64,000 nt of DNA from contig NZ_JAEMNV010000006.1 of assembly GCF_016482825.1 (NCBI RefSeq), forward strand, positions 186,001 through 250,000, in the 5' to 3' direction. The stretch is from Antrihabitans stalagmiti. Lineage in GTDB: Bacteria > Actinomycetota > Actinomycetes > Mycobacteriales > Mycobacteriaceae. Below the pieces are notes generated by a model. That model ran no database searches. It worked only from the letters and a program-made list of their open reading frames with translations, and was not told the DNA's origin. The translations under genes and the position numbers were made by a program. Of the stretch, positions 1 to 64,000 are shown piece after piece (the first letter of the stretch is position 1; every line of letters begins with the position of its first letter).

Positions 1-138
1 GGCGTTTCGCGGTCCAGCGTTCAGGCGATCGAAGCTGGCAAGCGCACAATCCAACTCGATGTCGTTTCAGCGATCGCGGAGGCGCTTGGTTGCGACCTCG
101 TCCCCATCACCAGAGCCGGCAAGGCGGTGTCGGCATGA
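1..138 (+). CDS. XRE-family HTH regulator (HipB-like), C-terminal part
   Basis: The window opens inside this gene; 45 codons remain before the TGA at 136-138. The visible peptide (GVSRSSVQAIEAGKRTIQ...) is the recognition half of an XRE/Cro helix-turn-helix: 'S..tVqaiEaGkr', then 'AIAEALGCDLVPI'. Its stop overlaps the next ATG in an ATGA arrangement. The next gene is a broken HipA, so this is most likely the HipB-type antitoxin of a former hipBA module. HipB proteins bind their own promoter and neutralise the HipA kinase. The N-terminus and promoter lie outside the window. The HTH call is seen directly; the HipB role is inferred from the neighbour. Confidence 0.7.
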   Translation, partial: GVSRSSVQAIEAGKRTIQLDVVSAIAEALGCDLVPITRAGKAVSA

Positions 139-577
139 CCGCCGCCGACAGGCTCAACGCGGTGTATCCCGCCGCTAAATACTGAATCAAGACCGAGGAG
201 ATCGTCGGTGCATTGAGTTCGGTGTGTGAGCGCGGTGACGGATCGGCACGCGCTGCGACGCTCGATGTCCTTCGCCTCGTTGTGTATTCGTATGCAATCG
301 GCAACGGCGATCTGCATGGCAAGTACTTCTCGGTGTTCTGGCGGGATCCGATGGCGCTCGACTTCTACGGTCGGGCGAACAAGCGGACACGTCGGCACTT
401 CGTCGAATCTGCTCGTCGGCTCGGCCTACGGAGCGAGCGTTGACACGGATGCTGGACCAGGTCTGCAGCGGTGTCCTTGCCGGCGCCGAGAAGGTGGACG
501 ACATCGGCTTTGCCGACAAGGACACGTCGCGTTTGCGAGAGCTGTTGTTGCACAGAGTGGATGAGCTGCAGAGCTAG
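135..577 (+). pseudogene. hipA-like toxin kinase, degraded remnant
   Basis: Intact HipA kinases are about 400-440 residues; only about 440 bp remain here, split over three frames. The ATG at 135 overlaps the upstream stop but the frame ends after 16 codons (TGA 183-185). A second frame (about 213-443) carries IGNGDLHGKYFSVF, which matches the HipA 'GNxDxHxKN' motif, followed by 'HFVESARRLGL'. After a frame change near 440 the C-terminal helix (MLDQVCSGVLAG...LHRVDELQS) continues to the TAG at 575-577. Most of the N-terminal and central kinase domain is missing, so the protein cannot be functional. The antitoxin-like gene upstream may survive alone. Confidence 0.7.
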
Positions 578-580
578 GCG

Positions 581-1225
581 CTACTTCCCATCCATCGCCC
601 CCGCGCGGTCGGCGTCGGAGAAGCCTTCGACCTTCGCGCCCGGAGCTGCAGCTCGCTTGCGACTGGTGTAGCTCGCTGCCGCGGCAAAGGCGTTCGTCAC
701 GCCCGCAGGCGACGCCGCGTAGGTGATTGAGTTGGTCGATTTGAAGCCCATCTGCTCACCGATCGCGACCGCATCGATGTTCGCGCCGAGGAACAGGTAG
801 TCCCAAGCGAATTCGCTTTCCTGCCTGGTGATCACCTCTTTGACGGCGTGATGCGTCCAGTCCTTGCTGGCGTTTTCGTGACCGTCGGTGAGGACGACGA
901 CGATCACCTGACCCGGCCGCTCGTGCTCCGGCTTCGCGGCGAGCTCCTCGCCGATTTCGGTTGTGAGACGGCCGATTCCGTCGTACAACGCCGTCACGCC
1001 ACGCGGCTGCAGATCGAGCGGCGGGACGTCCGCGATCGGGACGTTGGAGTACACGCGCTCGTAGTGATCGTCGAACTGCGCGAGCGTCACCGTCACCGAG
1101 CCGGGCTGTTCACGCTGCTTCGCGATGTAGGCGTCGAAGCCGCCCTGGGTGTCGCCTTTGATCGAATGCATCGAGCCGGAACGGTCCAGGAGGACGGCAA
1201 TAAGGGTGAGGTCGGGGTTCGTCAT
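581..1225 (-). CDS. von Willebrand factor A domain protein
   Basis: The product is 214 aa. I placed the start at the ATG at 1223-1225 because AAGGAG lies about 8 nt upstream; longer in-frame extensions are Arg-rich and non-conserved. The N-terminus is 'LIAVLLDRSGSMHSI', whose DxSxS forms a metal-ion-dependent adhesion site. It is followed by 'GVTALYDGIG' (the Thr of MIDAS) and 'VIVVVLTDGHENAS' (the Asp of MIDAS), so all three MIDAS elements are present. No signal peptide or membrane segment is visible, so it should be cytoplasmic. The NADAR gene lies 62 bp upstream on the same strand and the two are probably co-transcribed. The partner or substrate cannot be read from the sequence. Confidence 0.85.
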   Translation of the reverse strand: MTNPDLTLIAVLLDRSGSMHSIKGDTQGGFDAYIAKQREQPGSVTVTLAQFDDHYERVYSNVPIADVPPLDLQPRGVTALYDGIGRLTTEIGEELAAKPEHERPGQVIVVVLTDGHENASKDWTHHAVKEVITRQESEFAWDYLFLGANIDAVAIGEQMGFKSTNSITYAASPAGVTNAFAAAASYTSRKRAAAPGAKVEGFSDADRAGAMDGK

Positions 1226-1287
1226 CTGCGGCTCCTTGGCGTTGGGCTTGTATCTCCACAGTGCCTGCGCGCCGAGCCGACTGCCAC

Positions 1288-1845
1288 CTATTTGAGGAGT
1301 TCGTCCCGCACGCGCATAAGTACGAAGCCGAGACGATTCTGGCCGGGCCATTGCGATGGCGTCGCGAGTCGTTCGTCGTCAGCGGCAATGCCTGCGCCCC
1401 AAATGGAATCGGTAGGGCTCGCCTCGACGAGGACGTTCTTGCCCGTCGACGTCAGGTAATCGCCGAGCGCGCCGACCTGGCTGAACTTGGCGAGGTTGGC
1501 CTTGTAGACGACGTCGACGCTGATGCGCGTCCACTCGTCGGCGTCGTAGCCGGTGACTTTGCGCCCGAGCTTCTTGATCTTCGACGGGTTCTTCGCGCCG
1601 AGGATGATCTCGGCCTTGTCCTCGTCGCCGAACGTAGTTGCCTTCTGCCACATCATGTATTGCTCGGCGGAGGTGAAGTTGTGGTCGTCGAGGGTGAAGT
1701 TGGAGATGTACCACTGGCTCAAGCACTCTGGCCCGACGACACCCGTCTCCGACGGCTTTGCATTCAAGAACGGCACCATGACGAGTGGGACGCCCTCGGC
1801 TTCGGCATCGCAGAGTTCGCGGTAGTCACTACTCGGATCGACCAT
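1288..1845 (-). CDS. NADAR (YbiA-like) family protein
   Basis: The product is 185 aa. Recognisable family blocks are 'LSQWYISNFTLDDHNFTSAEQYMMWQKA' (given here as landmarks LSQWY, FTSAEQYMMWQKA), 'ILGAKNPSKIKKLGRKV', 'DEWTRISVDVVYKANLAKF', 'LVEASPTDSIWGAGI' and the terminal 'GQNRLGFVLMRVRDEL'. NADAR proteins are N-glycosidases. YbiA-type members act on riboflavin-pathway intermediates, and other members remove ADP-ribose from guanine in nucleic acid, often beside DarT toxins. No DarT is present here. The vWA gene follows 62 bp downstream, and the pair sits among toxin-antitoxin and Fic genes. Family assignment is firm; the substrate is unknown. Confidence 0.88.
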   Translation of the reverse strand: MVDPSSDYRELCDAEAEGVPLVMVPFLNAKPSETGVVGPECLSQWYISNFTLDDHNFTSAEQYMMWQKATTFGDEDKAEIILGAKNPSKIKKLGRKVTGYDADEWTRISVDVVYKANLAKFSQVGALGDYLTSTGKNVLVEASPTDSIWGAGIAADDERLATPSQWPGQNRLGFVLMRVRDELLK

Positions 1846-1870
1846 CAGGCAAGGTTACGGGGCGCTGGTA

Positions 1871-3205
1871 TCAGGTTTGCGCGAGGCGGGTGGCAATGTC
1901 GGCGGCCGGGATCCATACGAACTTTCGTCCGTTTTTTGTGCGGCTGAGCAGGCCGCGAGCCTCCAGCGCCATTAGGTCCTGTCGTGCACGCTCGCCGCTG
2001 ATGCCGTGGCTGTCCGCGTGTGACTGGGCGGTGAACGTCGCATCGGGATCCTTGACAGCCAACTCCAGCAGGGCAATCTGGCGATGATTGAAACCTGACG
2101 CATCCGAAAGCAGCGAACGAGTGCGTCTGAGCTCCGAGACTTTGGCTGCCAAGTAGACGTCGAGATCGTCGAGTGCTCGTTTGATGACGTTGAGGTGGTA
2201 GATGAAGAAGTAGGTCAGGTCGCCGCCGTCTTGCTCGGAGTACAGAAAGGATCGAGCGTACTGACCCGGTGCTTTCTTGAGAATCGTTGACACAGTGAGG
2301 AATTCCGTCAGCCAATAGCCCTGCTTCAACATGCTCCAGTAGAAGAGAGCGCGTGCAGTGCGGCCGTTGCCGTCCTCGAAGTAGTGGTCGTATCCCGCCA
2401 TGAAGTGAATCGTCAGCGCACGCAGAACGGGATGCATCCAGCCGGCGGTTGCTTGTCCGTTTGCGAAGCGGCACAGCTCAATCAGCCGCCGCGGCAGCTC
2501 GGATACTGGCGGCGGACGATGCAGAACTTGATCGTCGTCACCCAAGACCGAGACGCGGTCAGCAGGATCCGGATTGGATTGCATCCGTCCCGCGGCGTCA
2601 GGTGAGTCGAGAGTGCCGTCCGTGACAATGCGATGAAGCTCGAGGATCGCCTCCGGCGTGAAGTCCGACTCGCGAAGTTCGACAACACGGCGCATCGCGC
2701 GATAGTTGTTTGCAATCATCAATTCACTGCGGTTTCGCGGTGATCGGCCGGTCCTGAGCATGTCCTTGGCGACCGACCGTGTAGTTGCGGCGCCTTCCAA
2801 CTGACTTGATGTAATTGCCTCTTCGATGAGCGAGTTGACGAGGTAGCGATCGCGAGTCGCAGGGTTTGTGACAGGTTCCGGCGCAGCGATGAATCCACTT
2901 GCGCGACTGCCGATCTCGTCGCATAGGCGCAGTACTTCGTCAGGTAGGGCGTAGGTGAATGGTGCACCTTCGACATCGCGCAGCGGTAGCGTGCGCGCCG
3001 CCGACAATCGCTTGAGTCGAAGCGCGAACCACCAGTCCTCCGCTGTTAGTCCGTCAGGAGCTTTGCGGTATCGCACCTTGTCCCATGGGGCGTAATCATC
3101 TGATGTCTCGTAGGCGACCTTCACCAGCGAGATGAGCCTCTCGGGTGTTCGCTGCATCTCGGCGGAGAGTTCGCGCCAGTTGGGCGGTGGTGCGGGCACC
3201 TTCAT
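1871..3205 (-). CDS. Fic-domain protein with C-terminal winged helix
   Basis: The product is 444 aa. The start is the ATG at 3203-3205, which lies 7 nt after a -10-like TAGAGT; the longer frame upstream runs through the operator repeats. Fic enzymes transfer AMP or related groups to protein side chains. The core motif HYFEDGNGRTAR (about residue 275) matches HxFx(D/E)GNGRxxR. An inhibitory-helix motif SSQLEG near residue 133 fits [S/T]xxxE[G/N], so the enzyme should be intrinsically auto-inhibited. The last ~70 residues look like a winged helix-turn-helix. With the palindromes covering its promoter, this suggests the protein regulates its own gene. The target protein is unknown. Confidence 0.9.
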   Translation of the reverse strand: MKVPAPPPNWRELSAEMQRTPERLISLVKVAYETSDDYAPWDKVRYRKAPDGLTAEDWWFALRLKRLSAARTLPLRDVEGAPFTYALPDEVLRLCDEIGSRASGFIAAPEPVTNPATRDRYLVNSLIEEAITSSQLEGAATTRSVAKDMLRTGRSPRNRSELMIANNYRAMRRVVELRESDFTPEAILELHRIVTDGTLDSPDAAGRMQSNPDPADRVSVLGDDDQVLHRPPPVSELPRRLIELCRFANGQATAGWMHPVLRALTIHFMAGYDHYFEDGNGRTARALFYWSMLKQGYWLTEFLTVSTILKKAPGQYARSFLYSEQDGGDLTYFFIYHLNVIKRALDDLDVYLAAKVSELRRTRSLLSDASGFNHRQIALLELAVKDPDATFTAQSHADSHGISGERARQDLMALEARGLLSRTKNGRKFVWIPAADIATRLAQT

Positions 3206-3212
3206 TGCTGCC

Positions 3213-3288
3213 ACTCTACTCCAACTGCACGTAGAAGTTGGAGTTGAAGTTAACGTCTCCAAGTTAACTCCAACTTTGGGTTGGAGTT
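3213..3288 (-). promoter_or_regulatory. Promoter and multi-palindrome operator of the Fic gene
   Basis: Four copies of the 9-mer ACTCCAACT or its complement lie at 3218-3226, 3236-3244, 3267-3275 and 3280-3288 (the last is GTTGGAGTT). They form two inverted pairs, with AGTTAAC elements between them (3248-3254 and 3262-3268). On the minus strand the last half-site abuts the hexamer TAGAGT (3213-3218), a good TANNNT -10 box 7 nt before the ATG. A bound repressor would block RNA polymerase. The likely ligand is the Fic protein's own winged helix, by analogy with the second Fic gene at 39.2 kb. Confidence 0.6.
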
Positions 3289-3394
3289 GATGTTCGCCGA
3301 GAGCCGCTATGGCTAACCATTGGGCAGCTGTCACGGGGCGGTGGAGAACAATCGTGCCAACGACCATCTTGGTGACCGGTCAGGGAGAAATGAC

Positions 3395-3733
3395 ATGACG
3401 AAGTGGGCTCTGCTCGGCTGCGCGATCGTGAGCGAGGTGACGGCATCGCTCTCGTTGAAAGCTGCCCTCGACCAACCGGCCTGGTACGTGGTCGTCGCCA
3501 CCGGCTACATCGCGTCGTTCGTTCTGCTCTCGTTCGTGCTCAAAGCGGGGCTTCCGCTTGGCGTCGCGTACGGGATCTGGGGTGCGCTCGGCGTCGCATT
3601 GACGGCGATCATGTCGGCCATCATTTTCGGCGAACCACTCACGACTGTGATGGGCATCGGGTTGGTCCTGATCATCGGCGGGGTGTTGTGCGTCGAGATC
3701 GGATCCCAGAAGGCTCAAGAGGTCAGCAGCTGA
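3395..3733 (+). CDS. Small multidrug resistance (SMR) protein, subunit A
   Basis: The product is 112 aa with four predicted membrane helices. The start is the ATG at 3395 after AGGGAGA. SMR proteins are proton-coupled dimeric exporters of small cationic compounds. The essential helix-1 glutamate is at residue 14 (AIVSEVTASLSLKAA), and the family signature 'GVAYGIWGALGVALTAI' in helix 3 is complete. The TGATG junction with the next SMR gene shows translational coupling, which fits a paired heterodimer such as EbrAB or YkkCD rather than a homodimer. The substrate is unknown; quaternary ammonium compounds and guanidinium are both possible for the family. Confidence 0.9.
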   Translation: MTKWALLGCAIVSEVTASLSLKAALDQPAWYVVVATGYIASFVLLSFVLKAGLPLGVAYGIWGALGVALTAIMSAIIFGEPLTTVMGIGLVLIIGGVLCVEIGSQKAQEVSS

Positions 3734-4053
3734 TGGCCTGGCTCTTTCTGGTCGGCGCGATCGTCAGCGAAGTTGCCGGCACGTTGTCACTGCGCGCGGC
3801 CGTGAGTGGACGCAAGCTTTGGTACTTCCTGGTTGGCGTTGGTTATCTGCTTGCGTTTGTGCTGCTGTCGCTCGCTTTGAGTGAAGGCCTGGCGCTCGGC
3901 GTCGCCTACGGGATCTGGGCGGCGGTCGGCGTCGCATTGACGGCGGTGCTCAGCAAATTCATCTTCGACGAGCCGTTCACGGTGCTCATGGCGGGTGGAA
4001 TCGCGCTCATAGCAGGTGGGGTGCTGCTGGTCGAGCTCGGAAGCACGCACTGA
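3733..4053 (+). CDS. Small multidrug resistance (SMR) protein, subunit B
   Basis: The product is 106 aa, and its ATG shares one base with the TGA of the preceding SMR gene. It has four membrane helices, with the key glutamate at residue 13 (AIVSEVAGTLSLRAA) and 'GVAYGIWAAVGVALTAV' in helix 3. Charged loop residues differ from subunit A: the first loop here is SGRKLW where A has DQPAW. This fits the opposite membrane topologies of paired SMR subunits. No separate ribosome-binding site is needed, given the overlap. Confidence 0.9.
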   Translation: MAWLFLVGAIVSEVAGTLSLRAAVSGRKLWYFLVGVGYLLAFVLLSLALSEGLALGVAYGIWAAVGVALTAVLSKFIFDEPFTVLMAGGIALIAGGVLLVELGSTH

Positions 4054-4152
4054 CGCCGCGTTTCCGTTGGCGAAAGCCTGTGTGACGGACCGACCTGCCG
4101 CCCGTACGAGTCTCGACTTAGTTGCGCTAATGTGCGACACTATTCGAACGTT

Positions 4153-4168
4153 GCGAAATCTATTTCGC
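4153..4168. promoter_or_regulatory. Inverted repeat upstream of the excisionase-type antitoxin
   Basis: GCGAAAT-CT-ATTTCGC is a perfect 7-bp inverted repeat with a 2-bp spacer, 33 bp before the antitoxin start. Antitoxins of this kind usually bind palindromes in their own promoter, so this is the likely autoregulatory operator. It is inferred from position and symmetry only. Confidence 0.4.
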
Positions 4169-4201
4169 TTCGTTCTTCTGTCCGGACTGGTGAGGATAAC
4201 G

Positions 4202-4735
4202 ATGAGCGCCCAAACGCAGGCACTTGAGACCAGGACCTTCCTGCCGGAGCACCTCGAAGAACTGGCCCCAGTGCTGAGCTTCCTCGAGGCCCATGGGCAA
4301 AGGGGCATGACAGCGACGCCGTCATACGCCCTCGTCGGTACCGGGGAACATGAACGCATAGAGCTGCCGCAAGCAGTTCATCAGGTTCTGACGCAGGTTG
4401 TGACGGCATTGCTGGCCGGAAAAGCGGTTACCGTTGCCCCCCAAAGCATGACGCTGACCACCCAGCAGGCCGCGGACCTGCTCGGCGTCAGTCGCCCGAC
4501 CGTCGTTCGACTAATCACGGAAGGTCACCTCCCGGCTGAGCGAGTCGGAAATCGCCACCGGATACTGCTGGACAACGTGCTCGTCTATCGCGATGCGCGC
4601 CGGCAGCGCCAATACGATGCCCTCGCGGAGACCTCCGTCGACATCGACACCGAGGACGACCCAGCGACCATCCGCGAACAGCTACGCGAGGCACGAGAAG
4701 CAGTCGCGCGTCGTCGCCAGGCAGCAAAAGCCTGA
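4202..4735 (+). CDS. Excisionase-family DNA-binding antitoxin
   Basis: The product is 177 aa, started at the ATG at 4202 after GGTGAGGA. A MerR/excisionase-type helix-turn-helix lies near residues 80-125 (LTTQQAADLLGVSRPTVVRLI, here split as LTTQQAADLLGVS and RPTVVRLI; then PAERVGNRHRILLDNVLVY). A charged helical tail (DDPATIREQLREAREAVARRR) may be the toxin-binding part. In actinobacteria this architecture is common as the antitoxin of a PIN-domain toxin encoded just downstream. That toxin is present 12 bp further on, but it is broken. The gene looks intact and may persist as an orphan repressor. Confidence 0.8.
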   Translation: MSAQTQALETRTFLPEHLEELAPVLSFLEAHGQRGMTATPSYALVGTGEHERIELPQAVHQVLTQVVTALLAGKAVTVAPQSMTLTTQQAADLLGVSRPTVVRLITEGHLPAERVGNRHRILLDNVLVYRDARRQRQYDALAETSVDIDTEDDPATIREQLREAREAVARRRQAAKA

Positions 4736-4747
4736 CACAATCGCCGC

Positions 4748-5091
4748 ATGTTCGCTGTCGTGCTGGATACATGCGTCTTATGGCCGAGCCTGCAGCGCGA
4801 CTTTCTGCACATCTTTTCGCTGCGGCGGTCGTCGGTGGCGCTGGTGCCATAGTCAGCGACAATGTTGGTGACCTTCCCGCTGCCAAGATTCCCGGCCATA
4901 TTCACGTCATCACGGCTGCAGCGTTCGCGGCCGATACCGTCGCGGTCTCCCCGGATGGCGCACTTCAAGCGCTTCGAGAAATGGCCGCGCGGTACAGCAA
5001 TCCACCACACACAGTCTACGAACTGCTAGCTATTCTCGAAAACCGCTACAGCATGACCGAAGCTGTCGAAATGATCCGCAACATTGCGTGA
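4748..5091 (+). pseudogene. PIN-domain toxin (VapC-like), internally deleted
   Basis: The first frame from the ATG at 4748 reads MFAVVLDTCVLWPSLQRDFL, the usual PIN N-terminus with its first catalytic aspartate (LDTCVL), and then stops at about 4850. A different frame supplies the PIN C-terminal half: 'VVGGAGAIVSDNVGDLP', 'AADTVAVSPDGALQALREM', 'NPPHTVYELLAILE', ending at 5089-5091. Family members are about 190 residues. Here roughly 80-90 central residues, including the middle acidic residues, are lost and the halves are out of frame. The ribonuclease is therefore dead while its antitoxin is intact. Confidence 0.75.
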
Positions 5092-5188
5092 CCGGAGTCT
5101 GCGCGGTCCCGTACCGAATGAGCGCGGGCGCGGCGGGACGCGGTGACCCGACGCCACCGGTGTCGGTAGGTTGGACGATGATGCCGGG

Positions 5189-7996
5189 ATGAGTAGCGGG
5201 GTGTACGAGCGATTGGCCGACGCCGTCGGTCGAGCGAAAGCTGGGTCGCCGCTCACCGCAGTGACGGTTGTCGTACCCAGCGTTGGCGCAGGTCGGGACG
5301 TGTTGCACTACCTCGCGCGGCGCGACGGCGTCGCGAATACTCGGGTGCTGACGGTGGGGCAGGTCGTCGAACGACTGGCGGGTCCGGCGTTGTTGCCACG
5401 ACTGCCGTTGCCATATCCGTTGCTCGAAGCCGCGATCCAGCGTGTGCTCTGTGATGAGCCTGGTGTGTTTGCCGAGGTCGCGGATCAGCCGGTCACCGCG
5501 CAGGCGCTTGCGGGTGCGTCGTGGACGTTGTCGTCGTTTGCCGATCCCGTCTTGGCGGACGCGTCGCCGATGGTGGCGGACCTAATCAGGATTCATCGCA
5601 TCGCCACGCGGGCACACTCGGCGCGCTACTTCCAGCAGTGGGAGGCGTATTCCACGGCTCTCGGGCGGTTGGGGCAGCTCGGGTCGGTCGTTGCGTTTTT
5701 ACCGGGTGAATCCGATTCTGCTGCAGCCGCTTTTGTTGCCGAGCTGCGCGCTGTGGGCGAGACGATTGCCGACGAGGGTGACGTGTTCGGCACGATGGTT
5801 GTACATGCGTCCGATGCGGACGACGAGGTGCGGTCGGTTGCGCGGTTGGTGCGCTCGTATCTGTCGGCCGGGACGCCGGGACATAGGATCGGCGTCTTCT
5901 ACGGCGGTGACGACCCGTACCTGCAACTGATTCACGAACACTTCGGTCGGGCAGGGTTGGAGTTCGCTGCGCCGCAATGTCACTCGCTGATCGATCGTCC
6001 TGTGGCACGGTCGTTGTTGCGAATCCTGAAGCTGGACACCGACGTGATGCCGCGACGCGAGTTGCTCGCGATCCTGTCCGAACGTGCCGTGCGGTGGAAC
6101 GACGTCGACGGCGAACGGCTCTCGCAAATCCGGATCGAGCGGCTGACCCGAACTGCGGTTCCCATTGTCGGCGGCTCTGACTGGGATCGGTTGGGTGAGC
6201 TCGAGCCCGACGCCTATTACGCCGGAACGGCTGCGACGCTATCGGATCTGGTGACGTCGTTGCAGCGTGATCTGCGGTCGCTCAGCGGGGTGACGAGTTG
6301 GCAGGACGCGTCCGATCAGCTTGTGGCACTGCTCGATAGGTACTTCGATACGCCGTTCGCCGTTGACCTGGCATTGGTGCGGACGATGGCCGCGGGGCTT
6401 GGTGAGATGGACGGTATTGCTTCAGCACCGACGCCACGCGGGATCGCCGAAGCGATGGCCGTGCGGGTTCGGACGCATAACGAGCAGGTCGGGGTGTTGG
6501 GCGCCGGCGTGTCGGTCGGTCCCATTGCGGCGGGGGTGGGTCGGGACCTCGACGTGTGCATCGTGATCGGTGCCGCCGAAGGCATCGTGCCCGCAGCGCG
6601 ACGCGAAGATCCTTTGCTGCCAAGCGAACTCGCGGGACGAACGTTGGCCGACGAGATCGAGCAACAACGTCGCCGACTGATGCTAACCCTCGCCGGTGGT
6701 GCGCGGCATCGTGTGGTGACGTTCCCGCGGGGGAGTCTGCGTGGTGGGGCGGAGAAGGTGCCGTCACGGTGGTTGATGCCGACGCTCGATGCACTTGCCG
6801 GCAAGTCGGTGGGTGTGACGTCGTGGCAGGCTGATACGGCCGACGCGGTGACGGTTGTGTGCATCGAATCCTTCGATGCGGCAGCGCAATACGCTGACGA
6901 ACGCATCGGCGCGAGTACGGCCACCGAGACGGAGTGGCGGTTGCGTGCACTTGCAGGGGTGCCTGCCTCGGAGCGACAGACGTTGCTCGACGACGACGTT
7001 GTGCGCAACGGCATGCTGACGCGATCCGATCGGTTGAACGGGCGCTTCACGCGATTCAACGGAAATCTCTCTCGTGTAAGAGATTTGGTGCGGTTCTTCG
7101 ACAAGCCGGTGCCGCCGACGCGGCTAGAGGAATGGATCGTCAGTCCGTATCGGTTCTTCGTTCACAATCTGCTCGGCGTCGATACGCTCGACGACCCCGA
7201 TGTCTCCACCACGATGGACCCGTTGACGCGCGGCAATCTGGTCCACCTTGTGCTGGAACAGTATGTAAAGGAATGCATTGCGGGAGAGCGGCGGTCGCTG
7301 GATCGGCTGCTCGACATCGCCGAAGACGTGCTGAGCGATGCTCGGGTTCTGGCACCTGGCTGGTTGCCGCAGTTGTGGGAGAAGGACAGCGGCGTGATCA
7401 GGCGTGATCTGGTCGAGTGGTACGCGCACGACAATCGCGAGCACCTCGAAGGATGGACGCCTGCGTTTGCGGAGCGAGGCTTCGGTAAGGATCCAGATGA
7501 GGTCGAGCTCGATCTGCCTGGCGGTCGAATTCGCTTCTCGGGTGCGGTCGATCGCATCGACACGCATAGTGACGGTCGGCTGCGGGTGACCGACTACAAG
7601 ACCGGCAAGTCCGAGTACTACCGCGCACAGACTGGCGATACGCCCACCGTCGGAGGGACGCGTTTTCAGCTGCCGGTGTATGGGTTGTTCGCGCGGACTC
7701 TGGGTGCTGGTGTTGTCGAGGCTCGGTATTGGTTTGTCAGCACGAAGGGTCAGTTTGCTGAGATCGGCTATCCCGTAACCGATTCCGTGATCGACGATTT
7801 GCGCGAGGGCGTCGGGGTTGTCCATCGTGCGATATCGGCGGGCTACTTCCCGCCGAGGCCGCCCGAACCGACGATCTGGACGGACGAGTTGCTGGAGCTG
7901 TTGGGTCGGCCGGGGCTCGAACGCGCGTGGGTTGCGCTGGAGAATGTGCCGGAGCTTGCCGAGTTCGTCGCGATCTATTCGGGTGATGGGTCATGA
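5189..7996 (+). CDS. AddB-like helicase-fold/PD-(D/E)XK nuclease subunit
   Basis: The product is about 935 aa from the ATG at 5189 (a TTG at 5171 is also possible). Like AddB it begins with an inactivated helicase-type domain with no Walker A motif (TVVVPSVGAGRDVLHYLARR) and ends in a RecB-family nuclease: the His of RGNLVHLVLEQYV, GAVDRID, VTDYKTGK and QLPVYG. AddAB complexes resect double-strand breaks for recombination. AddB proteins normally hold an iron-sulphur cluster through four cysteines around the nuclease. Here the first position reads EEWIVSPYRFF (Ser) and the C-terminal tail has no cysteine, so the cluster must be absent. The gene overlaps the AddA-like gene by ATGA. Confidence 0.8.
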   Translation: MSSGVYERLADAVGRAKAGSPLTAVTVVVPSVGAGRDVLHYLARRDGVANTRVLTVGQVVERLAGPALLPRLPLPYPLLEAAIQRVLCDEPGVFAEVADQPVTAQALAGASWTLSSFADPVLADASPMVADLIRIHRIATRAHSARYFQQWEAYSTALGRLGQLGSVVAFLPGESDSAAAAFVAELRAVGETIADEGDVFGTMVVHASDADDEVRSVARLVRSYLSAGTPGHRIGVFYGGDDPYLQLIHEHFGRAGLEFAAPQCHSLIDRPVARSLLRILKLDTDVMPRRELLAILSERAVRWNDVDGERLSQIRIERLTRTAVPIVGGSDWDRLGELEPDAYYAGTAATLSDLVTSLQRDLRSLSGVTSWQDASDQLVALLDRYFDTPFAVDLALVRTMAAGLGEMDGIASAPTPRGIAEAMAVRVRTHNEQVGVLGAGVSVGPIAAGVGRDLDVCIVIGAAEGIVPAARREDPLLPSELAGRTLADEIEQQRRRLMLTLAGGARHRVVTFPRGSLRGGAEKVPSRWLMPTLDALAGKSVGVTSWQADTADAVTVVCIESFDAAAQYADERIGASTATETEWRLRALAGVPASERQTLLDDDVVRNGMLTRSDRLNGRFTRFNGNLSRVRDLVRFFDKPVPPTRLEEWIVSPYRFFVHNLLGVDTLDDPDVSTTMDPLTRGNLVHLVLEQYVKECIAGERRSLDRLLDIAEDVLSDARVLAPGWLPQLWEKDSGVIRRDLVEWYAHDNREHLEGWTPAFAERGFGKDPDEVELDLPGGRIRFSGAVDRIDTHSDGRLRVTDYKTGKSEYYRAQTGDTPTVGGTRFQLPVYGLFARTLGAGVVEARYWFVSTKGQFAEIGYPVTDSVIDDLREGVGVVHRAISAGYFPPRPPEPTIWTDELLELLGRPGLERAWVALENVPELAEFVAIYSGDGS

Positions 7997-10900
7997 GCGA
8001 GCTTGTCGACCTGGACGGTCGGCGCCGGATCGAAACAGATACAGCGTCAACGTTGTTCGTCGAAGCCGGTGCGGGCAGCGGTAAAACACATTCGCTGGTC
8101 GAGCGGATCTGCCATCTGGTGCTCGTCGATGGGATCGAGCTAGATCGGATCGCTGCGATCACGTTCACCGAGAAGGCGGCTGCCGAGCTGCGCGAGCGGG
8201 TCCGCGCGTCGTTGGGTGCTGCTGCGGCTTCTCCTGTGCGAGACGCGGCGTTGATCCAGGTCGATACTGCCGCCATTGGGACGCTGCATGCGTTCGCTGC
8301 CAGGATCGTTGGCGAGCATCCGCTGGAAGCCGGCGTGCCGCCACGGATTTCGGTAGTCGATGCGATGGGTTCGCAGCTGTCGTTCGAGCGTCGGTGGCGG
8401 CGGATGCGGGCGGATCTGTTTTCGGATGCGAAGAATGCGCCGCCCGGTTTGGCCGACGCGATGCGTGTTGTGATCAGTGCGGGTGCGTCGCTGGATCAGG
8501 TCCGCGACCTGGCTGATTCGCTGGATAGGCATTGGGACCGACTCGTTGTCGGACCTGTTCCGCCGATGGTGTCGCCAGATCTCGATGAAGTTCTGGGCGT
8601 TGCCGATTCGGTGTTGCAGGCGATGATCGATTGCCGCGATGTCGAGGACAAGTTGGCGCAGCAGCTGGGTCTGCTGCGGTTGTGGCGTGAGGACTTGTTC
8701 GATGCCCGGGGGACCGATGCGTGGCTCAGCGTTGTCGTGGAATGTCCGGGTCCTGGCAACGGCGGTAGGGCGGCGAACTGGGTTGGGGCGAAGGCGCGGG
8801 TCGATGCGATCAAGGGGTCGATGAGGGCGCTGCGGGAGTTCGCTTTCGATGTGCGCAATCGGTATGTCGCGTCGGCGTTGGCGATCGTCGTGCATCACAT
8901 GTCGCGGGTGATCGGCTCCGAAGCTTCCGAGCGTCGGCGCAGTGGTGAGCTCGAGTTCCACGATCTTCTCGTCTATGCGCGAGATGTGTTGGCGGTGCCG
9001 GGAGTCGCTGCGGCTGTTCATGGTTCGTATCAGCGGATTCTATTGGACGAGTTCCAGGACACCGACCCTCTGCAGCTCGAGATTGCGCAGCGGATCGTCG
9101 CGGGTGCGCGGGGCCGGTTGTTCACGGTTGGTGATCCGAAGCAGTCGATCTACCGCTTCCGACGTGCGGACATCGCGTCGTACATGGCTGCGCGGGATCG
9201 GACTGCATCCGACGACGTCGTCCGGCTGACGACCAACTTCCGTTCGACCCGACCGGTGCTCGATTGGGTCAATGCGGTGTTCGGCAATCTTGTTGTGGCG
9301 CAAGACAGTATTCAGGCGGAGTACACGCCGCTCGATCCGGCGCCGGGGCGGCCGTCGTGGGAGTCGGGGGAGTGGGGTCCGGCGCCGTTCGTTTTCGGGG
9401 CGGTCGATGAGCCGGCGGATGGTGAGGAGTCGCTTTCTCCCGCTGCGGCTTTGCGGGCTCGTGAGGCGCGTGACGTTGCGCGGGTGATTGCGACCGCGTT
9501 GACTCAGGGTTGGCAGAAGGAGTGCGGCTCCCACGGCGAGTATTCGCACACACCAGTCACGTTGAGCGATATCTGCATCCTGATTCCGTCGCGGGCTGTC
9601 CTGCCGTTCCTGGAGAAGTCGCTCGATGCGGCGGGGATCGAGTTCCGTTCCGAGGCTTCGTCGCTGGTGTATTCGACGCAGGAAGTGCACGACTTGCTCA
9701 CGGCGTGCCGGGCTTTGGCCAACACTGCTGATTCGGCCGCATTGGTGGCGACGTTGCGGACGTCGCTGTTCGCGTGTGGTGACGATGATCTGTTGCGGTG
9801 GAAGGCGTCCGGCGGGTGGTGGTCGGTGTTCGCCGATCCGCCCGCGGGACTGGAGGGTTCGCCCGTCGCTGCTGGTCTTCGGTACTTGCGTGGTGTCTGG
9901 TTCGAGTTGGGTGTGATGAGTCCGGGTGCGTTGCTGAGTCGGTTGGCGACGGAGCGGCGGGTGTTCGAGGTGTCGATGGATTCGCCGAGGCACCGAGATG
10001 TGTGGCGGCGGTTGCGGTTTGTGATCGATCAGGCGCATGCTTGGTACGGCGAGGATCGTGGCGATCTGCGGGATTACCTCGATTGGGCGGCGACGCAGGA
10101 GGAAGAGAACGCGCGCGTAGCTGAAGCGGTGTTGCCCGAGATCGGTGTCAATGCGGTCCGCATCATGACGATGCACGCTGCAAAGGGATTGCAATTCCCG
10201 ATGGTGATCGTGGCGGGTATGAGTGGCGGATATAGGAATTCGGCTGATCCTGTGTTGTGGGATTTGGATGGTCGGATGCATGTGAATCTGTGTAAGTCGG
10301 TGCGGTCGTTGGATTTCGGATCTGTGTCATTGGTCGAGCGAGCGCACTCGGAAGCTGAGCGGGTCAGGCTGCTGTATGTCGCGTGTACACGGGCGGAAAG
10401 TTTTCTGGCGGTATCCGGGTATCAGCCGTTCGGGAATGGGTGGGGGAAGATCGTTGCCGATGGGGTCGTTGGGGTGCCCTGTGGTGCAACGACTTTGGTC
10501 GATCCTGTACGCGTCGAGGACGGTGCGTCGTTCAGTGCGGAGCTGATCGCGTGGGATGAGTGGGTGGCGGAGTCTGTCGCTGTTGCTGCACTGTCCGCCG
10601 TCCCGGCGTCGGTGTCGGCGACCGCCGTTGCGCATCAAGGTACGGCTTTGGGCATCGATGTTTTAGGGGAGTACTCGCGGGCTCGGGCGTTGGTCACCGC
10701 GGACTGGATCGAGGTGGTCGCGCCAGCAACAGGGTCCGTCGAGAGTGGTGCGGCGTTGGGCGTTGCGTTGCATGCGGTGTTGGAGACGGGGCTGGCGTTG
10801 GGTGAGGGGTTCGATGCGGTTGCGCGGGCGGCGGGGGAGCGGGCGGGGTTGGTCGATGTGAAGCGGTTTGAGAAGTTGGCGCGGTCGGCGGTGGAGGCTG

Positions 10901-11211
10901 AGCCGGTGAAACGTGCTGTGGCTCGGGAGCATTGGCAGGAGATGCAGTTGGCGGGGGTGTCGCCGGATGGAGGGTCCGTAGTCGAGGGGGTCGCCGATCT
11001 GGTGTATCGGGAGGATGACGGGTCGCTGGTGGTGGTCGATTACAAGACCGACGTGGGCGTGACGCCGGTGACTTTGGAGCAGTATTGGGCGCAGTTGTCG
11101 GTGTATGCGGCGTTGCTGCGTCAGGTCGCGGGGGAGCGGGTGAGCGCCGTTGTGCTGGTGTTCTGCCGGCCGAAGGGTGCGCAGGTTTTGCGAAGGGTAG
11201 TTCCGAGCTAG
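7993..11211 (+). CDS. AddA/RecB-like UvrD-family helicase-nuclease
   Basis: The product is 1072 aa. All main SF1A helicase motifs are present: Walker A AGAGSGKT near residue 28, 'AITFTEKAAAELRERV' (Ia), 'ILLDEFQDTDPLQ' (II), 'GDPKQSIYRFRRAD' (III), 'MTMHAAKGLQFP' (V) and 'LLYVACTRAE' (VI). A C-terminal RecB nuclease follows (LGVALHAVLE, VEGVADLVY, LVVVDYKTD, QLSVYAAL). This is the motor subunit that pairs with the preceding AddB-like protein. Mycolate actinomycetes usually rely on AdnAB for resection, so this pair could be a second system. Codon usage is unusually rich in GTT, GGT and TTG. The SDR gene starts 20 bp downstream. Confidence 0.85.
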   Translation: MSELVDLDGRRRIETDTASTLFVEAGAGSGKTHSLVERICHLVLVDGIELDRIAAITFTEKAAAELRERVRASLGAAAASPVRDAALIQVDTAAIGTLHAFAARIVGEHPLEAGVPPRISVVDAMGSQLSFERRWRRMRADLFSDAKNAPPGLADAMRVVISAGASLDQVRDLADSLDRHWDRLVVGPVPPMVSPDLDEVLGVADSVLQAMIDCRDVEDKLAQQLGLLRLWREDLFDARGTDAWLSVVVECPGPGNGGRAANWVGAKARVDAIKGSMRALREFAFDVRNRYVASALAIVVHHMSRVIGSEASERRRSGELEFHDLLVYARDVLAVPGVAAAVHGSYQRILLDEFQDTDPLQLEIAQRIVAGARGRLFTVGDPKQSIYRFRRADIASYMAARDRTASDDVVRLTTNFRSTRPVLDWVNAVFGNLVVAQDSIQAEYTPLDPAPGRPSWESGEWGPAPFVFGAVDEPADGEESLSPAAALRAREARDVARVIATALTQGWQKECGSHGEYSHTPVTLSDICILIPSRAVLPFLEKSLDAAGIEFRSEASSLVYSTQEVHDLLTACRALANTADSAALVATLRTSLFACGDDDLLRWKASGGWWSVFADPPAGLEGSPVAAGLRYLRGVWFELGVMSPGALLSRLATERRVFEVSMDSPRHRDVWRRLRFVIDQAHAWYGEDRGDLRDYLDWAATQEEENARVAEAVLPEIGVNAVRIMTMHAAKGLQFPMVIVAGMSGGYRNSADPVLWDLDGRMHVNLCKSVRSLDFGSVSLVERAHSEAERVRLLYVACTRAESFLAVSGYQPFGNGWGKIVADGVVGVPCGATTLVDPVRVEDGASFSAELIAWDEWVAESVAVAALSAVPASVSATAVAHQGTALGIDVLGEYSRARALVTADWIEVVAPATGSVESGAALGVALHAVLETGLALGEGFDAVARAAGERAGLVDVKRFEKLARSAVEAEPVKRAVAREHWQEMQLAGVSPDGGSVVEGVADLVYREDDGSLVVVDYKTDVGVTPVTLEQYWAQLSVYAALLRQVAGERVSAVVLVFCRPKGAQVLRRVVPS

Positions 11212-11231
11212 TCGCGAGTGAAGGAGCAGGC

Positions 11232-12026
11232 ATGCTGATCGATCTGAGTGGCAAGACGGCGTTGGTGACGGGGTCGACGCAGGGGATCGGGTTTGCGATT
11301 GCGAAGGGGCTGGCGGCTTCTGGCGCGAGGGTGGGTCTGAATGGTCGGACGAAGGCCAGGGTCGAGGAGGCCGCCGCTGAGTTGCGGGCTGCGGTTGATG
11401 GCGCCGATGTGGTGCTTGTCGATGCTGATGTGTCGACGGCGGAGGGTGCTGATCGTGCGGTCGAACTGCTGCCCGATGTCGACATCTTGATCAACAATCT
11501 GGGCATCTTCGGGACGGCCGATCCGCTCGAGATCACGGACGACGAGTGGCGGAAGTACTTCGAGGTGAATGTGCTTGCGGCAGTTCGTTTGACGCGGTTG
11601 TATCTGCCGCGGATGACTGAACATGGTTGGGGGAGAGTGCAATACATAGCGAGTGACTCGGCGATTGTGATCCCGGCGGAGATGATTCACTACGGAGTTT
11701 CCAAGACGGCGTTGCTGGGGGTGTCGCGGGGGTTCGCGAAAGTTGCTGCGGGGACGGGAGTCACGGTGAGTTCCGTGATCGCGGGTCCGACGCACACGGG
11801 TGGGGTGGAGGACTTCGTCTACGAGTTGGTGGACAAGTCCCTCGACTGGGATGCCGCGCAGCGAGAGTTCATGAGGCTGCATCGGCCGCAGTCGTTGATC
11901 CAGCGCCTGATCGAGCCGGAGGAGATCGCGAACATGGTCGTCTATCTGGCTTCGGAGTTGGCGTCCGCCACGACTGGTGGGGCCGTGCGGGTGGACGGCG
12001 GATATGTGGATGGGATTTTGCCGTAG
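11232..12026 (+). CDS. Short-chain dehydrogenase/reductase
   Basis: The product is 264 aa, started at the ATG at 11232 with AAGGAG. It has a classical SDR layout: TGSTQGIG cofactor glycine motif near residue 13, 'DVSTAEGAD', 'ILINNLGI' (an NNAG variant), catalytic Ser in 'IASDSAI', and 'YGVSKTAL' giving YxxxK. It ends in 'SATTGGAVRVDGGYVDGILP'. The lack of an Asp after strand 2 (GLNGRTKAR) favours NADP(H). It lies close behind the AddA-like gene, but nothing links the functions. The substrate is unknown. Confidence 0.85.
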   Translation: MLIDLSGKTALVTGSTQGIGFAIAKGLAASGARVGLNGRTKARVEEAAAELRAAVDGADVVLVDADVSTAEGADRAVELLPDVDILINNLGIFGTADPLEITDDEWRKYFEVNVLAAVRLTRLYLPRMTEHGWGRVQYIASDSAIVIPAEMIHYGVSKTALLGVSRGFAKVAAGTGVTVSSVIAGPTHTGGVEDFVYELVDKSLDWDAAQREFMRLHRPQSLIQRLIEPEEIANMVVYLASELASATTGGAVRVDGGYVDGILP

Positions 12027-12745
12027 GCAATGGCGGTGACCGTTTCGGAAGACCAACAAATCGGGTTGACCACCGAGCGACAATATTTGGATTGGCGAGT
12101 ACCACATACTGCTGAACCTCGACTCGCTGCGAGTATATGCAGCCATCCTCCGTAGACGGTCGCTCGAAAATCGGTGAATTCGTGCAAATGCGCTTGAGCA
12201 TGGGGTTTCATTTTAGGCTGTTGGTTGCGCCGACTTGCCCTAGGAGCGGGCAGCGAGTGGTGATTCTTGGTCACTACGCCAAGCCCGATGATCTTCCACC
12301 GGAGTTAGGGGCTGGTGATCTGTTCTATCGGCTGTGCGAAGACAATCAGCGGTCCACGATCGAATATTGGTCGAGATCGCAGGTAGAGGCCTTCGGAGCA
12401 GTCCGGTACGCGTAGATCGGTCCATACCTAGCGATGGCTACGACGAAACCTACTTATGCGAACCCCGAACTGGATGCCGCGGCTCGGGCCGCCGATTGTG
12501 TGGCGAATCTCGACATAGGTGAGTTCCTGGATCCCGCTGTTTTCGGTGACGGCGCTCCAAGCATTCGGTGCGTCTGGAGCGGGCGGTGTGATGGCTGGGG
12601 TGGTTTACTTGATGGCGATGCACTCGAGTCGAGACGAATTCGATTTCCCTCGACGCATACCTTGCGGCCAGCCGGTGGGTGGCGACTGCCTCGCTTGCTG
12701 CCGGCTGATCGGGTGGAAGCAACTGCATCGAGAGGAAAGTAAGGC
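12027..12745. other. Gene-poor stretch with uncertain short frames
   Basis: About 720 bp separate the SDR from the convergent AAA ATPase. Frames at 12200-12415 (reading ...GHYAKPDDLPPELGAG...) and 12434-12742 are open, but they match nothing I know and lack convincing ribosome-binding sites. They may be remnants of genes broken when the defence island was inserted. I see no tRNA, insertion sequence end or clear terminator here. Confidence 0.4.
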
Positions 12746-14908
12746 CTAGCAACCGGAACCCTCGCTCGGGGCTGGCTCGACCACCGAGTACAGGCGCGAC
12801 TTGCACTCGGCGACGATATAGTCGGGTACCGCATCGAATTCGCGAGGGTTCAGCTGCATCACATATTCGTTCTCGATGTGATAAGTCTCGTTGACAAACT
12901 TCTGAAAAGCTTCGTCGCCTCTATTCGCCCAGTTGTTGTTAACGGCGGCCCGGAACAACTGGACTTTTTCGTATCCGACGTCTGTCGCATCGAACTTGGC
13001 CTTCACAACAACCGGGTCCTTAATTTCACTCACAACACGTGTGTAGTCCAGGGTAGGAACACTTTTATGAATTTCGGTCATCCCCGCTTTGAAGTCCTCA
13101 GCGGTTAGTGGCGTGATCACACCGTCGAATCCTTTGGTACCGGCAACGTCGCGTGCATGGAGCAGACTCGAAAGAATATCGTACTCAAGCCCGAGATCGT
13201 TATTAACTTCGTACAGCCGTCGAAGGTAGATGCACTTGATGAGGTCGTCGGAGGATGCCCCGATGTTCGTCGCGCACACCTGTGAGAACGTCGATATATG
13301 ATGCTTGCCGATAAGCGATTCTGTAACCAACCCCGCACGATTTTGCAAAAAATGGGCAGTCGGCTTCATCATGGAAAACTGACCGGCTGTTGGATTTAGC
13401 ACTATGTCTATCACCGGCTCGATGTCGTGGGTAAGCATTAGAGTGGTGAAATCCCGAATGCTGCTCTTCCCGTGGAACAACTGATGGATAATTGCATATT
13501 TCTTGGTCTTGTCGAAGCTTGAAACAGGATCGTCTAGCACCACCAAGTCGGGCTGTACCTTACGCACATGGTGCATGAAAAGTATTAGGGCGAAGGCATT
13601 CTTCTCGCCGTAGCTCAGATGACTACTGGCAGCTTCGAGATGCCCGGAGGCATCCTCGTGTTCAACGATCATCCGGTACGCGTCTGGGGTCGTCTCGATC
13701 CTGACGCTATATCGGTAACCGGCTGAGCGTAGGAACTCATTGACGGCATCCTGGTTCACCTTGATTATTGCGGCTACTCGACTCGTCTGCTTCCCAAGTT
13801 CGGCACGCAATTCGTTGATCCGGCCTGCCACCTCGTCGAGCTTATCGTTGATCGGGTCAACCACCGAAGCAGTCTTGTCCGAGTGGAGCGCTTTGAGCAG
13901 AGGCAGGTCAATCTTAAGATCACGGAGTACTTCATCGACATTCTCCGCATCTCGGAGTGTGCTATAAGAGAGCCTCCGCAGCTCGGTCAGCTTGCCGAGT
14001 AGCGTGTCAACTTGACTACGAAGACCCGCAAGGAAAGTGCTCTGCTCTGGGGTGATTTCACTGAGCGAGGTGAGCATGGACAGAAGCTGTTCGCGGTGGC
14101 TCTCTTCGAAGTAGTCGCCCAACTGATTAATCGTTTGTCGGAGAGCGCTCAGGTTCTTGACTGCTGCGGACTCATAGATCGCGGAGACTTCTACTGCTGC
14201 AACCTTGTCCATATCTGGTCGCGAGCAATACGGACAGTTGTCGGAGATGTCTAGATATGCCTTACCCTTGGACTGCCACGTGATCCACGAGGCCGGATCG
14301 GCGCTGTCGATGAAGTGCTTATAGCCCTTCACCGAATTAGGTACGTTCGCGACTTTCCCCGCCACGCCGAGTGCTTTTAGTCCGCGGCTCTTCTTATCTA
14401 TTGCGCCAGCCCTGGTCAGCGTGAAAGCATCGCGTAGCGAACTGAACGCTGACACCGCTGCTTCGAGGTCAGCCTGCTCGGAGAATGTCGCTCGAAGCGA
14501 ATCGAAAAGAGCGTCGATCTGAGCAAGGCCTTGCTTGTATTCATCCGTGTTGATGAATACCTCAAAACTATCCTTGAGCACTTCTTCGCGTTGAAATACA
14601 AATTGCGAAACGTACTCCTCATTGAAAACAAGCACCTTTTTGATCTCATCTACACCCGTCACGCATGGCGTCGGCGAGCCAGGGACCCCGCGAAATTTGA
14701 ACGGCACGAGTTGGTCAAGGTTGCTCGATCCGTCTGCGTGCAGGCTGAGGGCCTCAGCGATCGTACTCTTTCCAATACCGTTTGCGCCATACTTGATATT
14801 TAAACCAGCGCGCTGCAGTGTTATCGTAGCATTTAGAATGCTGTTGCAATTCCCGATCTCGATTACGAAGTCTGACGTTGATTGCGTGGTCATCAGCGGA
14901 GTGCCCAT
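12746..14908 (-). CDS. AAA_13-type ATPase (PrrC/RloC-like) of a defence island
   Basis: The product is 720 aa from the ATG at 14906-14908; the ATG at 14891-14893 is an alternative and neither has a strong RBS. ABC-type ATPase motifs are complete: Walker A GANGIGKST (41-49), signature LSYGEKNA (431-438), Walker B LVVLDDPVSSFD (455-466) and LTHD (492-495). A CPYC pair (225-228) sits in the insert between the half-domains, next to heptad-rich helices, like the zinc hook of RloC/Rad50. The C-terminal third ends in 'YHIENEYVMQLNPREFD'. AAA_13 proteins include the tRNA anticodon nucleases PrrC and RloC, which often sit beside restriction systems as here. An RxxxE pair (R563, E567) and H584 are possible nuclease residues, unproven. 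The gene looks less GC-rich than its neighbours. Confidence 0.75.
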   Translation of the reverse strand: MGTPLMTTQSTSDFVIEIGNCNSILNATITLQRAGLNIKYGANGIGKSTIAEALSLHADGSSNLDQLVPFKFRGVPGSPTPCVTGVDEIKKVLVFNEEYVSQFVFQREEVLKDSFEVFINTDEYKQGLAQIDALFDSLRATFSEQADLEAAVSAFSSLRDAFTLTRAGAIDKKSRGLKALGVAGKVANVPNSVKGYKHFIDSADPASWITWQSKGKAYLDISDNCPYCSRPDMDKVAAVEVSAIYESAAVKNLSALRQTINQLGDYFEESHREQLLSMLTSLSEITPEQSTFLAGLRSQVDTLLGKLTELRRLSYSTLRDAENVDEVLRDLKIDLPLLKALHSDKTASVVDPINDKLDEVAGRINELRAELGKQTSRVAAIIKVNQDAVNEFLRSAGYRYSVRIETTPDAYRMIVEHEDASGHLEAASSHLSYGEKNAFALILFMHHVRKVQPDLVVLDDPVSSFDKTKKYAIIHQLFHGKSSIRDFTTLMLTHDIEPVIDIVLNPTAGQFSMMKPTAHFLQNRAGLVTESLIGKHHISTFSQVCATNIGASSDDLIKCIYLRRLYEVNNDLGLEYDILSSLLHARDVAGTKGFDGVITPLTAEDFKAGMTEIHKSVPTLDYTRVVSEIKDPVVVKAKFDATDVGYEKVQLFRAAVNNNWANRGDEAFQKFVNETYHIENEYVMQLNPREFDAVPDYIVAECKSRLYSVVEPAPSEGSGC

Positions 14909-15996
14909 CGTCCAGCGGCGCCCCGGCGGCGGCGCAATAATCGAATACTCTCATATCGTCGTCATGCCGCCGGGAAAATGAGAAACGACCGGGCGAGCAC
15001 GGTGGTTCAGAAGCTGCACGACGGTACCATCGCGCGGTATGGGCGAAATCTTGGTGTACCGACTTCGAAGAAATTGGGCCGTTCGTCGCCTTGACGGGAC
15101 CATGCTCAGCGAGCGTGGCAAACGCCCCCCATGCCCGGGCGATCCTCACTACTTAGGGCGGAAACACTGAAAGTCCCCGCCGACAAGACACGATCAGGCG
15201 CTATGAAGCGCAGTCAAATCTACTGTTGTCGCAGGTATTTGGACCCGACGCTGTCAAAGGGAGAGGTTCCGGCGAAGCGCGCAATGTCCCTACTACGTAC
15301 TACCGCAAAAGGATTGGGCGATCGCCCGCCGTACACAGCTTCCTTTGAAGGCCGGTTAGTTGGCGGATCCCGGAGCTCTGCACGAATGTCTCAGGTGCGT
15401 ATGTTTCTAGACCACGATAAAGCGGACGACATCACGAGACAGCGTACCCGCCTCTTCGTGTTGCGTCGTTTTCCGCTTCTCCTACTCACCACCAGCGCGC
15501 GTGGCCCGGAAATGAAACACCTCTGCGGTTCGCCCTTTTTGCAGACTCCGGCGACGAGCAGGCGCCTTCTCGCGACCGATGCTGGCCCATGGAACCCTGA
15601 CGATCGCGGTTCGTTGTAGCTCGTTATAGCGCACAGTTCCTTCATACTGAAATAGGCAACTTCGTATGCTTCGAGGAGTTGACTTAGGCGATGTTCGTAA
15701 CTACGGCGAGGTCCTAGTGATCTGACAACACCTCTACACCGGAGGCTGCGGCCGAGCAGATCGCCGCTGATTGCCCCATGGGCGGTCCGCGAAGGCGCCG
15801 CTGGTTACGAACACCGTGGTCGCCTCGTGGTCGAGTACGCCCCCGCACGTGGATCGTGGTGCTGCAAGATCTCGGACCGCCGCTTCGATGGCGATGTCTA
15901 CCCTCCGCAATTAATAGTTGCGCAAATGTAAAAGTACGTTCGATGACGAACACTCCCGGATATCGCATAAAGTTTCAGGTTGTGCTCGGTCGGGGG
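14909..15996. other. Intergenic stretch inside the defence island
   Basis: About 1.1 kb lie between the ATPase start and the end of the Res gene. Frames of up to 162 codons exist on both strands but have no recognisable motif and unconvincing composition. One short open stretch on the plus strand (about 15770-15932, ending ...DRRFDGDVYPPQLIVAQM) reads like protein but has no start codon and may be a gene remnant. I saw no terminal inverted repeats, integrase or RNA gene. Confidence 0.4.
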
Positions 15997-18552
15997 CTAC
16001 GGGTAGGCCATTCCCTGGGCGAGGAAAATCGCCTCGATCAGATTCTGGTTAGTCGCTTCGGCGATTTCCTGGTCGATTCCAGGAGTTGCAAGGTCGAGCG
16101 CCCGGAGAGAATCGCTTACCTTGGCGATCGCGAGACAGCGGCGGATCCGGTCGGGGTGGTCCTGGGCGTAACGCGACAGCGCTGACCACTTCGCCGACGT
16201 GTCGGCGAGGTCGAACCGGTGGGGGTCGACGATGTCCATGACGTACTCGCCGTCGCCGTCGTCGTGCCAGAACAGGAAGTCGGGGTGCATCAGCTGATGC
16301 TTGTCGCCGAACATGTAAGGCACAGCTAGCGCGTGCCGACCTGACGAAGGGTTCCGGTACCAGCCAACGAGCGTCTCGGCGGCCAGCTCGACGTCGAGGA
16401 CCTGCGCTTCCCACGACGAACGAGACGTGTCCACGGGAAACTCGCCTGCGTTGGGTTTACCGGTAGGAATGACATACAGGTGCGAGGAACGCGTGGGTAT
16501 CGGTTCGGTTGTCTTGTCCCGGATCTTCTCTGTCGCAGCCGGATACACGTCGCGAATCTCAACCGTCGTGGGCAGCATCGGTGATTCGCTTAGGTGCCAC
16601 ATAGGTTCGATCTGGTCCCGGACGTGGCGCGGGCGCATCGACACTTTCGCGCGGTGGTCTTCGCGCCACTTGCCGATCAGGACGGCGGCCTGTTCCTCGA
16701 TAACGGTTTTGAAGCCGAGTTCGGCCATTGCCGCCAGACGCGCCGAGGCGTCGACTTCTTCTTCTCCCGCATCGCACAGTTCTTTGAAGTACCAGTTCGC
16801 CGAACCATCCGGCAGGAGGCGCTTTGCTTTCTGGAAGTAGCCTTCCAAGTCGCGCTCGTTGGTAGTGGTGTCAGACTTGCCAACGCTCTGCATGATCGTT
16901 TCGCCGTAGGCAACCATTGTCGTGCTGATCGTTAGCGACATGATATCGCCTACCTTCGTGTCGATCTCATTGCTGCGCTGTCCATCTGCGGCGCGCATCT
17001 GATCGACGATCCACTGTTTGGCCTTGGCTGACCCATGCTCGACGAGGCCATGCTCGGTGAGTGCGGCGGCCAGTCGCATCAACTGGGCAGTGCGCGAGCT
17101 GAACGAGTTCTTCTGGCGCGTATACGACGGGACGGTGTCGAGCAGTTCAAAAAGATCTGCGGGCACCTCTGACGACTTTTCGCACACCACCGGTGCCACG
17201 ACGATGTTGACCTCGACGGTCTCGTCCTCGGTCAGCGCGTTTACGACCCGGGCTACGTGCTCCGGGCGGAACCCCGGCAGGTACGCAGCCACCTCGTTGA
17301 GGCGGTCGTCGCCGGTCTCGGCACGTTTAGCAAGCGGGGTGCGGACGAGCCGGCCGATCAGCTGCGCGATCTCAGTAAAGCTGTCCTTATTTTGGAAGGA
17401 AATCATTACCTCGGCGCGTGGGCAGTCCCAGCCGGTGGTCAATGCGGATTTAAACAACACGGCCCGGGCCTGGTCGTCACCAGAGATTGCCTCCGGCGGC
17501 AGGTAGCGAATAGTTCTGTCTCCCACCTTCTTCGGCCCGTGGGGATCTCCGAAGGCGTGAGCGACTGCGTAGCCGGACAACGCCGGCCAGGTCGACTCAA
17601 TCACAGAGAGGATTTCTGCGAGTCGGGCTTCCTCCTTCGCAGGCGCCATGCCTTGCTCGACTTGAATGACAAGCAGTGGCTCGACGAGTCTGTCGCCGGT
17701 GGTCTCGTGGTGAGCACGCCATGCCTCGTCTGCGGACTTTAGATCCTCAACAGCGAGGGCGAGCATCGTATTGTCGGCCGACTGCGACTCGCCGATACTG
17801 CGCAACAGGATGCGATCCTTGAGCAGACCAGACTCACGGACATCACCGGCTTTCACCTCGACGGGACGCATGGTGCGATCAGCTGCTTGCATGGCGGCTT
17901 TGAACCGATCGGGAGTCGCCGAGATTCCGAGGACCACTGGCGCCGGCGGCTGCATCGTGCCGAGGTTGGTTGTGCCGCCACCAACGATAGTCCCGGCGAT
18001 CGACTTGCGGTCGGTGTTCTTCGTGCCGGAGCCGCGGTGCGCCTCGTCCCAGACCACCAGAAAGTCCTCGCCACGCTCACGCACGGTGTTGGCAATCATG
18101 TCCCATGCGCCGTGGGTCCGCTTGTCGTTGTGACTGCCGTCGGGCCTGACCGCATGCAGGGTCGAGTTCTTCTGCATCGCCTGAATATGGACGAAGTAGA
18201 TCACCCCGGGTTCGAGGGTGCGCTGGTCGATCTCTCCGATATAGCGGATGCGGTTGATATCGATCGCGCCGCCCGACGCCTGGGTGATCTTGTTGATCGT
18301 CTGCGCGTTCAGCGCGCGGTCGTCGGTGATCCACAGGACCGTCATATTCGGATTCGGCTTGCGTGTCGGGGTGCCTTTGTAAATGCCTTCGAGCACCGCT
18401 GTGGCGACGACGGTCTTGCCCGCCCCAGTGGGAGCGGTGAGGCCGACAGCGGTGCGCTCACCGTCTTCGAGGTAACCGGCACGTGCCTTCGCGAGGTTGG
18501 TCAAAGCTGACTCGACTGCGGTGGTCTGGTAGGACTCAAGCTTGAACTTCAC
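15997..18552 (-). CDS. res: Type III restriction enzyme, Res subunit
   Basis: The product is 851 aa, starting at a GTG (18550-18552) that overlaps the Mod stop by four bases. Res subunits are SF2 translocases with an endonuclease domain that cut DNA when two unmethylated sites are in head-to-head orientation. Visible motifs are PTGAGKT (Walker A, about residue 41), WDEAH (DEAD/H box), GISATPDRF (motif III) and QLIGRLVRTP (motif VI). A C-terminal nuclease follows: 'HPDFLFWHDDGDGEYVMDIVDPH'-type block, seen as PDFLF then EYVMDIVDPH, consistent with a PD-(D/E)XK site with Asp in the last acidic position. It is somewhat shorter than EcoP1I Res. It works only as a complex with Mod. Confidence 0.9.
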   Translation of the reverse strand: MKFKLESYQTTAVESALTNLAKARAGYLEDGERTAVGLTAPTGAGKTVVATAVLEGIYKGTPTRKPNPNMTVLWITDDRALNAQTINKITQASGGAIDINRIRYIGEIDQRTLEPGVIYFVHIQAMQKNSTLHAVRPDGSHNDKRTHGAWDMIANTVRERGEDFLVVWDEAHRGSGTKNTDRKSIAGTIVGGGTTNLGTMQPPAPVVLGISATPDRFKAAMQAADRTMRPVEVKAGDVRESGLLKDRILLRSIGESQSADNTMLALAVEDLKSADEAWRAHHETTGDRLVEPLLVIQVEQGMAPAKEEARLAEILSVIESTWPALSGYAVAHAFGDPHGPKKVGDRTIRYLPPEAISGDDQARAVLFKSALTTGWDCPRAEVMISFQNKDSFTEIAQLIGRLVRTPLAKRAETGDDRLNEVAAYLPGFRPEHVARVVNALTEDETVEVNIVVAPVVCEKSSEVPADLFELLDTVPSYTRQKNSFSSRTAQLMRLAAALTEHGLVEHGSAKAKQWIVDQMRAADGQRSNEIDTKVGDIMSLTISTTMVAYGETIMQSVGKSDTTTNERDLEGYFQKAKRLLPDGSANWYFKELCDAGEEEVDASARLAAMAELGFKTVIEEQAAVLIGKWREDHRAKVSMRPRHVRDQIEPMWHLSESPMLPTTVEIRDVYPAATEKIRDKTTEPIPTRSSHLYVIPTGKPNAGEFPVDTSRSSWEAQVLDVELAAETLVGWYRNPSSGRHALAVPYMFGDKHQLMHPDFLFWHDDGDGEYVMDIVDPHRFDLADTSAKWSALSRYAQDHPDRIRRCLAIAKVSDSLRALDLATPGIDQEIAEATNQNLIEAIFLAQGMAYP

Positions 18553-20639
18553 CGAGCACCACCGGTGATGTTGATGGTGTAGTTCGACAGGTAGTCCTCG
18601 TAGAGTTGAACGGTCTCAATCCCGACCGGGAGGCGCTCTGCTGTCTGCTGATACTCAGCATCGGAGTCCGTGATTACGAAAACCACCAGTGGTGGGACTC
18701 CATTAGTTGCAGCGTTGGTTACGGCGTCGGAGAATGCACTCAGTACATCGATGTCGAACAGGACGCCATATGTGTCGGTTAGCGCCCAGCCCTTGTCGGG
18801 CACCTCCTTTATGCGCGCCCCGCGCGCGCCGCCTTCGAGCCACATCAACGGCGCGACTGACTCGTATTCACGTCCGCGGCGCACCATGCCCGGGTCAAGA
18901 TACGTGAGGTCGAACATCTCGACGTTAGTCGAGAGGCCGTCGGAGTAAACCGACCCGTCCCAGCGCCTGCCAGTGACCACCGTCGAGATGCGGGGACGGC
19001 AAACATGCTCGAACACCCCGAATGCCTCCCATCCTGGATCGCCAGGGTGCAGGCCATTTTTTCGGAGGTTTTTCGCCTCCGTAGCTCCGACCTCGTTGTT
19101 GGTAACTAGAATTGACTGGCGGACTCCGCCGTCCCGTTCATTGAGTCGCATTACCACCTCCGCGGTTGTCCCTGACCCCCCAAAAAAGTCGAGGACAACA
19201 GCATCGGTCGGTGTGCAGAGGCCAATCCACTCGGCGAGTACCTCCGGGTCTTTGGGGTTAGGGAATCGCTTATCACGGAATACTCCCGTCTGCTTCTTAG
19301 GTTCAAATAGTGAGCGCGAGCCATGCGTGCGCTGACGTTCGAACACCGAGAGCGCGACCGAACCCGTTACACCTTCGAGCGGTTTCTTCAGCCTGATGGG
19401 TTTGGTGTGGTCCTGTCGGAAGATCACCCACCCTTCGTCTATCGCTTGCTGCATGCGGGCAGGAGTGGAATAGCGCCATCCGCCGTCGGGAACTTGTACT
19501 GGTTTACCGGTTCCAGGATGAAGAACCTCGTAAGTCGGCCCACCTCCTCCCGGCCAGGTGATATCCGTGTCGCTACAAAGCTGTCCAGCGGGTAGAAAGT
19601 AGACGTTCCGCGACATCGCCTTGATGGGGGAATCTTTCGGTATCTCCCTGAACCAGTTGCGCATCAGTTGCGTAGCTTCTAGCTCGTCGCCGCCGGTTTC
19701 GTGCCACACTTTTTGTCCCTGTGCGAGCACCTCTTCGACACCGGATTTAGTGACTCGCCATCGAGCCCCGCGATTCGCGATTTCATCGGAACACAGAGCG
19801 TGAACATCAGGCGCGTCTTTCACCGGGACGCCCTCGACGGCCCACGCGTCCTTATTTATCGCATAGATCACCATGTAGTCGGCACCGTTCGAGACGAAGC
19901 GAGAGTCGTTCTTGCGACCGCCTTGCCAGACCACGTCTGAAATGAAGTTCTGGTCGCCGAAAACCTGGTCTAGCAGCATCCGCAATCGGTGGTGCTCATC
20001 GTCGCCGATGGCCACGATAATCACGCCGGTTTGCTTCAGCAGGTCGCGAGCGATCATCAGCCGCCGTTCGATGAACGACAACCACTTCGACGATTTCGCC
20101 CTGTCATTCTGGTCGACATAGCGGTCGTTGTAGATCCAGCCGTCGTTCCCGGTGTTGTACGGAGGGTCGATGTAGATCAGGTCGACCTTCTCGCGGTGCG
20201 TGGACCGAAGTGCCTGCAGGGTGTGGAAATTCTCGCCGTTGATCACAACGTGCCACGGCGCGTCGGCGGGACCATTCTCAATACGCTCCACTGAGCGCAG
20301 CCCTGGATAGATCGGCTCGCCGAACTCGCGGACGACAATCAGCTCAGTAGTACGATGCTCGCCCCCCTCGCCACTTAGAACGGCCACTTCGCGAGTCCTG
20401 TCGGCGAACCGCTCGACAGTCCACGTCTCGGCCGACGACTCATCGCGCAGTGCCACGCGAATGCCTTTGCGGATCGGATGATCGGGGAGGCGGACCGACT
20501 CGGGCATGTGCCTGTCAAACACCAAACCGAAACGTCGAGAACCGCGCAAAAGATCAACCTCCTGGGCGAGTCGTGCGCGCAGCGTCTCGTCGTCGATCCG
20601 CGAAATCAGCTGGTCAAGGACGTTAGATTCGTCAGGCAT
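18549..20639 (-). CDS. mod: Type III DNA methyltransferase, Mod subunit
   Basis: The product is 696 aa, started at the ATG at 20637-20639 behind a G-rich stretch. Mod recognises the target site and makes N6-methyladenine, protecting the host and guiding Res. Catalytic motif IV is DPPYNTG near residue 160 and the SAM-binding motif I is DFFGGSGTT near residue 487. This order (IV before I) is the beta class typical of type III enzymes. The region between them should hold target recognition. It is upstream of, and translationally coupled to, Res. Recognition specificity cannot be read from sequence. A long poly-C/G tract just upstream of the ATG (7 G on the coding strand) is noted, but it lies outside the coding region. 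Confidence 0.9.
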   Translation of the reverse strand: MPDESNVLDQLISRIDDETLRARLAQEVDLLRGSRRFGLVFDRHMPESVRLPDHPIRKGIRVALRDESSAETWTVERFADRTREVAVLSGEGGEHRTTELIVVREFGEPIYPGLRSVERIENGPADAPWHVVINGENFHTLQALRSTHREKVDLIYIDPPYNTGNDGWIYNDRYVDQNDRAKSSKWLSFIERRLMIARDLLKQTGVIIVAIGDDEHHRLRMLLDQVFGDQNFISDVVWQGGRKNDSRFVSNGADYMVIYAINKDAWAVEGVPVKDAPDVHALCSDEIANRGARWRVTKSGVEEVLAQGQKVWHETGGDELEATQLMRNWFREIPKDSPIKAMSRNVYFLPAGQLCSDTDITWPGGGGPTYEVLHPGTGKPVQVPDGGWRYSTPARMQQAIDEGWVIFRQDHTKPIRLKKPLEGVTGSVALSVFERQRTHGSRSLFEPKKQTGVFRDKRFPNPKDPEVLAEWIGLCTPTDAVVLDFFGGSGTTAEVVMRLNERDGGVRQSILVTNNEVGATEAKNLRKNGLHPGDPGWEAFGVFEHVCRPRISTVVTGRRWDGSVYSDGLSTNVEMFDLTYLDPGMVRRGREYESVAPLMWLEGGARGARIKEVPDKGWALTDTYGVLFDIDVLSAFSDAVTNAATNGVPPLVVFVITDSDAEYQQTAERLPVGIETVQLYEDYLSNYTINITGGAR

Positions 20640-21434
20640 CTCGCCCCCCCTTGTATGTTCGTACGGCTCAACTGCAACCAATCGGAAAGCCTATGGTGAG
20701 CAACCCGAGGGTTTGTTGTCGGGGCTGCAACAGCCCCAGTCCTCGTGATGTCATCGACGATGCGGGGCCGGAGTCAGGTCGCGAGCTGAAGGCGGTCGCT
20801 GTGTTGTTCCTCGACCGCCGCGACCCACCAGCGCAGCCTCGGCGAGGCATTAGCGCGTGGCCGATGAGCTGAGTTCGCGCAGACTCAGCATCCGCCTCAT
20901 CCGCCGCCCAGTCCCCGTCAGGATTCGGCTCGAGGGTGCGCAGCACCCATCAAATATCTCAGCCGCACCCAAATAAAGCCGGCGACCCGGGTCACTTGTG
21001 TCGGGCGGCGGAGCAGGAAGCTTTGGAGTACGTCGAGCCGATGTCACAAGGGCTCGATATGACACGCCACGAGTAGTCGCGGAGTGAATCGTTGGAATTA
21101 AACGTTCTGACCAGGACCAATTCTTGCTGGGCAGCGCATATATCACCGCTCACTTCTTGATAGCGCGCGGATCCGAACCTACTTGCGTTTTCGCCTTCGA
21201 CACTTGGTGCACGGGTTTCGTTGTCTACCGGCCGGCCGCGGTCGTAACGCAAGAGATCAGGGAGCACGTCGAAACCCGTGCATCGGGTGCTCAGTTTTGG
21301 TCTCACACCTGCGTCCGGATCCGCCGGTGTCTACGCGATCGGTGTTCGTGCGTAGGTGGAAGGGCAATCCCGACGGCTCTGCCCGTCAAACGCTAGGGCG
21401 TGGTTCTCCTGTTCAGCATCTGCGAGGGGTCACC
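20640..21434. other. Gene-poor stretch upstream of the restriction system
   Basis: No convincing gene is seen. The stretch holds a short hairpin, GGGGCTG-CAA-CAGCCCC (20721-20737), roughly 80 bp upstream of mod, and a long inverted repeat at 21208-21282 listed separately. Open frames on both strands (up to about 104 codons) show no motif. The promoter of mod must lie in the first part. Confidence 0.4.
21208..21282. repeat. Perfect 13-bp inverted repeat with 49-bp spacer
   Basis: TGCACGGGTTTCG at 21208-21220 is matched by its exact complement CGAAACCCGTGCA at 21270-21282. It is not tied to any gene I can call. It could be the ends of a vanished small element, a regulatory site or a long RNA hairpin. 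Confidence 0.5.
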
Positions 21435-21674
21435 GTGCATCAACTTTCGGATCGAGAGCTGCGCGCCACGATTGTTGCTCACACTGCAAGCGAGCGGGAG
21501 AACCTTATCGAGAGCCGAATCGACGAGGCACTCGCGGCCCGGATTCGCATCGTAGAACTCACCATCGAGTGCGGCGAGAGAGCAGGGCGCAACCGACCTA
21601 CCGGTCGCACAGCTTCGCCTCAATACGCCGACGGCGCCGAATTGAGTAGCCACCTTTTCGTAGTCTCCCGATAG
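21435..21674 (+). CDS. Small hypothetical protein
   Basis: A GTG start at 21435 follows GAGGGG. The 79-residue product begins MHQLSDRELRATIVAHT and has a helical, charged N-terminal half (ERENLIESRIDEALAARIRIVEL). I do not recognise it. From 21650 a different frame stays open to 21907 and reads strongly like protein (DIVQYVDRYAV...SRQEIAFKANEFATRTFVTLLEYPEISRQI, interrupted here) but has no start codon. The two may be halves of one gene split by a frameshift. Gene or remnant cannot be decided from this sequence. Confidence 0.35.
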   Translation: MHQLSDRELRATIVAHTASERENLIESRIDEALAARIRIVELTIECGERAGRNRPTGRTASPQYADGAELSSHLFVVSR

Positions 21675-21990
21675 ACGTCGCGATCGACATCGTTCAATAT
21701 GTCGATCGGTATGCCGTTTGCTCGGCCGACGGCGTTGTCAGCCGACAGGAGATCGCTTTCAAGGCGAACGAGTTCGCGACGCGCACATTCGTGACATTGC
21801 TCGAATATCCCGAGATCAGCCGTCAGATCATCACCGAGATCAATGCGACGGCCACGTCTGAATCGATGTCGCGGCGGACACCGATAGTGACCGAAGTCGG
21901 GCAATGAACGGTTCACCGATGTAAGCGCGGCCCCCCGCAACTCTCCTTCAGTTCTGGTGATGGAGCTGCTCGGATCTTCTTGGCAACGCG

Positions 21991-22410
21991 ATGCGCGGAG
22001 GTTTGGCGGAGTACATCGTTGGACTTGCCCTCGACTGTGTCTCAGGTCAGGGTCGGATGGAGTGGGACGCAGCCGATCTCCTGACTGCTTCTGGCGTCCG
22101 AGTCGAAGTCAAGTCTGCTGCGTACCTGCAAAGTTGGCGGCAGGAGCGCTTGTCTCCCATTCGGTTCGGGATTCAGCCGACCGTGGGTTGGGACGCTCAG
22201 ACGAATACGGTTGCAGCAGAGCGAAAACGACAAGCCGACGTCTATGTGTTCAGCGTGTTCAAGCACATCGACCAAGCCACGGCCGACCCGCTCAAACTGG
22301 AGCAGTGGGACTTCTACGTCATGTCGACGACTCAGTTAAATTCTGCTGTCGGCGAGCAGAAGACGATCAGCCTGGCAAGTCTGCTTCGGCACGAACCGGT
22401 CAAATGCTAA
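21991..22410 (+). CDS. Hypothetical protein, restriction-endonuclease-like fold
   Basis: The product is 139 aa. It begins MRGGLAEYIVGLALD and contains 'WDAADLLTASGVRVEVKSAAYLQSW', where the spaced Asp and ExK (VEVKSA) form a PD-(D/E)XK-type active site. The downstream 'RQADVYVFSVFKH' and 'LEQWDFYVMST' blocks are typical of a widespread stand-alone actinobacterial family with this fold. Upstream codons in frame (DLLGNA) resemble the family's N-terminus, but a stop precedes them and no other start exists, so the protein may be slightly short. The function is not established; a nuclease-like role is only suggested by the motif. Confidence 0.75.
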   Translation: MRGGLAEYIVGLALDCVSGQGRMEWDAADLLTASGVRVEVKSAAYLQSWRQERLSPIRFGIQPTVGWDAQTNTVAAERKRQADVYVFSVFKHIDQATADPLKLEQWDFYVMSTTQLNSAVGEQKTISLASLLRHEPVKC

Positions 22411-22462
22411 TTTTCCGAGATTCGGGACGCCGTCGATACCGTTTTCGGCGACTGAGAAGGAC

Positions 22463-23059
22463 TTAGCTCCCTGCCTCTTGATCCGCATCGAGCAAATCCA
22501 AGTACCCAAACACCGCGTCCCGCAGAGTGTTCTCCGGGTATCGCCCATTCCCCGAGTGCGCCCGCCGCCACTTGGAGTCCCAGTACTCGTCGCTCACCTC
22601 GCGGAGATGCTTCAACGTCGCAGCCAACTCATCGGCGAGTAGTGCCTTGTCGAACGCGGGTCGCGGAATATCGCCAAACCGCTTCTCCTTCAAAGCCTCC
22701 AGAGCCTCGTCGTCGATACCGTCCTCCTTCGACCAGATCCGAACCGGCTCGCGGATGAAGTGATTCGCGACCTGCTGTTCGTGGGATCGCCAGAAGTACG
22801 AGAATCCGCCCTTGTCGAGGCGCAACGGGTAGACCACCGCGTAAGCGTCGTCGGGCTGCCTACCCCACGTCACCTCAGTGTCAGGTAGGTCTACGACGAG
22901 TGCGATCTGAACCCAGTCGAGCGACTCCGGACCGTCCAACAGTTCGTCGAATACGTACACCTCGTTCAACGGGAAGTAGTGGTCGCCCGGAATTGCCGCC
23001 GTCGCAGTGCAGGCTTCGGCAAGCGTGCGTACCTTCTCGATCGCTCGGGTGTATCGCAT
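22463..23059 (-). CDS. Uncharacterised actinobacterial protein
   Basis: The product is 198 aa from the ATG at 23057-23059 (MRYTRAIEKVRTLAEACTA). It is soluble and acidic, with no signal peptide or known catalytic motif. Notable blocks are 'VYVFDELLDGPESLDWVQIALVVDLP', seen as VYVFDELLDGPE and WVQIALVVDLP, then 'YFWRSHEQQVANHFIREPVRIW' region and 'WRRAHSGNGRYPEN'. I recognise it only as a conserved actinobacterial family of unknown function. It is divergent from the SEC-C gene, sharing a 67-bp intergenic region. Confidence 0.7.
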   Translation of the reverse strand: MRYTRAIEKVRTLAEACTATAAIPGDHYFPLNEVYVFDELLDGPESLDWVQIALVVDLPDTEVTWGRQPDDAYAVVYPLRLDKGGFSYFWRSHEQQVANHFIREPVRIWSKEDGIDDEALEALKEKRFGDIPRPAFDKALLADELAATLKHLREVSDEYWDSKWRRAHSGNGRYPENTLRDAVFGYLDLLDADQEAGS

Positions 23060-23126
23060 GGACCGATACTCCCAAAGTTTCAGCGGACGGGGGACCAGTC
23101 GGCCCTCGCCCCTAGAATCGAAAACC

Positions 23127-25556
23127 GTGACCGATGCCGGAGATCCCACAGCCGAAACCGCGATGCTGATCCTGCGTGAGCATGGTCCGCTGGATTCGGA
23201 AGGCTGGGCGAAGCTTATGGTCGCCCAGCGTCTGGGCTCGGCTGAGGACATGCTCGAACTCGCCGAAAACATCGATCATCCGATACTTGGACTGCTTGCC
23301 GACGGTCGCAACATCGCCGTCGATTCCTTCCTCGAAGGCAAGGTGTTCACACATCGGCTGACCAGCGCCGAGATCGCTGCCGGAATTATCTTCGTCGACG
23401 GCGATTTGAATCCGCTCATCTACCTTGCGGATGGCGAGGAGCTACCGTCGCTGGTGATTCCGGCCTACGACGATGACATTCTCGACGAGCGGGGCCTTGC
23501 CGAGTCCGATCGACAGTTTGATCTAGGTCTCCTGATCAGTCCGACCGACATCGGCCGTTTCGTCGACGGTGATGTTGTCGCGGTCATTGCCCGCGGCGGC
23601 GACTTGTACTTCGAGCGTGTCGGCACGAAGAAGCTGCCGATCCCTGATTTGCGTCCCGCCCTCGTCACATTGCTGGGAGACGATCGATCAGAGCAGATCG
23701 AACATGTCATCTGGCAGTTGATGTCGGACGACGTGACGCTGTTCGACGAGCCGACGGCACCGCTCAGCGAATTGATCGCCGCCGCCGGCTACACGATCGA
23801 AAACGAAAAGATCGCCGTAGCCGGTTTCGACTTCAAGACCGCGAGACTTCAACACTTCGACGATTTCATCGCATCGACCTACGAGATGGAACCAGCTGAA
23901 GCGAGCGCTGTATCTGCCTTCGGTCGTCTCGTCACTGCTTATGGATCCGACGACAAGCCCTCCGAGGCAGATGTTCCGATCGATCCGCTTGTCTTTGCAC
24001 CCCTTCATGATTCGTATGTTGCCGAGATCGCACGAAAGGTTAGCGAAACCGCAATCGGCTTCGTCCCAGGCGATTTCGCCGCGGCATCGGAGGCGCTGAT
24101 CCGTCGGGGTGGGAAGAAGGTCGCTGCTACAGCGAGATGGTTCGCAGGGAGGGCTGCCGATCGCGAAGGTCGAGTCCTCGACGCCGAGAAGTATTACGAA
24201 GACGCGTTGTCGTGGAACAAGAATTTCGAGCCGGCGCTGCTGGATCTGGCGAACATCGCATCCGTTCGCGGCGACGCGCCTCGTGCGATCTCTTTCCTGA
24301 ACCGTCTAGGCGACGGATCTGCCTCATCGCAGTACTCGATGCTGCAGAACTTCCTGCCGGTTGCGCGTCCCGGATTGAGTCGAAATGCGCCGTGCTGGTG
24401 CGGATCTGGCCGCAAATACAAGCAGTGCCACCTCAACAAGGTCGAGACCTCGCTCGACGATCGCGCGAAATGGCTCTACAACAAAGCTGGATCGTTCGTG
24501 GATGACTCGGACACGTGGGGCGCGCTCATCCAAGATCTGGCCGACGAACGTGCCGAGTACTGGCCGGACCATCCAGATCCGATAGGGCGGGCATTGGCGG
24601 ACGGGTTGGTCGTCGACGTGGTCCTCTTCGAGGAAGGCGGATTCGACGACTTCATCGAACGGCGCGGAGAACTCCTACCGGCGGACGAACTACTCCTGGC
24701 CCAGCAGTGGCAACTCATCGAACGGTCGCTGCACGAGGTCGAATCGGTGCGGCCGGGGGAGGGCTTCACCCTCCGCGACGTCAGAACCGGCGACCGCAAC
24801 GATGTCACTGAGCGCGTAGCAAGCAAGCAACTGAAAGTCGGCGAATTCATCTGCGCAAGAGTCGTTCCCGCCGGATCGGTGAAGCAGATATTCGGCGGGA
24901 TCGAGCCCATCGCGCTCAGCCAACGTGAGGCACTGTTGGAGCTACTCGATTCCGACGACCTCGACCCCGCAGATCTCGTCGACTTCCTGTCCGCGCGCTA
25001 TGCGCCGCCGAGCCTCGTGACGTCGGACGGCGAGACGATGGTCGCGTGCGAAGCGTCTTTCGCCATCGACGACGCTGCGACCCTGCGGCGTTCACTCGAC
25101 AATCGCTACGGACCCTCGACCGACGACCACTGGCGCTGGCTCGTGGGCGAATCCGTGCATGGAACCATCCGAATCGTCGACGGCGAACTCGTTCTGGACG
25201 CGATGAACGAGCGTCGATTCGACGAATTGCTGAAGACCGTCGGCACATTCAAAGGGTGCGGCGACCTGATCGAGCAGCAACGAATATCGGCTGCCGACAG
25301 GCTTGCCGAACTATTGGAGTCGCCCGTGCCGTCAGAGCCCTTGGATCCAGACCTGGTGCCGGTGCTCGACGACTTCGTCCGTGATTACGAAGTGGAGTGG
25401 CTCGATCAGCCGATTCCAGCCCTCGACGGAGCGACCCCGCGCGAAGCGGCCGCCGACCCGACCCGCCGCGACGACCTCACCCGACTGCTGGATTCCTTTC
25501 CGCGCGGCCAGGGCACGATGAGTGTCGAGCGTCTGCGAGTCATGCTGAACCTCTAG
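23127..25556 (+). CDS. Large SEC-C motif protein
   Basis: The product is 809 aa, started at the GTG at 23127 because a TAGAAT -10 hexamer (23113-23118) ends 8 nt before it, fitting a leaderless mRNA. The clear motif is APCWCGSGRKYKQCH near residue 430, a SEC-C zinc-binding motif (CxCGSxxKxKxCC-like) used in SecA and many bacterial proteins to bind zinc and partner proteins. A short TPR-like stretch precedes it (GRVLDAEKYYEDALSWN, PALLDLANIASVRG). The rest has no motif I recognise. It has no membrane segment and is likely cytoplasmic. The role is unknown. Confidence 0.75.
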   Translation: MTDAGDPTAETAMLILREHGPLDSEGWAKLMVAQRLGSAEDMLELAENIDHPILGLLADGRNIAVDSFLEGKVFTHRLTSAEIAAGIIFVDGDLNPLIYLADGEELPSLVIPAYDDDILDERGLAESDRQFDLGLLISPTDIGRFVDGDVVAVIARGGDLYFERVGTKKLPIPDLRPALVTLLGDDRSEQIEHVIWQLMSDDVTLFDEPTAPLSELIAAAGYTIENEKIAVAGFDFKTARLQHFDDFIASTYEMEPAEASAVSAFGRLVTAYGSDDKPSEADVPIDPLVFAPLHDSYVAEIARKVSETAIGFVPGDFAAASEALIRRGGKKVAATARWFAGRAADREGRVLDAEKYYEDALSWNKNFEPALLDLANIASVRGDAPRAISFLNRLGDGSASSQYSMLQNFLPVARPGLSRNAPCWCGSGRKYKQCHLNKVETSLDDRAKWLYNKAGSFVDDSDTWGALIQDLADERAEYWPDHPDPIGRALADGLVVDVVLFEEGGFDDFIERRGELLPADELLLAQQWQLIERSLHEVESVRPGEGFTLRDVRTGDRNDVTERVASKQLKVGEFICARVVPAGSVKQIFGGIEPIALSQREALLELLDSDDLDPADLVDFLSARYAPPSLVTSDGETMVACEASFAIDDAATLRRSLDNRYGPSTDDHWRWLVGESVHGTIRIVDGELVLDAMNERRFDELLKTVGTFKGCGDLIEQQRISAADRLAELLESPVPSEPLDPDLVPVLDDFVRDYEVEWLDQPIPALDGATPREAAADPTRRDDLTRLLDSFPRGQGTMSVERLRVMLNL

Positions 25557-25574
25557 CCCGGCTATCCTTCTCCA

Positions 25575-25793
25575 ATGCCTCGCTATGACTATCGGTGCCG
25601 GACCTGCGGCGACACGTTCGAAGTGAGTCGATCGATGTCGGACTCCTCGGCCGACACACTCTGTCCCGTCGGCCACGACGACACCGTCAAGCTGCTGACG
25701 ACCTTCGGCGTTGGTGGTTCGGCATCGGCCCAACGGGGTACACAATCGGCGCCGCCGTCAGGTGGTTGCTGCGGCGGAGGCTGCTGCAGTTGA
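25575..25793 (+). CDS. FmdB-type zinc ribbon protein
   Basis: The product is 72 aa. It begins MPRYDYRCRTCGDTFEVSRSM, read here as MPRYDYRCRTCG then FEVSRSM, which is the FmdB regulatory zinc-ribbon signature with CxxC. The second metal pair is weaker (LCPVGHD: Cys and His). The tail is Gly/Cys-rich (GGCCGGGCCS), a common variant. Its function in actinobacteria is unproven. It starts 18 bp after the SEC-C gene and may be in the same transcript. Confidence 0.8.
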   Translation: MPRYDYRCRTCGDTFEVSRSMSDSSADTLCPVGHDDTVKLLTTFGVGGSASAQRGTQSAPPSGGCCGGGCCS

Positions 25794-25828
25794 GCGCATA
25801 ACGCGCCGCGATTTTCGGAGGACCCGCC

Positions 25829-26620
25829 ATGCCGACCATGAACGCCCAAGCATCCGACATCGTTCAGAACCCATGGTTCGAACGCCTCGCCAGATGTGGC
25901 CACATCGTCAGCGGCGTCCTCCATCTGCTCATCGGCTACATCGCCATCCGCATCGCGTTGGGCAAGGGCGGTAGCGCGGATCAGTCGGGCGCATTCCGAG
26001 AACTGACGTCGAAGACCGGTGGCACCCTCGTCATGTGGGTAGTGATGGTCGCGTTCCTCGCGCTGGCGGTCTGGCGACTCGTCGAAGGCGCGGTGGGGAA
26101 GCGCTCCGAGTCCAAAGAAGTCAGCGTGATGGACCGTGTCAAGGCGTTCTCGCTCGCAGTCCTCTACTTCGCGTTCGCGTGGTCGGCTTTCACCTTCGCG
26201 AAGGGTGCGGGCAAATCGAGTTCGGAGCAGAACGCCGGGCTGACGGCTCGCGCGATGGAATCAGGCATCGGCAAGTTGGCGATCGTCGTTGTTGCGGGTG
26301 TGTTCATCGGCGTCGGCGGCTACCACTGCTACAAAGGCATTTCGAAGAAGTTCATGAAGGACCTGAAATCGCCCGGCACAGTCGAAGAGACGCTCGGAAC
26401 GATCGGCTACACCGCAAAAGGGTTGGCACTGATCGGGATTGGCGTTCTGTTCATAGCGGCGCTGTTCACCGAAGATCCAGGCAAGGCGACCGGAATGGAC
26501 GGCGCCTTGAAGACGTTGCGGGAGCAGGCATTCGGAACGATTCTGCTAGTCGTCGCTGGCTTCGGTATCGCGATCTACGGGCTGTACTCGTTCGTGATGG
26601 CGAAGTCCGCGAAGATGTGA
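25829..26620 (+). CDS. DUF1206 integral membrane protein
   Basis: The product is 263 aa with six predicted membrane helices in three pairs, each pair carrying a repeated module: 'ARCGHIVSGVLHLLIGYIAIRIALG', 'VKAFSLAVLYFAFAWSAFTFA' and 'IGYTAKGLALIGIGVLFIAALF' (seen as GHIVSGVLHLLIGYIA, VKAFSLAVLYFAFAW, TAKGLALIGIGVLF). This threefold arrangement defines DUF1206. GGAGG lies 10 nt before the ATG. The stop is one base away from that of the convergent GH43 gene. The function is unknown. Confidence 0.85.
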   Translation: MPTMNAQASDIVQNPWFERLARCGHIVSGVLHLLIGYIAIRIALGKGGSADQSGAFRELTSKTGGTLVMWVVMVAFLALAVWRLVEGAVGKRSESKEVSVMDRVKAFSLAVLYFAFAWSAFTFAKGAGKSSSEQNAGLTARAMESGIGKLAIVVVAGVFIGVGGYHCYKGISKKFMKDLKSPGTVEETLGTIGYTAKGLALIGIGVLFIAALFTEDPGKATGMDGALKTLREQAFGTILLVVAGFGIAIYGLYSFVMAKSAKM

Positions 26621-26621
26621 C

Positions 26622-27998
26622 CTAGTCCGTCTCCTCGCCGCCTGACTTAACCCGAACGTGCGCAGCGTATTCGACGATCTCGTCGGTCGTCGGACCTGCG
26701 CAGGCGAACAAGCGGTAGATGCCCTGCGACGAGTTGCCCGGCACCGTGTAGGTGAAGGTCTCCTCGATCACTTCGCCGGGTTCCAAGTCGACGGCGATGG
26801 GTTCGGTGAGGGGATCGGTCATCGAGTAGTCGGGCATCGAAGCCTGCAGCCACACGTTGCCGGAGTACGCCTTGTCCGCGGGTGCTTCGATGCGGACGAC
26901 CACGTCGAATTCGTCACCGCCGGAGGCGATATCGCCCTCGACGCCCTTCTCTGCGTAGGAGACGTGAACCGGGAGGTCGAACAACGGAACCTCGGGGGCG
27001 GTGGACGTCGGTGACCCGTCGCCGACCTCGGGCCAACCGTCGACCCAGGTGATTTTGTCGATCATGCCTTTTCGGTTGGGTGCGCCGCTGGGCAGTGTGA
27101 TCGAGCTGCGCGGGATGGCGTGGTAGACCATCCAGTCGTCGCCGGCGTCGTCGGGCACGACCGTGTTGTGGCCCGGCCCGCCCCACTGTTCGCTGCCTGC
27201 GAGGACGAGTGCGCCGCCACCTTCGTTGAGGTCCTGGCCTTTTCGGTCGAGGAACGGACCCGTCAACGAGTCGGACCGACCAGCCAAGACGCGATATGCG
27301 CTGCGTTGACCGTTGCAGCAATTGCCTGCGGAGACGAAGAGGTAGTAGTAGCCGTCGCGCTCGTAGATGTAGGGCGCTTCGAAGCGGTCGTCCGCGACCT
27401 GCACGGGGTCGCCCTCGGGAGCTGTTCCGTCGGAGTTCAATTCGATCGCGTAAATGCCGCGGAAGTTGCCGACGTACATCGTCTTGGTGGTGCCGTCGTC
27501 CCACACGGCCGGGTCGATCGTCCCGCCGATGCCAACGTCTTTGGCGCAGAACACAGCTCGGCCGAGGTCGGTCCAGGGTCCGATCAATTCGGGTGCACTT
27601 GCCTTGCCGATGCACGGATTCACGTCGTCGCCGAGGGAGTAGTACATCGCGTAGCCGTTGTCTTCTGCGACGACGTCCGGCGCCCAGGTGCCCTTGTCGC
27701 CATGCCAACCGGGTCGGCTGTCGAACGCATCGCCGGCGAACATCCAGTCGACGAGGTCGAACGAGGTGAACATCGCGACGTTGTGCATGCCTTGGCCGTC
27801 GCCCCAATCATCAGAGGTGACGAACGCGTAGAACAATCCGTCGTCGCCGCGAATCACGGACGGGTCGGCGCCGGCGGGTATGACGACGGGGATCGCCTGA
27901 GCCGCTGGCAGCGCGAACAAAGGGAACAGCGAGACCGACAAGGCCGCAAGCAACCCGTTGCGAAGCAACCGTCGCGACATGCTTCTACTGGGGCGCAT
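26622..27998 (-). CDS. Secreted glycoside hydrolase family 43 protein
   Basis: The product is 458 aa with a signal peptide ending near ALPAAQA. The ATG at 27996-27998 or the one six codons later are both possible starts. GH43 five-bladed propellers cleave arabinan- or xylan-type linkages. The three acidic residues are visible: ADPSVIR (catalytic base Asp), TIDPAVWDD (pKa-modulating Asp) and RFEAPYIY (acid Glu). The 'WAPDVVAEDNGYAMYYS' block also fits. Residues from about 340 form a separate beta-rich domain (FDVVVRIEAPADKAYSGNVWL...). It is a stand-alone gene, so the natural substrate is open. Confidence 0.85.
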   Translation of the reverse strand: MRPSRSMSRRLLRNGLLAALSVSLFPLFALPAAQAIPVVIPAGADPSVIRGDDGLFYAFVTSDDWGDGQGMHNVAMFTSFDLVDWMFAGDAFDSRPGWHGDKGTWAPDVVAEDNGYAMYYSLGDDVNPCIGKASAPELIGPWTDLGRAVFCAKDVGIGGTIDPAVWDDGTTKTMYVGNFRGIYAIELNSDGTAPEGDPVQVADDRFEAPYIYERDGYYYLFVSAGNCCNGQRSAYRVLAGRSDSLTGPFLDRKGQDLNEGGGALVLAGSEQWGGPGHNTVVPDDAGDDWMVYHAIPRSSITLPSGAPNRKGMIDKITWVDGWPEVGDGSPTSTAPEVPLFDLPVHVSYAEKGVEGDIASGGDEFDVVVRIEAPADKAYSGNVWLQASMPDYSMTDPLTEPIAVDLEPGEVIEETFTYTVPGNSSQGIYRLFACAGPTTDEIVEYAAHVRVKSGGEETD

Positions 27999-28140
27999 GT
28001 GGTCAAGATAAAGTAATGGGACTGGTGTGACAATGAAAAGCTGGGTGTTGAGGTCTATTCGAGACCGGGAGCGGTCCGTCAGTTGGTGCGGCGCATGTAT
28101 TCGGAGTCTTCGAGCAGTCCTGTCCGCGTCACCTGATTAA

Positions 28141-28983
28141 TCAGTCGCTACTCGCCCGACCTTCGATCAGTCGCAATCGCGGCGCCCGAACTGCCCCGCG
28201 TTCGGTCAGCCACACGACCAAGCTCTGACCGGTCATCTCCAGCGTCTCGTAGGCGATGTCGACATTGCCTCGGTGCGGGTGTGCGACGCGCAACGTTCCC
28301 GCCGGCTTCGCGTCGACGACATGTGCGTCCCAGCGCTTCATAAATTCGGGGAACTGTTTGAGCCTGCCGATGGTGTGGGCTACGTCGTCGTAATCCGGCC
28401 AACGTGTCATGGCCGAACGAAGACGCGACGTATATACGTCGGCCTCGTTGTCCCAGTCTCGCCATGCTTTTCGTGCGGCAGGGACGGCGAACGTGAAAAC
28501 GGCGATGTTGTTGTGCGCTTCGGAGTCGAAGAGCCCCAACGGTTCTGCGAATTCTTCCCACGCGGGATTCCAGCCGAGGAGGTTCAGCTGCCGACCGAGG
28601 ACGAACGCCGGAACCGGATTCATCGAGTCGAGCACAGCGGCGATCGGTGCCGACAGTTGTTCCTGCGCAGGGGGACTGGCCGAGCATTCGCTCTTCGGAT
28701 CGGCTTTGAGTGCGAGCCAACCGAAGTGGTTGCGGTCGGCCTCGTCGAGTTGCAAAGCCTTGCCCAACGCCATGAGTATGGCGGCCGACGGATTGGTGTC
28801 GCGCCCCTGTTCGAGCCGCGCGAGGTAGTCGACGCTCACTCCGGCGATGGCCGCTACCTCTTCGCGTCGCAGGCCGGGAGTGCGGCGTCGACCCGAATCC
28901 GGCAACCCGACATCGGCCGGCGTCAAACGCGCGCGCCGCGATATGAGGAACTGCCCGAACTCCGACTTTGCCACGTCATCCAT
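28141..28983 (-). CDS. XRE regulator with MmyB-like ligand-binding domain
   Basis: The product is 280 aa from the ATG at 28981-28983. The N-terminal HTH has the family hallmark 'RRRTPGLRREEVAAIAGVSVDYLARLEQGR' (landmarks TPGLRREEVA, SVDYLARLEQGR). From about residue 100 the MmyB-type domain follows (VPAFVLGRQLNLLGWNPAW, WDAHVV, GTLRVAHPHRGNVDIAYETL as separate blocks), which in MmyB-like proteins binds a fatty-acid-like ligand. It is divergent from yceI with a 103-bp shared promoter region, so yceI is its likely target. Confidence 0.88.
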   Translation of the reverse strand: MDDVAKSEFGQFLISRRARLTPADVGLPDSGRRRTPGLRREEVAAIAGVSVDYLARLEQGRDTNPSAAILMALGKALQLDEADRNHFGWLALKADPKSECSASPPAQEQLSAPIAAVLDSMNPVPAFVLGRQLNLLGWNPAWEEFAEPLGLFDSEAHNNIAVFTFAVPAARKAWRDWDNEADVYTSRLRSAMTRWPDYDDVAHTIGRLKQFPEFMKRWDAHVVDAKPAGTLRVAHPHRGNVDIAYETLEMTGQSLVVWLTERGAVRAPRLRLIEGRASSD

Positions 28984-29086
28984 GGTGCCTCGAGCAGACA
29001 CAACGCGGGAACCCTTATCCTCGCCCTGTCAGTGCCAGGATCACCACGGTCTGGTTGACCTGGCCAAACGCTTGCAGGCTTGGAGC

Positions 29087-29620
29087 ATGACAACTTCCAC
29101 AGACACCGTATTGGCCACCGGATCCTGGGCGCTCGACGCAGCCCACTCCTCGATCGGCTTCACCGTCCGCCACCTCGGCATCGCCAAAGTGCGCGGCAGC
29201 TTCACCAACTTCGAGACGAAGTTCGTCGTCGGCGAGGACGGCAAAGCTGACATCGAAGCCGTCGTCTACCTCGACTCGTTCAACACCGGCAACGCCGACC
29301 GCGACGCTCATGTCCGTCAGGCAGACTTCCTCGACGTCGCCAATCGCCCGACCATGACGTTCCGTGCAACCGAGCCCGTACTCGTCGGCGAGACGTTCAG
29401 CGTGACCGGCGACGTCACCATCGGCTCGGTCACCAAGCCGCTCACTCTTGACGTCGAATGGGGCGGGGTGCAGGAATTTATGGAGGGTGCGCGGCACGCA
29501 GGATTCTCCGCGGTCGGGAAGTTCAAGCGCAGTGACTTCGGCGTCGGACCGCAGATCCCCGGAATGCTCAGCGACGTAGTGCAAGTCGAGCTCGAGATCG
29601 AGCTCGTCGAACCGAAGTAG
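29087..29620 (+). CDS. YceI family lipid-binding protein
   Basis: The product is 177 aa. It has the standard YceI pattern: 'GSWALDAAHSSIGFTVRHLGIAKVRGSF' (landmarks WALDAAHSSIGFTVRH), 'DAHVRQADFLDVANRPTMTF' and 'GPQIPGMLSDVVQVELEIEL'. YceI proteins are lipocalin-like barrels that bind polyisoprenoids. This copy lacks a signal peptide, as is usual in actinobacteria. A bidirectional terminator follows. Confidence 0.92.
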   Translation: MTTSTDTVLATGSWALDAAHSSIGFTVRHLGIAKVRGSFTNFETKFVVGEDGKADIEAVVYLDSFNTGNADRDAHVRQADFLDVANRPTMTFRATEPVLVGETFSVTGDVTIGSVTKPLTLDVEWGGVQEFMEGARHAGFSAVGKFKRSDFGVGPQIPGMLSDVVQVELEIELVEPK

Positions 29621-29631
29621 CACGCAGTGAA

Positions 29632-29659
29632 CCACCCCCGGAGGGCAGTCCGGGGGTGG
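29632..29659. terminator. Bidirectional terminator between yceI and the binding-protein gene
   Basis: CCACCCCCGGA (29632-29642) pairs perfectly with TCCGGGGGTGG (29649-29659) around a 6-base loop. It lies between two convergent stop codons (29620 and 29679) and can serve both. There is no U-tract, as is common in high-GC actinobacteria. Confidence 0.75.
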
Positions 29660-29678
29660 CTCGGGCAGGTAAAGCAGA

Positions 29679-30578
29679 TCAACTTGCGAGTGCGTGCTCC
29701 CTTCTGTCGATTCGAATGGTCATGTTGGGCAGCGGATTCGGTGGCAGCAATTTGATGCCGGGGAATCCTTTGAGGGGCTGCACATCCGGGCGGACGGGTA
29801 GGTAGTGCTGCTCGGCTGCGATCTGCTGGCCTTCTTGGCTGAGCAGGAAGTTGACGAACAACTTGGCGGCGTCGGCAACGCGGGTGGTGGCGATGATGGC
29901 GACCGGCTGTGTGACGAACGGCGAACCTTCCGACGGGTAGCTGATTCCGATCGGCGCACCCTTGGCAACGAGCTCCCGAGCGACGTGGTCGGTCACGATG
30001 CCGACCTCGCACAGTCCCGCTCCGACAAGTTCCCCGACCCACGAGTTGCTGTATGCGACGCGAGGCTGGTTGGCGGACAGTGCTTCCAGCCAGGGCCGGC
30101 CGAGCCGCGGGGTGGTGCGCCAGATCGTCGTGTTGTGCGCCGACGCGGCGGAGATCCGTGGGCTGGCGATCGCGATGCGGTTGAAGAATCTGGTCTCTGC
30201 CAATGCTTTCCACGACCGCGGAGCCAAGACGCCCGCATTTGTGTTGTAGCAGATGACCGTTGGGATGATCCGCGTCGCAACGTAGTAGCCGTCGGGATCG
30301 ACGAGGTCGCGGTGTAGCAGTCGAGCATCGGCGGGTCGGTACTTCAGTAGTCGTCCCTGTTGCTTGTAGCGCTCGAAGGTGGGGGCGTCGGCGGCGAGAA
30401 GTACGTCGGCTTTTATCTGGCCGGCGAGTGCCTCCGCTTCGATCTTGGACTTGAGTTCACCTGTCGGAGCGCGGAATAGCTGGACCTTGATCCCCGGGTT
30501 GTGCTTTGTGAATGCTTCGATGGTGCGGTCGATCTTGTGGGGCGGCTCGGACGTGTAGAGGGTGATCGTGGTGGTCAT
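29679..30578 (-). CDS. Extracellular-solute-binding-protein fold, no signal peptide
   Basis: The product is 299 aa with an AGGA ribosome-binding site. The fold is that of ferric/spermidine-type binding proteins: it starts directly at strand 1 (MTTTITLYTSEPP), then 'ADVLLAADAPTFERYKQQGRL' (landmarks ADVLLAAD, YKQQGRL), 'VICYNTNAG' and 'LFVNFLLSQEGQQIAAE'. Such proteins normally carry a signal peptide. Here an in-frame TAG stands four codons before the ATG, so no leader can be present. No ABC permease or ATPase gene is adjacent. It follows the exported-protein gene by 36 bp. It may be a cytoplasmic ligand-binding protein or use another export route. Confidence 0.8.
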   Translation of the reverse strand: MTTTITLYTSEPPHKIDRTIEAFTKHNPGIKVQLFRAPTGELKSKIEAEALAGQIKADVLLAADAPTFERYKQQGRLLKYRPADARLLHRDLVDPDGYYVATRIIPTVICYNTNAGVLAPRSWKALAETRFFNRIAIASPRISAASAHNTTIWRTTPRLGRPWLEALSANQPRVAYSNSWVGELVGAGLCEVGIVTDHVARELVAKGAPIGISYPSEGSPFVTQPVAIIATTRVADAAKLFVNFLLSQEGQQIAAEQHYLPVRPDVQPLKGFPGIKLLPPNPLPNMTIRIDRREHALAS

Positions 30579-30614
30579 GGCCAGTTCCTAGGTGGTGGTT
30601 GTTTGGGGGAAGGG

Positions 30615-31151
30615 TCAGTTCATGACGATGCTGTAGCCGGCGTTCATGGTCGGGAATCCGGTGTCGACGGTGGAGTAGACGCTGTAGAAGTGGCCGTCCC
30701 TGCCGGTCATCCGCGTTCCGCTGGTGTTCGTGTCGTTGCTGTAGTTGTTGGCGGTGAAGACGGCCTGTGCGTCGCCGGGCAGCGAGTAGGTGACGTCGAC
30801 GCCGATGCCGCGCGGATCGTTGTTCGTCGCGGTGACGATCTCGGAGGCTCCGGGAGCGAGGACTGCGTTGGGTCCGTGGATCCACTCGCCGTACGGGTTG
30901 TCGGAGCCCTGCAGGATCATGTCCTGGCCGGTGGTGTTGTGGATCGTCATGGCGATCGTCGGGCCCGTGCTCGGCATCGTGCCGGCGCTGGCGATTCCGG
31001 TTGCGCCGAAGGCGATTCCAAGGGCAGCGAGACCGGCGAGCGGGACAGCGGCGAAGCGGGTGAAGCGGCGGCGGGTTGTGGTGGTGGTCTGTGTGTCGGT
31101 CGTGGTGGTGGTCTCGGTGCCGGTGGTCTGGGTGTCCGTGGTGTTCGTCAT
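30615..31151 (-). CDS. Exported beta-sandwich-like protein with Thr-rich leader
   Basis: The product is 178 aa from the ATG at 31149-31151. The first ~26 residues are almost all Thr, with Asp, Gln and Glu (MTNTTDTQTTGTETT...). Then come 'TRRRFTRFA' and a hydrophobic stretch (AAVPLAGLAALGIAFGATG) ending in IASAG, which looks like a Tat-type or long Sec signal peptide. The mature part (about 120 aa) is beta-rich: 'IAMTIHNTTGQDMILQ', 'GEWIHGPNAVLAPGASEIV', 'GIGVDVTYSLPG', 'FTANNYSND'. It faintly recalls aegerolysin-like sandwiches. I do not recognise the family. The downstream gene is the signal-less binding protein. Confidence 0.65.
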   Translation of the reverse strand: MTNTTDTQTTGTETTTTTDTQTTTTTRRRFTRFAAVPLAGLAALGIAFGATGIASAGTMPSTGPTIAMTIHNTTGQDMILQGSDNPYGEWIHGPNAVLAPGASEIVTATNNDPRGIGVDVTYSLPGDAQAVFTANNYSNDTNTSGTRMTGRDGHFYSVYSTVDTGFPTMNAGYSIVMN

Positions 31152-31279
31152 GGCGTAAGTTCCTGTCTCAGTTGCGCTTTGGGCTTTCTCTTCCGGTGTT
31201 TTCCGGTGTGCAATAACTATCTCTCGCAACGAGATGGATGTATGTCCGCCTACTAGGCCTACCGAGGGTTGAACTTCGT

Positions 31280-31297
31280 GTCCCCCGATCGGGGGAC
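31280..31297. promoter_or_regulatory. Perfect 18-bp palindrome
   Basis: GTCCCCCGATCGGGGGAC is fully self-complementary. It lies downstream of the alarmone synthetase stop (31386) and about 130 bp upstream of the exported-protein start (31151), all on the minus strand. It could be the operator of the exported-protein operon or part of a terminator. With no loop, an operator is slightly favoured. Confidence 0.45.
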
Positions 31298-31301
31298 AAA
31301 C

Positions 31302-31372
31302 GTCAGCGTGCGCCGATTCGGGTCGGTGTGCACCTTGCTGGATGCACGCTGACCAGAATCGACGCACGCTGA
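31302..31372. repeat. Triplicated GCACGCTGA element
   Basis: GTCAGCGTGC (31302-31311) is the exact complement of GCACGCTGAC (31344-31353), and GCACGCTGA recurs at 31364-31372. The inverted pair can form a stem with a 32-base loop just after the alarmone synthetase gene, so it may be its terminator. Alternatively, the three copies are binding sites. Confidence 0.4.
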
Positions 31373-31385
31373 TGTGCAGGTTTGG

Positions 31386-32120
31386 CTAGGACGTCTCGCG
31401 ATAGCGCTGAGCGAGTGATTCGAGCAGCTCGATCGGCAACGGCAGCAGCGGAGGCGCATCCAATTGCGACTCGACCTTTGCCTGCGTGATCTCCTCGTGC
31501 AAGCGCTCCATTTTGACGTCGAGACGGTTGGCGACCTCGGCCGCTTCGGTGAGCTCGTCCGTCAGGCCGGCCGGGACTTCGCCGCCGTACTTGTAATAGA
31601 TCTTGTGCTCGAGGCTGGCCCAGAAGTCCATCGCGATGGTGCGGATCTGCAGCTCGATCGGCACCTGCTCGACGCGGTCACTCATGAACACTGGCAGTTC
31701 GAGCAGGATGTGCAGGCTCTTGTAGCCGTTCGGCTTCGGGTTCGCGATGTAGTCGCGGATCTCGGTCACGGTGACATCGGACTGATTGGTCAGCATGTCG
31801 GCGATCCGGTAGGTGTCCTTGATGAAGCTGCAGGTGATGCGGACGCCGGCGATGTCGACGATGTTCTTGCGAATGTCGTCGAGCGTGATCGGGCTGTCCT
31901 TGCGCTGCGCCTTCTGGAGCAAACTCTGCGGTGACTTCAGCCGCGACGTGACGTGCTCGATCGGGCTGTAGTGATGGATGTGGGTGAACTCGTCCTTGAG
32001 GATGTTGATCTTGGTCATCAGCTCGGCTATCCCGAACTGGTATGACATCATGAAGCGAGTGAACTCGGCCCGGAACCGCATCACATCCTCGGCAGTCACG
32101 CCTTCGAATGGTTCGCTCAC
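31386..32120 (-). CDS. Small alarmone (ppGpp) synthetase, RelA/SpoT domain
   Basis: The product is 244 aa and starts at a GTG (32118-32120). It has only the RelA/SpoT synthetase domain, as in RelQ/YjbM: 'IVDIAGVRITCSFIKDTYRIAD' (landmarks IAGVRITCSF), 'PNGYKSLHILLELP' (substrate-binding Tyr), 'PIELQIRTIAMDFWASLEHK' (landmarks ELQIRT, DFWASLEHK). There is no HD hydrolase and no TGS/ACT regulatory domain. These enzymes transfer pyrophosphate from ATP to GDP or GTP during stress. It should be cytoplasmic and is monocistronic in appearance. Confidence 0.92.
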   Translation of the reverse strand: MSEPFEGVTAEDVMRFRAEFTRFMMSYQFGIAELMTKINILKDEFTHIHHYSPIEHVTSRLKSPQSLLQKAQRKDSPITLDDIRKNIVDIAGVRITCSFIKDTYRIADMLTNQSDVTVTEIRDYIANPKPNGYKSLHILLELPVFMSDRVEQVPIELQIRTIAMDFWASLEHKIYYKYGGEVPAGLTDELTEAAEVANRLDVKMERLHEEITQAKVESQLDAPPLLPLPIELLESLAQRYRETS

Positions 32121-32198
32121 ACCGTCGTTCCCCCTCAGTTGTCCGCTTTGACGGCTTCCATTCTGCCAGCGGGACCTGAGACGGGACTGAGGGAAGCC

Positions 32199-32582
32199 TT
32201 AGCGGGTGGGATCCACCGACGACAAGTGGCTGGTGAGGAGGTCTTCTTCGACCTGGATCTTCGCAGCCGCCGTCGTGACGGTTTGTTGGATCATGGTGAC
32301 AATTTCGATGTGATCGCGAAGTCGATCAACAAGTGCGTCACGGCCGCCGACAGCCTTATTGTTGAACTTCGCAGCGAGTTGCTGGCCGGATTCGATTTCC
32401 CCCAGCCCAGAAACCTTCAAGGCACCGCGGGCGGTCAGCATGAGATTGCGGTATCCGCGAATAAGTTCGTCGCACGCTGCTGCGACTTCTTGCGCGACAT
32501 TGTCTTCGATTCTGAGTTCGCCCGCACTTGCGGCTTGTTTAAGGTGCTGCCATACGTACATGGCATCGTTAGATTCCGTCAT
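32199..32582 (-). CDS. Small helical protein downstream of a DUF3558 lipoprotein
   Basis: The product is 127 aa, largely alpha-helical (WQHLKQAASAGELRIED..., DHIEIVTMIQQTVTTAAAKIQ). It has no signal peptide and no WxG motif. It follows the lipoprotein gene by 31 bp and is probably co-transcribed. This pairing of a DUF3558 lipoprotein with a short helical protein recurs in Nocardia-type genomes, where the helical partner resembles secreted ESX-associated proteins. Secretion here is only a guess. Confidence 0.65.
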   Translation of the reverse strand: MTESNDAMYVWQHLKQAASAGELRIEDNVAQEVAAACDELIRGYRNLMLTARGALKVSGLGEIESGQQLAAKFNNKAVGGRDALVDRLRDHIEIVTMIQQTVTTAAAKIQVEEDLLTSHLSSVDPTR

Positions 32583-32613
32583 GCGATTCTCCTTGACCTA
32601 CGAGCTGCGCTCG

Positions 32614-33132
32614 TCACTCGGGGAAGTTGGCGTCCAACACGAGCGTTTTGGCGCGTGTAGTGACGCACGGTTCTTCGGGCCTTGGTAGCAAGTACTTCGT
32701 GTCGATGTTGACCATCAATAGGCCTTCGCTCGTCTCAAACGCGAAGTTGCAAGTCTCAGTCTCACTGCCCTTGTCGACGGCGAGAACTCCGCGGCGGCTA
32801 CCAATCGTCGTATCCTCGAACTGCGTCAGCGCTGAGTTTTCACGCATCTCTGCGAGAGTGTGTGTAGTCGCGAAGATTCGTAGGTAGTACCACTCGGCTG
32901 GTGCTTCCCAGGCGCACACCTCCCATCCATCGAAGGTTGCTCCTGCGATACCCGACTCTTCCGTCCCCGGATCCACCCCCGCAGCGCGGAGTGCGTCGTC
33001 AGGGATATCGCATGGATTGAACAACGCGGCCGGCGCAGTCGAAGTCGCCATAACCGCCGCCCCCTGCGTCGTTGTCGAACATCCCGCAACCAGGAGTGCA
33101 GCGCCGCACATAGTCAACGCGCGCAATCGCAT
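32614..33132 (-). CDS. DUF3558 family lipoprotein
   Basis: The product is 172 aa. A short signal peptide ends in the lipobox LLVAGC (Cys18), so the mature protein is anchored outside the membrane by lipid. The DUF3558 start 'FNPCDIPDDALRAAGVDPG' is clear, and two further cysteines (VCAWE, TCNFAF) probably form disulphides. It is divergent from the helicase-associated gene with a 90-bp gap. The function of the family is unknown. Confidence 0.88.
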   Translation of the reverse strand: MRLRALTMCGAALLVAGCSTTTQGAAVMATSTAPAALFNPCDIPDDALRAAGVDPGTEESGIAGATFDGWEVCAWEAPAEWYYLRIFATTHTLAEMRENSALTQFEDTTIGSRRGVLAVDKGSETETCNFAFETSEGLLMVNIDTKYLLPRPEEPCVTTRAKTLVLDANFPE

Positions 33133-33222
33133 GAGGCTCCAATCTGCAGACGGGTGTCTTTATCTTGGACGCTAGTCGGCTGCGATCGGTTCCATCCAAT
33201 CTGTTCTGCGTAGGGTCGACCC

Positions 33223-35589
33223 ATGCCCGCGGCCACCGTCGAGTCGATGCTCGCCTATCTGACGACGCTCGATGCGGACCAGCTGCAGACGATCCTCGAG
33301 AACCGCCGCGACGCCCTGCGTATGCCGTGGCCCTCGCACATGTCCGCGCTCGCCGAGCGACTTTTCAACCACGGCTCCGTCATCGACGCCTACAACCGCA
33401 TCGCGCTACCGCACGTCGAAGTACTTGGCGTGATCACGCTGGCGGACCGGCTCAAACGCAAGGTGACGGCCGAGAACGTCGCCGCTCTACTAGATGGTGA
33501 ACCAGAGGCAGTCCAACGCTCGATCGACCATCTCCACGAGCATCTTCTTGTCTGGCCGACGCCCGACGGCGAACTTGTAACGCCACGCACCTTCCCAGTC
33601 GTTGGAACCAGACTCGGCGTACCCGTCCGCACGATGTTGGGGCAGGCAACGCTGGCGACCTTGCGCAGCGTCGCAACGAAACTGCAACTGCGCGGCGACG
33701 GACCCCTACATGAGGTCATGGCCCGCATCGGTGACCTGCTCCGCGACGCGGAAGCTGTTCGCCGACTTGTCGATACGGCACCCGAGGACGACCGACTACT
33801 GATCCTCGACTGCGCCACCAACGGCACTCCCGTCGTCTACTCGCGGACCCTCACCGGCTCGTACGGAACCACCGACAACCCGAAGCCGGGCGAATGGGCC
33901 GTCGCACGCGGACTCCTGTGGGCCGACTACGACGGCTTCGCCACCATGCCCGTCGAGGTCGCACTCGCTTTGCGCGGCGAGCAGCGACTGCCGTTCCACC
34001 CAGATCCGCCGACTTTCGAGCCGTACCCGGTCGAAACGTCACATCTCGACGCAGAAGCCGCGACCAACTTGCTTCGTCTCCTCGAATTGATTCAGATCTT
34101 GCTCAATTCGGCTACGGCGGAGAAGATTCCGCTGATCAAGTCGGGTGCGGTCGGCACTCGGACGATCCGCGCACTCGCCAAAGACAACGATGCGCACATC
34201 GATCAGGTGACCCTCGCCTTGGAACTCGCTGTTGCACTGGGCGTTCTGGTCGCGACCGAGCCTCCGCCGCCGCCGAAGCGGAGGACCAAGAAGTCGCAAC
34301 TGCTGCAGGACGATCAGGGGTTGGTCCCCGGCTCCGGTGCGGCGTCGTGGTTGCAGGCGACAGCCCAGGAACGAGCCGCACTGGTCCTGGCGCAGTGGTT
34401 TGTTTCGCAGTACGCAATGCTGTCGGACCCCAAGGTCGGCGGCGACATCGGTCAGGGCGACGCCTATATTCAGTTGCGCGACAATCTTTTCAGCACGCTG
34501 GAGGATCTCGAGCCCGGCCACGGCGCTGATTCGATCAACGATGTTTTTCCGCTGCTGTTCTGGCTATCGCCGACCCTGCCCGATGATGGCGTCGAGTACG
34601 TACTCACTGCGATTGCTCGCGAGGCCGAGCTACTCGGTGTCATCGCGCTCGGTGCCCTGACCTCGTTGGGTCGAGCGTTGCTGAAGGGTGACGTCGGCCC
34701 GACGGTCGCTGCGCTGTTCTCGGGCGCGCACTCCTCTGCGGTGATCGGCGCCGACCTCACGGCTGTTGTTTTCGGGCCACCGGCAAGTGACCTGTCACGT
34801 TTCCTGGACAGTGTCGCGAACCGCGAATCTCAAGGCGGAGCGACGATGTGGCGGTTCACGCCCGACAGCATTCGGTCCGCGTTCGACGCAGGTGCAACGA
34901 GCCGCGAATTGCTGGACGGACTTACCGCGATCGCAGAGTCGGGCATCCCACAGGCGCTCGAGTACATGATCACCGATGTTGCACGGACGCACGGCAGTAT
35001 GCGCGTCGTCGAACTCGGATCCGCTGTGATCGCCGACGACCCCACGCTCTTGCTGGAACTCGTTGGTAATAGCAAGCTTTCGAAGCTGGAGCTCACTCAG
35101 CTCGCGCCGACCGTCGTAGCGTCACGCGCCGATGCAGCGACGACATTGGCTCACCTTCGCGCTGCCGGTTATTCCCCGATCATGGACGACAAAGCCCGCA
35201 CCGTGCAGCTATCGAGCACCACCGAAGCAGCCGCGACGATCGACCCACTGCTGACCGACCTTCTGGTCATCCCGAACGCCGACCCCGCCCGCCACGCCGC
35301 GCACCTCGTCGCGACAACCGCGGAATCTCTTGGTGCGGAGGGACATCGGTTCGAGTACTACAACTCTCTGCGCGGTCGCGGCACCAACAGAGCGATCACA
35401 AACCTCGCGACCGGACACGTGGCGTGCATTGAAGTCGGCGATCAAGTGCACGTCGTTCACAGTGCCCGGTTGCACGACGGAGTGGTAACCGCCTGGAACG
35501 TCATTGCCGACAGATACGAAGACTTCCCGATCTCGCAAATCACTGTGTCCGAAATAGATTCGGGTGAAGACGAGTTCGACTTCGAATAG
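33223..35589 (+). CDS. Helicase-associated (XPB-partner-like) protein
   Basis: The product is 788 aa, started at the ATG at 33223, which lies 6 nt after TAGGGT (leaderless pattern). It resembles the large actinobacterial protein encoded next to the XPB helicase in mycobacteria (Rv0862c-like): an N-terminal helical part (MLAYLTTLDADQLQTILENR, split as MLAYLTTLDADQ and QTILENR), a middle of winged-helix repeats and a C-terminal 'helicase C-terminal' type block (SSTTEAAATIDPLLTDLLVIP, YYNSLRG). No Walker A or DExD/H motif exists, so it is not a helicase itself. No XPB gene is in the window. It is convergent with the cold-shock gene, 2 bp apart. Confidence 0.75.
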   Translation: MPAATVESMLAYLTTLDADQLQTILENRRDALRMPWPSHMSALAERLFNHGSVIDAYNRIALPHVEVLGVITLADRLKRKVTAENVAALLDGEPEAVQRSIDHLHEHLLVWPTPDGELVTPRTFPVVGTRLGVPVRTMLGQATLATLRSVATKLQLRGDGPLHEVMARIGDLLRDAEAVRRLVDTAPEDDRLLILDCATNGTPVVYSRTLTGSYGTTDNPKPGEWAVARGLLWADYDGFATMPVEVALALRGEQRLPFHPDPPTFEPYPVETSHLDAEAATNLLRLLELIQILLNSATAEKIPLIKSGAVGTRTIRALAKDNDAHIDQVTLALELAVALGVLVATEPPPPPKRRTKKSQLLQDDQGLVPGSGAASWLQATAQERAALVLAQWFVSQYAMLSDPKVGGDIGQGDAYIQLRDNLFSTLEDLEPGHGADSINDVFPLLFWLSPTLPDDGVEYVLTAIAREAELLGVIALGALTSLGRALLKGDVGPTVAALFSGAHSSAVIGADLTAVVFGPPASDLSRFLDSVANRESQGGATMWRFTPDSIRSAFDAGATSRELLDGLTAIAESGIPQALEYMITDVARTHGSMRVVELGSAVIADDPTLLLELVGNSKLSKLELTQLAPTVVASRADAATTLAHLRAAGYSPIMDDKARTVQLSSTTEAAATIDPLLTDLLVIPNADPARHAAHLVATTAESLGAEGHRFEYYNSLRGRGTNRAITNLATGHVACIEVGDQVHVVHSARLHDGVVTAWNVIADRYEDFPISQITVSEIDSGEDEFDFE

Positions 35590-35591
35590 GG

Positions 35592-36026
35592 CTAGGAGTC
35601 GATCCAGCCGTGTGCCTTGGCTTTTCGCGCCAGCGCCTGCCGGATCTGCATGATGTCGGCGCCGGTGACGGATGGCGCTGATTCCAGGATCGCTTCGGTG
35701 CATTCGCTGAGGAACTCGCCGATCGTCAGAACTTCGGACATATCGCCGTAGTCCTGATCGTCGAATGCACGAGTGGATGGTGCAGGTGCTTCCTTGGCGA
35801 CCTCGGCGGAACCTGACGACAAGCGAACTCCGGCGGCCTTCAGTCCTCGGTCGCCCTCTTCGATCGTGAATGTGACTCTCGCGCCGGCACCGACAAGGCG
35901 TTTGTCCACCAGCAGGTCGTTCACGTGGAGAAAGACGTCGTCACCGCCCGCGTCCGGGGCAATAAATCCGTATCCCCGAACCTCGTCGAACTTCACGACG
36001 CGACCCGATACTGCGCTGTCCACCAT
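35592..36026 (-). CDS. Cold-shock domain protein with C-terminal extension
   Basis: The product is 144 aa from the ATG at 36024-36026 (GAGGTGG upstream). The first 65 residues are a cold-shock domain: VVKFDEVRGYGFIAPD holds RNP1 (GYGFI) and DVFLHVNDL holds RNP2. After a linker (EVAKEAPAPSTRAF) an acidic helical domain of about 60 residues follows (VLTIGEFLSECTEAILESAPS, read as LTIGEFLSECTEAILE). CSD proteins of this extended type are common in mycolate actinomycetes and bind single-stranded nucleic acid. It is separate from the short CspA at 56.2 kb. Confidence 0.88.
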   Translation of the reverse strand: MVDSAVSGRVVKFDEVRGYGFIAPDAGGDDVFLHVNDLLVDKRLVGAGARVTFTIEEGDRGLKAAGVRLSSGSAEVAKEAPAPSTRAFDDQDYGDMSEVLTIGEFLSECTEAILESAPSVTGADIMQIRQALARKAKAHGWIDS

Positions 36027-36103
36027 TGTTTCCACCTCTGCCTGTTGCCACCGTCGCTCCCACGTGGAGCGTCAAACCATCGTCAACGGATAGTAGTAGA
36101 CGG

Positions 36104-37408
36104 CTACTTGGGTTCGTCGAACAATGTCTGTTCGGCCGGGTTGGGGAAGAGCTCCAACTGCCGCGGCGTGCGAATCCGTCCGATCCGTTCGTGTGTGATC
36201 GGCTGCGTGAGCAATCGCATTGCAGCGGCGAGCGATTCCGACGTGCGACTCCACGCATTGGCCTCGTGATCGCAGGACCGCGCCTCGTCGAGATCTGCGT
36301 GGCGGCGCGCGACCAGCGCCGATTCGCGCCAGGTACCAACCTGCTCGGTACAGATCTGCAGATAGGCCGACGCTGTGTCTTTGTCGTGTCCGCAGGCCAT
36401 CGCCACAATCGCTGGGTCGAGCCCGAAACCTTCTGGATCGAGTTCGAGTATCGCCAACAGTGGCGCGGGTAGCGGATCCATCGACGAGACCTCGGGGCTG
36501 ACGAAATCCTCGCCCATCGAGCACAATTCGCCACCCAACTCGTGCGCGAGCTCAGCGTCGACCGAGCGTAGGAACCTGCAGAAATGGTCGACCATCTCGT
36601 AAAAGAACTGCGGCACAAAGGGATAGCCGGAGATATCGATGGTGGCGTGGACGCGGTCTTTGGTGAACGTGAAGCGGATGTACTGCCAACGACGATTCAG
36701 GTCGAGGATCGCAACCGCAGCGCGGGCCTTGCTGCCGACCTTGTGCACGATCGGTGCCCACAGTTCGACCTCGGGCGTGTCCGGATGAACGTACGTGAAC
36801 AGCACCATGTTGTTGACGTAGACGAACGCGTCGCCGTCTTCGTCGCGGTCGGCCGGCACGTTGTGGATTGCCAACGTCTGGTCTACCAGTGATCGCAGAT
36901 GCTTCTGATCCCACGCAGGGATGGCTGCGAGAGGCGGCAAGCCGGCCGGTTCGGGGACTGCTGCGGAGACGCCCAACGCCGACGTAACGTCGTCGCTGCC
37001 GACAACAACTCGGATGAACGCCGGATGCGACACATTCCAAATCTCGCGTAGGGCGCGAACGGCCATGATCGCCATTCTGTCGGCGGCGGTGGCGTCGAAG
37101 TCCGCGAAAAATGCCGGCGAGCCCTGTGGTCCCGATGCGGGCGGCTGCCACCCGAGCTGGACGAGCAACGCCTCGTCACCCCCGTTCAGCTGACGATTGT
37201 CAGGCAGGAAGGCGTTCGACGGCACTTCGCAACGCACGAGGCCGCCACCCCAGCCGAGGAACTGAACGCATGGTCCGCCCTGCTCGAAGGCGGTTTCGAC
37301 CACAAGCAGATCGTCGTCGACCATCGAGGCAACGCGGTCGGCGAGTTGCCGTCGGAACAGCGTCCAGGCGTGGGCAACTTCGTGGTCGAAACTCGCAACG
37401 TCGGCCAT
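36104..37408 (-). CDS. TY-Chap domain (YbjN/T3SS-chaperone-like) protein
   Basis: The product is 434 aa from the ATG at 37406-37408. The N-terminal block (LLVVETAFEQGGPCVQFLGWGGG, landmarks FEQGGPCVQFLGW; VRCEVPSNAFLP) matches the actinobacterial TY-Chap domain. A second YbjN-like segment follows near residues 190-290 (VYVNNMVLFTYVHPDTPEVELWAPIV as VYVNNMVLFTYVHPD and VELWAPIV). The C-terminal quarter is helical and Arg-rich. There is no signal or membrane segment. The family is thought to bind peptides, but no client is known. It is divergent from the Ddn-like gene across a region with an inverted repeat. Confidence 0.65.
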   Translation of the reverse strand: MADVASFDHEVAHAWTLFRRQLADRVASMVDDDLLVVETAFEQGGPCVQFLGWGGGLVRCEVPSNAFLPDNRQLNGGDEALLVQLGWQPPASGPQGSPAFFADFDATAADRMAIMAVRALREIWNVSHPAFIRVVVGSDDVTSALGVSAAVPEPAGLPPLAAIPAWDQKHLRSLVDQTLAIHNVPADRDEDGDAFVYVNNMVLFTYVHPDTPEVELWAPIVHKVGSKARAAVAILDLNRRWQYIRFTFTKDRVHATIDISGYPFVPQFFYEMVDHFCRFLRSVDAELAHELGGELCSMGEDFVSPEVSSMDPLPAPLLAILELDPEGFGLDPAIVAMACGHDKDTASAYLQICTEQVGTWRESALVARRHADLDEARSCDHEANAWSRTSESLAAAMRLLTQPITHERIGRIRTPRQLELFPNPAEQTLFDEPK

Positions 37409-37474
37409 GGTGCCCCCATTCAGAGACGAAGCCTGTGGACTCGGGCTTCGATGTTGCTGTCGACGGTAGTGCGG

Positions 37475-37524
37475 GGTACCGACAAGGTCGTTCGAATTTC
37501 CGATAACACAGTACTGTCGGTACC
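37475..37524. promoter_or_regulatory. Inverted repeat in the divergent promoter region
   Basis: GGTACCGACA (37475-37484) and its exact complement TGTCGGTACC (37515-37524) are separated by 30 bp, between the TY-Chap and Ddn-like genes. TGTCGGTACC overlaps the likely promoter of the latter. Such spaced symmetric sites are typical of a dimeric repressor acting on both genes. No regulator gene is adjacent. Confidence 0.4.
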
Positions 37525-37563
37525 GCATACGCCATGTTTCATAAATCGACGAAAGGCACCTCG

Positions 37564-38007
37564 ATGGCGCTTCAGGACAAAGTTATGGACATCAGCGTGA
37601 AAGGCATGAACCTCGGGCACCGATTCATCCGAGGAATCACGGGCGGCCGAGTGCTGTCGAGCGTGAGCGGCATGCCGGTGGTCGAACTGCGCACGATCGG
37701 CCGCAAGTCGGGTCAGCAGCGGTCCTGCCTTCTGACGGCACCTATCCACGACGAGAACCGGACCGTCGTCATCGCGTCGAAGGGTGGGGACGACCGGCAT
37801 CCGGACTGGTACCGCAACCTCGTCGCCGAACCCAACGTCGAAGTTGTCATCGAGGGCACCACGCGGCAGATGCGTGCGCGCACCGCCTCCGCAGCAGAGA
37901 AGAAGGAACTGTGGCCACAGGTCGTGGCGGCCTACAAGTCCTACGCCTCGTACCAGCGCCGCACGGACCGCGACATCCCGGTTGTGATCCTCGAACCGAG
38001 GTCCTGA
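37564..38007 (+). CDS. Deazaflavin (F420)-dependent nitroreductase family protein
   Basis: The product is 147 aa from the ATG at 37564; a further ATG 30 nt upstream is possible. It belongs to the Ddn split-barrel family: 'GMPVVELRTIGRKSGQQRSCLLTAPI' (landmarks ELRTIGRKSGQQR), 'VVIASKGGDDRHPDWYRNLVAEPNVEV' (landmarks ASKGGDDRHPDWYRNL), then 'RDIPVVILEP'. The Lys/Ser/Gly-rich block and the HPDWYRNL block bind the F420 phosphate tail in Ddn. These enzymes reduce quinones or nitro compounds with F420H2, which fits a mycolate actinomycete host. The substrate is unknown. Confidence 0.88.
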   Translation: MALQDKVMDISVKGMNLGHRFIRGITGGRVLSSVSGMPVVELRTIGRKSGQQRSCLLTAPIHDENRTVVIASKGGDDRHPDWYRNLVAEPNVEVVIEGTTRQMRARTASAAEKKELWPQVVAAYKSYASYQRRTDRDIPVVILEPRS

Positions 38008-38035
38008 AGCTCGGTCTCGGTCGTACTATTGGCGG

Positions 38036-39172
38036 ATGGTGAAGGTCCGTCCGCTGCGGTCCGGGCAGCTCGTCTACAACGACATCGGTGACGCCTATCA
38101 AGTCGAATCTGCCATTGCCGAAGGCGGTTTCGGCCAGGCGTATTCGGCGTATCGGATGTCGCGTGATGGGAAGCGGCGCGGAAATCGGGTGTGCCTCAAG
38201 GTCTGCCAAAGCGCGGGTGATTGGCACGGCGAGGCGTTCTTCGGAAAGATCGTGCGAGGCAACCATCGTGCGGTTCAGCTGCTCGATTCGTTCGTCAGCT
38301 CGACCGGTCGCGGCAGCGCGCAAATCCGCCGTCATGTGCTGATCTTCGAGTTTATGGACGAAGGAACGATCGCCGACGCGGTCGACAACAACCAGCTGCC
38401 GTGGAACGAAATTCGCGTCCGCAAAGAGCTAGCGGGCGTCCTCGAATTGCTCGGCCGCATGCACAACGTCGGCATTACCCACCGCGACCTGACACCCGCG
38501 AACGTCTACCTGCGCGACGGTCAGTTGGTGCTCGGTGACTTCGGCATCACGCGTATGACACTCGATCCGAAACATGCTCAGGTAACTGCCTTTACACCCG
38601 CGTATACCCCGAAGAGCGTGTGGTCGAGCCATCGCTGGGGACCCGCCGAAGACGTCTTCCAACTCGGTCTGCTCGCCTGCACACTGTTGACCGGCGAGGT
38701 GTTCAACGCAAGCAAGATCAACGGTATTCGACAACTCGAAGTTGCAGACGATCTCAAATGCTGGATCTGGCACGCGACCGCTGCAAGTGCGAAGAAGTAC
38801 CTCGACGCCTCCGACGCCAGTGCGGCGCTGTCGTCGCTACGGGAGGTGAGCCTGAGCGCTGGACGAGCGCCGAGAACTATTGCGGGACAGAAGGTTGTGT
38901 TCACTGGCAAACTCGACAGGCTCACTCGCGCCGAAGCGACGACGCTCGTCACCAATGCCGGCGCGCAGGTGCAGAGCGCGGTGGGGGACACGACGACGCT
39001 GATCGTGCGTGGTCCGGTGCGAGGAGCGCTCAGCGAATTCGAGGGCCGCAAGTTGTTCGCGGTCCGCGAGCGGCTGCGGTTGGGTCAGCGCATCCGCATC
39101 ATCAGCGGCGGTCAATTGGAGCGAATGCTGCGCGCCGAGCGCATAGGTGTTCAGGTCGAATCGGTCGTCTGA
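38036..39172 (+). CDS. Serine/threonine protein kinase fused to a BRCT domain
   Basis: The product is 378 aa; the ATG lies 6 nt after TACTAT, a leaderless pattern. The kinase domain (about 20-270) has the Gly loop AEGGFGQAY (28-36), Lys55 (CLKVC), catalytic HRD at 149-151 in THRDLTPANVYL with Asn156, and DFG at 168-170. The usual HRDLKP is HRDLTP, so the subdomain VIb Lys is Thr. The APE motif is degenerate. Residues 281-365 form a BRCT domain (GQKVVFTGKLDRLTRAEATT..., ending IISGGQLERML), like that of NAD-dependent DNA ligase. There are no membrane helices or PASTA repeats. BRCT domains bind DNA ends or phosphoproteins, so a DNA-damage-linked kinase is a reasonable guess. Confidence 0.88.
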   Translation: MVKVRPLRSGQLVYNDIGDAYQVESAIAEGGFGQAYSAYRMSRDGKRRGNRVCLKVCQSAGDWHGEAFFGKIVRGNHRAVQLLDSFVSSTGRGSAQIRRHVLIFEFMDEGTIADAVDNNQLPWNEIRVRKELAGVLELLGRMHNVGITHRDLTPANVYLRDGQLVLGDFGITRMTLDPKHAQVTAFTPAYTPKSVWSSHRWGPAEDVFQLGLLACTLLTGEVFNASKINGIRQLEVADDLKCWIWHATAASAKKYLDASDASAALSSLREVSLSAGRAPRTIAGQKVVFTGKLDRLTRAEATTLVTNAGAQVQSAVGDTTTLIVRGPVRGALSEFEGRKLFAVRERLRLGQRIRIISGGQLERMLRAERIGVQVESVV

Positions 39173-39195
39173 GGCTGTAAAGCTATGCACTCGAT

Positions 39196-39248
39196 GGTTT
39201 GGTAACGCATCGCTTACCAAACCTTAGGGGCATAAAGTTTGGTAAGAT
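39196..39248 (+). promoter_or_regulatory. Promoter and palindromic operator of the second Fic gene
   Basis: GGTTTGGTAA (39196-39205) and its exact complement TTACCAAACC (39214-39223) flank an 8-bp spacer. A third half-site, GTTTGGTAAG, lies at 39238-39247. That site overlaps TAAGAT (39243-39248), a good -10 box 6 nt before the ATG at 39255. Binding would therefore occlude the promoter of a leaderless gene. The layout copies that of the first Fic gene but with an unrelated half-site sequence. Confidence 0.65.
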
Positions 39249-39254
39249 GCCGTG

Positions 39255-40469
39255 ATGGCAAACGTTGTGACCCCGTGGCCGCCGGTCACCTTCGAGGAGC
39301 GGCCCTGGACGAGTGCCGCGGGATACGTTTCTCGGACTCAGCAACGGCGTCATGCCGGGCCATATCTCGCTGCCGTGTTGCCGGAGATTGCGGGCGCGGC
39401 CGTTTCCCTGCCACCCGCGTTGACCGCCGAGGCCGAAGAGGCCGCTCAGGAACTGGTCCGATTCGATACGAGTATCTCGAACACGCTGGGTGCGGCAGCT
39501 CAATTGGGCCCGATGAGCGCGGTCCTGTTGCGAACCGAAAGCGCTGCATCGTCGCAAATCGAGAACCTCACCGTTGGCGCTCGTCAGTTGGCGTTAGCCG
39601 AGCTCGGTGAGCATTCGAATCGCAACGCGCGCATAGTCACCGGCAACGTGCGTTCGATGGAAGCCGCCCTCGCGTTGAGTGAGGTCGTCGATGAAGGAAC
39701 AGTGCTCGCGATGCACCGCGCACTGATGGAAGACTCCGATCCTGAAAACGCCGGGCGTTGGCGAACCGAGCAGGTCTGGATCGGGGGCAGCAATATCGGT
39801 CCGCATCGCGCGGCATTCGTGCCGCCGCATCACGAACATGTCAGTCGCGCAATGAAAGACCTGATCGCGTTCGCCGACAGGGACGATGTGCCATCAATCG
39901 CGCACACAGCGATTGTGCACGCACAGTTCGAGACGATTCATCCGTTTACGGATGGGAACGGACGAACTGGGCGCGCTCTCGTCCATGCCATGTTGAGCAA
40001 TCGGCGACTGACCGAACGCGTCACCGTGCCGATATCGGCTGGGCTGCTGACGAATACGGCTGACTACTTTGGCGCGCTGGACCACTTTCGTCAGGGCGAT
40101 GTCGAACCGATTGTTCGGCAATTCGTCGACGCGGTGTTCTTCGCAATCGGCAGCGGTCGAAGGCTGGTCGACGACCTTCGAGCAGTAAGAGACTCCTTCA
40201 ACGATCGACTGACGGCACGCCGAGATTCGGTCGCATGGCGGATCGCCGATGCTGTGATCGGCCAACCCGTAATCAACAACTCGTATGTGACATCCCAGTT
40301 CGGGGTCACTGACGTTGCAGCGCAACGAGCTATCGACAGGTTGGTCGAATGTGGAGTGCTGCGGTCAGGAGCGCAGCGAGCGCGCAATCGGGTGTGGCAG
40401 GCAGATGACGTGCTCCGCGCATTGGACGACTTCGCCGCTCGGATCAGGCGCGTTCCGCCCAGCGCTTGA
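39255..40469 (+). CDS. Fic-domain protein with C-terminal winged helix (second copy)
   Basis: The product is 404 aa. The ATG at 39255 is preferred over the GTG at 39252 because it is the expected transcription start 6-7 nt after TAAGAT. The Fic motif HPFTDGNGRTGRAL (about residue 228) is canonical, so catalysis should be intact. The inhibitory motif SSQIEN (about 97-102) fits [S/T]xxxE[G/N]. The C-terminal ~70 residues are a winged helix (INNSYVTSQFGVTDVAAQRAI, landmarks SYVTSQFGV, AAQRAIDRLVECGVL). The protein probably represses its own gene through the adjacent palindromes. The modified target is unknown. Confidence 0.92.
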   Translation: MANVVTPWPPVTFEERPWTSAAGYVSRTQQRRHAGPYLAAVLPEIAGAAVSLPPALTAEAEEAAQELVRFDTSISNTLGAAAQLGPMSAVLLRTESAASSQIENLTVGARQLALAELGEHSNRNARIVTGNVRSMEAALALSEVVDEGTVLAMHRALMEDSDPENAGRWRTEQVWIGGSNIGPHRAAFVPPHHEHVSRAMKDLIAFADRDDVPSIAHTAIVHAQFETIHPFTDGNGRTGRALVHAMLSNRRLTERVTVPISAGLLTNTADYFGALDHFRQGDVEPIVRQFVDAVFFAIGSGRRLVDDLRAVRDSFNDRLTARRDSVAWRIADAVIGQPVINNSYVTSQFGVTDVAAQRAIDRLVECGVLRSGAQRARNRVWQADDVLRALDDFAARIRRVPPSA

Positions 40470-40482
40470 CCTCGCTACGTGC

Positions 40483-40902
40483 TCACGGAACGAAGAACGT
40501 CCCGAATCCTGGGTACAACCCACCCTCGATGGTCGCAATCACCTGACCGACGCCGGGTTTGATCGTGACCGGAGGAGTCGGTGCACCTGCGAGGGTCGGG
40601 AAAAATGCCACGCCGGAGATGCCGGTTCCGAGGCTGATCCAGCGCACCGAGACGGCGGCTGTCACGGGTCGATCCGGTAACTGGTTGAGTATCGACAGCG
40701 TCGCCGTACCCGGTTCGAATCCCGATGACGCGCCGATGATCGGCGTAGGAAGATCAGCGAAAACGAAGGTCTGCAACTGAAATGGGGTAGCGGCCGGTGC
40801 AGCGGACGCCGCTGGAACGGACGCCAACATCAGGCACGACACTGCAAAGATGGTCGCGAATCCTATGGCCAGCCGCCTGAATAGATCTCGTGACTTTCGC
40901 AT
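40483..40902 (-). CDS. Small secreted protein, unknown function
   Basis: The product is 139 aa. The N-terminus has basic residues (MRKSRDLFRRLA), a hydrophobic core and a cleavage site near ASAAPA, a normal Sec signal. The mature part (about 100 aa) has no cysteine and is rich in beta-type sequence ('GTATLSILNQLPDRPVTAAVSVRW', in part, and 'PPVTIKPGVGQVIATIEGGLY', in part). I do not recognise the family. It is convergent with the Fic gene. Confidence 0.7.
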   Translation of the reverse strand: MRKSRDLFRRLAIGFATIFAVSCLMLASVPAASAAPAATPFQLQTFVFADLPTPIIGASSGFEPGTATLSILNQLPDRPVTAAVSVRWISLGTGISGVAFFPTLAGAPTPPVTIKPGVGQVIATIEGGLYPGFGTFFVP

Positions 40903-41064
40903 AGCTAACGACCGTACGCGTCTGAATGTCCGAATCTAACCCCGCGAACCAAGATCGATACCACCTCGAGACACCGTCGAGAGCGGAGTAACGATCGCCT
41001 GCGTGCCCACGACAGGCGTAGCGGGACGCATGCTCCAATCACGGAGCGGGCAGGGGGAGGCGAC

Positions 41065-42465
41065 GTGGACCGCGAGGCAGCCGAAGTCAGAACGCGGCGA
41101 TGGACGTACGCATTGGCGGGGGTGTCGGTGGTGGCTGTGGCGATCACCGTCGTCGCACTTGCGAACCTGCCAGCCGACGATCAACCCGCGACGGTCTCGC
41201 TTCCGAGGATCACGCCGCTCACGACAACGGAGACATTCGAACCGCCGCCGACGATCGTCACGTCGCCTCCGGCGTATCCGACCGATATCCCGGGATGCGA
41301 CACCGTCGAGCCGCCGGAGACCGGGGAAATGTTCGGGTTCGCAACGTTCGGCGGAGTGGACAGCTACGACAATCCGAAATTCCCTTGGTTTTCGGCAAGG
41401 AAAGCGGTCGCGATGTCGGACGCGCTGAAGTCGGCAATCAAGGCGCCGGTCGAATTGCGCTTTGCAAGTCCGACTCAGTCGCTGCTGTTCGGTCCCATCT
41501 GGGCGCCTGACCCGTCGCAGATACCGCCGGAGTACTCGGACACGGAGTTCGGTGGATCGACATCGGCGTACGGCGACCTTCGTCGTGGCACCGTCGAAGG
41601 AAGTCTGTCGGTTCAGGTGCAGCAAACCACACAGGGTCCGCCGCCGTGTGTTGCGGGTGAAATAACCAGCCGCACAGCGTTTCCGGACGGAGCAATCGTC
41701 GACATCCATGACACGTGGACCGAAAGCGACGGTCGTCGGGCGTTGTCTCGCAACGCAAACGCCTATCTGCCGGACGGAACGTCGGTCTATGCCAACGTGA
41801 CCGACGCACGGCCACTGGCCGAACCGCGTTCCGAACAGCAATACAGCGGTGAACTCCCGCTGACTGTCGATGAGCTGACTTCGCTCGTCCTCACACCCGG
41901 CATCCGGGTCACCGCGCCCATTCCGCCGGAGACGGGACCGCTGCCCGTAAGTTGCTCCAACGGCGGCGATTCGAGGGCGTTGAATCTGACGCGGCAAGAT
42001 TTGGAGCGGCTGAACTCCGCGCTGAACGAGTACTGGCAGCGTGCCCCGATCGATGGAATTGTGTTCGACCGTCCGATCGGGTCATTGCAATTGGGCGATT
42101 ACGACGACAACGAAGCGTGCTTCAGCTTGTCGATCACGTCGCCTGGGCGCGAGAGTGATGTAAATATGAGCATCACGGGTGATCATGAGTTACCCACGGC
42201 ACCAGACGAATACGATCCCAGCTACGACAGCGCGCCCGATGCCACGAAGTTCTTGGCCAACGGCTCGGTGATCACCTACGACGACAGTGAATCGACATCT
42301 GTCTCCATGGGATCCGACGGTGCGGCCGAGAGCCGACGACATCGATCGATCGCCGTCACGTACCCCAATGGAGTGCAGATCAGACTCAGTACAAGCGGCT
42401 CCGGAACGTTGCTGACGTTCGAAGAACTCGAAACCATAGCAACCGCACCGGGATTTCAACTGTGA
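41065..42465 (+). CDS. Membrane-anchored extracytoplasmic protein
   Basis: The product is 466 aa from a GTG at 41065 with GGGAGG upstream. A single hydrophobic segment (residues 13-33, VSVVAVAITVVALANLP) follows Arg-rich residues, so the protein is an anchored or secreted type. A Thr/Pro-rich linker follows. The rest has two similar halves, each with 'SDALKSAIKAPVELRFASPTQS'- and 'LERLNSALNEYWQRAPIDGIVFDRPIGSLQ'-type segments, suggesting an internal duplication. Cysteines are few and paired. The function is unknown. The next gene starts in a GTGA overlap, so the two form an operon. Confidence 0.75.
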   Translation: MDREAAEVRTRRWTYALAGVSVVAVAITVVALANLPADDQPATVSLPRITPLTTTETFEPPPTIVTSPPAYPTDIPGCDTVEPPETGEMFGFATFGGVDSYDNPKFPWFSARKAVAMSDALKSAIKAPVELRFASPTQSLLFGPIWAPDPSQIPPEYSDTEFGGSTSAYGDLRRGTVEGSLSVQVQQTTQGPPPCVAGEITSRTAFPDGAIVDIHDTWTESDGRRALSRNANAYLPDGTSVYANVTDARPLAEPRSEQQYSGELPLTVDELTSLVLTPGIRVTAPIPPETGPLPVSCSNGGDSRALNLTRQDLERLNSALNEYWQRAPIDGIVFDRPIGSLQLGDYDDNEACFSLSITSPGRESDVNMSITGDHELPTAPDEYDPSYDSAPDATKFLANGSVITYDDSESTSVSMGSDGAAESRRHRSIAVTYPNGVQIRLSTSGSGTLLTFEELETIATAPGFQL

Positions 42466-43850
42466 TCACCATGCCGGACCGAACCAAGCTGGCGTTGTTG
42501 GCAGCGGCGATGACCGCTGCACTCACGGTGGCGGCGGCTGTTGTCAGCGTCTCGTACGCCCTGGCCGTCGACGGCCGGCCGGCGACGACCCACATACCGG
42601 GAACGACCGACGCCGCGCCGGGTATCGCGTGGACGCTCGACGCACCGACGTTGCTCGACCACAAATACGCGGCCTTCAGGAACCCGACCGTCCCAACTCA
42701 CTTCGATTCTGGGGAAGCCGGTTTCACCGACTTCGGGGACGTCTTCGTGACCATGGCAGGGCTCCCGAACCACCGATCCGGCAATTTCGATCGCGCCACG
42801 ATGATCGGCGTCGACGCTGAGGATGGCTCGGTGCTGTGGCGGGCCGACGCGGGGTCGATCGGCGGTTGCAGTGAGCGCCCGGCAGCTGGCAAGTTCGTGT
42901 GCTATTCAAGCAGCTTCGAAGACGATCAGATGTTCGTCACGTTCGACCTGAACGACGGCGAAGTGACCCGAACCCCCACGGAATGGGACATTTTCGGCCT
43001 CGACACCTTCGAAGACCGCGTCTACACGATCGAGGGCAACGTCGAAGACAACGACGTCCGAGTGCACGCTGGAACGGTGGACGACCCGGACGCGTACTGG
43101 TCGAAAGCATTCGACATCGGGGCAGGCTGGGAGGAAATCGCATTCGGGAAGACGATCACAACGAAGAACGGTGCTGGGCTTATCGATCTCGGCCGTGCGG
43201 CAGCGGGATTCGAGCTCGAATCGGGTACGCAGACCTGGACCGCTGGATATCCCGACTGCTCCGAGGACGTGACTTTCGCAGGCGACCTGCTGCAGCGGGT
43301 CAGGCGCGACTGCGACGACTACAGCGTGAAAGGCGTCGACCTTCTCGATCCCTCCGGCGAGGTTGTGATCAGCACGCAGCAGCGCTTTACGCAGAGCCTC
43401 GAAGAGGCCGAGCCGACGGACGACTCGGTGCCGATCATCGTCGGCGACAGCGGCTTCGATCGGCGTACGGGCGAAAAGTTGTGGACCAGTTCGTTGCTGG
43501 TCTCGGATCCCGATGGTGACAATCCGAACGGCACAGCCTTCGCGATGTTCGGTGACGTCGTGCTGGTTCGCGATCCGCAGAACCAGTCCGTGTCCGGCAT
43601 CGATGCGCGGACGGGCAATCGGTTGTGGACGCAGGAGGTACGCAGTTCCGACGGCTATGCCTTCGATGGACGAAACGTCGTCGCATTCGACGATCTTCTG
43701 CGAGCCACCGACATCCGTACGGGCGAACAGGCCTGGGAGATTCCGGTGGATGCGATGGTCGAGTCCGACCGAGACTCGCCCAGAATTTTACGCGAAACCG
43801 ATCAGAGCCTCATCTACGCGACCAATGCAACGTTGATCAGTTTGCGGTAG
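42462..43850 (+). CDS. PQQ-like beta-propeller protein, membrane-anchored
   Basis: The product is 462 aa; a GTG overlaps the upstream stop, with an ATG three codons later as an alternative. Residues 8-33 form one hydrophobic helix (LALLAAAMTAALTVAAAVVS), so the bulk is outside the membrane. Several 'D..tG..lW' blade motifs show a PQQ/WD-like propeller: VDAEDGSVLWRAD, DRRTGEKLWTSS, DARTGNRLWTQE, DIRTGEQAWEIP. These folds usually act as scaffolds; no PQQ-dependent active-site residues are evident. It is coupled with the preceding anchored protein, possibly as one extracytoplasmic complex. Confidence 0.82.
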   Translation: MITMPDRTKLALLAAAMTAALTVAAAVVSVSYALAVDGRPATTHIPGTTDAAPGIAWTLDAPTLLDHKYAAFRNPTVPTHFDSGEAGFTDFGDVFVTMAGLPNHRSGNFDRATMIGVDAEDGSVLWRADAGSIGGCSERPAAGKFVCYSSSFEDDQMFVTFDLNDGEVTRTPTEWDIFGLDTFEDRVYTIEGNVEDNDVRVHAGTVDDPDAYWSKAFDIGAGWEEIAFGKTITTKNGAGLIDLGRAAAGFELESGTQTWTAGYPDCSEDVTFAGDLLQRVRRDCDDYSVKGVDLLDPSGEVVISTQQRFTQSLEEAEPTDDSVPIIVGDSGFDRRTGEKLWTSSLLVSDPDGDNPNGTAFAMFGDVVLVRDPQNQSVSGIDARTGNRLWTQEVRSSDGYAFDGRNVVAFDDLLRATDIRTGEQAWEIPVDAMVESDRDSPRILRETDQSLIYATNATLISLR

Positions 43851-43894
43851 GGATGAGGGAGCCCGACAAATCCCCAACAGGACGGACCACCCGC

Positions 43895-44179
43895 ATGATA
43901 ATCGTTGCCGGACATCTTCGTGTCGATCCCGCAGGTCGGGAGGCCTATCTCGATACCTGCCGCGAAGTGGTGGCCCTCGCTCGTGCGGCGTCGGGTTGTC
44001 TGGATTTCTCTTTGACCGCGGATCTGCTCGACGCCGACCGGATCAATATCTTCGAACGCTGGGCGACCGTCGCAGAACTCGCGGACTTCCGGGGATCGGG
44101 CACCGACGGCGACCAGGGTGCCGCGATACTCGATGCCGATGTCCGCGAGTTCTACTACGACCGTGAAGTGAAGCTGTAA
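43895..44179 (+). CDS. Antibiotic-biosynthesis-monooxygenase (ABM) domain protein
   Basis: The product is 94 aa from the ATG at 43895 (MIIVAGHLRVDPAGREAYL). It is a ferredoxin-like ABM fold with 'AASGCLDFSLTADLLDADRINIFERWAT' in landmark form GCLDFSLTADLLD and INIFERWAT. Members range from heme-degrading or quinone monooxygenases to small regulatory proteins. No heme-ligand pattern is obvious. Its stop directly abuts the stop of the convergent hydrolase gene. Confidence 0.85.
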   Translation: MIIVAGHLRVDPAGREAYLDTCREVVALARAASGCLDFSLTADLLDADRINIFERWATVAELADFRGSGTDGDQGAAILDADVREFYYDREVKL

Positions 44180-44866
44180 CTAGCCGAACGCCGCCAACAA
44201 CTCTGCCGACGATGCGACCGCTCCGAATACCCCGCCCTGCATCGTGACCATGTGCAATGCCGCCGCGTGATTCGCCGGATCGGTTGCGCCGGTGCAGTCC
44301 GACAGGATCAGGCACTCGAACCCGCGATCGTTCGCCTCACGCATCGTTGTGTGGACACACACGTCCGTCGTGATGCCGGTGAGGATGATGTTGCGAATTC
44401 CATTGGTACGTAACACCAAGTCGAGATCGGTGGCGTAGAACGCACCCTTACCCGGCTTGTCGATGATCGGTTCACCAGGCAGCGGAGCAACTTCGGGGAC
44501 TATCTCCCAACCTGGTTCGCCCTGAACGAGTATCCGTCCCTGCGGACCGGAACTGCCTATCTCCGCACCGATCTGGGCTGACCGCCACCGCTTGTTCGGC
44601 GGCAGGTCGGACAGGTCGGGGCGGTGCCCTTCCCTCGTGTGAATGATCAGCAGTCCCGCTGCGCGCGCAGCTTTCAGCACGTGCGCGGTCGGCTCCAAAC
44701 CTGCACGGGTGAGCGACAAGTCGTAACCCATCGCGTCGACGTAGCCACCGACGCCGCAGAAGTCGACCTGCCAATCGATGTTGATCACCGCGGTTGCGGC
44801 TGGATCGATGGGTCCGTCGTAGGGCCACTTGTAGGGCTTCGCATCCACAGAACCGAGGGAACTCAT
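44180..44866 (-). CDS. biuH: Cysteine hydrolase, biuret amidohydrolase-like
   Basis: The product is 228 aa and overlaps the permease stop (ATGA). The isochorismatase-fold triad is intact: Asp in [10 protein letters not shown], Lys in [15 protein letters not shown], Cys in [19 protein letters not shown] (shown in part). The blocks [27 protein letters not shown] and KRWRS are those of biuret hydrolase from triazine-degrading bacteria. That enzyme splits biuret into allophanate and ammonia. The NCS1 permease and GntR regulator in the same operon support uptake and breakdown of a nitrogen-rich heterocycle or biuret. RutB-like ureidoacrylate hydrolase is the main alternative. No allophanate hydrolase is nearby. 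Confidence 0.75.
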
Positions 44867-46185
44867 TTGACGACCTCCATCGTGCGAGTCCGGATCACAT
44901 AACTGAAGCCGACGAAAGCTACTGCGCCGACGATCATTCCGACGAGGGCGTCCGACAACCACGGCGCGTACTCGTGGCTCGTCAACGCTGCAGCCGAGCC
45001 GACGGCCCACGCTGCGAACGGCGGCCACCGCAGCGAGGCCTCTGCACGTGCTGAACCCCAGAACCGTGGCAGCACAAGCTGATCGAGAATGATGACGATG
45101 CCGATCGGTGGCACGATCACGCCGAGCAGATTCAGCCACTGCTCGAAATGCGACCAGATTCCCGCGACTGCGAGCGCAACGCCGACCGCGCCGAGTATCA
45201 GCGTCAGCGGTCGCATCTTGTTGCCGCTGAGCTGACCCCAGCCGACTGCGCCGTTGTAGAGGCAGTGTGCGCACACCGAACCAAGGTTGACGAAGACGAA
45301 GACCACAGCGAGCGGGACCAGCAGCCCGCCCTGGTCGATCAACGTGCCGAGGAAGTTGCCGCCGTTGGTACCGGGATTGGTCGCTGCGCCGAGCGCGACG
45401 ATGAGGCCGCCGACGAACAATGCGATGCCGTTGGCGATCGGGAAGGCCGAAAAGGCTGCCAGGAAGCCCTGTTTGCCGTTGCGCGACCATCTGGTGAAGT
45501 CCGACGTCATGGTGCCCGAGTCGATGAAGCACGCGATCACCAGGGTGACCGCTGCACCCATGCTCATGGCTGTCAATCCGGCGCCACCGCTGTAGCTGAC
45601 AGCGTCGGAAAGACTCGAATCACGCAACGCAAGAACGATTGCCGTCGCACCGAGCACGATGAAGAGCGGCGCGGCGATGACGCCGATGACCGAGAGTGCT
45701 CTGATTCCGAGCAACGTGATTGCGACATAACCGATGCCGGCGGCGAAGGTGGTCCACCGTTCACTCCACTGCATCGTGTCCGCGAGTATCGCTCCAGTGA
45801 GCCCGGTCTGGAAAGCGAACCAACCGATGACGATCGTCGCGAGAAAACCGGACGGTATGACGTAGCCCTTCTTACCGAAGGTCTCCATTGCTGTGAGTGC
45901 GAAGTTCTTTCCGGTTTTGCCGGCGAGGTAGCTCAGCGACCCGACATAGGCCATCAGGACGGCGTTGCCGAGCGCGATGGCCAGCATGCCTTTCCAGAAG
46001 CCGAGCGAGTAGACGACCAAACCGCCGAATACGGCGCAGGTCAGGATCATCGGGAAGCCGATCCACACCGCTGAGACGGACGCGAGGCTGCGGCGTGCCG
46101 ACTGGGGGACAGGAACGTTTTCGTATTCTTCGGTGAGCGCCGCTGGGGCGGCCTCGGTATCGGTGACTTCTGCGACAGCAGTCAT
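44863..46185 (-). CDS. NCS1-family cytosine/purine-type permease
   Basis: The product is 440 aa with about 12 membrane helices. The N-terminus ([22 protein letters not shown], in part PVPQSARRS) and '[18 protein letters not shown]', '[19 protein letters not shown]' (landmark [10 protein letters not shown]) are those of CodB-like NCS1 carriers, which import cytosine, uracil or related ring compounds by ion symport. It lies 24 bp after the GntR gene and overlaps the biuret hydrolase-like gene. It therefore probably imports that enzyme's substrate or a precursor. Confidence 0.88.
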
Positions 46186-46209
46186 GGCAAGACCTTTCAG
46201 AGCAAACGA

Positions 46210-46914
46210 TTAGTTGAGTACAGGACGACCGAGCGCATGCGCTGTGACCGCATGGGCTGCTCGTTCTTCGACGACGTCGTAGGACGATCCGACATGCTGA
46301 TGCAACGCTGAGCGCGCACCCGGGAGATCTTCGGTGAGAAGCAGATCGACGATCTCGAGGTGTTCGGAGATCGTGGTCGACACGCGCTCTTCGGTCGCGT
46401 AGTCGTACATGCGAACGAGCCGGATCTGGCCGTTCACAGCTTGAAGAGCCCGGGTGAGGGCGGGATTGCCTGCAGCAGAGGACAACCGAATGTGGTAGTC
46501 CTCGTCGAGCAGGACGATGTCGGGGCCCGGTTCGGGCGGCGCTACCCGAAGGTCGAGCCAGTCGTGGTGAAGCCGTTCCAGAATCCCGACGTCGTAGCGC
46601 AGGTGTGGATTGTCGATCAGGCGAGTTATTCCCTGTAGTTCCAGAGTGATTCGCAGCTCGTATAGATCGCGGACACCGGCAAGGTCGGGGACGACGGGGT
46701 AGTAGCCGTCGGCCTCCCTGGTGAGCATGCCGTCGGCATGCAGGCGAACGAGGGCCTCGCGCACGGGTGTTCGCGATGCACCGATGAGTTCGGCTACCCG
46801 GGTCTCCACCAGACGGGTTCGCGCGGTGAGTTCGCCGGCCATAAGACGGCGCCGCAACTCCCGATAGGCCTGCTCGCGGAGACTGCCGGGCTCGGTGTCC
46901 AGTTCGGTATCCAT
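46210..46914 (-). CDS. GntR/FCD-family transcriptional regulator
   Basis: The product is 234 aa. The N-terminal winged helix has 'LREQAYRELRRRLMAGELTARTRLVE' (landmarks AYRELRRRLMAGEL) and 'IGASRTPVREALVRLHADGML' (landmark SRTPVREALVRL). The FCD effector domain keeps its metal ligands: DEDYHIRL, ISEHLEIV and ALHQHVG. It is the first gene of the permease-hydrolase operon and likely responds to the transported compound. A GTATAC palindrome just upstream of the start (CTGTATACCG, 46917-46926) is a fitting operator. The reductase gene ends 111 bp upstream. Confidence 0.9.
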   Translation of the reverse strand: MDTELDTEPGSLREQAYRELRRRLMAGELTARTRLVETRVAELIGASRTPVREALVRLHADGMLTREADGYYPVVPDLAGVRDLYELRITLELQGITRLIDNPHLRYDVGILERLHHDWLDLRVAPPEPGPDIVLLDEDYHIRLSSAAGNPALTRALQAVNGQIRLVRMYDYATEERVSTTISEHLEIVDLLLTEDLPGARSALHQHVGSSYDVVEERAAHAVTAHALGRPVLN

Positions 46915-47025
46915 AGCTGTATACCGTCGTGTGAGCGTGTTTCAGCGCTCTGCTCGGAACGTAAACAATGCGTCACCAAGACCGCGTCGAATTACCCCTT
47001 CGTTACATAGGGGTGCCTAAGCCGC

Positions 47026-48189
47026 CTAGTACACGTCGCGGAGGTAGCGCTTCTCCCGCCGCAATGCGTCCAAGTAGTCTTCGGCCTGGTCCGGGGTGAT
47101 GCCGCCGTGCTCGGCGACGATGTCGTGCAGCGCCTCGTCGACGTCCTTGGCCATCCGGGTTGCGTCGCCGCAAACGTAGAGGTGCGCGCCCTTCTGCAGC
47201 CAGTCGTAGAGGTCCCTGCCGTTTTCGCGCATCCGGTGCTGCACGTAGTCCTTCTCGGACTGATCCCGTGAGAACGCGAGGTCGAGGCGGTCGAGCACGC
47301 CGTCACGTCGCAGTTCGTCGAGTTCCTCTTCGTAGAGAAAGTCCTGTGCGCGGCGTTGGTCGCCGAAGAACAGCCAATTGGATCCGGTCGCACCCGTCGC
47401 GCGACGCTCGTGGAGGAAGGCGCGAAACGGTGCGATGCCTGTTCCGGGACCGATCATGACGATCGGAACGGAGTCGTCGGTCGGCAACCTGAACGAGTTG
47501 TTCTTGGAGACGAATATCCCTGCGGTACTGCCTTTTCCGGCCCGGTCGGCGAGGTAGGTCGAGCACACGCCGCTGCGATTGCGCTCGGCATGGCGGTACC
47601 TGACGCTGGCAACGGTCGCGTGCACGGTCCCGCTGTGAGCGAGGGGACTGGACGAGATCGAATAGACCCGATGTTGCAGGGGGCGAAGCAGCGCAACGAA
47701 TTCGGCGGGATCGATCGTGAGAGTCTCGTCGATCTGGAGCAGGTCGAGCACGTCCTTGCCCCACAGCCAGGCGTCGAGCGCGGTGTGATCTTCGGTGGAA
47801 AGCACATGCACGAGTTCGGCATCACCCGTCCGCTGCGCGATCTCGTCGATCAGGTCGGGGGAGGGTGTGGAGATTTCGTACGATTCGGTGAGGGCATCGA
47901 AAAGTGTGCGGGTTCCGGCTTTGTCGGTCACCGGCGTCCCCGCGGGGACGCCGAGGCGATCGATCAGGGCTGTGACCAGGCTTGGGCAGTTCATCGGGCG
48001 AACGCCGATCCCGTCGCCGGCCTCGTAGGTCAGTCCGCTGTCGCCGAGGTCGAACTCGTAGTGGCGTACCTCTTTGTGCGACTGGGGTCCCGAGAGCCGA
48101 TGGTTAGCGAGAACGTTCGCCGCGTAGGGGTTCTTGCGGTTCCACTGCGACCGCGGAGTTCGCGGTCGAGGGGTCCGTGGCGCACTCAC
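47026..48189 (-). CDS. CysJ-like FAD/NADPH flavoprotein reductase without flavodoxin domain
   Basis: The product is 387 aa from a GTG (48187-48189) with AGGAG about 10 nt upstream. It has the FAD- and NADPH-binding half of the CysJ/cytochrome P450 reductase family: RVYSISSSP (FAD), GVCSTYLAD, MIGPGTGIAPFRAFL and YVCGDATRMAKDV (NADPH), and the C-terminal RYLRDVY stacking on the flavin. The FMN flavodoxin domain is missing, so electrons must pass to a separate partner. A candidate iron box upstream hints at iron control, in which case siderophore reduction or an iron-sparing role is plausible. A dispersed hairpin repeat sits in its 5' region. Confidence 0.85.
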   Translation of the reverse strand: MSAPRTPRPRTPRSQWNRKNPYAANVLANHRLSGPQSHKEVRHYEFDLGDSGLTYEAGDGIGVRPMNCPSLVTALIDRLGVPAGTPVTDKAGTRTLFDALTESYEISTPSPDLIDEIAQRTGDAELVHVLSTEDHTALDAWLWGKDVLDLLQIDETLTIDPAEFVALLRPLQHRVYSISSSPLAHSGTVHATVASVRYRHAERNRSGVCSTYLADRAGKGSTAGIFVSKNNSFRLPTDDSVPIVMIGPGTGIAPFRAFLHERRATGATGSNWLFFGDQRRAQDFLYEEELDELRRDGVLDRLDLAFSRDQSEKDYVQHRMRENGRDLYDWLQKGAHLYVCGDATRMAKDVDEALHDIVAEHGGITPDQAEDYLDALRREKRYLRDVY

Positions 48190-48206
48190 GTCCGTGTCTC
48201 CTATCC

Positions 48207-48264
48207 GGCCTTCGGCCTCGTGAGTCTTTTCGGAGGTCCGGCCCTCCTGAAGTGCTCACGAGCG
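48207..48264 (-). repeat. Dispersed two-hairpin repeat, copy A (inverted)
   Basis: CTCGTGAG (48217-48224) pairs with CTCACGAG (48255-48262), with GGAGG/CCTCC inside. A small hairpin GGCC-TTC-GGCC (48207-48217) precedes it. Read on the minus strand it aligns closely with copy C. It lies in the divergent region between the reductase and the SDR, within the likely 5' untranslated region of the reductase. Confidence 0.85.
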
Positions 48265-48273
48265 GTAGCTTAC

Positions 48274-48292
48274 TAAGGTAAGGGTTACCTCC
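48274..48292. promoter_or_regulatory. Candidate IdeR/DtxR iron box
   Basis: TAAGGTAAGGGTTACCTCC contains a perfect AGGTAA-GGG-TTACCT inverted repeat and matches the IdeR consensus (TTAGGTTAGGCTAACCTAA) at most positions. It lies between the divergent reductase and SDR genes, about 85 bp upstream of the former. IdeR with ferrous iron would repress transcription. Confidence 0.5.
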
Positions 48293-48375
48293 ATAAATTG
48301 GTGACGTGCGTCATAGAAGAATCACACTGCGCCAATGCCGTGGCCGCAGGTGGCTGCGTGGGTAGCGTCGTCTGC

Positions 48376-49173
48376 ATGGATCTTGGTCTGGCAGGCAAAC
48401 GAGCAATCGTCACCGGTGGCAGTCGTGGCATCGGCAAGGCAATCGCACTCGGGTTGGCACGCGAAGGAGTCGACGTCGTCATTGCGGCGCGCGATGCGGC
48501 CGTCCTCGAAGCGACGGCTCGCGACATCGCACAGGAAACAGGCCGCCGGGTACTCGGCGTTGCGACCGACACCGGTGACGATGCGGCAGTGCAGGCATTG
48601 GTACAGCGCACCGTCGACGAACTCGGTGGCGTCGACATCCTCGTCAACTCCGCTGCAACGCCGTGGAGTGCCGGTGCACCAAAAGATTTCGCGTCGACAA
48701 CAGACGAGATTGTGCGGCGCGAGATCGAGATCAAGGTGCTCGGCTACCTCCGCACTGCCCGCGCGGTCGCGCCCCATTTTGTCGAGCAGGGCTGGGGCCG
48801 GATCATCAACATCAGCGGACTCGGTGCACGACAGGCGAATTCGATCGCACAGACGATCCGCAACGTCAGCGTCTCTGCTCTGACGAAGAATCTGGCGGAC
48901 GAACTGGGGCCGAAGGGCATCAACGTCACGGTCGTCCACCCTGGTCTGACGCGTACCGAGCGCCTCACCGACCGTCTGACCGCGCAGGCAGCCTCGGGTG
49001 ATTCGACGGTCGCTGAACTCGAAGCCGCACTTGTGAAGAACTCCATTCGTCGGGTCGTCGACGCGAGCGAGGTCGCCGACGTCGTGACGTTCCTTGCATC
49101 GCCACGCAGCATCGGCATCACCGGCGACGCGATCGCGGTAGGTGGCGGAGTGCCGGGTCCGGTGTACTACTGA
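48376..49173 (+). CDS. SDR-family protein with altered active site
   Basis: The product is 265 aa from the ATG at 48376, 7 nt after TAGCGT. The nucleotide-binding part is normal (TGGSRGIGKAIALGLA, DTGDDAAVQ, ILVNSAA). The active-site helix is not: after the catalytic Ser (INISGLGARQ) the YxxxK position reads 'SIAQTIRNVSVSALTKNL', with neither Tyr nor the usual Lys. SDRs with an IRNVAV-type helix form a known but uncharacterised subset. The protein may use another residue or only bind cofactor. The substrate is unknown. Confidence 0.82.
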   Translation: MDLGLAGKRAIVTGGSRGIGKAIALGLAREGVDVVIAARDAAVLEATARDIAQETGRRVLGVATDTGDDAAVQALVQRTVDELGGVDILVNSAATPWSAGAPKDFASTTDEIVRREIEIKVLGYLRTARAVAPHFVEQGWGRIINISGLGARQANSIAQTIRNVSVSALTKNLADELGPKGINVTVVHPGLTRTERLTDRLTAQAASGDSTVAELEAALVKNSIRRVVDASEVADVVTFLASPRSIGITGDAIAVGGGVPGPVYY

Positions 49174-49195
49174 TCAACTGTCGGATAATGACTGG

Positions 49196-49579
49196 ATGAC
49201 CGACACCAACTGCCCATGCTGCAGTGGCGAAATCTACGACGCCTGCTGCGGCCCGGTCCTGGCGGGCGACAAACCTGCTGCGACGGCGACGCGGCTGATG
49301 CGGTCGCGCTATACCGCGTTTGCAGTCGGAGATCGTGACCATCTCGTGCGGTCGTGGCATCCGCAGATGCGACCGAAGAAGCTGACGCTCGATCCGGATC
49401 AGGAGTGGATTCTGCTCGATGTGCTCGGTTCGAGCAAGGGCAGCATGTTCGACACCGAGGGAACGGTGGAGTTCAGGGCGCACTATCGCCTCGATGGTCG
49501 ACGCGACGTGCTGCAAGAAAACAGTAGTTTCGTGCGGTACGAGGGTCGCTGGGTCTATTGGGGGCCTTTGGTGTCGTGA
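49196..49579 (+). CDS. YchJ family SEC-C-like protein
   Basis: The product is 127 aa from the ATG at 49196, 6 nt after GATAAT (leaderless pattern). It has 'CPCCSGEIYDACCGPVLAG' (zinc-binding cysteine cluster), 'ATRLMRSRYTAFAVGDRDHLVRSW' (landmark LMRSRYTAFAVGD) and 'YEGRWVYWGPL'. This is the full YchJ (UPF0225) pattern. The function is unknown. The stop codon lies inside the left arm of repeat copy B. Confidence 0.88.
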   Translation: MTDTNCPCCSGEIYDACCGPVLAGDKPAATATRLMRSRYTAFAVGDRDHLVRSWHPQMRPKKLTLDPDQEWILLDVLGSSKGSMFDTEGTVEFRAHYRLDGRRDVLQENSSFVRYEGRWVYWGPLVS

Positions 49580-49629
49580 GCACTTTCGGAGGTTGGGCCG
49601 TCCAGAAAGACGCACAAGGCCGAAGGCCC
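49573..49629 (+). repeat. Dispersed two-hairpin repeat, copy B
   Basis: The most degenerate copy: TCGTGAGCACTTTCGGAGG (49574-49592), then a GGGCC centre, then GTCCAGAAAGACGCAC. It ends in the small hairpin GGCC-GAA-GGCC (49618-49628), the same hairpin as in copy A on the minus strand. It supplies the TGA of the YchJ gene and ends 50 bp before pknK. Confidence 0.8.
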
Positions 49630-49678
49630 TGGGACTATGCTGGTGACCTAAGCCCGCAGCCCCGAACCGAGACCAAAG

Positions 49679-52600
49679 ATGGTCCATACCGATCCGTCCT
49701 CGACGCAGCCCGACCTGGCGTCGACGTTCGTCGCTGAGCTTGCAGCGGCGGGATTCGAGGATGCCCGCGAAATCGGTAGAGGCGGATTCGGCGTCGTATA
49801 TCGCTGTGAACAACGCAGTCTCGACCGCACGGTCGCCATCAAAGTTCTGACCGCCGACCTCGACGAGGAAAACCTGCAGCGGTTCCTGCGGGAGCAGCGG
49901 GCGATGGGCAAGCTGTCCGGCCACCCGAACATCGTCACGATCCTGGAGGTCGGCGCGACTGCGGCGGGGCGTCCGTACATCGTGATGCAGCACCACCCGC
50001 ACGGGTCGCTGGAAGGCGCGATCCATCGGGACGGACCGATCAGCTGGAAAGAATCGGTGCGTGTCGGCATCAAGATGTCGGGAGCGCTCGAAACTGCCCA
50101 CCTACACGGGACGCTGCACCGAGACGTGAAGCCCGGCAACATCTTGCTGACCGAATACGGCGAACCGCAGTTGACCGACTTCGGCATCGCGAGGATCTCC
50201 GGCGGCTTCGAGACGTCCAAAGGTGCGGTGACGGGATCGCCCGCGTTCACCGCGCCGGAGGTGTTGCAGGGCCATCCGCCCGACCCGACCTCCGACGTCT
50301 ACAGCCTCGCCTCGACACTGTTCTGTTCGGTGACGGGTCATGCCGTCTTCGAGCGGCGCAGCGGCGAGCACATGGTGGCGCAGTTTCTTCGAATCACCAA
50401 GCAGCCGACGCCGGATCTGAGCGACTCAGGTCTGCCTGCGGACGTCGCCGCGCTGATCGAGCGGGCGATGTCACGCGAGCGCGGTGCCCGCCCCTCGACT
50501 CCCGCGGCGTTCGGTGAACTGCTGCAAGAGATTCAGCGCAGGCACAGCCTGCCGGTCGACGACGTGCCGGTGCCGATCGCGTCGTCGGGGACGGGTAACG
50601 GACAGGGCGACGCGTCGATGACGACGGGGTCGGGTCGGCGCGGCTATTCGGCGCGGACGGTCACCCCGCCGGCGCCTGCGACGCGATTCAGACCACCTGC
50701 TCCGACGCGCGCGTTGGTCGGTCGCAACCGGTTGATCGAGCAACTGCAGCGTGGGCAGCAGCGCCGGCTGACCGTCATCCATGGACCGACCGGATTCGGA
50801 AAGAGCACGCTCGCCGCGCAATGGTGCGAACGGCTCACGGAGGACGGTCACGCGATCGCCTGGCTGACCGTCGACCACGACGACAACAACGTCGTGTGGT
50901 TCCTGTCGCATCTCATCGAAGCGATCCGGGCAGTGCGTCCTGCGCTAGCTCACGAGCTTGCCGAGGTGCTCGAAGAGCACGGCGACGAGTCCGAGCGCTA
51001 CGTTCTGACGTCGCTGATCAACGACATTCACGCGACCGGCGAACGGATGACGGTCGTCGTCGACGACTGGCATCGCATCTCCGATCGTTCCACCATCCTC
51101 GCTTTGCGGTTCCTACTCGACAACTGTTGTCCCGGTTTGCATGTCGTTGTCACCAGTCGCAGCCAGCAGGGACTTCCGATGAGCCGCATGCGGATGCAGA
51201 ATCAGCTGCTCGAGATCGACTCTGCGGCTTTGCGTTTCGACAATGAGGAGTCGCACAGCTTCCTCGTCGACCTTGGTGGACTCGATCTGGATCGTGCCGA
51301 CGTTGCGGATCTGACGGAGTCGACGGACGGGTGGGTCGCCGCGCTGCAACTTGCGTCGTTGTCGTTGCGGGGCAGCGACGATCCGTCCGAGCTCATCGGC
51401 CATCTGACCGGGCGCCACCACGCGATCAGCGAGTTTCTTGCCGAGAACGTGCTCGATACCCTCGAGCCGGACATGCTCGACTTCCTGCTCGCGACGTCGG
51501 TGACCGAACGGATCTGCGGCGATCTCGCCTCGGCCCTTGCCGACGTTCCCAACGGCCAACTGATGCTGGAGGAGGTTGCCGAACGCGACCTGTTCCTCCA
51601 TCGCGTCGACGATCAATGGTTCCGCTACCACCACCTGTTCGCAGACTTTCTGCGGCAACGGCTCGAACGGCAGACAGGCGGCCGAGTACGCGAACTGCAC
51701 CGCACCGCGTCGCAGTGGTTCGCCGATAACCGACACGTCAGCGACGCGGTGGATCACGCACTCGCAGCAGGTGATCAGCTGCGCGCCGTCGAGATCGTCG
51801 AGCAGGACGGCACCTACCTGCTCGAGCATTCGCAGATGGCGTCGCTCATCGGTCTTGTCGAGAAGTTGCCCGAGACAGTGGTCGATACGCATGCGCGTCT
51901 GCAACTTGCGTTGGCGTGGGCCAACATCTTCCTGCATCGGGCGGAGCCTGCTCGGCACGCGTTGCGGTTGGTGGAGTCGACGTTGGACGAGTCCGGCCTG
52001 ACCGCAGCCGAGATCGAGGACCTGCGGATCGAGGCGTGCGTCGTCCACGGCGTCGTCGCCCTCCGCGCCGACGTCATCGACAGCATCGACGAACTTGTCG
52101 CGCCGTGTCTGGCGCGTCCGGATACGTTGCGGCCGTTCGTCGTTTCGGTCGCAGCCAACCTGGCTACCTTCGCGGCGGCATACCGCTGCGATCGAACCGA
52201 GCTGGAACGGTTGCAGGACTGGGCCGTTCCCTATCGCCGACGAAACAAGGGGAAGTACAACGAGATTCACGCCCTGTGCTTCGTCGGGCTCGGCGCGAGC
52301 CTGATGCTCGACATCGAGGCCGCCGAGCGCAGTTTCAGGAAGGCTCTGAAGGTCGCACGGCATTCCGGTGGCAGCCATTCCTACACAGCTCGGCTCGCGG
52401 GGTCGCTGCTCGGTGAATTGCTCTACGAGCGCGGCGATGTCACCGAGGCCGAACGGCTACTGGACGAGGGTTACAAGCTCGGTGCCGAAGGCGGCTCGGT
52501 CGATTTCAAGATCGCACGCTACGTCGTCGGCGCACGGATCAAGGCGCTGCAGGGCGACCGAGCGGCCGCGACGCGTCGGTTGAACGAGGGTGCGCGGATC

Positions 52601-53149
52601 GGTCGGTCGATGGCGTTGACACGCTTGAGCGCCGAAGTCGAGAACGAGCGCATACGGCTCGGGCTGCCGCCACATCCCGAGTTCGGAGCGTTGCCGGTCG
52701 TCCAGTACGAGGACCGCAGGCAACCGACCGACCCCATCGAGGAGATCACCGCGCTCTACGAGGAAGCGACTGCGATCAGATTGCTTCTGGCTCAGCGTGA
52801 TAGGCCGGAGAAGGTCGAACTTGCCAGGGTGTGGGCGCAGGAATGGGTCGATCGGCTGCGGGCTCGCAACCGGCCGCGCGCGCTGCTGAAGGTCCGTCGT
52901 CTGCTCGTCGCCTGCCTCGTCGCGACAGGTCGTATCGACGAAGCCAAACTGAACCTGGCAACGATTCTGGCGCAGTGTGCTCGCCTCGGATCGGTGCGCT
53001 ACATCCTCGACGGGGGTCCGTATGTCGTGCAGATGATTGCGGCGTTGCGAGAGGATCAGGTCGCGGGGCGGTGGGCCTCCGATTGGCCCGAGGTGCCAGC
53101 CGAATTCCTGATCCAACTCGTCAATGCCGAAGCGGCGCAGGAGATTTAG
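49679..53149 (+). CDS. pknK: PknK-type Ser/Thr kinase fused to a MalT-like STAND ATPase
   Basis: The product is 1156 aa. The kinase domain (about 27-290) has GRGGFGVVYRC, VAIKVL, LHRDVKPGNILL and LTDFGIARI, all catalytic residues present. After a Pro/Thr-rich linker comes an AAA/STAND ATPase with Walker A GPTGFGKST (about residue 370) and VVVDDWHR as Walker B. A long TPR-like helical region fills the second half. There is no LuxR helix-turn-helix at the end. This is the domain order and length of mycobacterial PknK, a soluble kinase linked to growth-phase and translational control. Repeat copies B and C flank the gene. Confidence 0.92.
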   Translation: MVHTDPSSTQPDLASTFVAELAAAGFEDAREIGRGGFGVVYRCEQRSLDRTVAIKVLTADLDEENLQRFLREQRAMGKLSGHPNIVTILEVGATAAGRPYIVMQHHPHGSLEGAIHRDGPISWKESVRVGIKMSGALETAHLHGTLHRDVKPGNILLTEYGEPQLTDFGIARISGGFETSKGAVTGSPAFTAPEVLQGHPPDPTSDVYSLASTLFCSVTGHAVFERRSGEHMVAQFLRITKQPTPDLSDSGLPADVAALIERAMSRERGARPSTPAAFGELLQEIQRRHSLPVDDVPVPIASSGTGNGQGDASMTTGSGRRGYSARTVTPPAPATRFRPPAPTRALVGRNRLIEQLQRGQQRRLTVIHGPTGFGKSTLAAQWCERLTEDGHAIAWLTVDHDDNNVVWFLSHLIEAIRAVRPALAHELAEVLEEHGDESERYVLTSLINDIHATGERMTVVVDDWHRISDRSTILALRFLLDNCCPGLHVVVTSRSQQGLPMSRMRMQNQLLEIDSAALRFDNEESHSFLVDLGGLDLDRADVADLTESTDGWVAALQLASLSLRGSDDPSELIGHLTGRHHAISEFLAENVLDTLEPDMLDFLLATSVTERICGDLASALADVPNGQLMLEEVAERDLFLHRVDDQWFRYHHLFADFLRQRLERQTGGRVRELHRTASQWFADNRHVSDAVDHALAAGDQLRAVEIVEQDGTYLLEHSQMASLIGLVEKLPETVVDTHARLQLALAWANIFLHRAEPARHALRLVESTLDESGLTAAEIEDLRIEACVVHGVVALRADVIDSIDELVAPCLARPDTLRPFVVSVAANLATFAAAYRCDRTELERLQDWAVPYRRRNKGKYNEIHALCFVGLGASLMLDIEAAERSFRKALKVARHSGGSHSYTARLAGSLLGELLYERGDVTEAERLLDEGYKLGAEGGSVDFKIARYVVGARIKALQGDRAAATRRLNEGARIGRSMALTRLSAEVENERIRLGLPPHPEFGALPVVQYEDRRQPTDPIEEITALYEEATAIRLLLAQRDRPEKVELARVWAQEWVDRLRARNRPRALLKVRRLLVACLVATGRIDEAKLNLATILAQCARLGSVRYILDGGPYVVQMIAALREDQVAGRWASDWPEVPAEFLIQLVNAEAAQEI

Positions 53150-53161
53150 GCGGCGCCGCCG

Positions 53162-53219
53162 CTCGTGAGCACTTTAGGAGGTGCGGCCCTCCGAAAGGAC
53201 TCACGAGGCGCGGAGCGCC
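53162..53219 (+). repeat. Dispersed two-hairpin repeat, copy C
   Basis: CTCGTGAG (53162-53169) pairs with CTCACGAG (53200-53207), with TTTAGGAGG and CCTCCGAAAG inside. The second hairpin GGCGC-GGA-GCGCC follows (53207-53219). It lies between pknK and the hydrolase-like gene, 12 bp after the pknK stop. Confidence 0.85.
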
Positions 53220-53251
53220 CTTGCCGATTTTCACCGGGCATGATTGGACAC

Positions 53252-53884
53252 ATGGCAGCCCCCGCAACACCTCCAGGCCACGGCATCGATCCCCGCCGCA
53301 CGGCGATTCTCGCGCTGCACTGGCAGGTCAACGTCATCGAGCCCGAAGGCTTCTTCGGTCCGATGTTGGCGACACCGGTGGCCGAGAGTGGGGTCGTCGA
53401 TCGTGCTGTCCGATTTCACGACGCCATCCGCGCGGCCGGGCTGCCGCTGATCTTCACTCGGTTTACCGTTCCGGAGGATGAGGGCCAGCTGATTCGCAAC
53501 ACCGGGTTCATGACGGCCGTCGGTGCTGCGCAGGAATCCTTTCGGCCGGACTCGTCCGGCGCCGCGTTGATCGATGCGATGGCGCACCAAGCCGAGCCAG
53601 GACTGGTGTTCGACAATCAGCGACTCTCCGGTTTAGCCGCCAACGGCGTCGCGGCATGGTTGACCGAGCATGGCATCGACACCGTCTTAGTCACCGGCGT
53701 CGCAACCAACCTCACGGTCGAGCAAACCGCCCGACACGGGACGGACCTCGGCTTCATCGTCCATCCGATCATCGACTGCATGGCTGCTCCGACACCTGAG
53801 GTGCACGCGGCGTCACTAGCCAACCTCGACCTCACGACAGCGGGCTGCCTGAGCGCCGAGGAGGCGTTGGCTCTCCTCGGCTGA
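53252..53884 (+). CDS. Isochorismatase-fold protein lacking catalytic residues
   Basis: The product is 210 aa from the ATG at 53252 (an ATG at 53240 is also possible). The fold is clear: 'RRTAILALHWQVNVIEPEGFFG' in landmarks ILALHWQVN, 'AAGLPLIFTRF', 'VLVTGVATNLTVEQTARHGTDLGF' (landmarks TGVATNLTVEQTARH). Active members need Asp, Lys and Cys. Here the Asp position is His (LHWQ), the Cys position is Thr (TNLTVE for TNVCVE), and the Lys region reads FDNQRLSGL with no Lys. It is therefore probably a non-catalytic relative. It contrasts with the intact triad of the biuret hydrolase-like protein at 44.2 kb. Confidence 0.82.
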   Translation: MAAPATPPGHGIDPRRTAILALHWQVNVIEPEGFFGPMLATPVAESGVVDRAVRFHDAIRAAGLPLIFTRFTVPEDEGQLIRNTGFMTAVGAAQESFRPDSSGAALIDAMAHQAEPGLVFDNQRLSGLAANGVAAWLTEHGIDTVLVTGVATNLTVEQTARHGTDLGFIVHPIIDCMAAPTPEVHAASLANLDLTTAGCLSAEEALALLG

Positions 53885-53891
53885 TCCCGAC

Positions 53892-55283
53892 CTACGCTGC
53901 CTGTTCTGCGATGGGGGAGTTGAGCGCGAATTCGAGTTCTGGCAACACTTCCCAGAACGGATCGCAGAACGCGTGTACGTCATGGGCGTTGAAGGATGCT
54001 CGCTCGACCAGCAATGCCGTTGCACAGCAAAGGAATTCGGTGAGATAAAACTCGACGTCCGCAACGAAGCTTGCGCGAACCCCTATGAAACTTCCCGCCA
54101 GCAGCTCGCTCGCCGGCGGGCAACCTCGCTGACCGGTCACGGCTAGCCCGCGTAAGCGTGCGGCGAGCGGCGTGGTCCGCAATTCGAGCCAGGCAGCTAT
54201 GAGGTAGTCCAATTCGTCCCAATCTGCCCCGTCTAGTTGCATCCGGACGGTGTCGAGAATGTGTTCAGGTGCCAACCACGCCTCCTCCGGAGCCATGGAG
54301 GACGACGTGTGCGCCGAACTCCATGGACCGAACGCGGCTAGGCGCGTCGAGTCGTCGAGTTGGTCGGCAACGGTCGATGCGACCAGGATGGCTGCGAGTT
54401 GGTCGACCAAGACGCCCGAAAGGCCGTTGCACATGTCGCCGACGTCGTCCATACCGCAGGTGTTCTGGATTGCCCGCCACATCGGCTCGTCGGCATGCGG
54501 ACCGCGGAAGGACTTCACCAGAGTGAGTGCCAGGCTTGCAGCTTTCTCGGCCGCGTCGTGCCGACCGACCAACTTCGCAAGTGTGTGCGCGGTACCGAGA
54601 ATCAACCGGGGGCCTACGCCTGTGGACTCCGCATCCAAGGTCCGCAGCAGTAGATCGGTGAGGATGATCGGCGTTGCCTGGGAGATCGCATGCGCCCGTG
54701 CCTCGACGATCGGCGTAAGCGGTCCGAACTCCTGTTCACACTCGAACGAAGCATCTGCGCGTGGAGCGCGGAAGCCGCGTAGACCACGGCGATTCGGTAC
54801 AACCGTCGCCAATATCGCTGCCTGTTCCGAGCGCCACAGCGGAATGGTGCCAGCTGGTAGATCGGCAAGCGGGACCACGTCCGGAAGTTGCAATCGACCA
54901 CGGATCGGGATGATGCCCGCAGTCGAATCGGCACCATATGCCTCGACGTCGTCACATGGGACGGGATCGCCCGGCGTCCAGATCACCGTCGACGCCCCAC
55001 CGTCGTACGTGCAGGAAAAGGGCTCGCCGATCGCCAACGCCCCATCAACGAGCATGCTCGCGAAGCGATTGAGCTGATGAGCGCAATCGTCGGAACTGAG
55101 TATCCAGGGGGAGTCGGACGGATCCTGCTCGGGAGCAGCCGCTAGCTGGAGCTCCGGTAGACCACGATCTGCCAAGCCGATCGTGTACGCGAACGCCGCG
55201 GTCTGATCTTCGGGATCGAAGACGTACTGAACCTTCCAAAAGATCTCACGGTGTAGCTGCTCGCGGTCGGGCTGCTCGAACAT
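53892..55283 (-). CDS. DUF4262-like protein
   Basis: The product is 463 aa. The N-terminal ~120 residues (WKVQYVFDPEDQTAAFAYTIGL in part, LADRGLPELQL, SSDDCAHQLNRFASMLVDG in part) resemble DUF4262, seen in many actinobacterial soluble proteins. The remaining 300 residues are helical, with no motif I recognise. No signal or membrane segment is present. It is convergent with the isochorismatase-fold gene, 7 bp apart. The function is unknown. Confidence 0.65.
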   Translation of the reverse strand: MFEQPDREQLHREIFWKVQYVFDPEDQTAAFAYTIGLADRGLPELQLAAAPEQDPSDSPWILSSDDCAHQLNRFASMLVDGALAIGEPFSCTYDGGASTVIWTPGDPVPCDDVEAYGADSTAGIIPIRGRLQLPDVVPLADLPAGTIPLWRSEQAAILATVVPNRRGLRGFRAPRADASFECEQEFGPLTPIVEARAHAISQATPIILTDLLLRTLDAESTGVGPRLILGTAHTLAKLVGRHDAAEKAASLALTLVKSFRGPHADEPMWRAIQNTCGMDDVGDMCNGLSGVLVDQLAAILVASTVADQLDDSTRLAAFGPWSSAHTSSSMAPEEAWLAPEHILDTVRMQLDGADWDELDYLIAAWLELRTTPLAARLRGLAVTGQRGCPPASELLAGSFIGVRASFVADVEFYLTEFLCCATALLVERASFNAHDVHAFCDPFWEVLPELEFALNSPIAEQAA

Positions 55284-55352
55284 TTGTTCCCCTCTCGTCT
55301 GGTGTCGACGAGGTTAGCGAGGGGGTCCGACATAATCGGTCGATAGCGGATC

Positions 55353-56012
55353 TTATTGGCGCAGTACAGCTTTGACGACCACGTCGTGAATCGTCAATTC
55401 CTTGCCGTCTGGCCCGACCATGGTGCGCTGCGATTCGCGAGCAGTCGAGACGTCCCAGCTGGCCGAGTCGAGGCGAGCCGTGATCGCACCCGCTGTTGCC
55501 GAGGCCGATTCCGGCGGCGAGTGGTCACCGTGACCGTGTCCATGCGCAGAGCCGTCGCCATGCGACCCGTGCTGAAGGTGGCCGACGATGAACAGGGTGC
55601 CCCCGGGAGCGACCCAGGACGCGATGCGGTCGTAGAACTCCAGCTGTGGCATCGCGGGGTGTGCGTAGTGGGTGGTGACCAGGTCGTAGCGTGCGTCCGG
55701 CTCCCACGTGGACAGGTCGGCCTCGACCCAGCGCACTCGGTCGGCGACTCCGGTTGCAGTTGCGCGATCGCCCGCGCGAGCGAGCGCATCGGCACTGATG
55801 TCCGCTGCGGTGACTTCCCAGCCGCGCGCCGCGAGCCAGGTCGCCTCGATTCCGGCGCCGCAACCCGCATCGAGAGCCGTCCCGGGTGCGAGGTTGCCGA
55901 TCTCTCGAATCAAGTGCGGGTTGGGTTGGCCAGCGGCCATCGCCATGGCGCGATCGCCATGCCAAACGTCGTCCCAGTAGTTCTTGTCGAACGAATGAGC
56001 TTGCTCAGCCAT
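55353..56012 (-). CDS. SAM-dependent methyltransferase with His-rich loop
   Basis: The product is 219 aa from the ATG at 56010-56012 (MAEQAHSFDKNYWDDVWHG). A class I Rossmann fold is clear: ALDAGCGAGIEATWLAARG (motif I), VTAADISADALARAG, WVEADLSTW and LVTTHYAHP. After the 'GGTLFIVGHL' strand an insert rich in His and Gly (HGSHGDGSAHGHGHGDH) appears, which could bind nickel, cobalt or zinc. Relatives include TehB-like and thiol methyltransferases. The substrate is unknown. Repeat copy D is just upstream of the start. Confidence 0.85.
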   Translation of the reverse strand: MAEQAHSFDKNYWDDVWHGDRAMAMAAGQPNPHLIREIGNLAPGTALDAGCGAGIEATWLAARGWEVTAADISADALARAGDRATATGVADRVRWVEADLSTWEPDARYDLVTTHYAHPAMPQLEFYDRIASWVAPGGTLFIVGHLQHGSHGDGSAHGHGHGDHSPPESASATAGAITARLDSASWDVSTARESQRTMVGPDGKELTIHDVVVKAVLRQ

Positions 56013-56069
56013 GCTTTGCCCCGTCTTCGAGTTTCTCAACTACATCCCCACACTGGTTCGGCCAAGCGA

Positions 56070-56128
56070 GTCGTGAGTCCTTTCGGAGGTCGGGCCCGCC
56101 GAAAGGACTCACGAGGCGCGAAGCGCCC
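56070..56128 (+). repeat. Dispersed two-hairpin repeat, copy D (most symmetric)
   Basis: TCGTGAGTCCTTTCGG (56071-56086) and CCGAAAGGACTCACGA (56099-56114) are perfect 16-bp complements around a GGGCCC-containing loop. The second hairpin GGCGC-GAA-GCGCC follows (56115-56127). It lies between the methyltransferase start and the end of cspA. Confidence 0.9.
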
Positions 56129-56146
56129 ACCCCTGAAACGCACTAT

Positions 56147-56172
56147 CCCCCAACACCCGAAGGTGTTGGGGG
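56147..56172 (-). terminator. cspA terminator with UUCG tetraloop
   Basis: CCCCCAACACC (56147-56157) pairs with GGTGTTGGGGG (56162-56172). On the minus strand the loop reads TTCG, a very stable tetraloop. It begins 30 bp after the cspA stop, so it terminates that short, highly expressed transcript. Confidence 0.85.
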
Positions 56173-56202
56173 ACAGTGGAGAAGCTCAGTAGAGCTGGGA
56201 GA

Positions 56203-56406
56203 TCAGACTGGGCGAACGCCGGTTGCCTGCGGGCCCTTTGCGCCCTGGCCAACCTCGAACTCGACCTTCTGGTTCTCCTCCAGAGTACGGAAACCGTTGC
56301 TCTGGATCTCGGAGTAGTGGACGAAGACGTCAGCGGAGCCATCTGCGGGGGCGATGAAGCCGAAGCCCTTTTCCGCGTTGAACCACTTAACAGTGCCCTG
56401 TGTCAT
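56203..56406 (-). CDS. cspA: Cold-shock protein CspA
   Basis: The product is 67 aa, a single cold-shock domain: [20 protein letters not shown] holds RNP1 (KGFGFI), and DVFVHYSEI holds RNP2. This is the classic length of a CspA-type RNA chaperone. A leader of up to about 200 bp separates it from the next gene upstream on the same strand, as is common for temperature-regulated csp mRNAs. A UUCG terminator follows. Confidence 0.95.
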
Positions 56407-56605
56407 GCTTTTAATATCCTTTTTTCCTACCAGGTACGACGGACGGTTCTTACTATCCATCGGGCCGGCTGAGGTCGCGACATCTTGAGAAGTATCCCGA
56501 GTGACTCGGAGTGCTCCGCTGGGAGTGCCGGACGACCGCAACATGATCCCGAGCACGTCACTACAACGAACACCAGAACTACGACCGGTTGTAACCCTAG
56601 CAAAT

Positions 56606-57748
56606 CTAACGAATCACGCAAAGGGGTACGTGCATTTCTTCTGCGGTCAACGATCCGTGGTGCCCGATCAGCATCGACTGCAGAGGCTCTGCTCCGGTCC
56701 TGACGACCGCGCCCGATCCTGTTGCGACGCAGATGACGTCGCCGATCCGCTGCACGGCGGCGTGTGTGACAGTTGGCCCGAACCACCCGTTCTCGATCAC
56801 TTCGGACCGGGAAAAGACGCCGAAATCAGTTCCGAGAATTTCTTGCCAGGTGGCGACGACGTCGTCGATTGCCCCGTTTTTCGTATAGATATGGCGCGCT
56901 CGGGGTTCGCCACCGAGCCGTGCGACGCCGGCGCGCAGACTCGATGTCGCGTCGAAGTCGACGGGGTCGATGATCTCGACCATGCCGTGATCCGCAGTGA
57001 CGATCAGTGCGGCGTCGCCCGGCAGCCGCTCGGCGATCGAGCGCGCCAACAGGTCGACTTGGGAGAGTTCGGCGGCCCAGGCATCGGAATGCGGTCCACG
57101 GACGTGGCCGGTGAGGTCGAGTTCGCCGTGATAGGCGTAGACGAGCGAGCGGGAACCGGTTCGCAGCGATTGGATGGCGCCGTCGGCGAGGTCGCCCATC
57201 GAGAAGCTCGCCCGAAATTCGCCGCCGCGCAACGAGGCTCGGCTCAGGCCTGACTCGCCCTGGTACATAGGCGCGACCCGAGAGACGGAGATGCCGGCCT
57301 CGGCGGCTCGCTCGAATGCGGTTGGGTTCGGTTGAAACTCTTCGGGAGCAACGTCTTTCAGCAGGTCGATGCGATCTCCGGCGCCGTGTAGCCGCCACTT
57401 GAGCGGGTTCATCAACCGCTGGTGGCCTGGGACAGCCAGCAGATAGCCGACGATGCCGTGCTCACCGGGAGGCAGGCCGGTACCGAGCGAACTCAAACTG
57501 GTTGCCGTCGTGCTCGGAAATCCTGCGGTGAGCACCTTCGAAGTTCGGCTGGAAAGAAACGGTGCGGCAGCGGAGTTCGCGTCGAGCAAAGCCGCACCCA
57601 GGCCGTCGACCATCAAGATGCATACGCGTTTGATGCCGTCGAGCTCGAGGCCTATTCGATCGACTTCGCCGTCGACGCCGAGCGCAGCAAGGCTCGACGG
57701 GACCAGATCTGCGAGGGATGCAGTGCCGTAGCGCGGCGCAACCAGCAT
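56606..57748 (-). CDS. Alkaline phosphatase/nucleotide pyrophosphatase superfamily protein
   Basis: The product is 380 aa from the ATG at 57746-57748 ([15 protein letters not shown]); a longer open frame upstream is Arg/Ser-rich and overlaps the divergent gene, so I reject it. Motifs of the phosphodiesterase superfamily are visible: '[14 protein letters not shown]' (metal Asp), '[15 protein letters not shown]' (nucleophile Thr), '[19 protein letters not shown]' (metal Asp and His) and '[10 protein letters not shown]' (metal Asp, His). These enzymes cleave phosphodiester or phosphonate bonds using two zinc ions. There is no signal peptide. The exact substrate is unknown. Confidence 0.85.
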
Positions 57749-57823
57749 GCCCACCAATGTAGCCGGGGGTATCCGGGCACCGGTGGCGTCGGTAGTCTGA
57801 GGTAAACATCGAGTTGTGCATGA

Positions 57824-58618
57824 ATGGCCCGTCGCCACACTTCTCTCGGACGCGCACGGGGCGAGATCGACTCGGAACGGATCGTTGCACATATGAAGGA
57901 AATTTCGGCGCTGGGAGTTCAGGCATTCGTCAGGGATGTTGTCCGGCGCGGTGGAAAGGCAACGAAAGTTGCCGGATCCGGTCGCGGAGCAGTCAAAGTG
58001 TGGGGCAAAGAGGGCGGCGTTTCCATCGTCCAAGTTCGTGCCAAGGCCAGCGGTGACTGGCATGCGAGCCGCCGCGACGAGGAAGTGGGAGCCGGCGCGG
58101 CCAACCCCACATTCTGGGCGTTCGTCGACCTCGGTACCGAGCCGCACGCGACCTTCATCATCTCGGCAGAAGAATTTGCCGCCGACGTTCGGTGCGAGGT
58201 CGACGCCTGGATGGCCGATCGGCCCGGCCGATCACGCTCCGGCGGGATCCGGATCGCGCAGGATCGGATCGCCCACAGGCGGGCGCGCTGGGACCTCCTC
58301 GGCGTCTCGGTCGTCGCCGATGCGAATATCGATACCACCCATCTGGACGACCTGACCGTCGAGAAAAAGAAGGCACCAGCCAAGGCCGCGGCCGTCGAGG
58401 ACGAGTCCGACGGCCGAACCCGCCTGGTCGCCGATTTCGAGGGCTACCGGATCGTCGCGCTTCGCGAGGAATCGACGGGTCGCCTGGAGATCGTTGCCGG
58501 ACAGATGGTCGGTCGGCACTTTCCGACAGCGTCGGCAGCCGCATCTGCCGTAGCGAGCCTGGTCAGTGGCGAAAAGGTGACGAAAGACGGCGCGGATTTC
58601 TGGCGCGCGGAAGGCTAG
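57824..58618 (+). CDS. Conserved hypothetical protein, endonuclease-like N-terminal fold
   Basis: The product is 264 aa from the ATG at 57824; an internal ATG at 57893 is also possible. The first half reads like a small PD-(D/E)XK-related domain: 'GVSIVQVRAKASGDWHASRRDEE' (landmarks VSIVQVRAKASGDW), 'NPTFWAFVDLGTEPHATFIISAEEF' (landmarks FWAFVDLG, TFIISAEEF), although the catalytic pattern is incomplete. The second half has an Ala/Lys linker and a small alpha-beta module (FEGYRIVALREESTGRLEIVAG, in part; FPTASAAASAVASLVSG). I do not recognise a characterised relative. Its stop is followed by repeat copy E. Confidence 0.6.
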   Translation: MARRHTSLGRARGEIDSERIVAHMKEISALGVQAFVRDVVRRGGKATKVAGSGRGAVKVWGKEGGVSIVQVRAKASGDWHASRRDEEVGAGAANPTFWAFVDLGTEPHATFIISAEEFAADVRCEVDAWMADRPGRSRSGGIRIAQDRIAHRRARWDLLGVSVVADANIDTTHLDDLTVEKKKAPAKAAAVEDESDGRTRLVADFEGYRIVALREESTGRLEIVAGQMVGRHFPTASAAASAVASLVSGEKVTKDGADFWRAEG

Positions 58619-58630
58619 CCCGCTCCGCGG

Positions 58631-58688
58631 GTCGTGAGTCTTTTAGGAGGGCGGGCCCGCCGAAAGGACGCACGAGCGGCGTAGCCGC
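58631..58688 (+). repeat. Dispersed two-hairpin repeat, copy E
   Basis: TCGTGAGTC (58632-58640), TTTTAGGAGG, GGGCCC centre, CCGAAAGGACGCACGA (58660-58675), then the hairpin GCGGC-GTA-GCCGC (58676-58688). It lies between the convergent stops at 58618 and 58689 and directly abuts the latter. Confidence 0.85.
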
Positions 58689-59051
58689 CTAGTCGCTCAG
58701 GGCCGGAATTTCGCCGAGCGGCCGAACTTCGCAGAAGTTGTACGCGGCATCGGGGATCTGGGCGCAGATGGCAACGGCCTCGTCCATGTTGGCGCACTCG
58801 ACGACGTAGAAGCCCGCCAAATGCTCTTTCGACTCGATGTACGGACCGTCGGTTGTCGCGACCACACCATCGCGGATACGGACGGTCTTGGTGTTGATCG
58901 GATCGGCGAGACCAGCGCTGGCGACGTGGTGTCCTGACGCGATCAGCGAATCGTTGAGTGCGCCGTGACCCCGACCCAGTCCCATTCGCTGATCGTGAGA
59001 CAAGCCTGCCCAGCTTTCGGGATTGCTGTAGATCAGCAGCATGTACTTCAT
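58689..59051 (-). CDS. YCII-related (DGPF) protein
   Basis: The product is 120 aa from the ATG at 59049-59051 (MKYMLLIYSNPESW). The DGPF signature appears as TTDGPYIESKEHLAGFYVVE, with a DGPY variant. Such proteins are almost always encoded near ECF42/SigJ-type sigma factors, and one lies 570 bp away on the other strand. A role as partner or sensor of that sigma factor is the usual inference; no enzyme activity is proven. Confidence 0.88.
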   Translation of the reverse strand: MKYMLLIYSNPESWAGLSHDQRMGLGRGHGALNDSLIASGHHVASAGLADPINTKTVRIRDGVVATTDGPYIESKEHLAGFYVVECANMDEAVAICAQIPDAAYNFCEVRPLGEIPALSD

Positions 59052-59208
59052 GGCGGCCACCCTTCGACGGTTTCGACATCAACAAGGACGTCGGCGCGAT
59101 CGGCGCGATATCGACATCATTGCCTATGTCGAGGCGGGCGTCGTGACTCCGACGTCTCAGTTGGCAGCAAAAAGCTGCACTGGTGAACACCCGATCGAAG
59201 GAGTTGTC

Positions 59209-59595
59209 ATGTTCGAAAGCACCAAAGCATTCAGCGGATTCTCGGTGAACGACATCGAAGCGGCGAAGCAGTTCTACGGAACCACGCTCGGCGTCGAGGT
59301 GTTCGAGAACGGGATGGGCAACCTGTCGCTGCAGCTTCCCGGTGGCACGGAGGTTCTCGTCTACCCCAAGGACGATCACGTTCCGGCGGTGTTCACGATC
59401 CTCAATTTCGAGGTCGTCGACATCGACAAGGCGGTCGACGCATTGACCGCGAGTGGCGTCAGCTTCCAGCGGTACGACGCTATGCACCAGGACGACAAGG
59501 GCGTCATGCGGGGAATCGCCGCGGGCATGGGCCCGGACATCGCGTGGTTCACCGACCCAGCGGGAAACATCCTGTCGGTGTTGCAAACCGCGTAG
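59209..59595 (+). CDS. VOC (glyoxalase/bleomycin-resistance fold) protein
   Basis: The product is 128 aa from the ATG at 59209 (GAAGGAG upstream). It has two beta-alpha-beta-beta-beta modules: 'FSGFSVNDIEAAKQFYGTTLGVEVF' (landmarks VNDIEAAKQFYGTTLG) and 'ILNFEVVDIDKAVDALTASGV' (landmarks VDIDKAVDALTASG), ending 'AWFTDPAGNILSVLQ'. The last Glu metal ligand of many VOC enzymes is replaced by Ser (ILSVLQ). It sits between the YCII gene and the sigma factor, as in other ECF42 loci. Confidence 0.88.
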   Translation: MFESTKAFSGFSVNDIEAAKQFYGTTLGVEVFENGMGNLSLQLPGGTEVLVYPKDDHVPAVFTILNFEVVDIDKAVDALTASGVSFQRYDAMHQDDKGVMRGIAAGMGPDIAWFTDPAGNILSVLQTA

Positions 59596-59621
59596 TCGGG
59601 CGCCGCGGGCACAATAGGACC

Positions 59622-60869
59622 GTGAGCGCCGCCCGCGAGTTCGAAGATCGCATCCGCGACCTCGCACCGCACGTTCTGGGTGCACTCGTGCGGCGGTACG
59701 GCCATTTCGATGCCGCAGAGGATGCGGTGCAGGAGGCATTGCTCGCGGCGTCGGTGCAGTGGCCCGAGCAGGGTCTGCCGGACAATCCGCGCGCTTGGTT
59801 GATCACGGTCGCATCGCGACGTCTCACCGATCAATTTCGCAGTGACGAAGCGCGGCGCAATCGGGAGACGAACATCGTCGCCGCCGACCGACCGGAAGAC
59901 CTGCACGCGCCCGCGGTCGACGAACAACCGAGCAACGACGACGACACACTGACGCTGCTTTTCCTGTGCTGCCATCCCGCGTTGACTGCGCCGTCCCAGG
60001 TGTCCCTTACCCTGCGTGCTGTCGGCGGACTGACCACCGACCAGATCTCCCGCGCATTCCTCGTGCCGGAAACGACTATGGCGCAACGGATCAGCAGGGC
60101 GAAGCAAACGGTGCGCAAGTCGGGCGCGCGGTTCGCTATGCCGACGGCCGACGAGCGTGCCGATCGGCTCGAAGCCGTGCTGCACGTCCTGTATCTGATC
60201 TTCAACGAGGGCTACACGGCGACAAGCGGCTCCGATCTGCAACGCACCGACCTCACAGCAGAAGCAATCAGGCTGAGCCGCATTCTGTTTCGTATTCTTC
60301 CCGACGACGGCGAGGTAGGCGGACTGCTGGCGTTGATGCTGCTGACCGATGCACGGCGCCCCGCGAGAACCGGCGACGACGGTTCGCTTGTCCCACTGGC
60401 AGAACAGGATCGGTCGCTGTGGGACGCTGCCGCGATCGCGGAGGGTGTTTACATCGTGAGTGACGTCCTGTCGAGGGCACCGGTCGGGCCGTATCAGATC
60501 CAAGCTGCGATCGCCGCTGTGCACGACGAGGCGGCTACTGCTGAAGAGACCGACTGGCAACAAATTTCGGAGTTGTACAAGGTGCTCGCGCGAATCTCGC
60601 CCGGACCGATGATCACGCTCAATCGAGCCGTGGCCGTGGCGATGGTTGAAGGTCCGCAGGCTGGACTCGAACTCCTTGCCACCTTGGACGACGATCAGCG
60701 AATGGCAACCCATCATCGACTCGGGGCAGTGCGCGCCCATCTCTACGAGATGGCGGGAGACACGGTGACGGCGATCGAGCACTACCGGACTGCTGCGCGG
60801 CGCACGACGAGTACGCCAGAGCAGCGCTACCTGCAGGATCGCGCAGAGCGTTTGGCTGCAGCTGACTAG
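59622..60869 (+). CDS. ECF sigma factor, SigJ/ECF42 type with C-terminal domain
   Basis: The product is 415 aa from a GTG at 59622, 26 bp after the VOC gene. Sigma region 2 (ALVRRYGHFDAAEDAVQEAL) and region 4 (LTTDQISRAFLVPETTMAQRI, landmarks TTDQISRAFLV, ETTMAQRISRAK) are clear. The last ~220 residues form the TPR-like domain of ECF42 factors (LYLIFNEGYTATSG, LARISPGPMITLNRAVAVAM as landmarks), which is required for their activity in place of an anti-sigma factor. The YCII/DGPF and VOC genes alongside are probable targets. Confidence 0.9.
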   Translation: MSAAREFEDRIRDLAPHVLGALVRRYGHFDAAEDAVQEALLAASVQWPEQGLPDNPRAWLITVASRRLTDQFRSDEARRNRETNIVAADRPEDLHAPAVDEQPSNDDDTLTLLFLCCHPALTAPSQVSLTLRAVGGLTTDQISRAFLVPETTMAQRISRAKQTVRKSGARFAMPTADERADRLEAVLHVLYLIFNEGYTATSGSDLQRTDLTAEAIRLSRILFRILPDDGEVGGLLALMLLTDARRPARTGDDGSLVPLAEQDRSLWDAAAIAEGVYIVSDVLSRAPVGPYQIQAAIAAVHDEAATAEETDWQQISELYKVLARISPGPMITLNRAVAVAMVEGPQAGLELLATLDDDQRMATHHRLGAVRAHLYEMAGDTVTAIEHYRTAARRTTSTPEQRYLQDRAERLAAAD

Positions 60870-60900
60870 GGCGGCGGCGTTGGGGGATACCGTTTATCCC

Positions 60901-61206
60901 ATGACGTCGATCGAGGGCAACGACCCAGCGGGCCACCGTGTTGCGATCCTGTACTGCACCCAATGCAATTGGCTGCTGCGCGCATCCTGGATGGCGTCGG
61001 AACTGTTGTCGACGTTCGGTCAGGAACTTGGCGAGGTTGCCCTGATACCCGGAACCGGCGGGGTCTTTCGCGTGACCGTCGGCGACGAGCTGATCTGGGA
61101 CCGCAAGGAGCGTGGCGGATTCCCGGAGATCGCCGCACTGAAACAGCTTGTGCGCGATCGAGTCTCGCCCGATCGGGACCTCGGCCACGTCGACCGGACG
61201 AAGTAG
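60901..61206 (+). CDS. SelT/SelW/SelH (Rdx) family protein
   Basis: The product is 101 aa from the ATG at 60901. A thioredoxin-like fold with CxxC in 'VAILYCTQCNWLLRASWMA' and the family block 'IPGTGGVFRVTVGDELIWDRKERGGFPE' (landmarks GGVFRV, IWDRKERGGFPE). Bacterial members have Cys where animal selenoproteins have Sec; here it is Cys (TGC). A redox role is assumed. It is convergent with the thiZ-like gene, 7 bp apart. Confidence 0.9.
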   Translation: MTSIEGNDPAGHRVAILYCTQCNWLLRASWMASELLSTFGQELGEVALIPGTGGVFRVTVGDELIWDRKERGGFPEIAALKQLVRDRVSPDRDLGHVDRTK

Positions 61207-61213
61207 CGCACGA

Positions 61214-62011
61214 TCAGCTTGGTGGTTTTTCCTGTTCCAGCAACGCCCGGTGTGACTCCTCGTGCAGTATCGAGATGAGTTCTGCTTCGAGGGCGACGAA
61301 CTGCGGCGAGGTCAGCATCGAGATGTCACGTGGTCGGGGGAGATCGACCGTCAACTCGTGCCGAATTCGCGCAGGCCGTGCCGACAACACGATGACCCGG
61401 TCGGCCAGAAAGATCGCCTCGCGAATGTCGTGGGTGATCATCAGAACCAGCCATCGATACTGCTCCCACACCTGCTGCAACCAGGTCTGCATCTCGGTGC
61501 GGGTCAGCGAATCGAGCGCGCCGAACGGTTCGTCGAGCAGCAACACATCGCGGTCCTGAACAACCGTGCGCAGCATCGCTGCCCGCTGCCGCATTCCTCC
61601 GGATAACTGCGACGGTCGTGCTGTCTCGAAACCCGCCAGACCGAACACCTCGAAGAGTGCGCGGGCCCGTTCGCGCGCAGCCTTTTTCGACATGCCTTGA
61701 ACTTCGAGTCCGAGGGTTGTGTTGTCGAGGACATTGCGCCACGCGAACAGCAGGTCCTTCTGCGGCATGTACGCGCACTGCGCGCTGCTCGCCGGTGATT
61801 CGCCGCCGATCGAGATCTCGCCGGCGGTCGGAGTGTCCAGTCCTGCAAGCAGGTTGAAGATCGTGCTCTTGCCGCAGCCGCTCGGTCCGATCACGGCGAC
61901 GAATTCGCCGGCAGCGGCGTCGAAGGTGATGTTGTCCAGAACTTGTCGCCTGCCACCTTTGACGTCGAAAGTCTTGCTGACGGCAGCGACGCGCACCTTG
62001 GGACGGGTCAT
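61214..62011 (-). CDS. thiZ: ABC transporter ATPase for pyrimidine/thiamine precursor (ThiZ-like)
   Basis: The product is 265 aa from the ATG at 62009-62011, overlapping the permease stop by ATGA; longer frames upstream are out of context. All ABC motifs are present: GPSGCGKS (Walker A), QKDLLF (Q-loop), LSGGMRQR (signature), VLLLDEPFGALD (Walker B) and ITHD (H-loop). It is the last gene of the tenA-thiY-thiX-thiZ-like operon and powers uptake of a thiamine pyrimidine precursor. Confidence 0.88.
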   Translation of the reverse strand: MTRPKVRVAAVSKTFDVKGGRRQVLDNITFDAAAGEFVAVIGPSGCGKSTIFNLLAGLDTPTAGEISIGGESPASSAQCAYMPQKDLLFAWRNVLDNTTLGLEVQGMSKKAARERARALFEVFGLAGFETARPSQLSGGMRQRAAMLRTVVQDRDVLLLDEPFGALDSLTRTEMQTWLQQVWEQYRWLVLMITHDIREAIFLADRVIVLSARPARIRHELTVDLPRPRDISMLTSPQFVALEAELISILHEESHRALLEQEKPPS

Positions 62012-62778
62012 AGGTTCACTCGCTCCATCCGCACCCACGGCGCCAGGATCCGTTCGACCAGGTAGGTCAGCAGAAACAGCACGACGCTGATCGCGGCCGT
62101 CACGAACATCGCAGCAAGGACGAGGTCGGTGCGGAACATCCCCTTCTGCCGTGCCATGTAGATGCCGAGTCCGCTTTCGGCACCGGCATACTCGGCGAAG
62201 ATCGCGCCGACAACCGCGTAGGTGATGCCGATCCGCAGAGCGGTGAAGAACCGTGGCATGGCGTTCGGCAGTCGAACGTACCGAAACTGTTGCCACCGTG
62301 AGGCTCCCATGCTCCGAAGCAGCGAGCCTGCGTCCCGGTCGGTCGACGCGAAGCCTTCGATCAGGCCGATGGCCACAGGAAAGAAGGTCGCGAGAGTCAC
62401 GAGGAGGATCTTCGGCAATAGCCCGAAGCCGAACCAGGTGATCATCAACGGGGCGATCACGATGATCGGGATGGTCTGGGACGTGACGAACATCGGCACG
62501 AGCGCGCGGCGTAGCAAGCCCGAGAAGTCGATCGCAATCGCAAGCAGCCAGGCGATCGTCAACGACAACGCGAAGCCGACGAGGGTGACCTGCAGTGTTG
62601 CAACGGCATTGGTGGCAATGACGTCGCGCTGGGCCCACCCCTGGGTCACGACACGCCACGGCGACGGCAACAGTTGCGGCCGAACGTCGTTGACGGAGAC
62701 GTAGACCTGCCACGCCGCGAACAGGGCGGCGAGGCCGACGAACGCAGGGACGACCCTACGGACCGCTGAGGTACTCAT
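62008..62778 (-). CDS. thiX: ABC transporter permease (ThiX-like)
   Basis: The product is 256 aa with about six membrane helices. The BPD-transport signature 'SMGASRWQQFRYVRLPNAMPRFF' (landmarks MGASRWQQFRYVRLP) contains the EAA-type loop that contacts the ATPase. It overlaps the binding-protein gene by 23 bp and the ATPase by 4 bp, so the three are translated together. Substrate assignment follows from the binding protein and TenA. Confidence 0.88.
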   Translation of the reverse strand: MSTSAVRRVVPAFVGLAALFAAWQVYVSVNDVRPQLLPSPWRVVTQGWAQRDVIATNAVATLQVTLVGFALSLTIAWLLAIAIDFSGLLRRALVPMFVTSQTIPIIVIAPLMITWFGFGLLPKILLVTLATFFPVAIGLIEGFASTDRDAGSLLRSMGASRWQQFRYVRLPNAMPRFFTALRIGITYAVVGAIFAEYAGAESGLGIYMARQKGMFRTDLVLAAMFVTAAISVVLFLLTYLVERILAPWVRMERVNL

Positions 62779-63787
62779 TGGTGAAGTACGTCGACCAATC
62801 AGGTTCGGTGGTCAGCGCTTTGCCGGACTCGTCGACGAGCACGCCGTGTTGGAAGAGGAAGCGCGAGTAGCCCGTCCACTGTTCGAGCGTTTGGGTCCCG
62901 ACCTTCCCGGAGCTGTCCTTCATAAACTTGTCGGACAGCATCTGCTGACTTTCCATGATCAACGGTTCGTCGGTGAAGGCACCGGGGTTCGCGTCGATCA
63001 GCAGCTGCGCACCCTTCGCTGGTTCGTCGGCGGCGAGTTGATAGCCCTTCTGCAACGCCTGCACGAACTTCTTCGCCTGCTCCGGATGTTCTTTCAGCCA
63101 GGTCTGATTGCCGTTGATCACGATGGCGTAGGCGTCGGGAAAGCCGAAGTCGGAGTACTGGAAATATTTGAACGGCGTGCCACGGTGCTCTGCTTCGATG
63201 CCCTCCCACGCGAAGTAGGGGACGGTGAAGTCGGCCTCGCCGGAGTACACCGACTCGTAGGCGGAGGTTCCGACGGTCACATTCTTGAAGTCGCCGGTGC
63301 CGCCGTCGTTGCGGATGACCTGGCGCAGCGTTTCGATCTCGCCCGCATCGCCGAAACCGGCATAGGTCTTGCCGTCCAACGTTTTGGGGCTTGACAGGTC
63401 GGCCCGGTCGGCACGCACCCCGATCGCAGTCGCCCAGTGTTGCAGTGGTGCGAGCACCGAAACCGTATCGGTACCTGCCGCTTTCGCGAACGTGGCCGAA
63501 TTCTGGAAGCTGACCCCGAACTCCGCGTTGCCGGAATCGATCAGCGAATCAGGCGATGCCGTGTTGTACGGCAGAATCTCGACGTCGAGTCCGGCATCGC
63601 GAAAGTAGCCCTCCTGCAACGCAACAAAAAGTCCGGTGTGGTTGGTGTTGGGCGTCCAGTCGAGTGCGAAGCGGATCGTGTTCGGGTCGGCGGCACCGTT
63701 GTCGGAGCAAGCGGTCAGCAGCGACACCGCGGACGCCGTCACGATGGCTCCGGTCAGCATCCGGCGGAGCAAAGAGCGGCGGTTCAT
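62756..63787 (-). CDS. thiY: NMT1/THI5-like binding lipoprotein (ThiY-like)
   Basis: The product is 343 aa. The signal peptide ends in the lipobox LLTAC (Cys27), so the protein is lipid-anchored outside the membrane. AAAGGA precedes the ATG. The THI5/NMT1 fold is clear: IRFALDWTPNTNHTGLFVAL (landmarks FALDWTPNTNHTGL), 'FGVSFQNSATFAKAAG', 'YFAWEGIEAEH' and 'FGFPDAYAIVINGNQTWL' (in part). Such proteins bind HMP or formylaminopyrimidine. The tenA-like gene 16 bp upstream supports thiamine salvage. Confidence 0.9.
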   Translation of the reverse strand: MNRRSLLRRMLTGAIVTASAVSLLTACSDNGAADPNTIRFALDWTPNTNHTGLFVALQEGYFRDAGLDVEILPYNTASPDSLIDSGNAEFGVSFQNSATFAKAAGTDTVSVLAPLQHWATAIGVRADRADLSSPKTLDGKTYAGFGDAGEIETLRQVIRNDGGTGDFKNVTVGTSAYESVYSGEADFTVPYFAWEGIEAEHRGTPFKYFQYSDFGFPDAYAIVINGNQTWLKEHPEQAKKFVQALQKGYQLAADEPAKGAQLLIDANPGAFTDEPLIMESQQMLSDKFMKDSSGKVGTQTLEQWTGYSRFLFQHGVLVDESGKALTTEPDWSTYFTNEYLSGP

Positions 63788-63803
63788 TGTCGAAAATGTC
63801 CTT

Positions 63804-64000
63804 TCAGGCGGGCCACGGCTGCGGGTGCAGCGCCGTGTCCCAGAACAGAAGTTCGTAGCGGGAGGCGGTCACGAAAGCAGTGCTCATCGCGTCGCGCTCG
63901 GCGTCAGATGCGGCGTCGGCTGCCGCATCGACAAGTTCGCGGGCTTTGGCGACCTCGTCGTGGAAGTCCTGGTTGTCGTAGGTGGTGACCCACTGGGCAT
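63804..64000 (-). CDS. tenA: TenA/thiaminase II family protein, C-terminal part
   Basis: The gene runs off the right edge; the last 64 codons are visible, ending in TGA (63804-63806). The peptide 'TTYDNQDFHDEVAKARELVDAAAD' (in part), then 'MSTAFVTASRYELLFWDTAL' ends in the TenA pattern 'F..as.YE..FWd.a', including the catalytic-helix Glu. TenA hydrolyses aminopyrimidines from degraded thiamine to HMP. It is the first visible gene of the thiamine salvage operon. Any TPP riboswitch would lie beyond the window. Confidence 0.82.
   Translation of the reverse strand, partial: AQWVTTYDNQDFHDEVAKARELVDAAADAASDAERDAMSTAFVTASRYELLFWDTALHPQPWPA

Follow-up and report, generated by a model that had tools for sequence, protein, structure and literature searches.

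What kind of element is the short palindromic repeat that occurs five times between positions 48,207 and 58,688 of a 64-kb stretch of the Antrihabitans stalagmiti genome (the window), and what holds it in place? A preliminary description had reported five copies of an unclassified 'two-hairpin' repeat and proposed either a REP/MITE-like mobile family or a local regulatory RNA element. All five copies were present at the reported positions (Table 1), and a covariance model (E ≤ 0.05) returned these five only, in agreement with the earlier statement that the window holds no others. With no Rfam match in the window at the gathering threshold, the repeat stays unclassified. A half-site pattern allowing ≤3 mismatches gave ten matches in the window, nine of them inside the five copies; shuffling gave 1.16 on average. 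The de novo palindrome finder was weak, recovering only copy D of the five.

Table 1 Repeat copies in the window and the two stop codons adjoining copy E
Feature	Position	Strand	Description
Copy A	48207..48261	-	Inverted; core 48218-48261; minihairpin GGCC-GAA-GGCC 48207-48217
Copy B	49574..49628	+	Degenerate core 49574-49617 with 7 departures; minihairpin GGCC-GAA-GGCC 49618-49628
Copy C	53150..53219	+	Upstream minihairpin 53150-53162; core 53163-53206; downstream minihairpin GGCGC-GGA-GCGCC 53207-53219
Copy D	56071..56127	+	Core 56071-56114; minihairpin GGCGC-GAA-GCGCC 56115-56127; without upstream minihairpin
Copy E	58619..58688	+	Upstream minihairpin CCCGC-TCC-GCGGG 58619-58631; core 58632-58675; downstream minihairpin GCGGC-GTA-GCCGC 58676-58688
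TAG stop	58616..58618	+	End of the ORF finishing at 58618; flush with copy E
TAG stop (reads CTA on +)	58689..58691	-	Closes the YCII-related-domain ORF 58689-59060 (-); flush with copy E

A small hairpin on one side of every copy, with the loop GAA in three of them (A, B, D) and GGA and GTA in C and E, respectively, was found as described, and the perfect 16-bp stem of copy D was borne out; it can also be read as 19 bp with one mismatch. The outward loop of the upstream minihairpin of copy C is GGC, not GNA. The earlier placement of the copies between genes, touching stop codons, was right about the stops and roughly right about 'between': the core of copy B holds the stop (TGA, 49577-49579) of the preceding ORF, which encodes a YchJ-like domain, and copy A is flanked by two divergent gene starts. 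Copy C is directly abutted by the TAG stop of the ORF at 49679-53149, copy D lies 88 nt from the stop of a cold-shock-domain ORF, and copy E exactly fills the gap between a TAG on one side and a CTA on the other.

The repeat is not local. Half-sites were spread genome-wide, with 409 matches (204 + 205) compared with five (2 + 3) for the reversed pattern, and at 1.95 half-sites per element read this corresponds to about 210 copies, a number that contradicts a local regulatory RNA element. The complete element, of about 74-76 bp, consists of AG, a minihairpin, a 44-nt palindrome whose arms are separated by only 6 nt, a second minihairpin and CT. The 'two-hairpin' label has to give way to three hairpins, since an upstream minihairpin is present in copies C and E as well, and minihairpins flank both sides in 72 of the 119 genome copies read (one side in 41, none in 6). 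Minihairpin loops were GNA in 177/185, all 177 closed by C-G. As these 119 copies were gathered by likeness to a consensus, their uniformity is overstated; among the 69 elements of the core-only-pattern subset, 35 had both minihairpins, 30 had one and 4 had none, with GNA in 96/100 loops. Cores start with TCGTGAG; positions 1, 4, 5, 7, 11, 12, 15 and 16 showed one pair type in 119/119 copies, a uniformity that the search patterns favour, and positions 6, 10, 13, 14 and 17 were variable. Past the minihairpin, CT was conserved and the A less so, and the fourth position was mixed (T38 G47 A49 C47; 181 ends). Terminal inverted repeats, a feature of MITEs, were present. The element is a non-coding, dyad-symmetric, dispersed DNA repeat.

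Among five-bp hairpins, 139/163 of those adjoining cores were of the GNA/TNC type vs 60/781 elsewhere, and 20 of the 23 listed intergenic GNA/TNC hairpins away from cores adjoin degenerate cores. Solo minihairpins were rejected, being scarce away from cores. Furthermore, the left and right stems were identical in just 4 of 72 elements, where 21.5 were expected and the lowest of 20,000 shuffles gave 7.

Copies are concentrated at gene ends. Neighbouring gene 3' ends lay within 30 nt of the core or inside it in 153/164 cases, with 75 of the 164 at 13 nt and 37 at a TGA inside the core. The 119 copies comprised 53 in convergent, 56 in tandem and 8 in divergent context and 2 incomplete cases, compared with 10 convergent, 35 tandem and 10 divergent among 55 window gene pairs; none of the 119 lay inside a gene. 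In 48 of the 53 convergent copies, both stops lay inside the core or no more than 30 nt away from it, both ends fell at 12-15 nt or at the core TGA in 38, and the element often spans the whole gap between two convergent stop codons. Position alone tentatively suggests a boundary role at gene ends, to which we give somewhat less than even credence.

Such a position would also suit two-way factor-independent terminators, namely clusters of RNA hairpins lacking a U-tract, made uniform by copying and retained because they terminate one or both neighbours. In the available part of PMC8355165, U-tract-free hairpin clusters are put forward as terminators, with some two thirds lying within 20 nt of a stop. 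The stop-codon position, above all of those 48 convergent copies, and the strong RNA folds of five elements (z -2.9 to -8.5) agree with this explanation, which we regard as possible and rather unlikely. None of the five window copies was called terminator-like, and at least five T were found within 8 nt after the core in 0/56 tandem copies and within 10 nt after the minihairpin in 8/56. Moreover, the terminating ribosome covers the sequence directly after the stop codon, and a minihairpin placed there would sit under it. Seven of nine congener junctions (below) do without the element, which likewise speaks against termination.

The preliminary description also held that structure is kept while sequence changes, and we observed the same. 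At 13 orthologous sites of R. ruber and R. aetherivorans, 12/234 stem pairs had changed on both arms from Watson-Crick to Watson-Crick, where some 2.5 two-arm changes, whatever their kind, would be expected (by hand) of independent arms, and the 6-nt centre differed at 30/78 positions. Arm pairing within the window's genome was inside the shuffled range (2064 vs a mean of 2050, sd 7.9, maximum 2078). The best fold had three hairpins in 78/110 strands with DNA parameters and in 55/110 with RNA parameters; that RNA too folds half of the strands in this way counts against a DNA-level reading. On the transcribed strand of tandem copies, stem mispairs were 26 G-T and 24 A-C, and this lack of preference for G-T counts against terminators. 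Selection probably acts at the DNA rather than the RNA level.

DNA could also be read as a duplex, by a sequence-specific protein of the nucleoid, topoisomerase or condensin type whose site has spread through the genome; a gyrase-REP interaction proposed in E. coli offers a parallel. The uneven constraint on core positions in the 119 copies would fit, though the search patterns favour it, and so would the invariance of positions 3-5 (GTG) and 7 (G) in 15 cross-genus elements. However, the cores of different genera have little in common beyond the outer GTGNG, and duplex recognition leaves the minihairpins, with their variable stems and GNA loops, unexplained. We consider it improbable.

The preliminary description had proposed covariance and sequence searches of the host genome and its relatives, and these yielded, besides the genome-wide copies, kin in other genera: a cross-genus model matched 67/301 genomes of the host family, its own genome counted. 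Core sequences differed between the genomes read, and the shape was common to them. Neither outcome set beforehand as refuting (five copies only, without covariation, or a named family) occurred in the searches made.

Three sites (glmS, guaA and relA) were followed into congeners G001, G002 and G003, where 7/9 junctions were without the element. Element-free gaps read TAG-TTCG-CTA at glmS in G003, and TAG-CTCG-CTA in G001 and TAG-CGGCG-TCA in G002 at guaA; the relA end was free in all three. At guaA, the gap of G003 reads GCGCTGCGCGGGT, which may be what is left of a worn minihairpin and not a virgin site. The proteins encoded at the glmS and guaA sites of the window's genome had C-termini like those in relatives. 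The glmS end was occupied in the window's genome (G000), G001 and G002, with differing cores, and G023, of another genus, had elements at the guaA and relA ends as in G000; sites common to several genomes may be hot spots or old sites. Between G000 (119 sites) and G001 (48 sites), about two gene ends were shared, which is near chance by a hand estimate, and positional conservation was rejected for this pair. The copies of G001 have the core and none of the 48 has minihairpins, which shows that a lineage can do without them.

In R. ruber and R. aetherivorans, elements were located by covariance model (the first finder saw 1 + 1 in that sample), and their minihairpin loops were GNA in 50/66. Context, counted with codon weights from the window's genome, was convergent in 27, tandem in 14, inside genes in 7 and divergent in 1 of 49 records; the 7 records inside genes were in frame and represented 4 distinct sites. 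Another count, with weights trained on the sample itself (16 inside, 14 divergent, 12 tandem and 7 convergent of 49), was implausible and set aside. No empty site was found among the 13 mapped between the two species, in regions picked for carrying elements, and all being occupied, they show no recent movement.

These filled sites, their co-changing arms and divergent centres, and the shared occupation of glmS, guaA and relA would be expected of ancient gene-end palindromes that stayed at their sites, transposed little or not at all and were made alike by gene conversion between copies. Yet the few gene ends shared by G000 and G001 disagree with such a history, and the element-free congener junctions and in-frame copies point to insertion; we judge it highly improbable. 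The family has very probably been dispersed and inserted.

What inserted it was sought in several ways. A search for a RAYT, proposed in the preliminary description, returned nothing for Y1_Tnp (PF01797) at E ≤ 0.001 in this genome, which is 99.99% complete (control genomes positive in 5/14), and a RAYT/IS200-type mobiliser was rejected for it. An IS630 type, hinted at by TA at both ends, was rejected as DDE_3 had no match in the genome. No target duplication was visible, direct flank matches being no better than shuffled (21 vs 17.5; 69 elements), and the TA flank match stems from the shared end consensus. ORFs enclosed between close copies looked, by eye, like ordinary host genes rather than a mobiliser. 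Plasmid or phage and viral sources were also rejected: copy D had no match in plasmids or phages, and no exact half-site occurred in viral contigs.

The REP/MITE-like label thus holds as far as a dispersed palindromic repeat is meant, and fails for a REP with RAYT. Missing target duplications would fit Y1 transposition, and hence a classical REP family whose RAYT (a Y1 transposase) this genome has lost or never had. The convergent and tandem placement would fit as well, being shared by REPs in the available part of PMC3733652. Nevertheless, with no Y1_Tnp match, no GTAG or CGTC tag at the element ends and no G-T excess, we hold this to be extremely improbable.

The explanation that we propose, and hold with about even confidence, sees the element as a DNA palindrome, REP/RPE-like, that an enzyme has copied and that is kept as a two-way gene boundary. 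An enzyme would have copied the element to some 210 places, presumably through a single-stranded intermediate, and copies would persist at gene ends, in particular between convergent genes. The thing recognised or selected is probably a folded single strand of DNA, the 3' side of each strand ending in a C(GNA)G minihairpin; keeping the two minihairpins unlike would let each fold on itself and not into a long stem. For the host, the element may serve as a two-way boundary at gene ends, through transcription end, insulation or supercoiling. It is doubtful, if conceivable, that these are mobile DNA palindromes of a new class. Such elements would take their identity from the fold of a single strand (three hairpins, both outer ones GNA-looped and unlike each other) and not from sequence, so that the core could vary from genome to genome; a non-Y1 enzyme would move them to stop codons, and the host would retain them as two-way boundaries.

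The family is a natural testing ground for selection on DNA hairpins, with palindromy kept, sequence differing between genomes and a close species pair with co-changing arms. It also bears on how convergent genes are separated in compact GC-rich genomes without T-tract terminators, and a mobilising enzyme outside the Y1 family, if one exists, would widen the known kinds of REP-like mobility. Our literature search, which had limited reach into subscription journals, found no description of the repeat.

Among known systems, the available part of Di Nocera (2013, PMC3733652) describes REPs of the GTAG and CGTC families as dispersed short palindromes lying mostly between convergent or tandem genes and some within genes. 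The present element resembles them as an extragenic palindrome in many copies (about 210), slightly longer (44 nt) than their 20-40 bp; it differs in having no tag, no RAYT found and no G-T excess, in its three hairpins, and in lying mostly right against stop codons. Actinobacteria, Mycobacterium, Rhodococcus and Nocardia gave no word match in the main text of PMC3733652, and the last three are not named in the accessible parts of the REP surveys examined, one of which lists three other Actinomycetota. Going by their description in the available part of PMC3733652 rather than by sequence, Rickettsia palindromic elements (RPE) can sit in-frame inside genes, as in the R. ruber and R. aetherivorans records, whereas the present element lies mostly at stop codons, has three hairpins and occurs in an unrelated host. 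Like MITEs it is inverted-repeat, non-coding and dispersed; unlike them it has no target duplication detected, no DDE_3 match and only the short spacer between its arms. DNA minihairpins with C(GNA)G loops on G-C stems are known from d(GCGAAGC), in synthetic fragments and aptamer parts according to the accessible part of PMC4686876, whereas here they are a recurrent part of a genomic repeat. Finally, the U-tract-free hairpin-cluster terminators of Gupta and Pal (2021, PMC8355165) likewise place several adjacent hairpins directly after the stop. The part of their report available states that sequence is not conserved up to 25 bases from stop codons, whereas here the genome has one main sequence family, symmetric for both strands.

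The repeats form a genuine family, marked by a distinctive arrangement of three hairpins at stop codons. The five copies that the preliminary description placed in the window are real and lie where it put them, and they are the only ones there, as it had held: a covariance model trained on 31 copies, these five among them, returned no others at E ≤ 0.05. Rfam gave no matches in the window at gathering scores, so the repeat keeps its unclassified status there, and no description was found in the accessible text of the open literature searched, including PMC3733652, PMC8355165, PMC12306157 and PMC4686876. As far as these searches reach, the family is undescribed. In the whole Antrihabitans stalagmiti genome (6.39 Mb, 44 contigs), a strict core pattern had 44 forward matches and 38 reverse ones, many sites being counted twice, and its reversed control gave none. 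A 19-nt half-site with ≤2 mismatches gave 204 + 205 matches versus 2 + 3 for its reversed control. Since 119 distinct elements contain 1.95 half-sites each, we estimate approximately 210 copies, provided that the remaining elements resemble these 119 (5 from the window, 27 from loci L001-L027 and 87 from 80 fetched stretches), which were picked by likeness to the consensus. A covariance-model search of this genome returned at least 150 matches.

Positions of the repeat copies and of other features (L numbers denote sequence stretches read)
Feature	Sequence	Position	Strand
Copy A	window	48207-48261	-
Copy B	window	49574-49628	+
Copy C	window	53150-53219	+
Copy D	window	56071-56127	+
Copy E	window	58619-58688	+
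Stem-loop beside copy D	window	56141-56178	
Separate inverted repeat	window	31300-31375	
Synthetase-module palindromes	L354, R. ruber	~1905, ~8067	
Synthetase-module palindromes	L377, R. aetherivorans	6068, 12239, 15293	
Extra DNA adjoining an apparently shared element	L362, R. aetherivorans	~4600-5858	
Counterpart of the preceding	L346, R. ruber	~9235	

Each unit reads AG, minihairpin, 44-nt palindrome (the core: arms TCGTGAGTCYTTTCGGAGG and a 6-nt centre), second minihairpin and CT. The hairpin structure first proposed therefore stands, but with three hairpins rather than two: both minihairpins were present in 72 of the 119 elements, one in 41 and none in 6 (35, 30 and 4, respectively, in the 69 elements of a core-only-pattern subset). 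Read outward, the 185 loops were GGA (60), GTA (59), GAA (43), GCA (15) and others (8), and a C-G pair closed all 177 loops of the first four types, the GNA class, to which 96 of 100 loops in the core-only subset belonged. Five-bp hairpins were of the minihairpin type in 139 of 163 cases beside cores versus 60 of 781 elsewhere, and 20 of 23 listed intergenic hairpins among those 60 also adjoin degenerate cores. As originally noticed, the small stems differ (GCGGC, GGCGC, GGCC, GCCGC) yet remain self-complementary. Within an element, the left and right stems were identical in only 4 of 72 cases (21.5 expected); because identical stems would make the element one long palindrome, their scarcity suggests a requirement for every minihairpin to fold on itself. 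DNA minihairpins in which a GNA loop caps a G-C stem are known to be unusually stable (PMC4686876). For both strands of 55 elements with two 5-bp minihairpins, the three-hairpin form was the predicted best fold in 78 of 110 with DNA parameters and 55 of 110 with RNA parameters.

According to gene calls from a codon-usage script, 53 of the 119 elements lie between convergent genes, 56 between tandem and 8 between divergent genes, with 2 settings incomplete; gene pairs in the window, element-bearing ones included, number 10, 35 and 10, respectively. The contact with stop codons seen in the window extends to the genome: 153 of 164 neighbouring gene 3' ends were ≤30 nt away or inside the core, and 75 of 164 were exactly 13 nt from it, the usual minihairpin length. 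A TGA inside the core is the stop of 37 of these 164 gene ends, giving element-derived protein tails such as RALRAS (8) and RRLRRS (3); the other near stops were TAG 87, TGA 24 and TAA 5, against a background of TGA 215, TAG 155 and TAA 27. Among the 53 convergent copies, both gene ends were within 30 nt in 48, and in 38 each of the two lay either 12-15 nt away or at the TGA of the core. The stem-loop beside copy D (17 pairs, one mismatch) lies downstream of a minus-strand cold-shock-domain ORF, and the separate inverted repeat of the window has 33-nt arms, 85% complementary, spaced by 10 nt.

Selection for an RNA hairpin on the transcribed strand predicts more G-T than A-C mismatches in tandem copies, where 26 and 24, respectively, were counted. 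T-tracts were rare in tandem copies (0/56 after the core, 8/56 after the minihairpin). We lean towards selection at the DNA rather than the RNA level. Arm pairing within this genome stayed inside the shuffled range (2064 versus mean 2050, sd 7.9, maximum 2078), which weakens a purely structural reading; the 31-copy alignment, minihairpins included, pairs above its shuffles. Between the genomes read, cores are unlike and pairing is retained: in 15 aligned elements (4 from this genome, 11 from other genomes), 95.4% of the cells are paired, with both-side changes in 20 of 29 pairs and ≤47.1% pairing in slid controls, although these rows were found via a structure model and so are biased toward pairing. 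A less biased comparison comes from 13 orthologous sites of R. ruber and R. aetherivorans, two of which, both synthetase modules, may instead be paralogous, with 23 of 49 element records unmapped. Of their 234 stem pairs, 200 were unchanged, 12 changed both arms from Watson-Crick to Watson-Crick, 2 changed both otherwise, 19 changed a single arm and thereby gained or lost pairing, and 1 went from mismatch to mismatch; the 6-nt centres differ at 30 of 78 bases. All 13 sites are occupied in both species, the regions having been picked for elements. Approximately 1.25 kb of extra DNA in R. aetherivorans directly adjoins an element apparently shared with R. ruber.

Three convergent junctions, selected for an element in this genome, were compared by eye with three congeners (G001-G003). 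Their genes encode SIS, GMP synthase C-terminal and ACT domains, and we take them to be glmS, guaA and relA. Seven of the nine congener junctions have no element. The glmS end is element-free in G003 (4-nt gap, TAG-TTCG-CTA) and occupied in G001 and G002 by elements with other cores. The guaA end is element-free in G001 (TAG-CTCG-CTA), G002 (TAG-CGGCG-TCA) and G003, whose 13-nt gap is perhaps a worn minihairpin, and the relA end carries an element in none of the three. GlmS and GuaA of this genome stop at the residue where their counterparts in relatives stop, and no target duplication is visible at elements of this genome. Simple independent insertion is weakened by G023, from another genus, which has other-core elements at both relA (L309) and guaA (L246), junctions also occupied here. 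About two occupied gene ends are common to this genome and G001 (119 and 48 sites), near hand-estimated chance. Two other palindromes were seen at these junctions: an unrelated perfect 20-nt one, CTCGGCCGACGTCGGCCGAG, immediately 3' of the relA stop codon in G003 (L304), and another type, GGACTCTGTGTTGCG..GACACAGAGTCC, at glmS in the relatives G004 and G034 (L221, L222).

A covariance model from this genome's elements matched at least 20 of 151 genomes at E ≤ 1e-6, and a cross-genus model at least 67 of 301 family genomes and at least 7 of 31 genera, this genome being included in both genome counts. Counting both strands, R. ruber gave 70 matches and R. aetherivorans 64; in a sample from the two, 66 of 68 gene ends fell inside the core or ≤30 nt from it, their stops being TAG (45) and TGA (21), and 50 of 66 loops were GNA. 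In 80-kb samples of ten relatives, a weak finder showed the layout in three (G023, G025 and G048); of the seven whose samples did not show it, G002, G020 and G041 carry it elsewhere. In G001, the outer core arm is near-identical to that of this genome, and minihairpins were absent beside all 48 copies. G048 holds two unlike core families (L290, L292), with minihairpins beside both. Furthermore, 7 of the 49 R. ruber and R. aetherivorans records (4 distinct sites) are in-frame copies inside genes, 5 of them in genes for nonribosomal peptide synthetases, where several modules carry the palindrome between TGD..RW and FVGR motifs; the element-bearing R. ruber gene has AMP-binding and Condensation domains. 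In one R. aetherivorans module (L377, 15293), a palindrome of different sequence occupies the same place.

The suggested mobiliser did not materialise: the RAYT transposase domain Y1_Tnp is absent from this genome, and DDE_3, the IS630-type transposase domain, had no match in it. Copy D had no match among plasmids or phages, and an 18-nt half-site pattern was absent from viral contigs. Open reading frames between close copies looked ordinary by eye. The element differs from REP sequences in having no REP tag, no RAYT and no G-T excess; assignment to REP was therefore rejected, and we do not file the family there. In how it works, the element resembles REP and RPE sequences.
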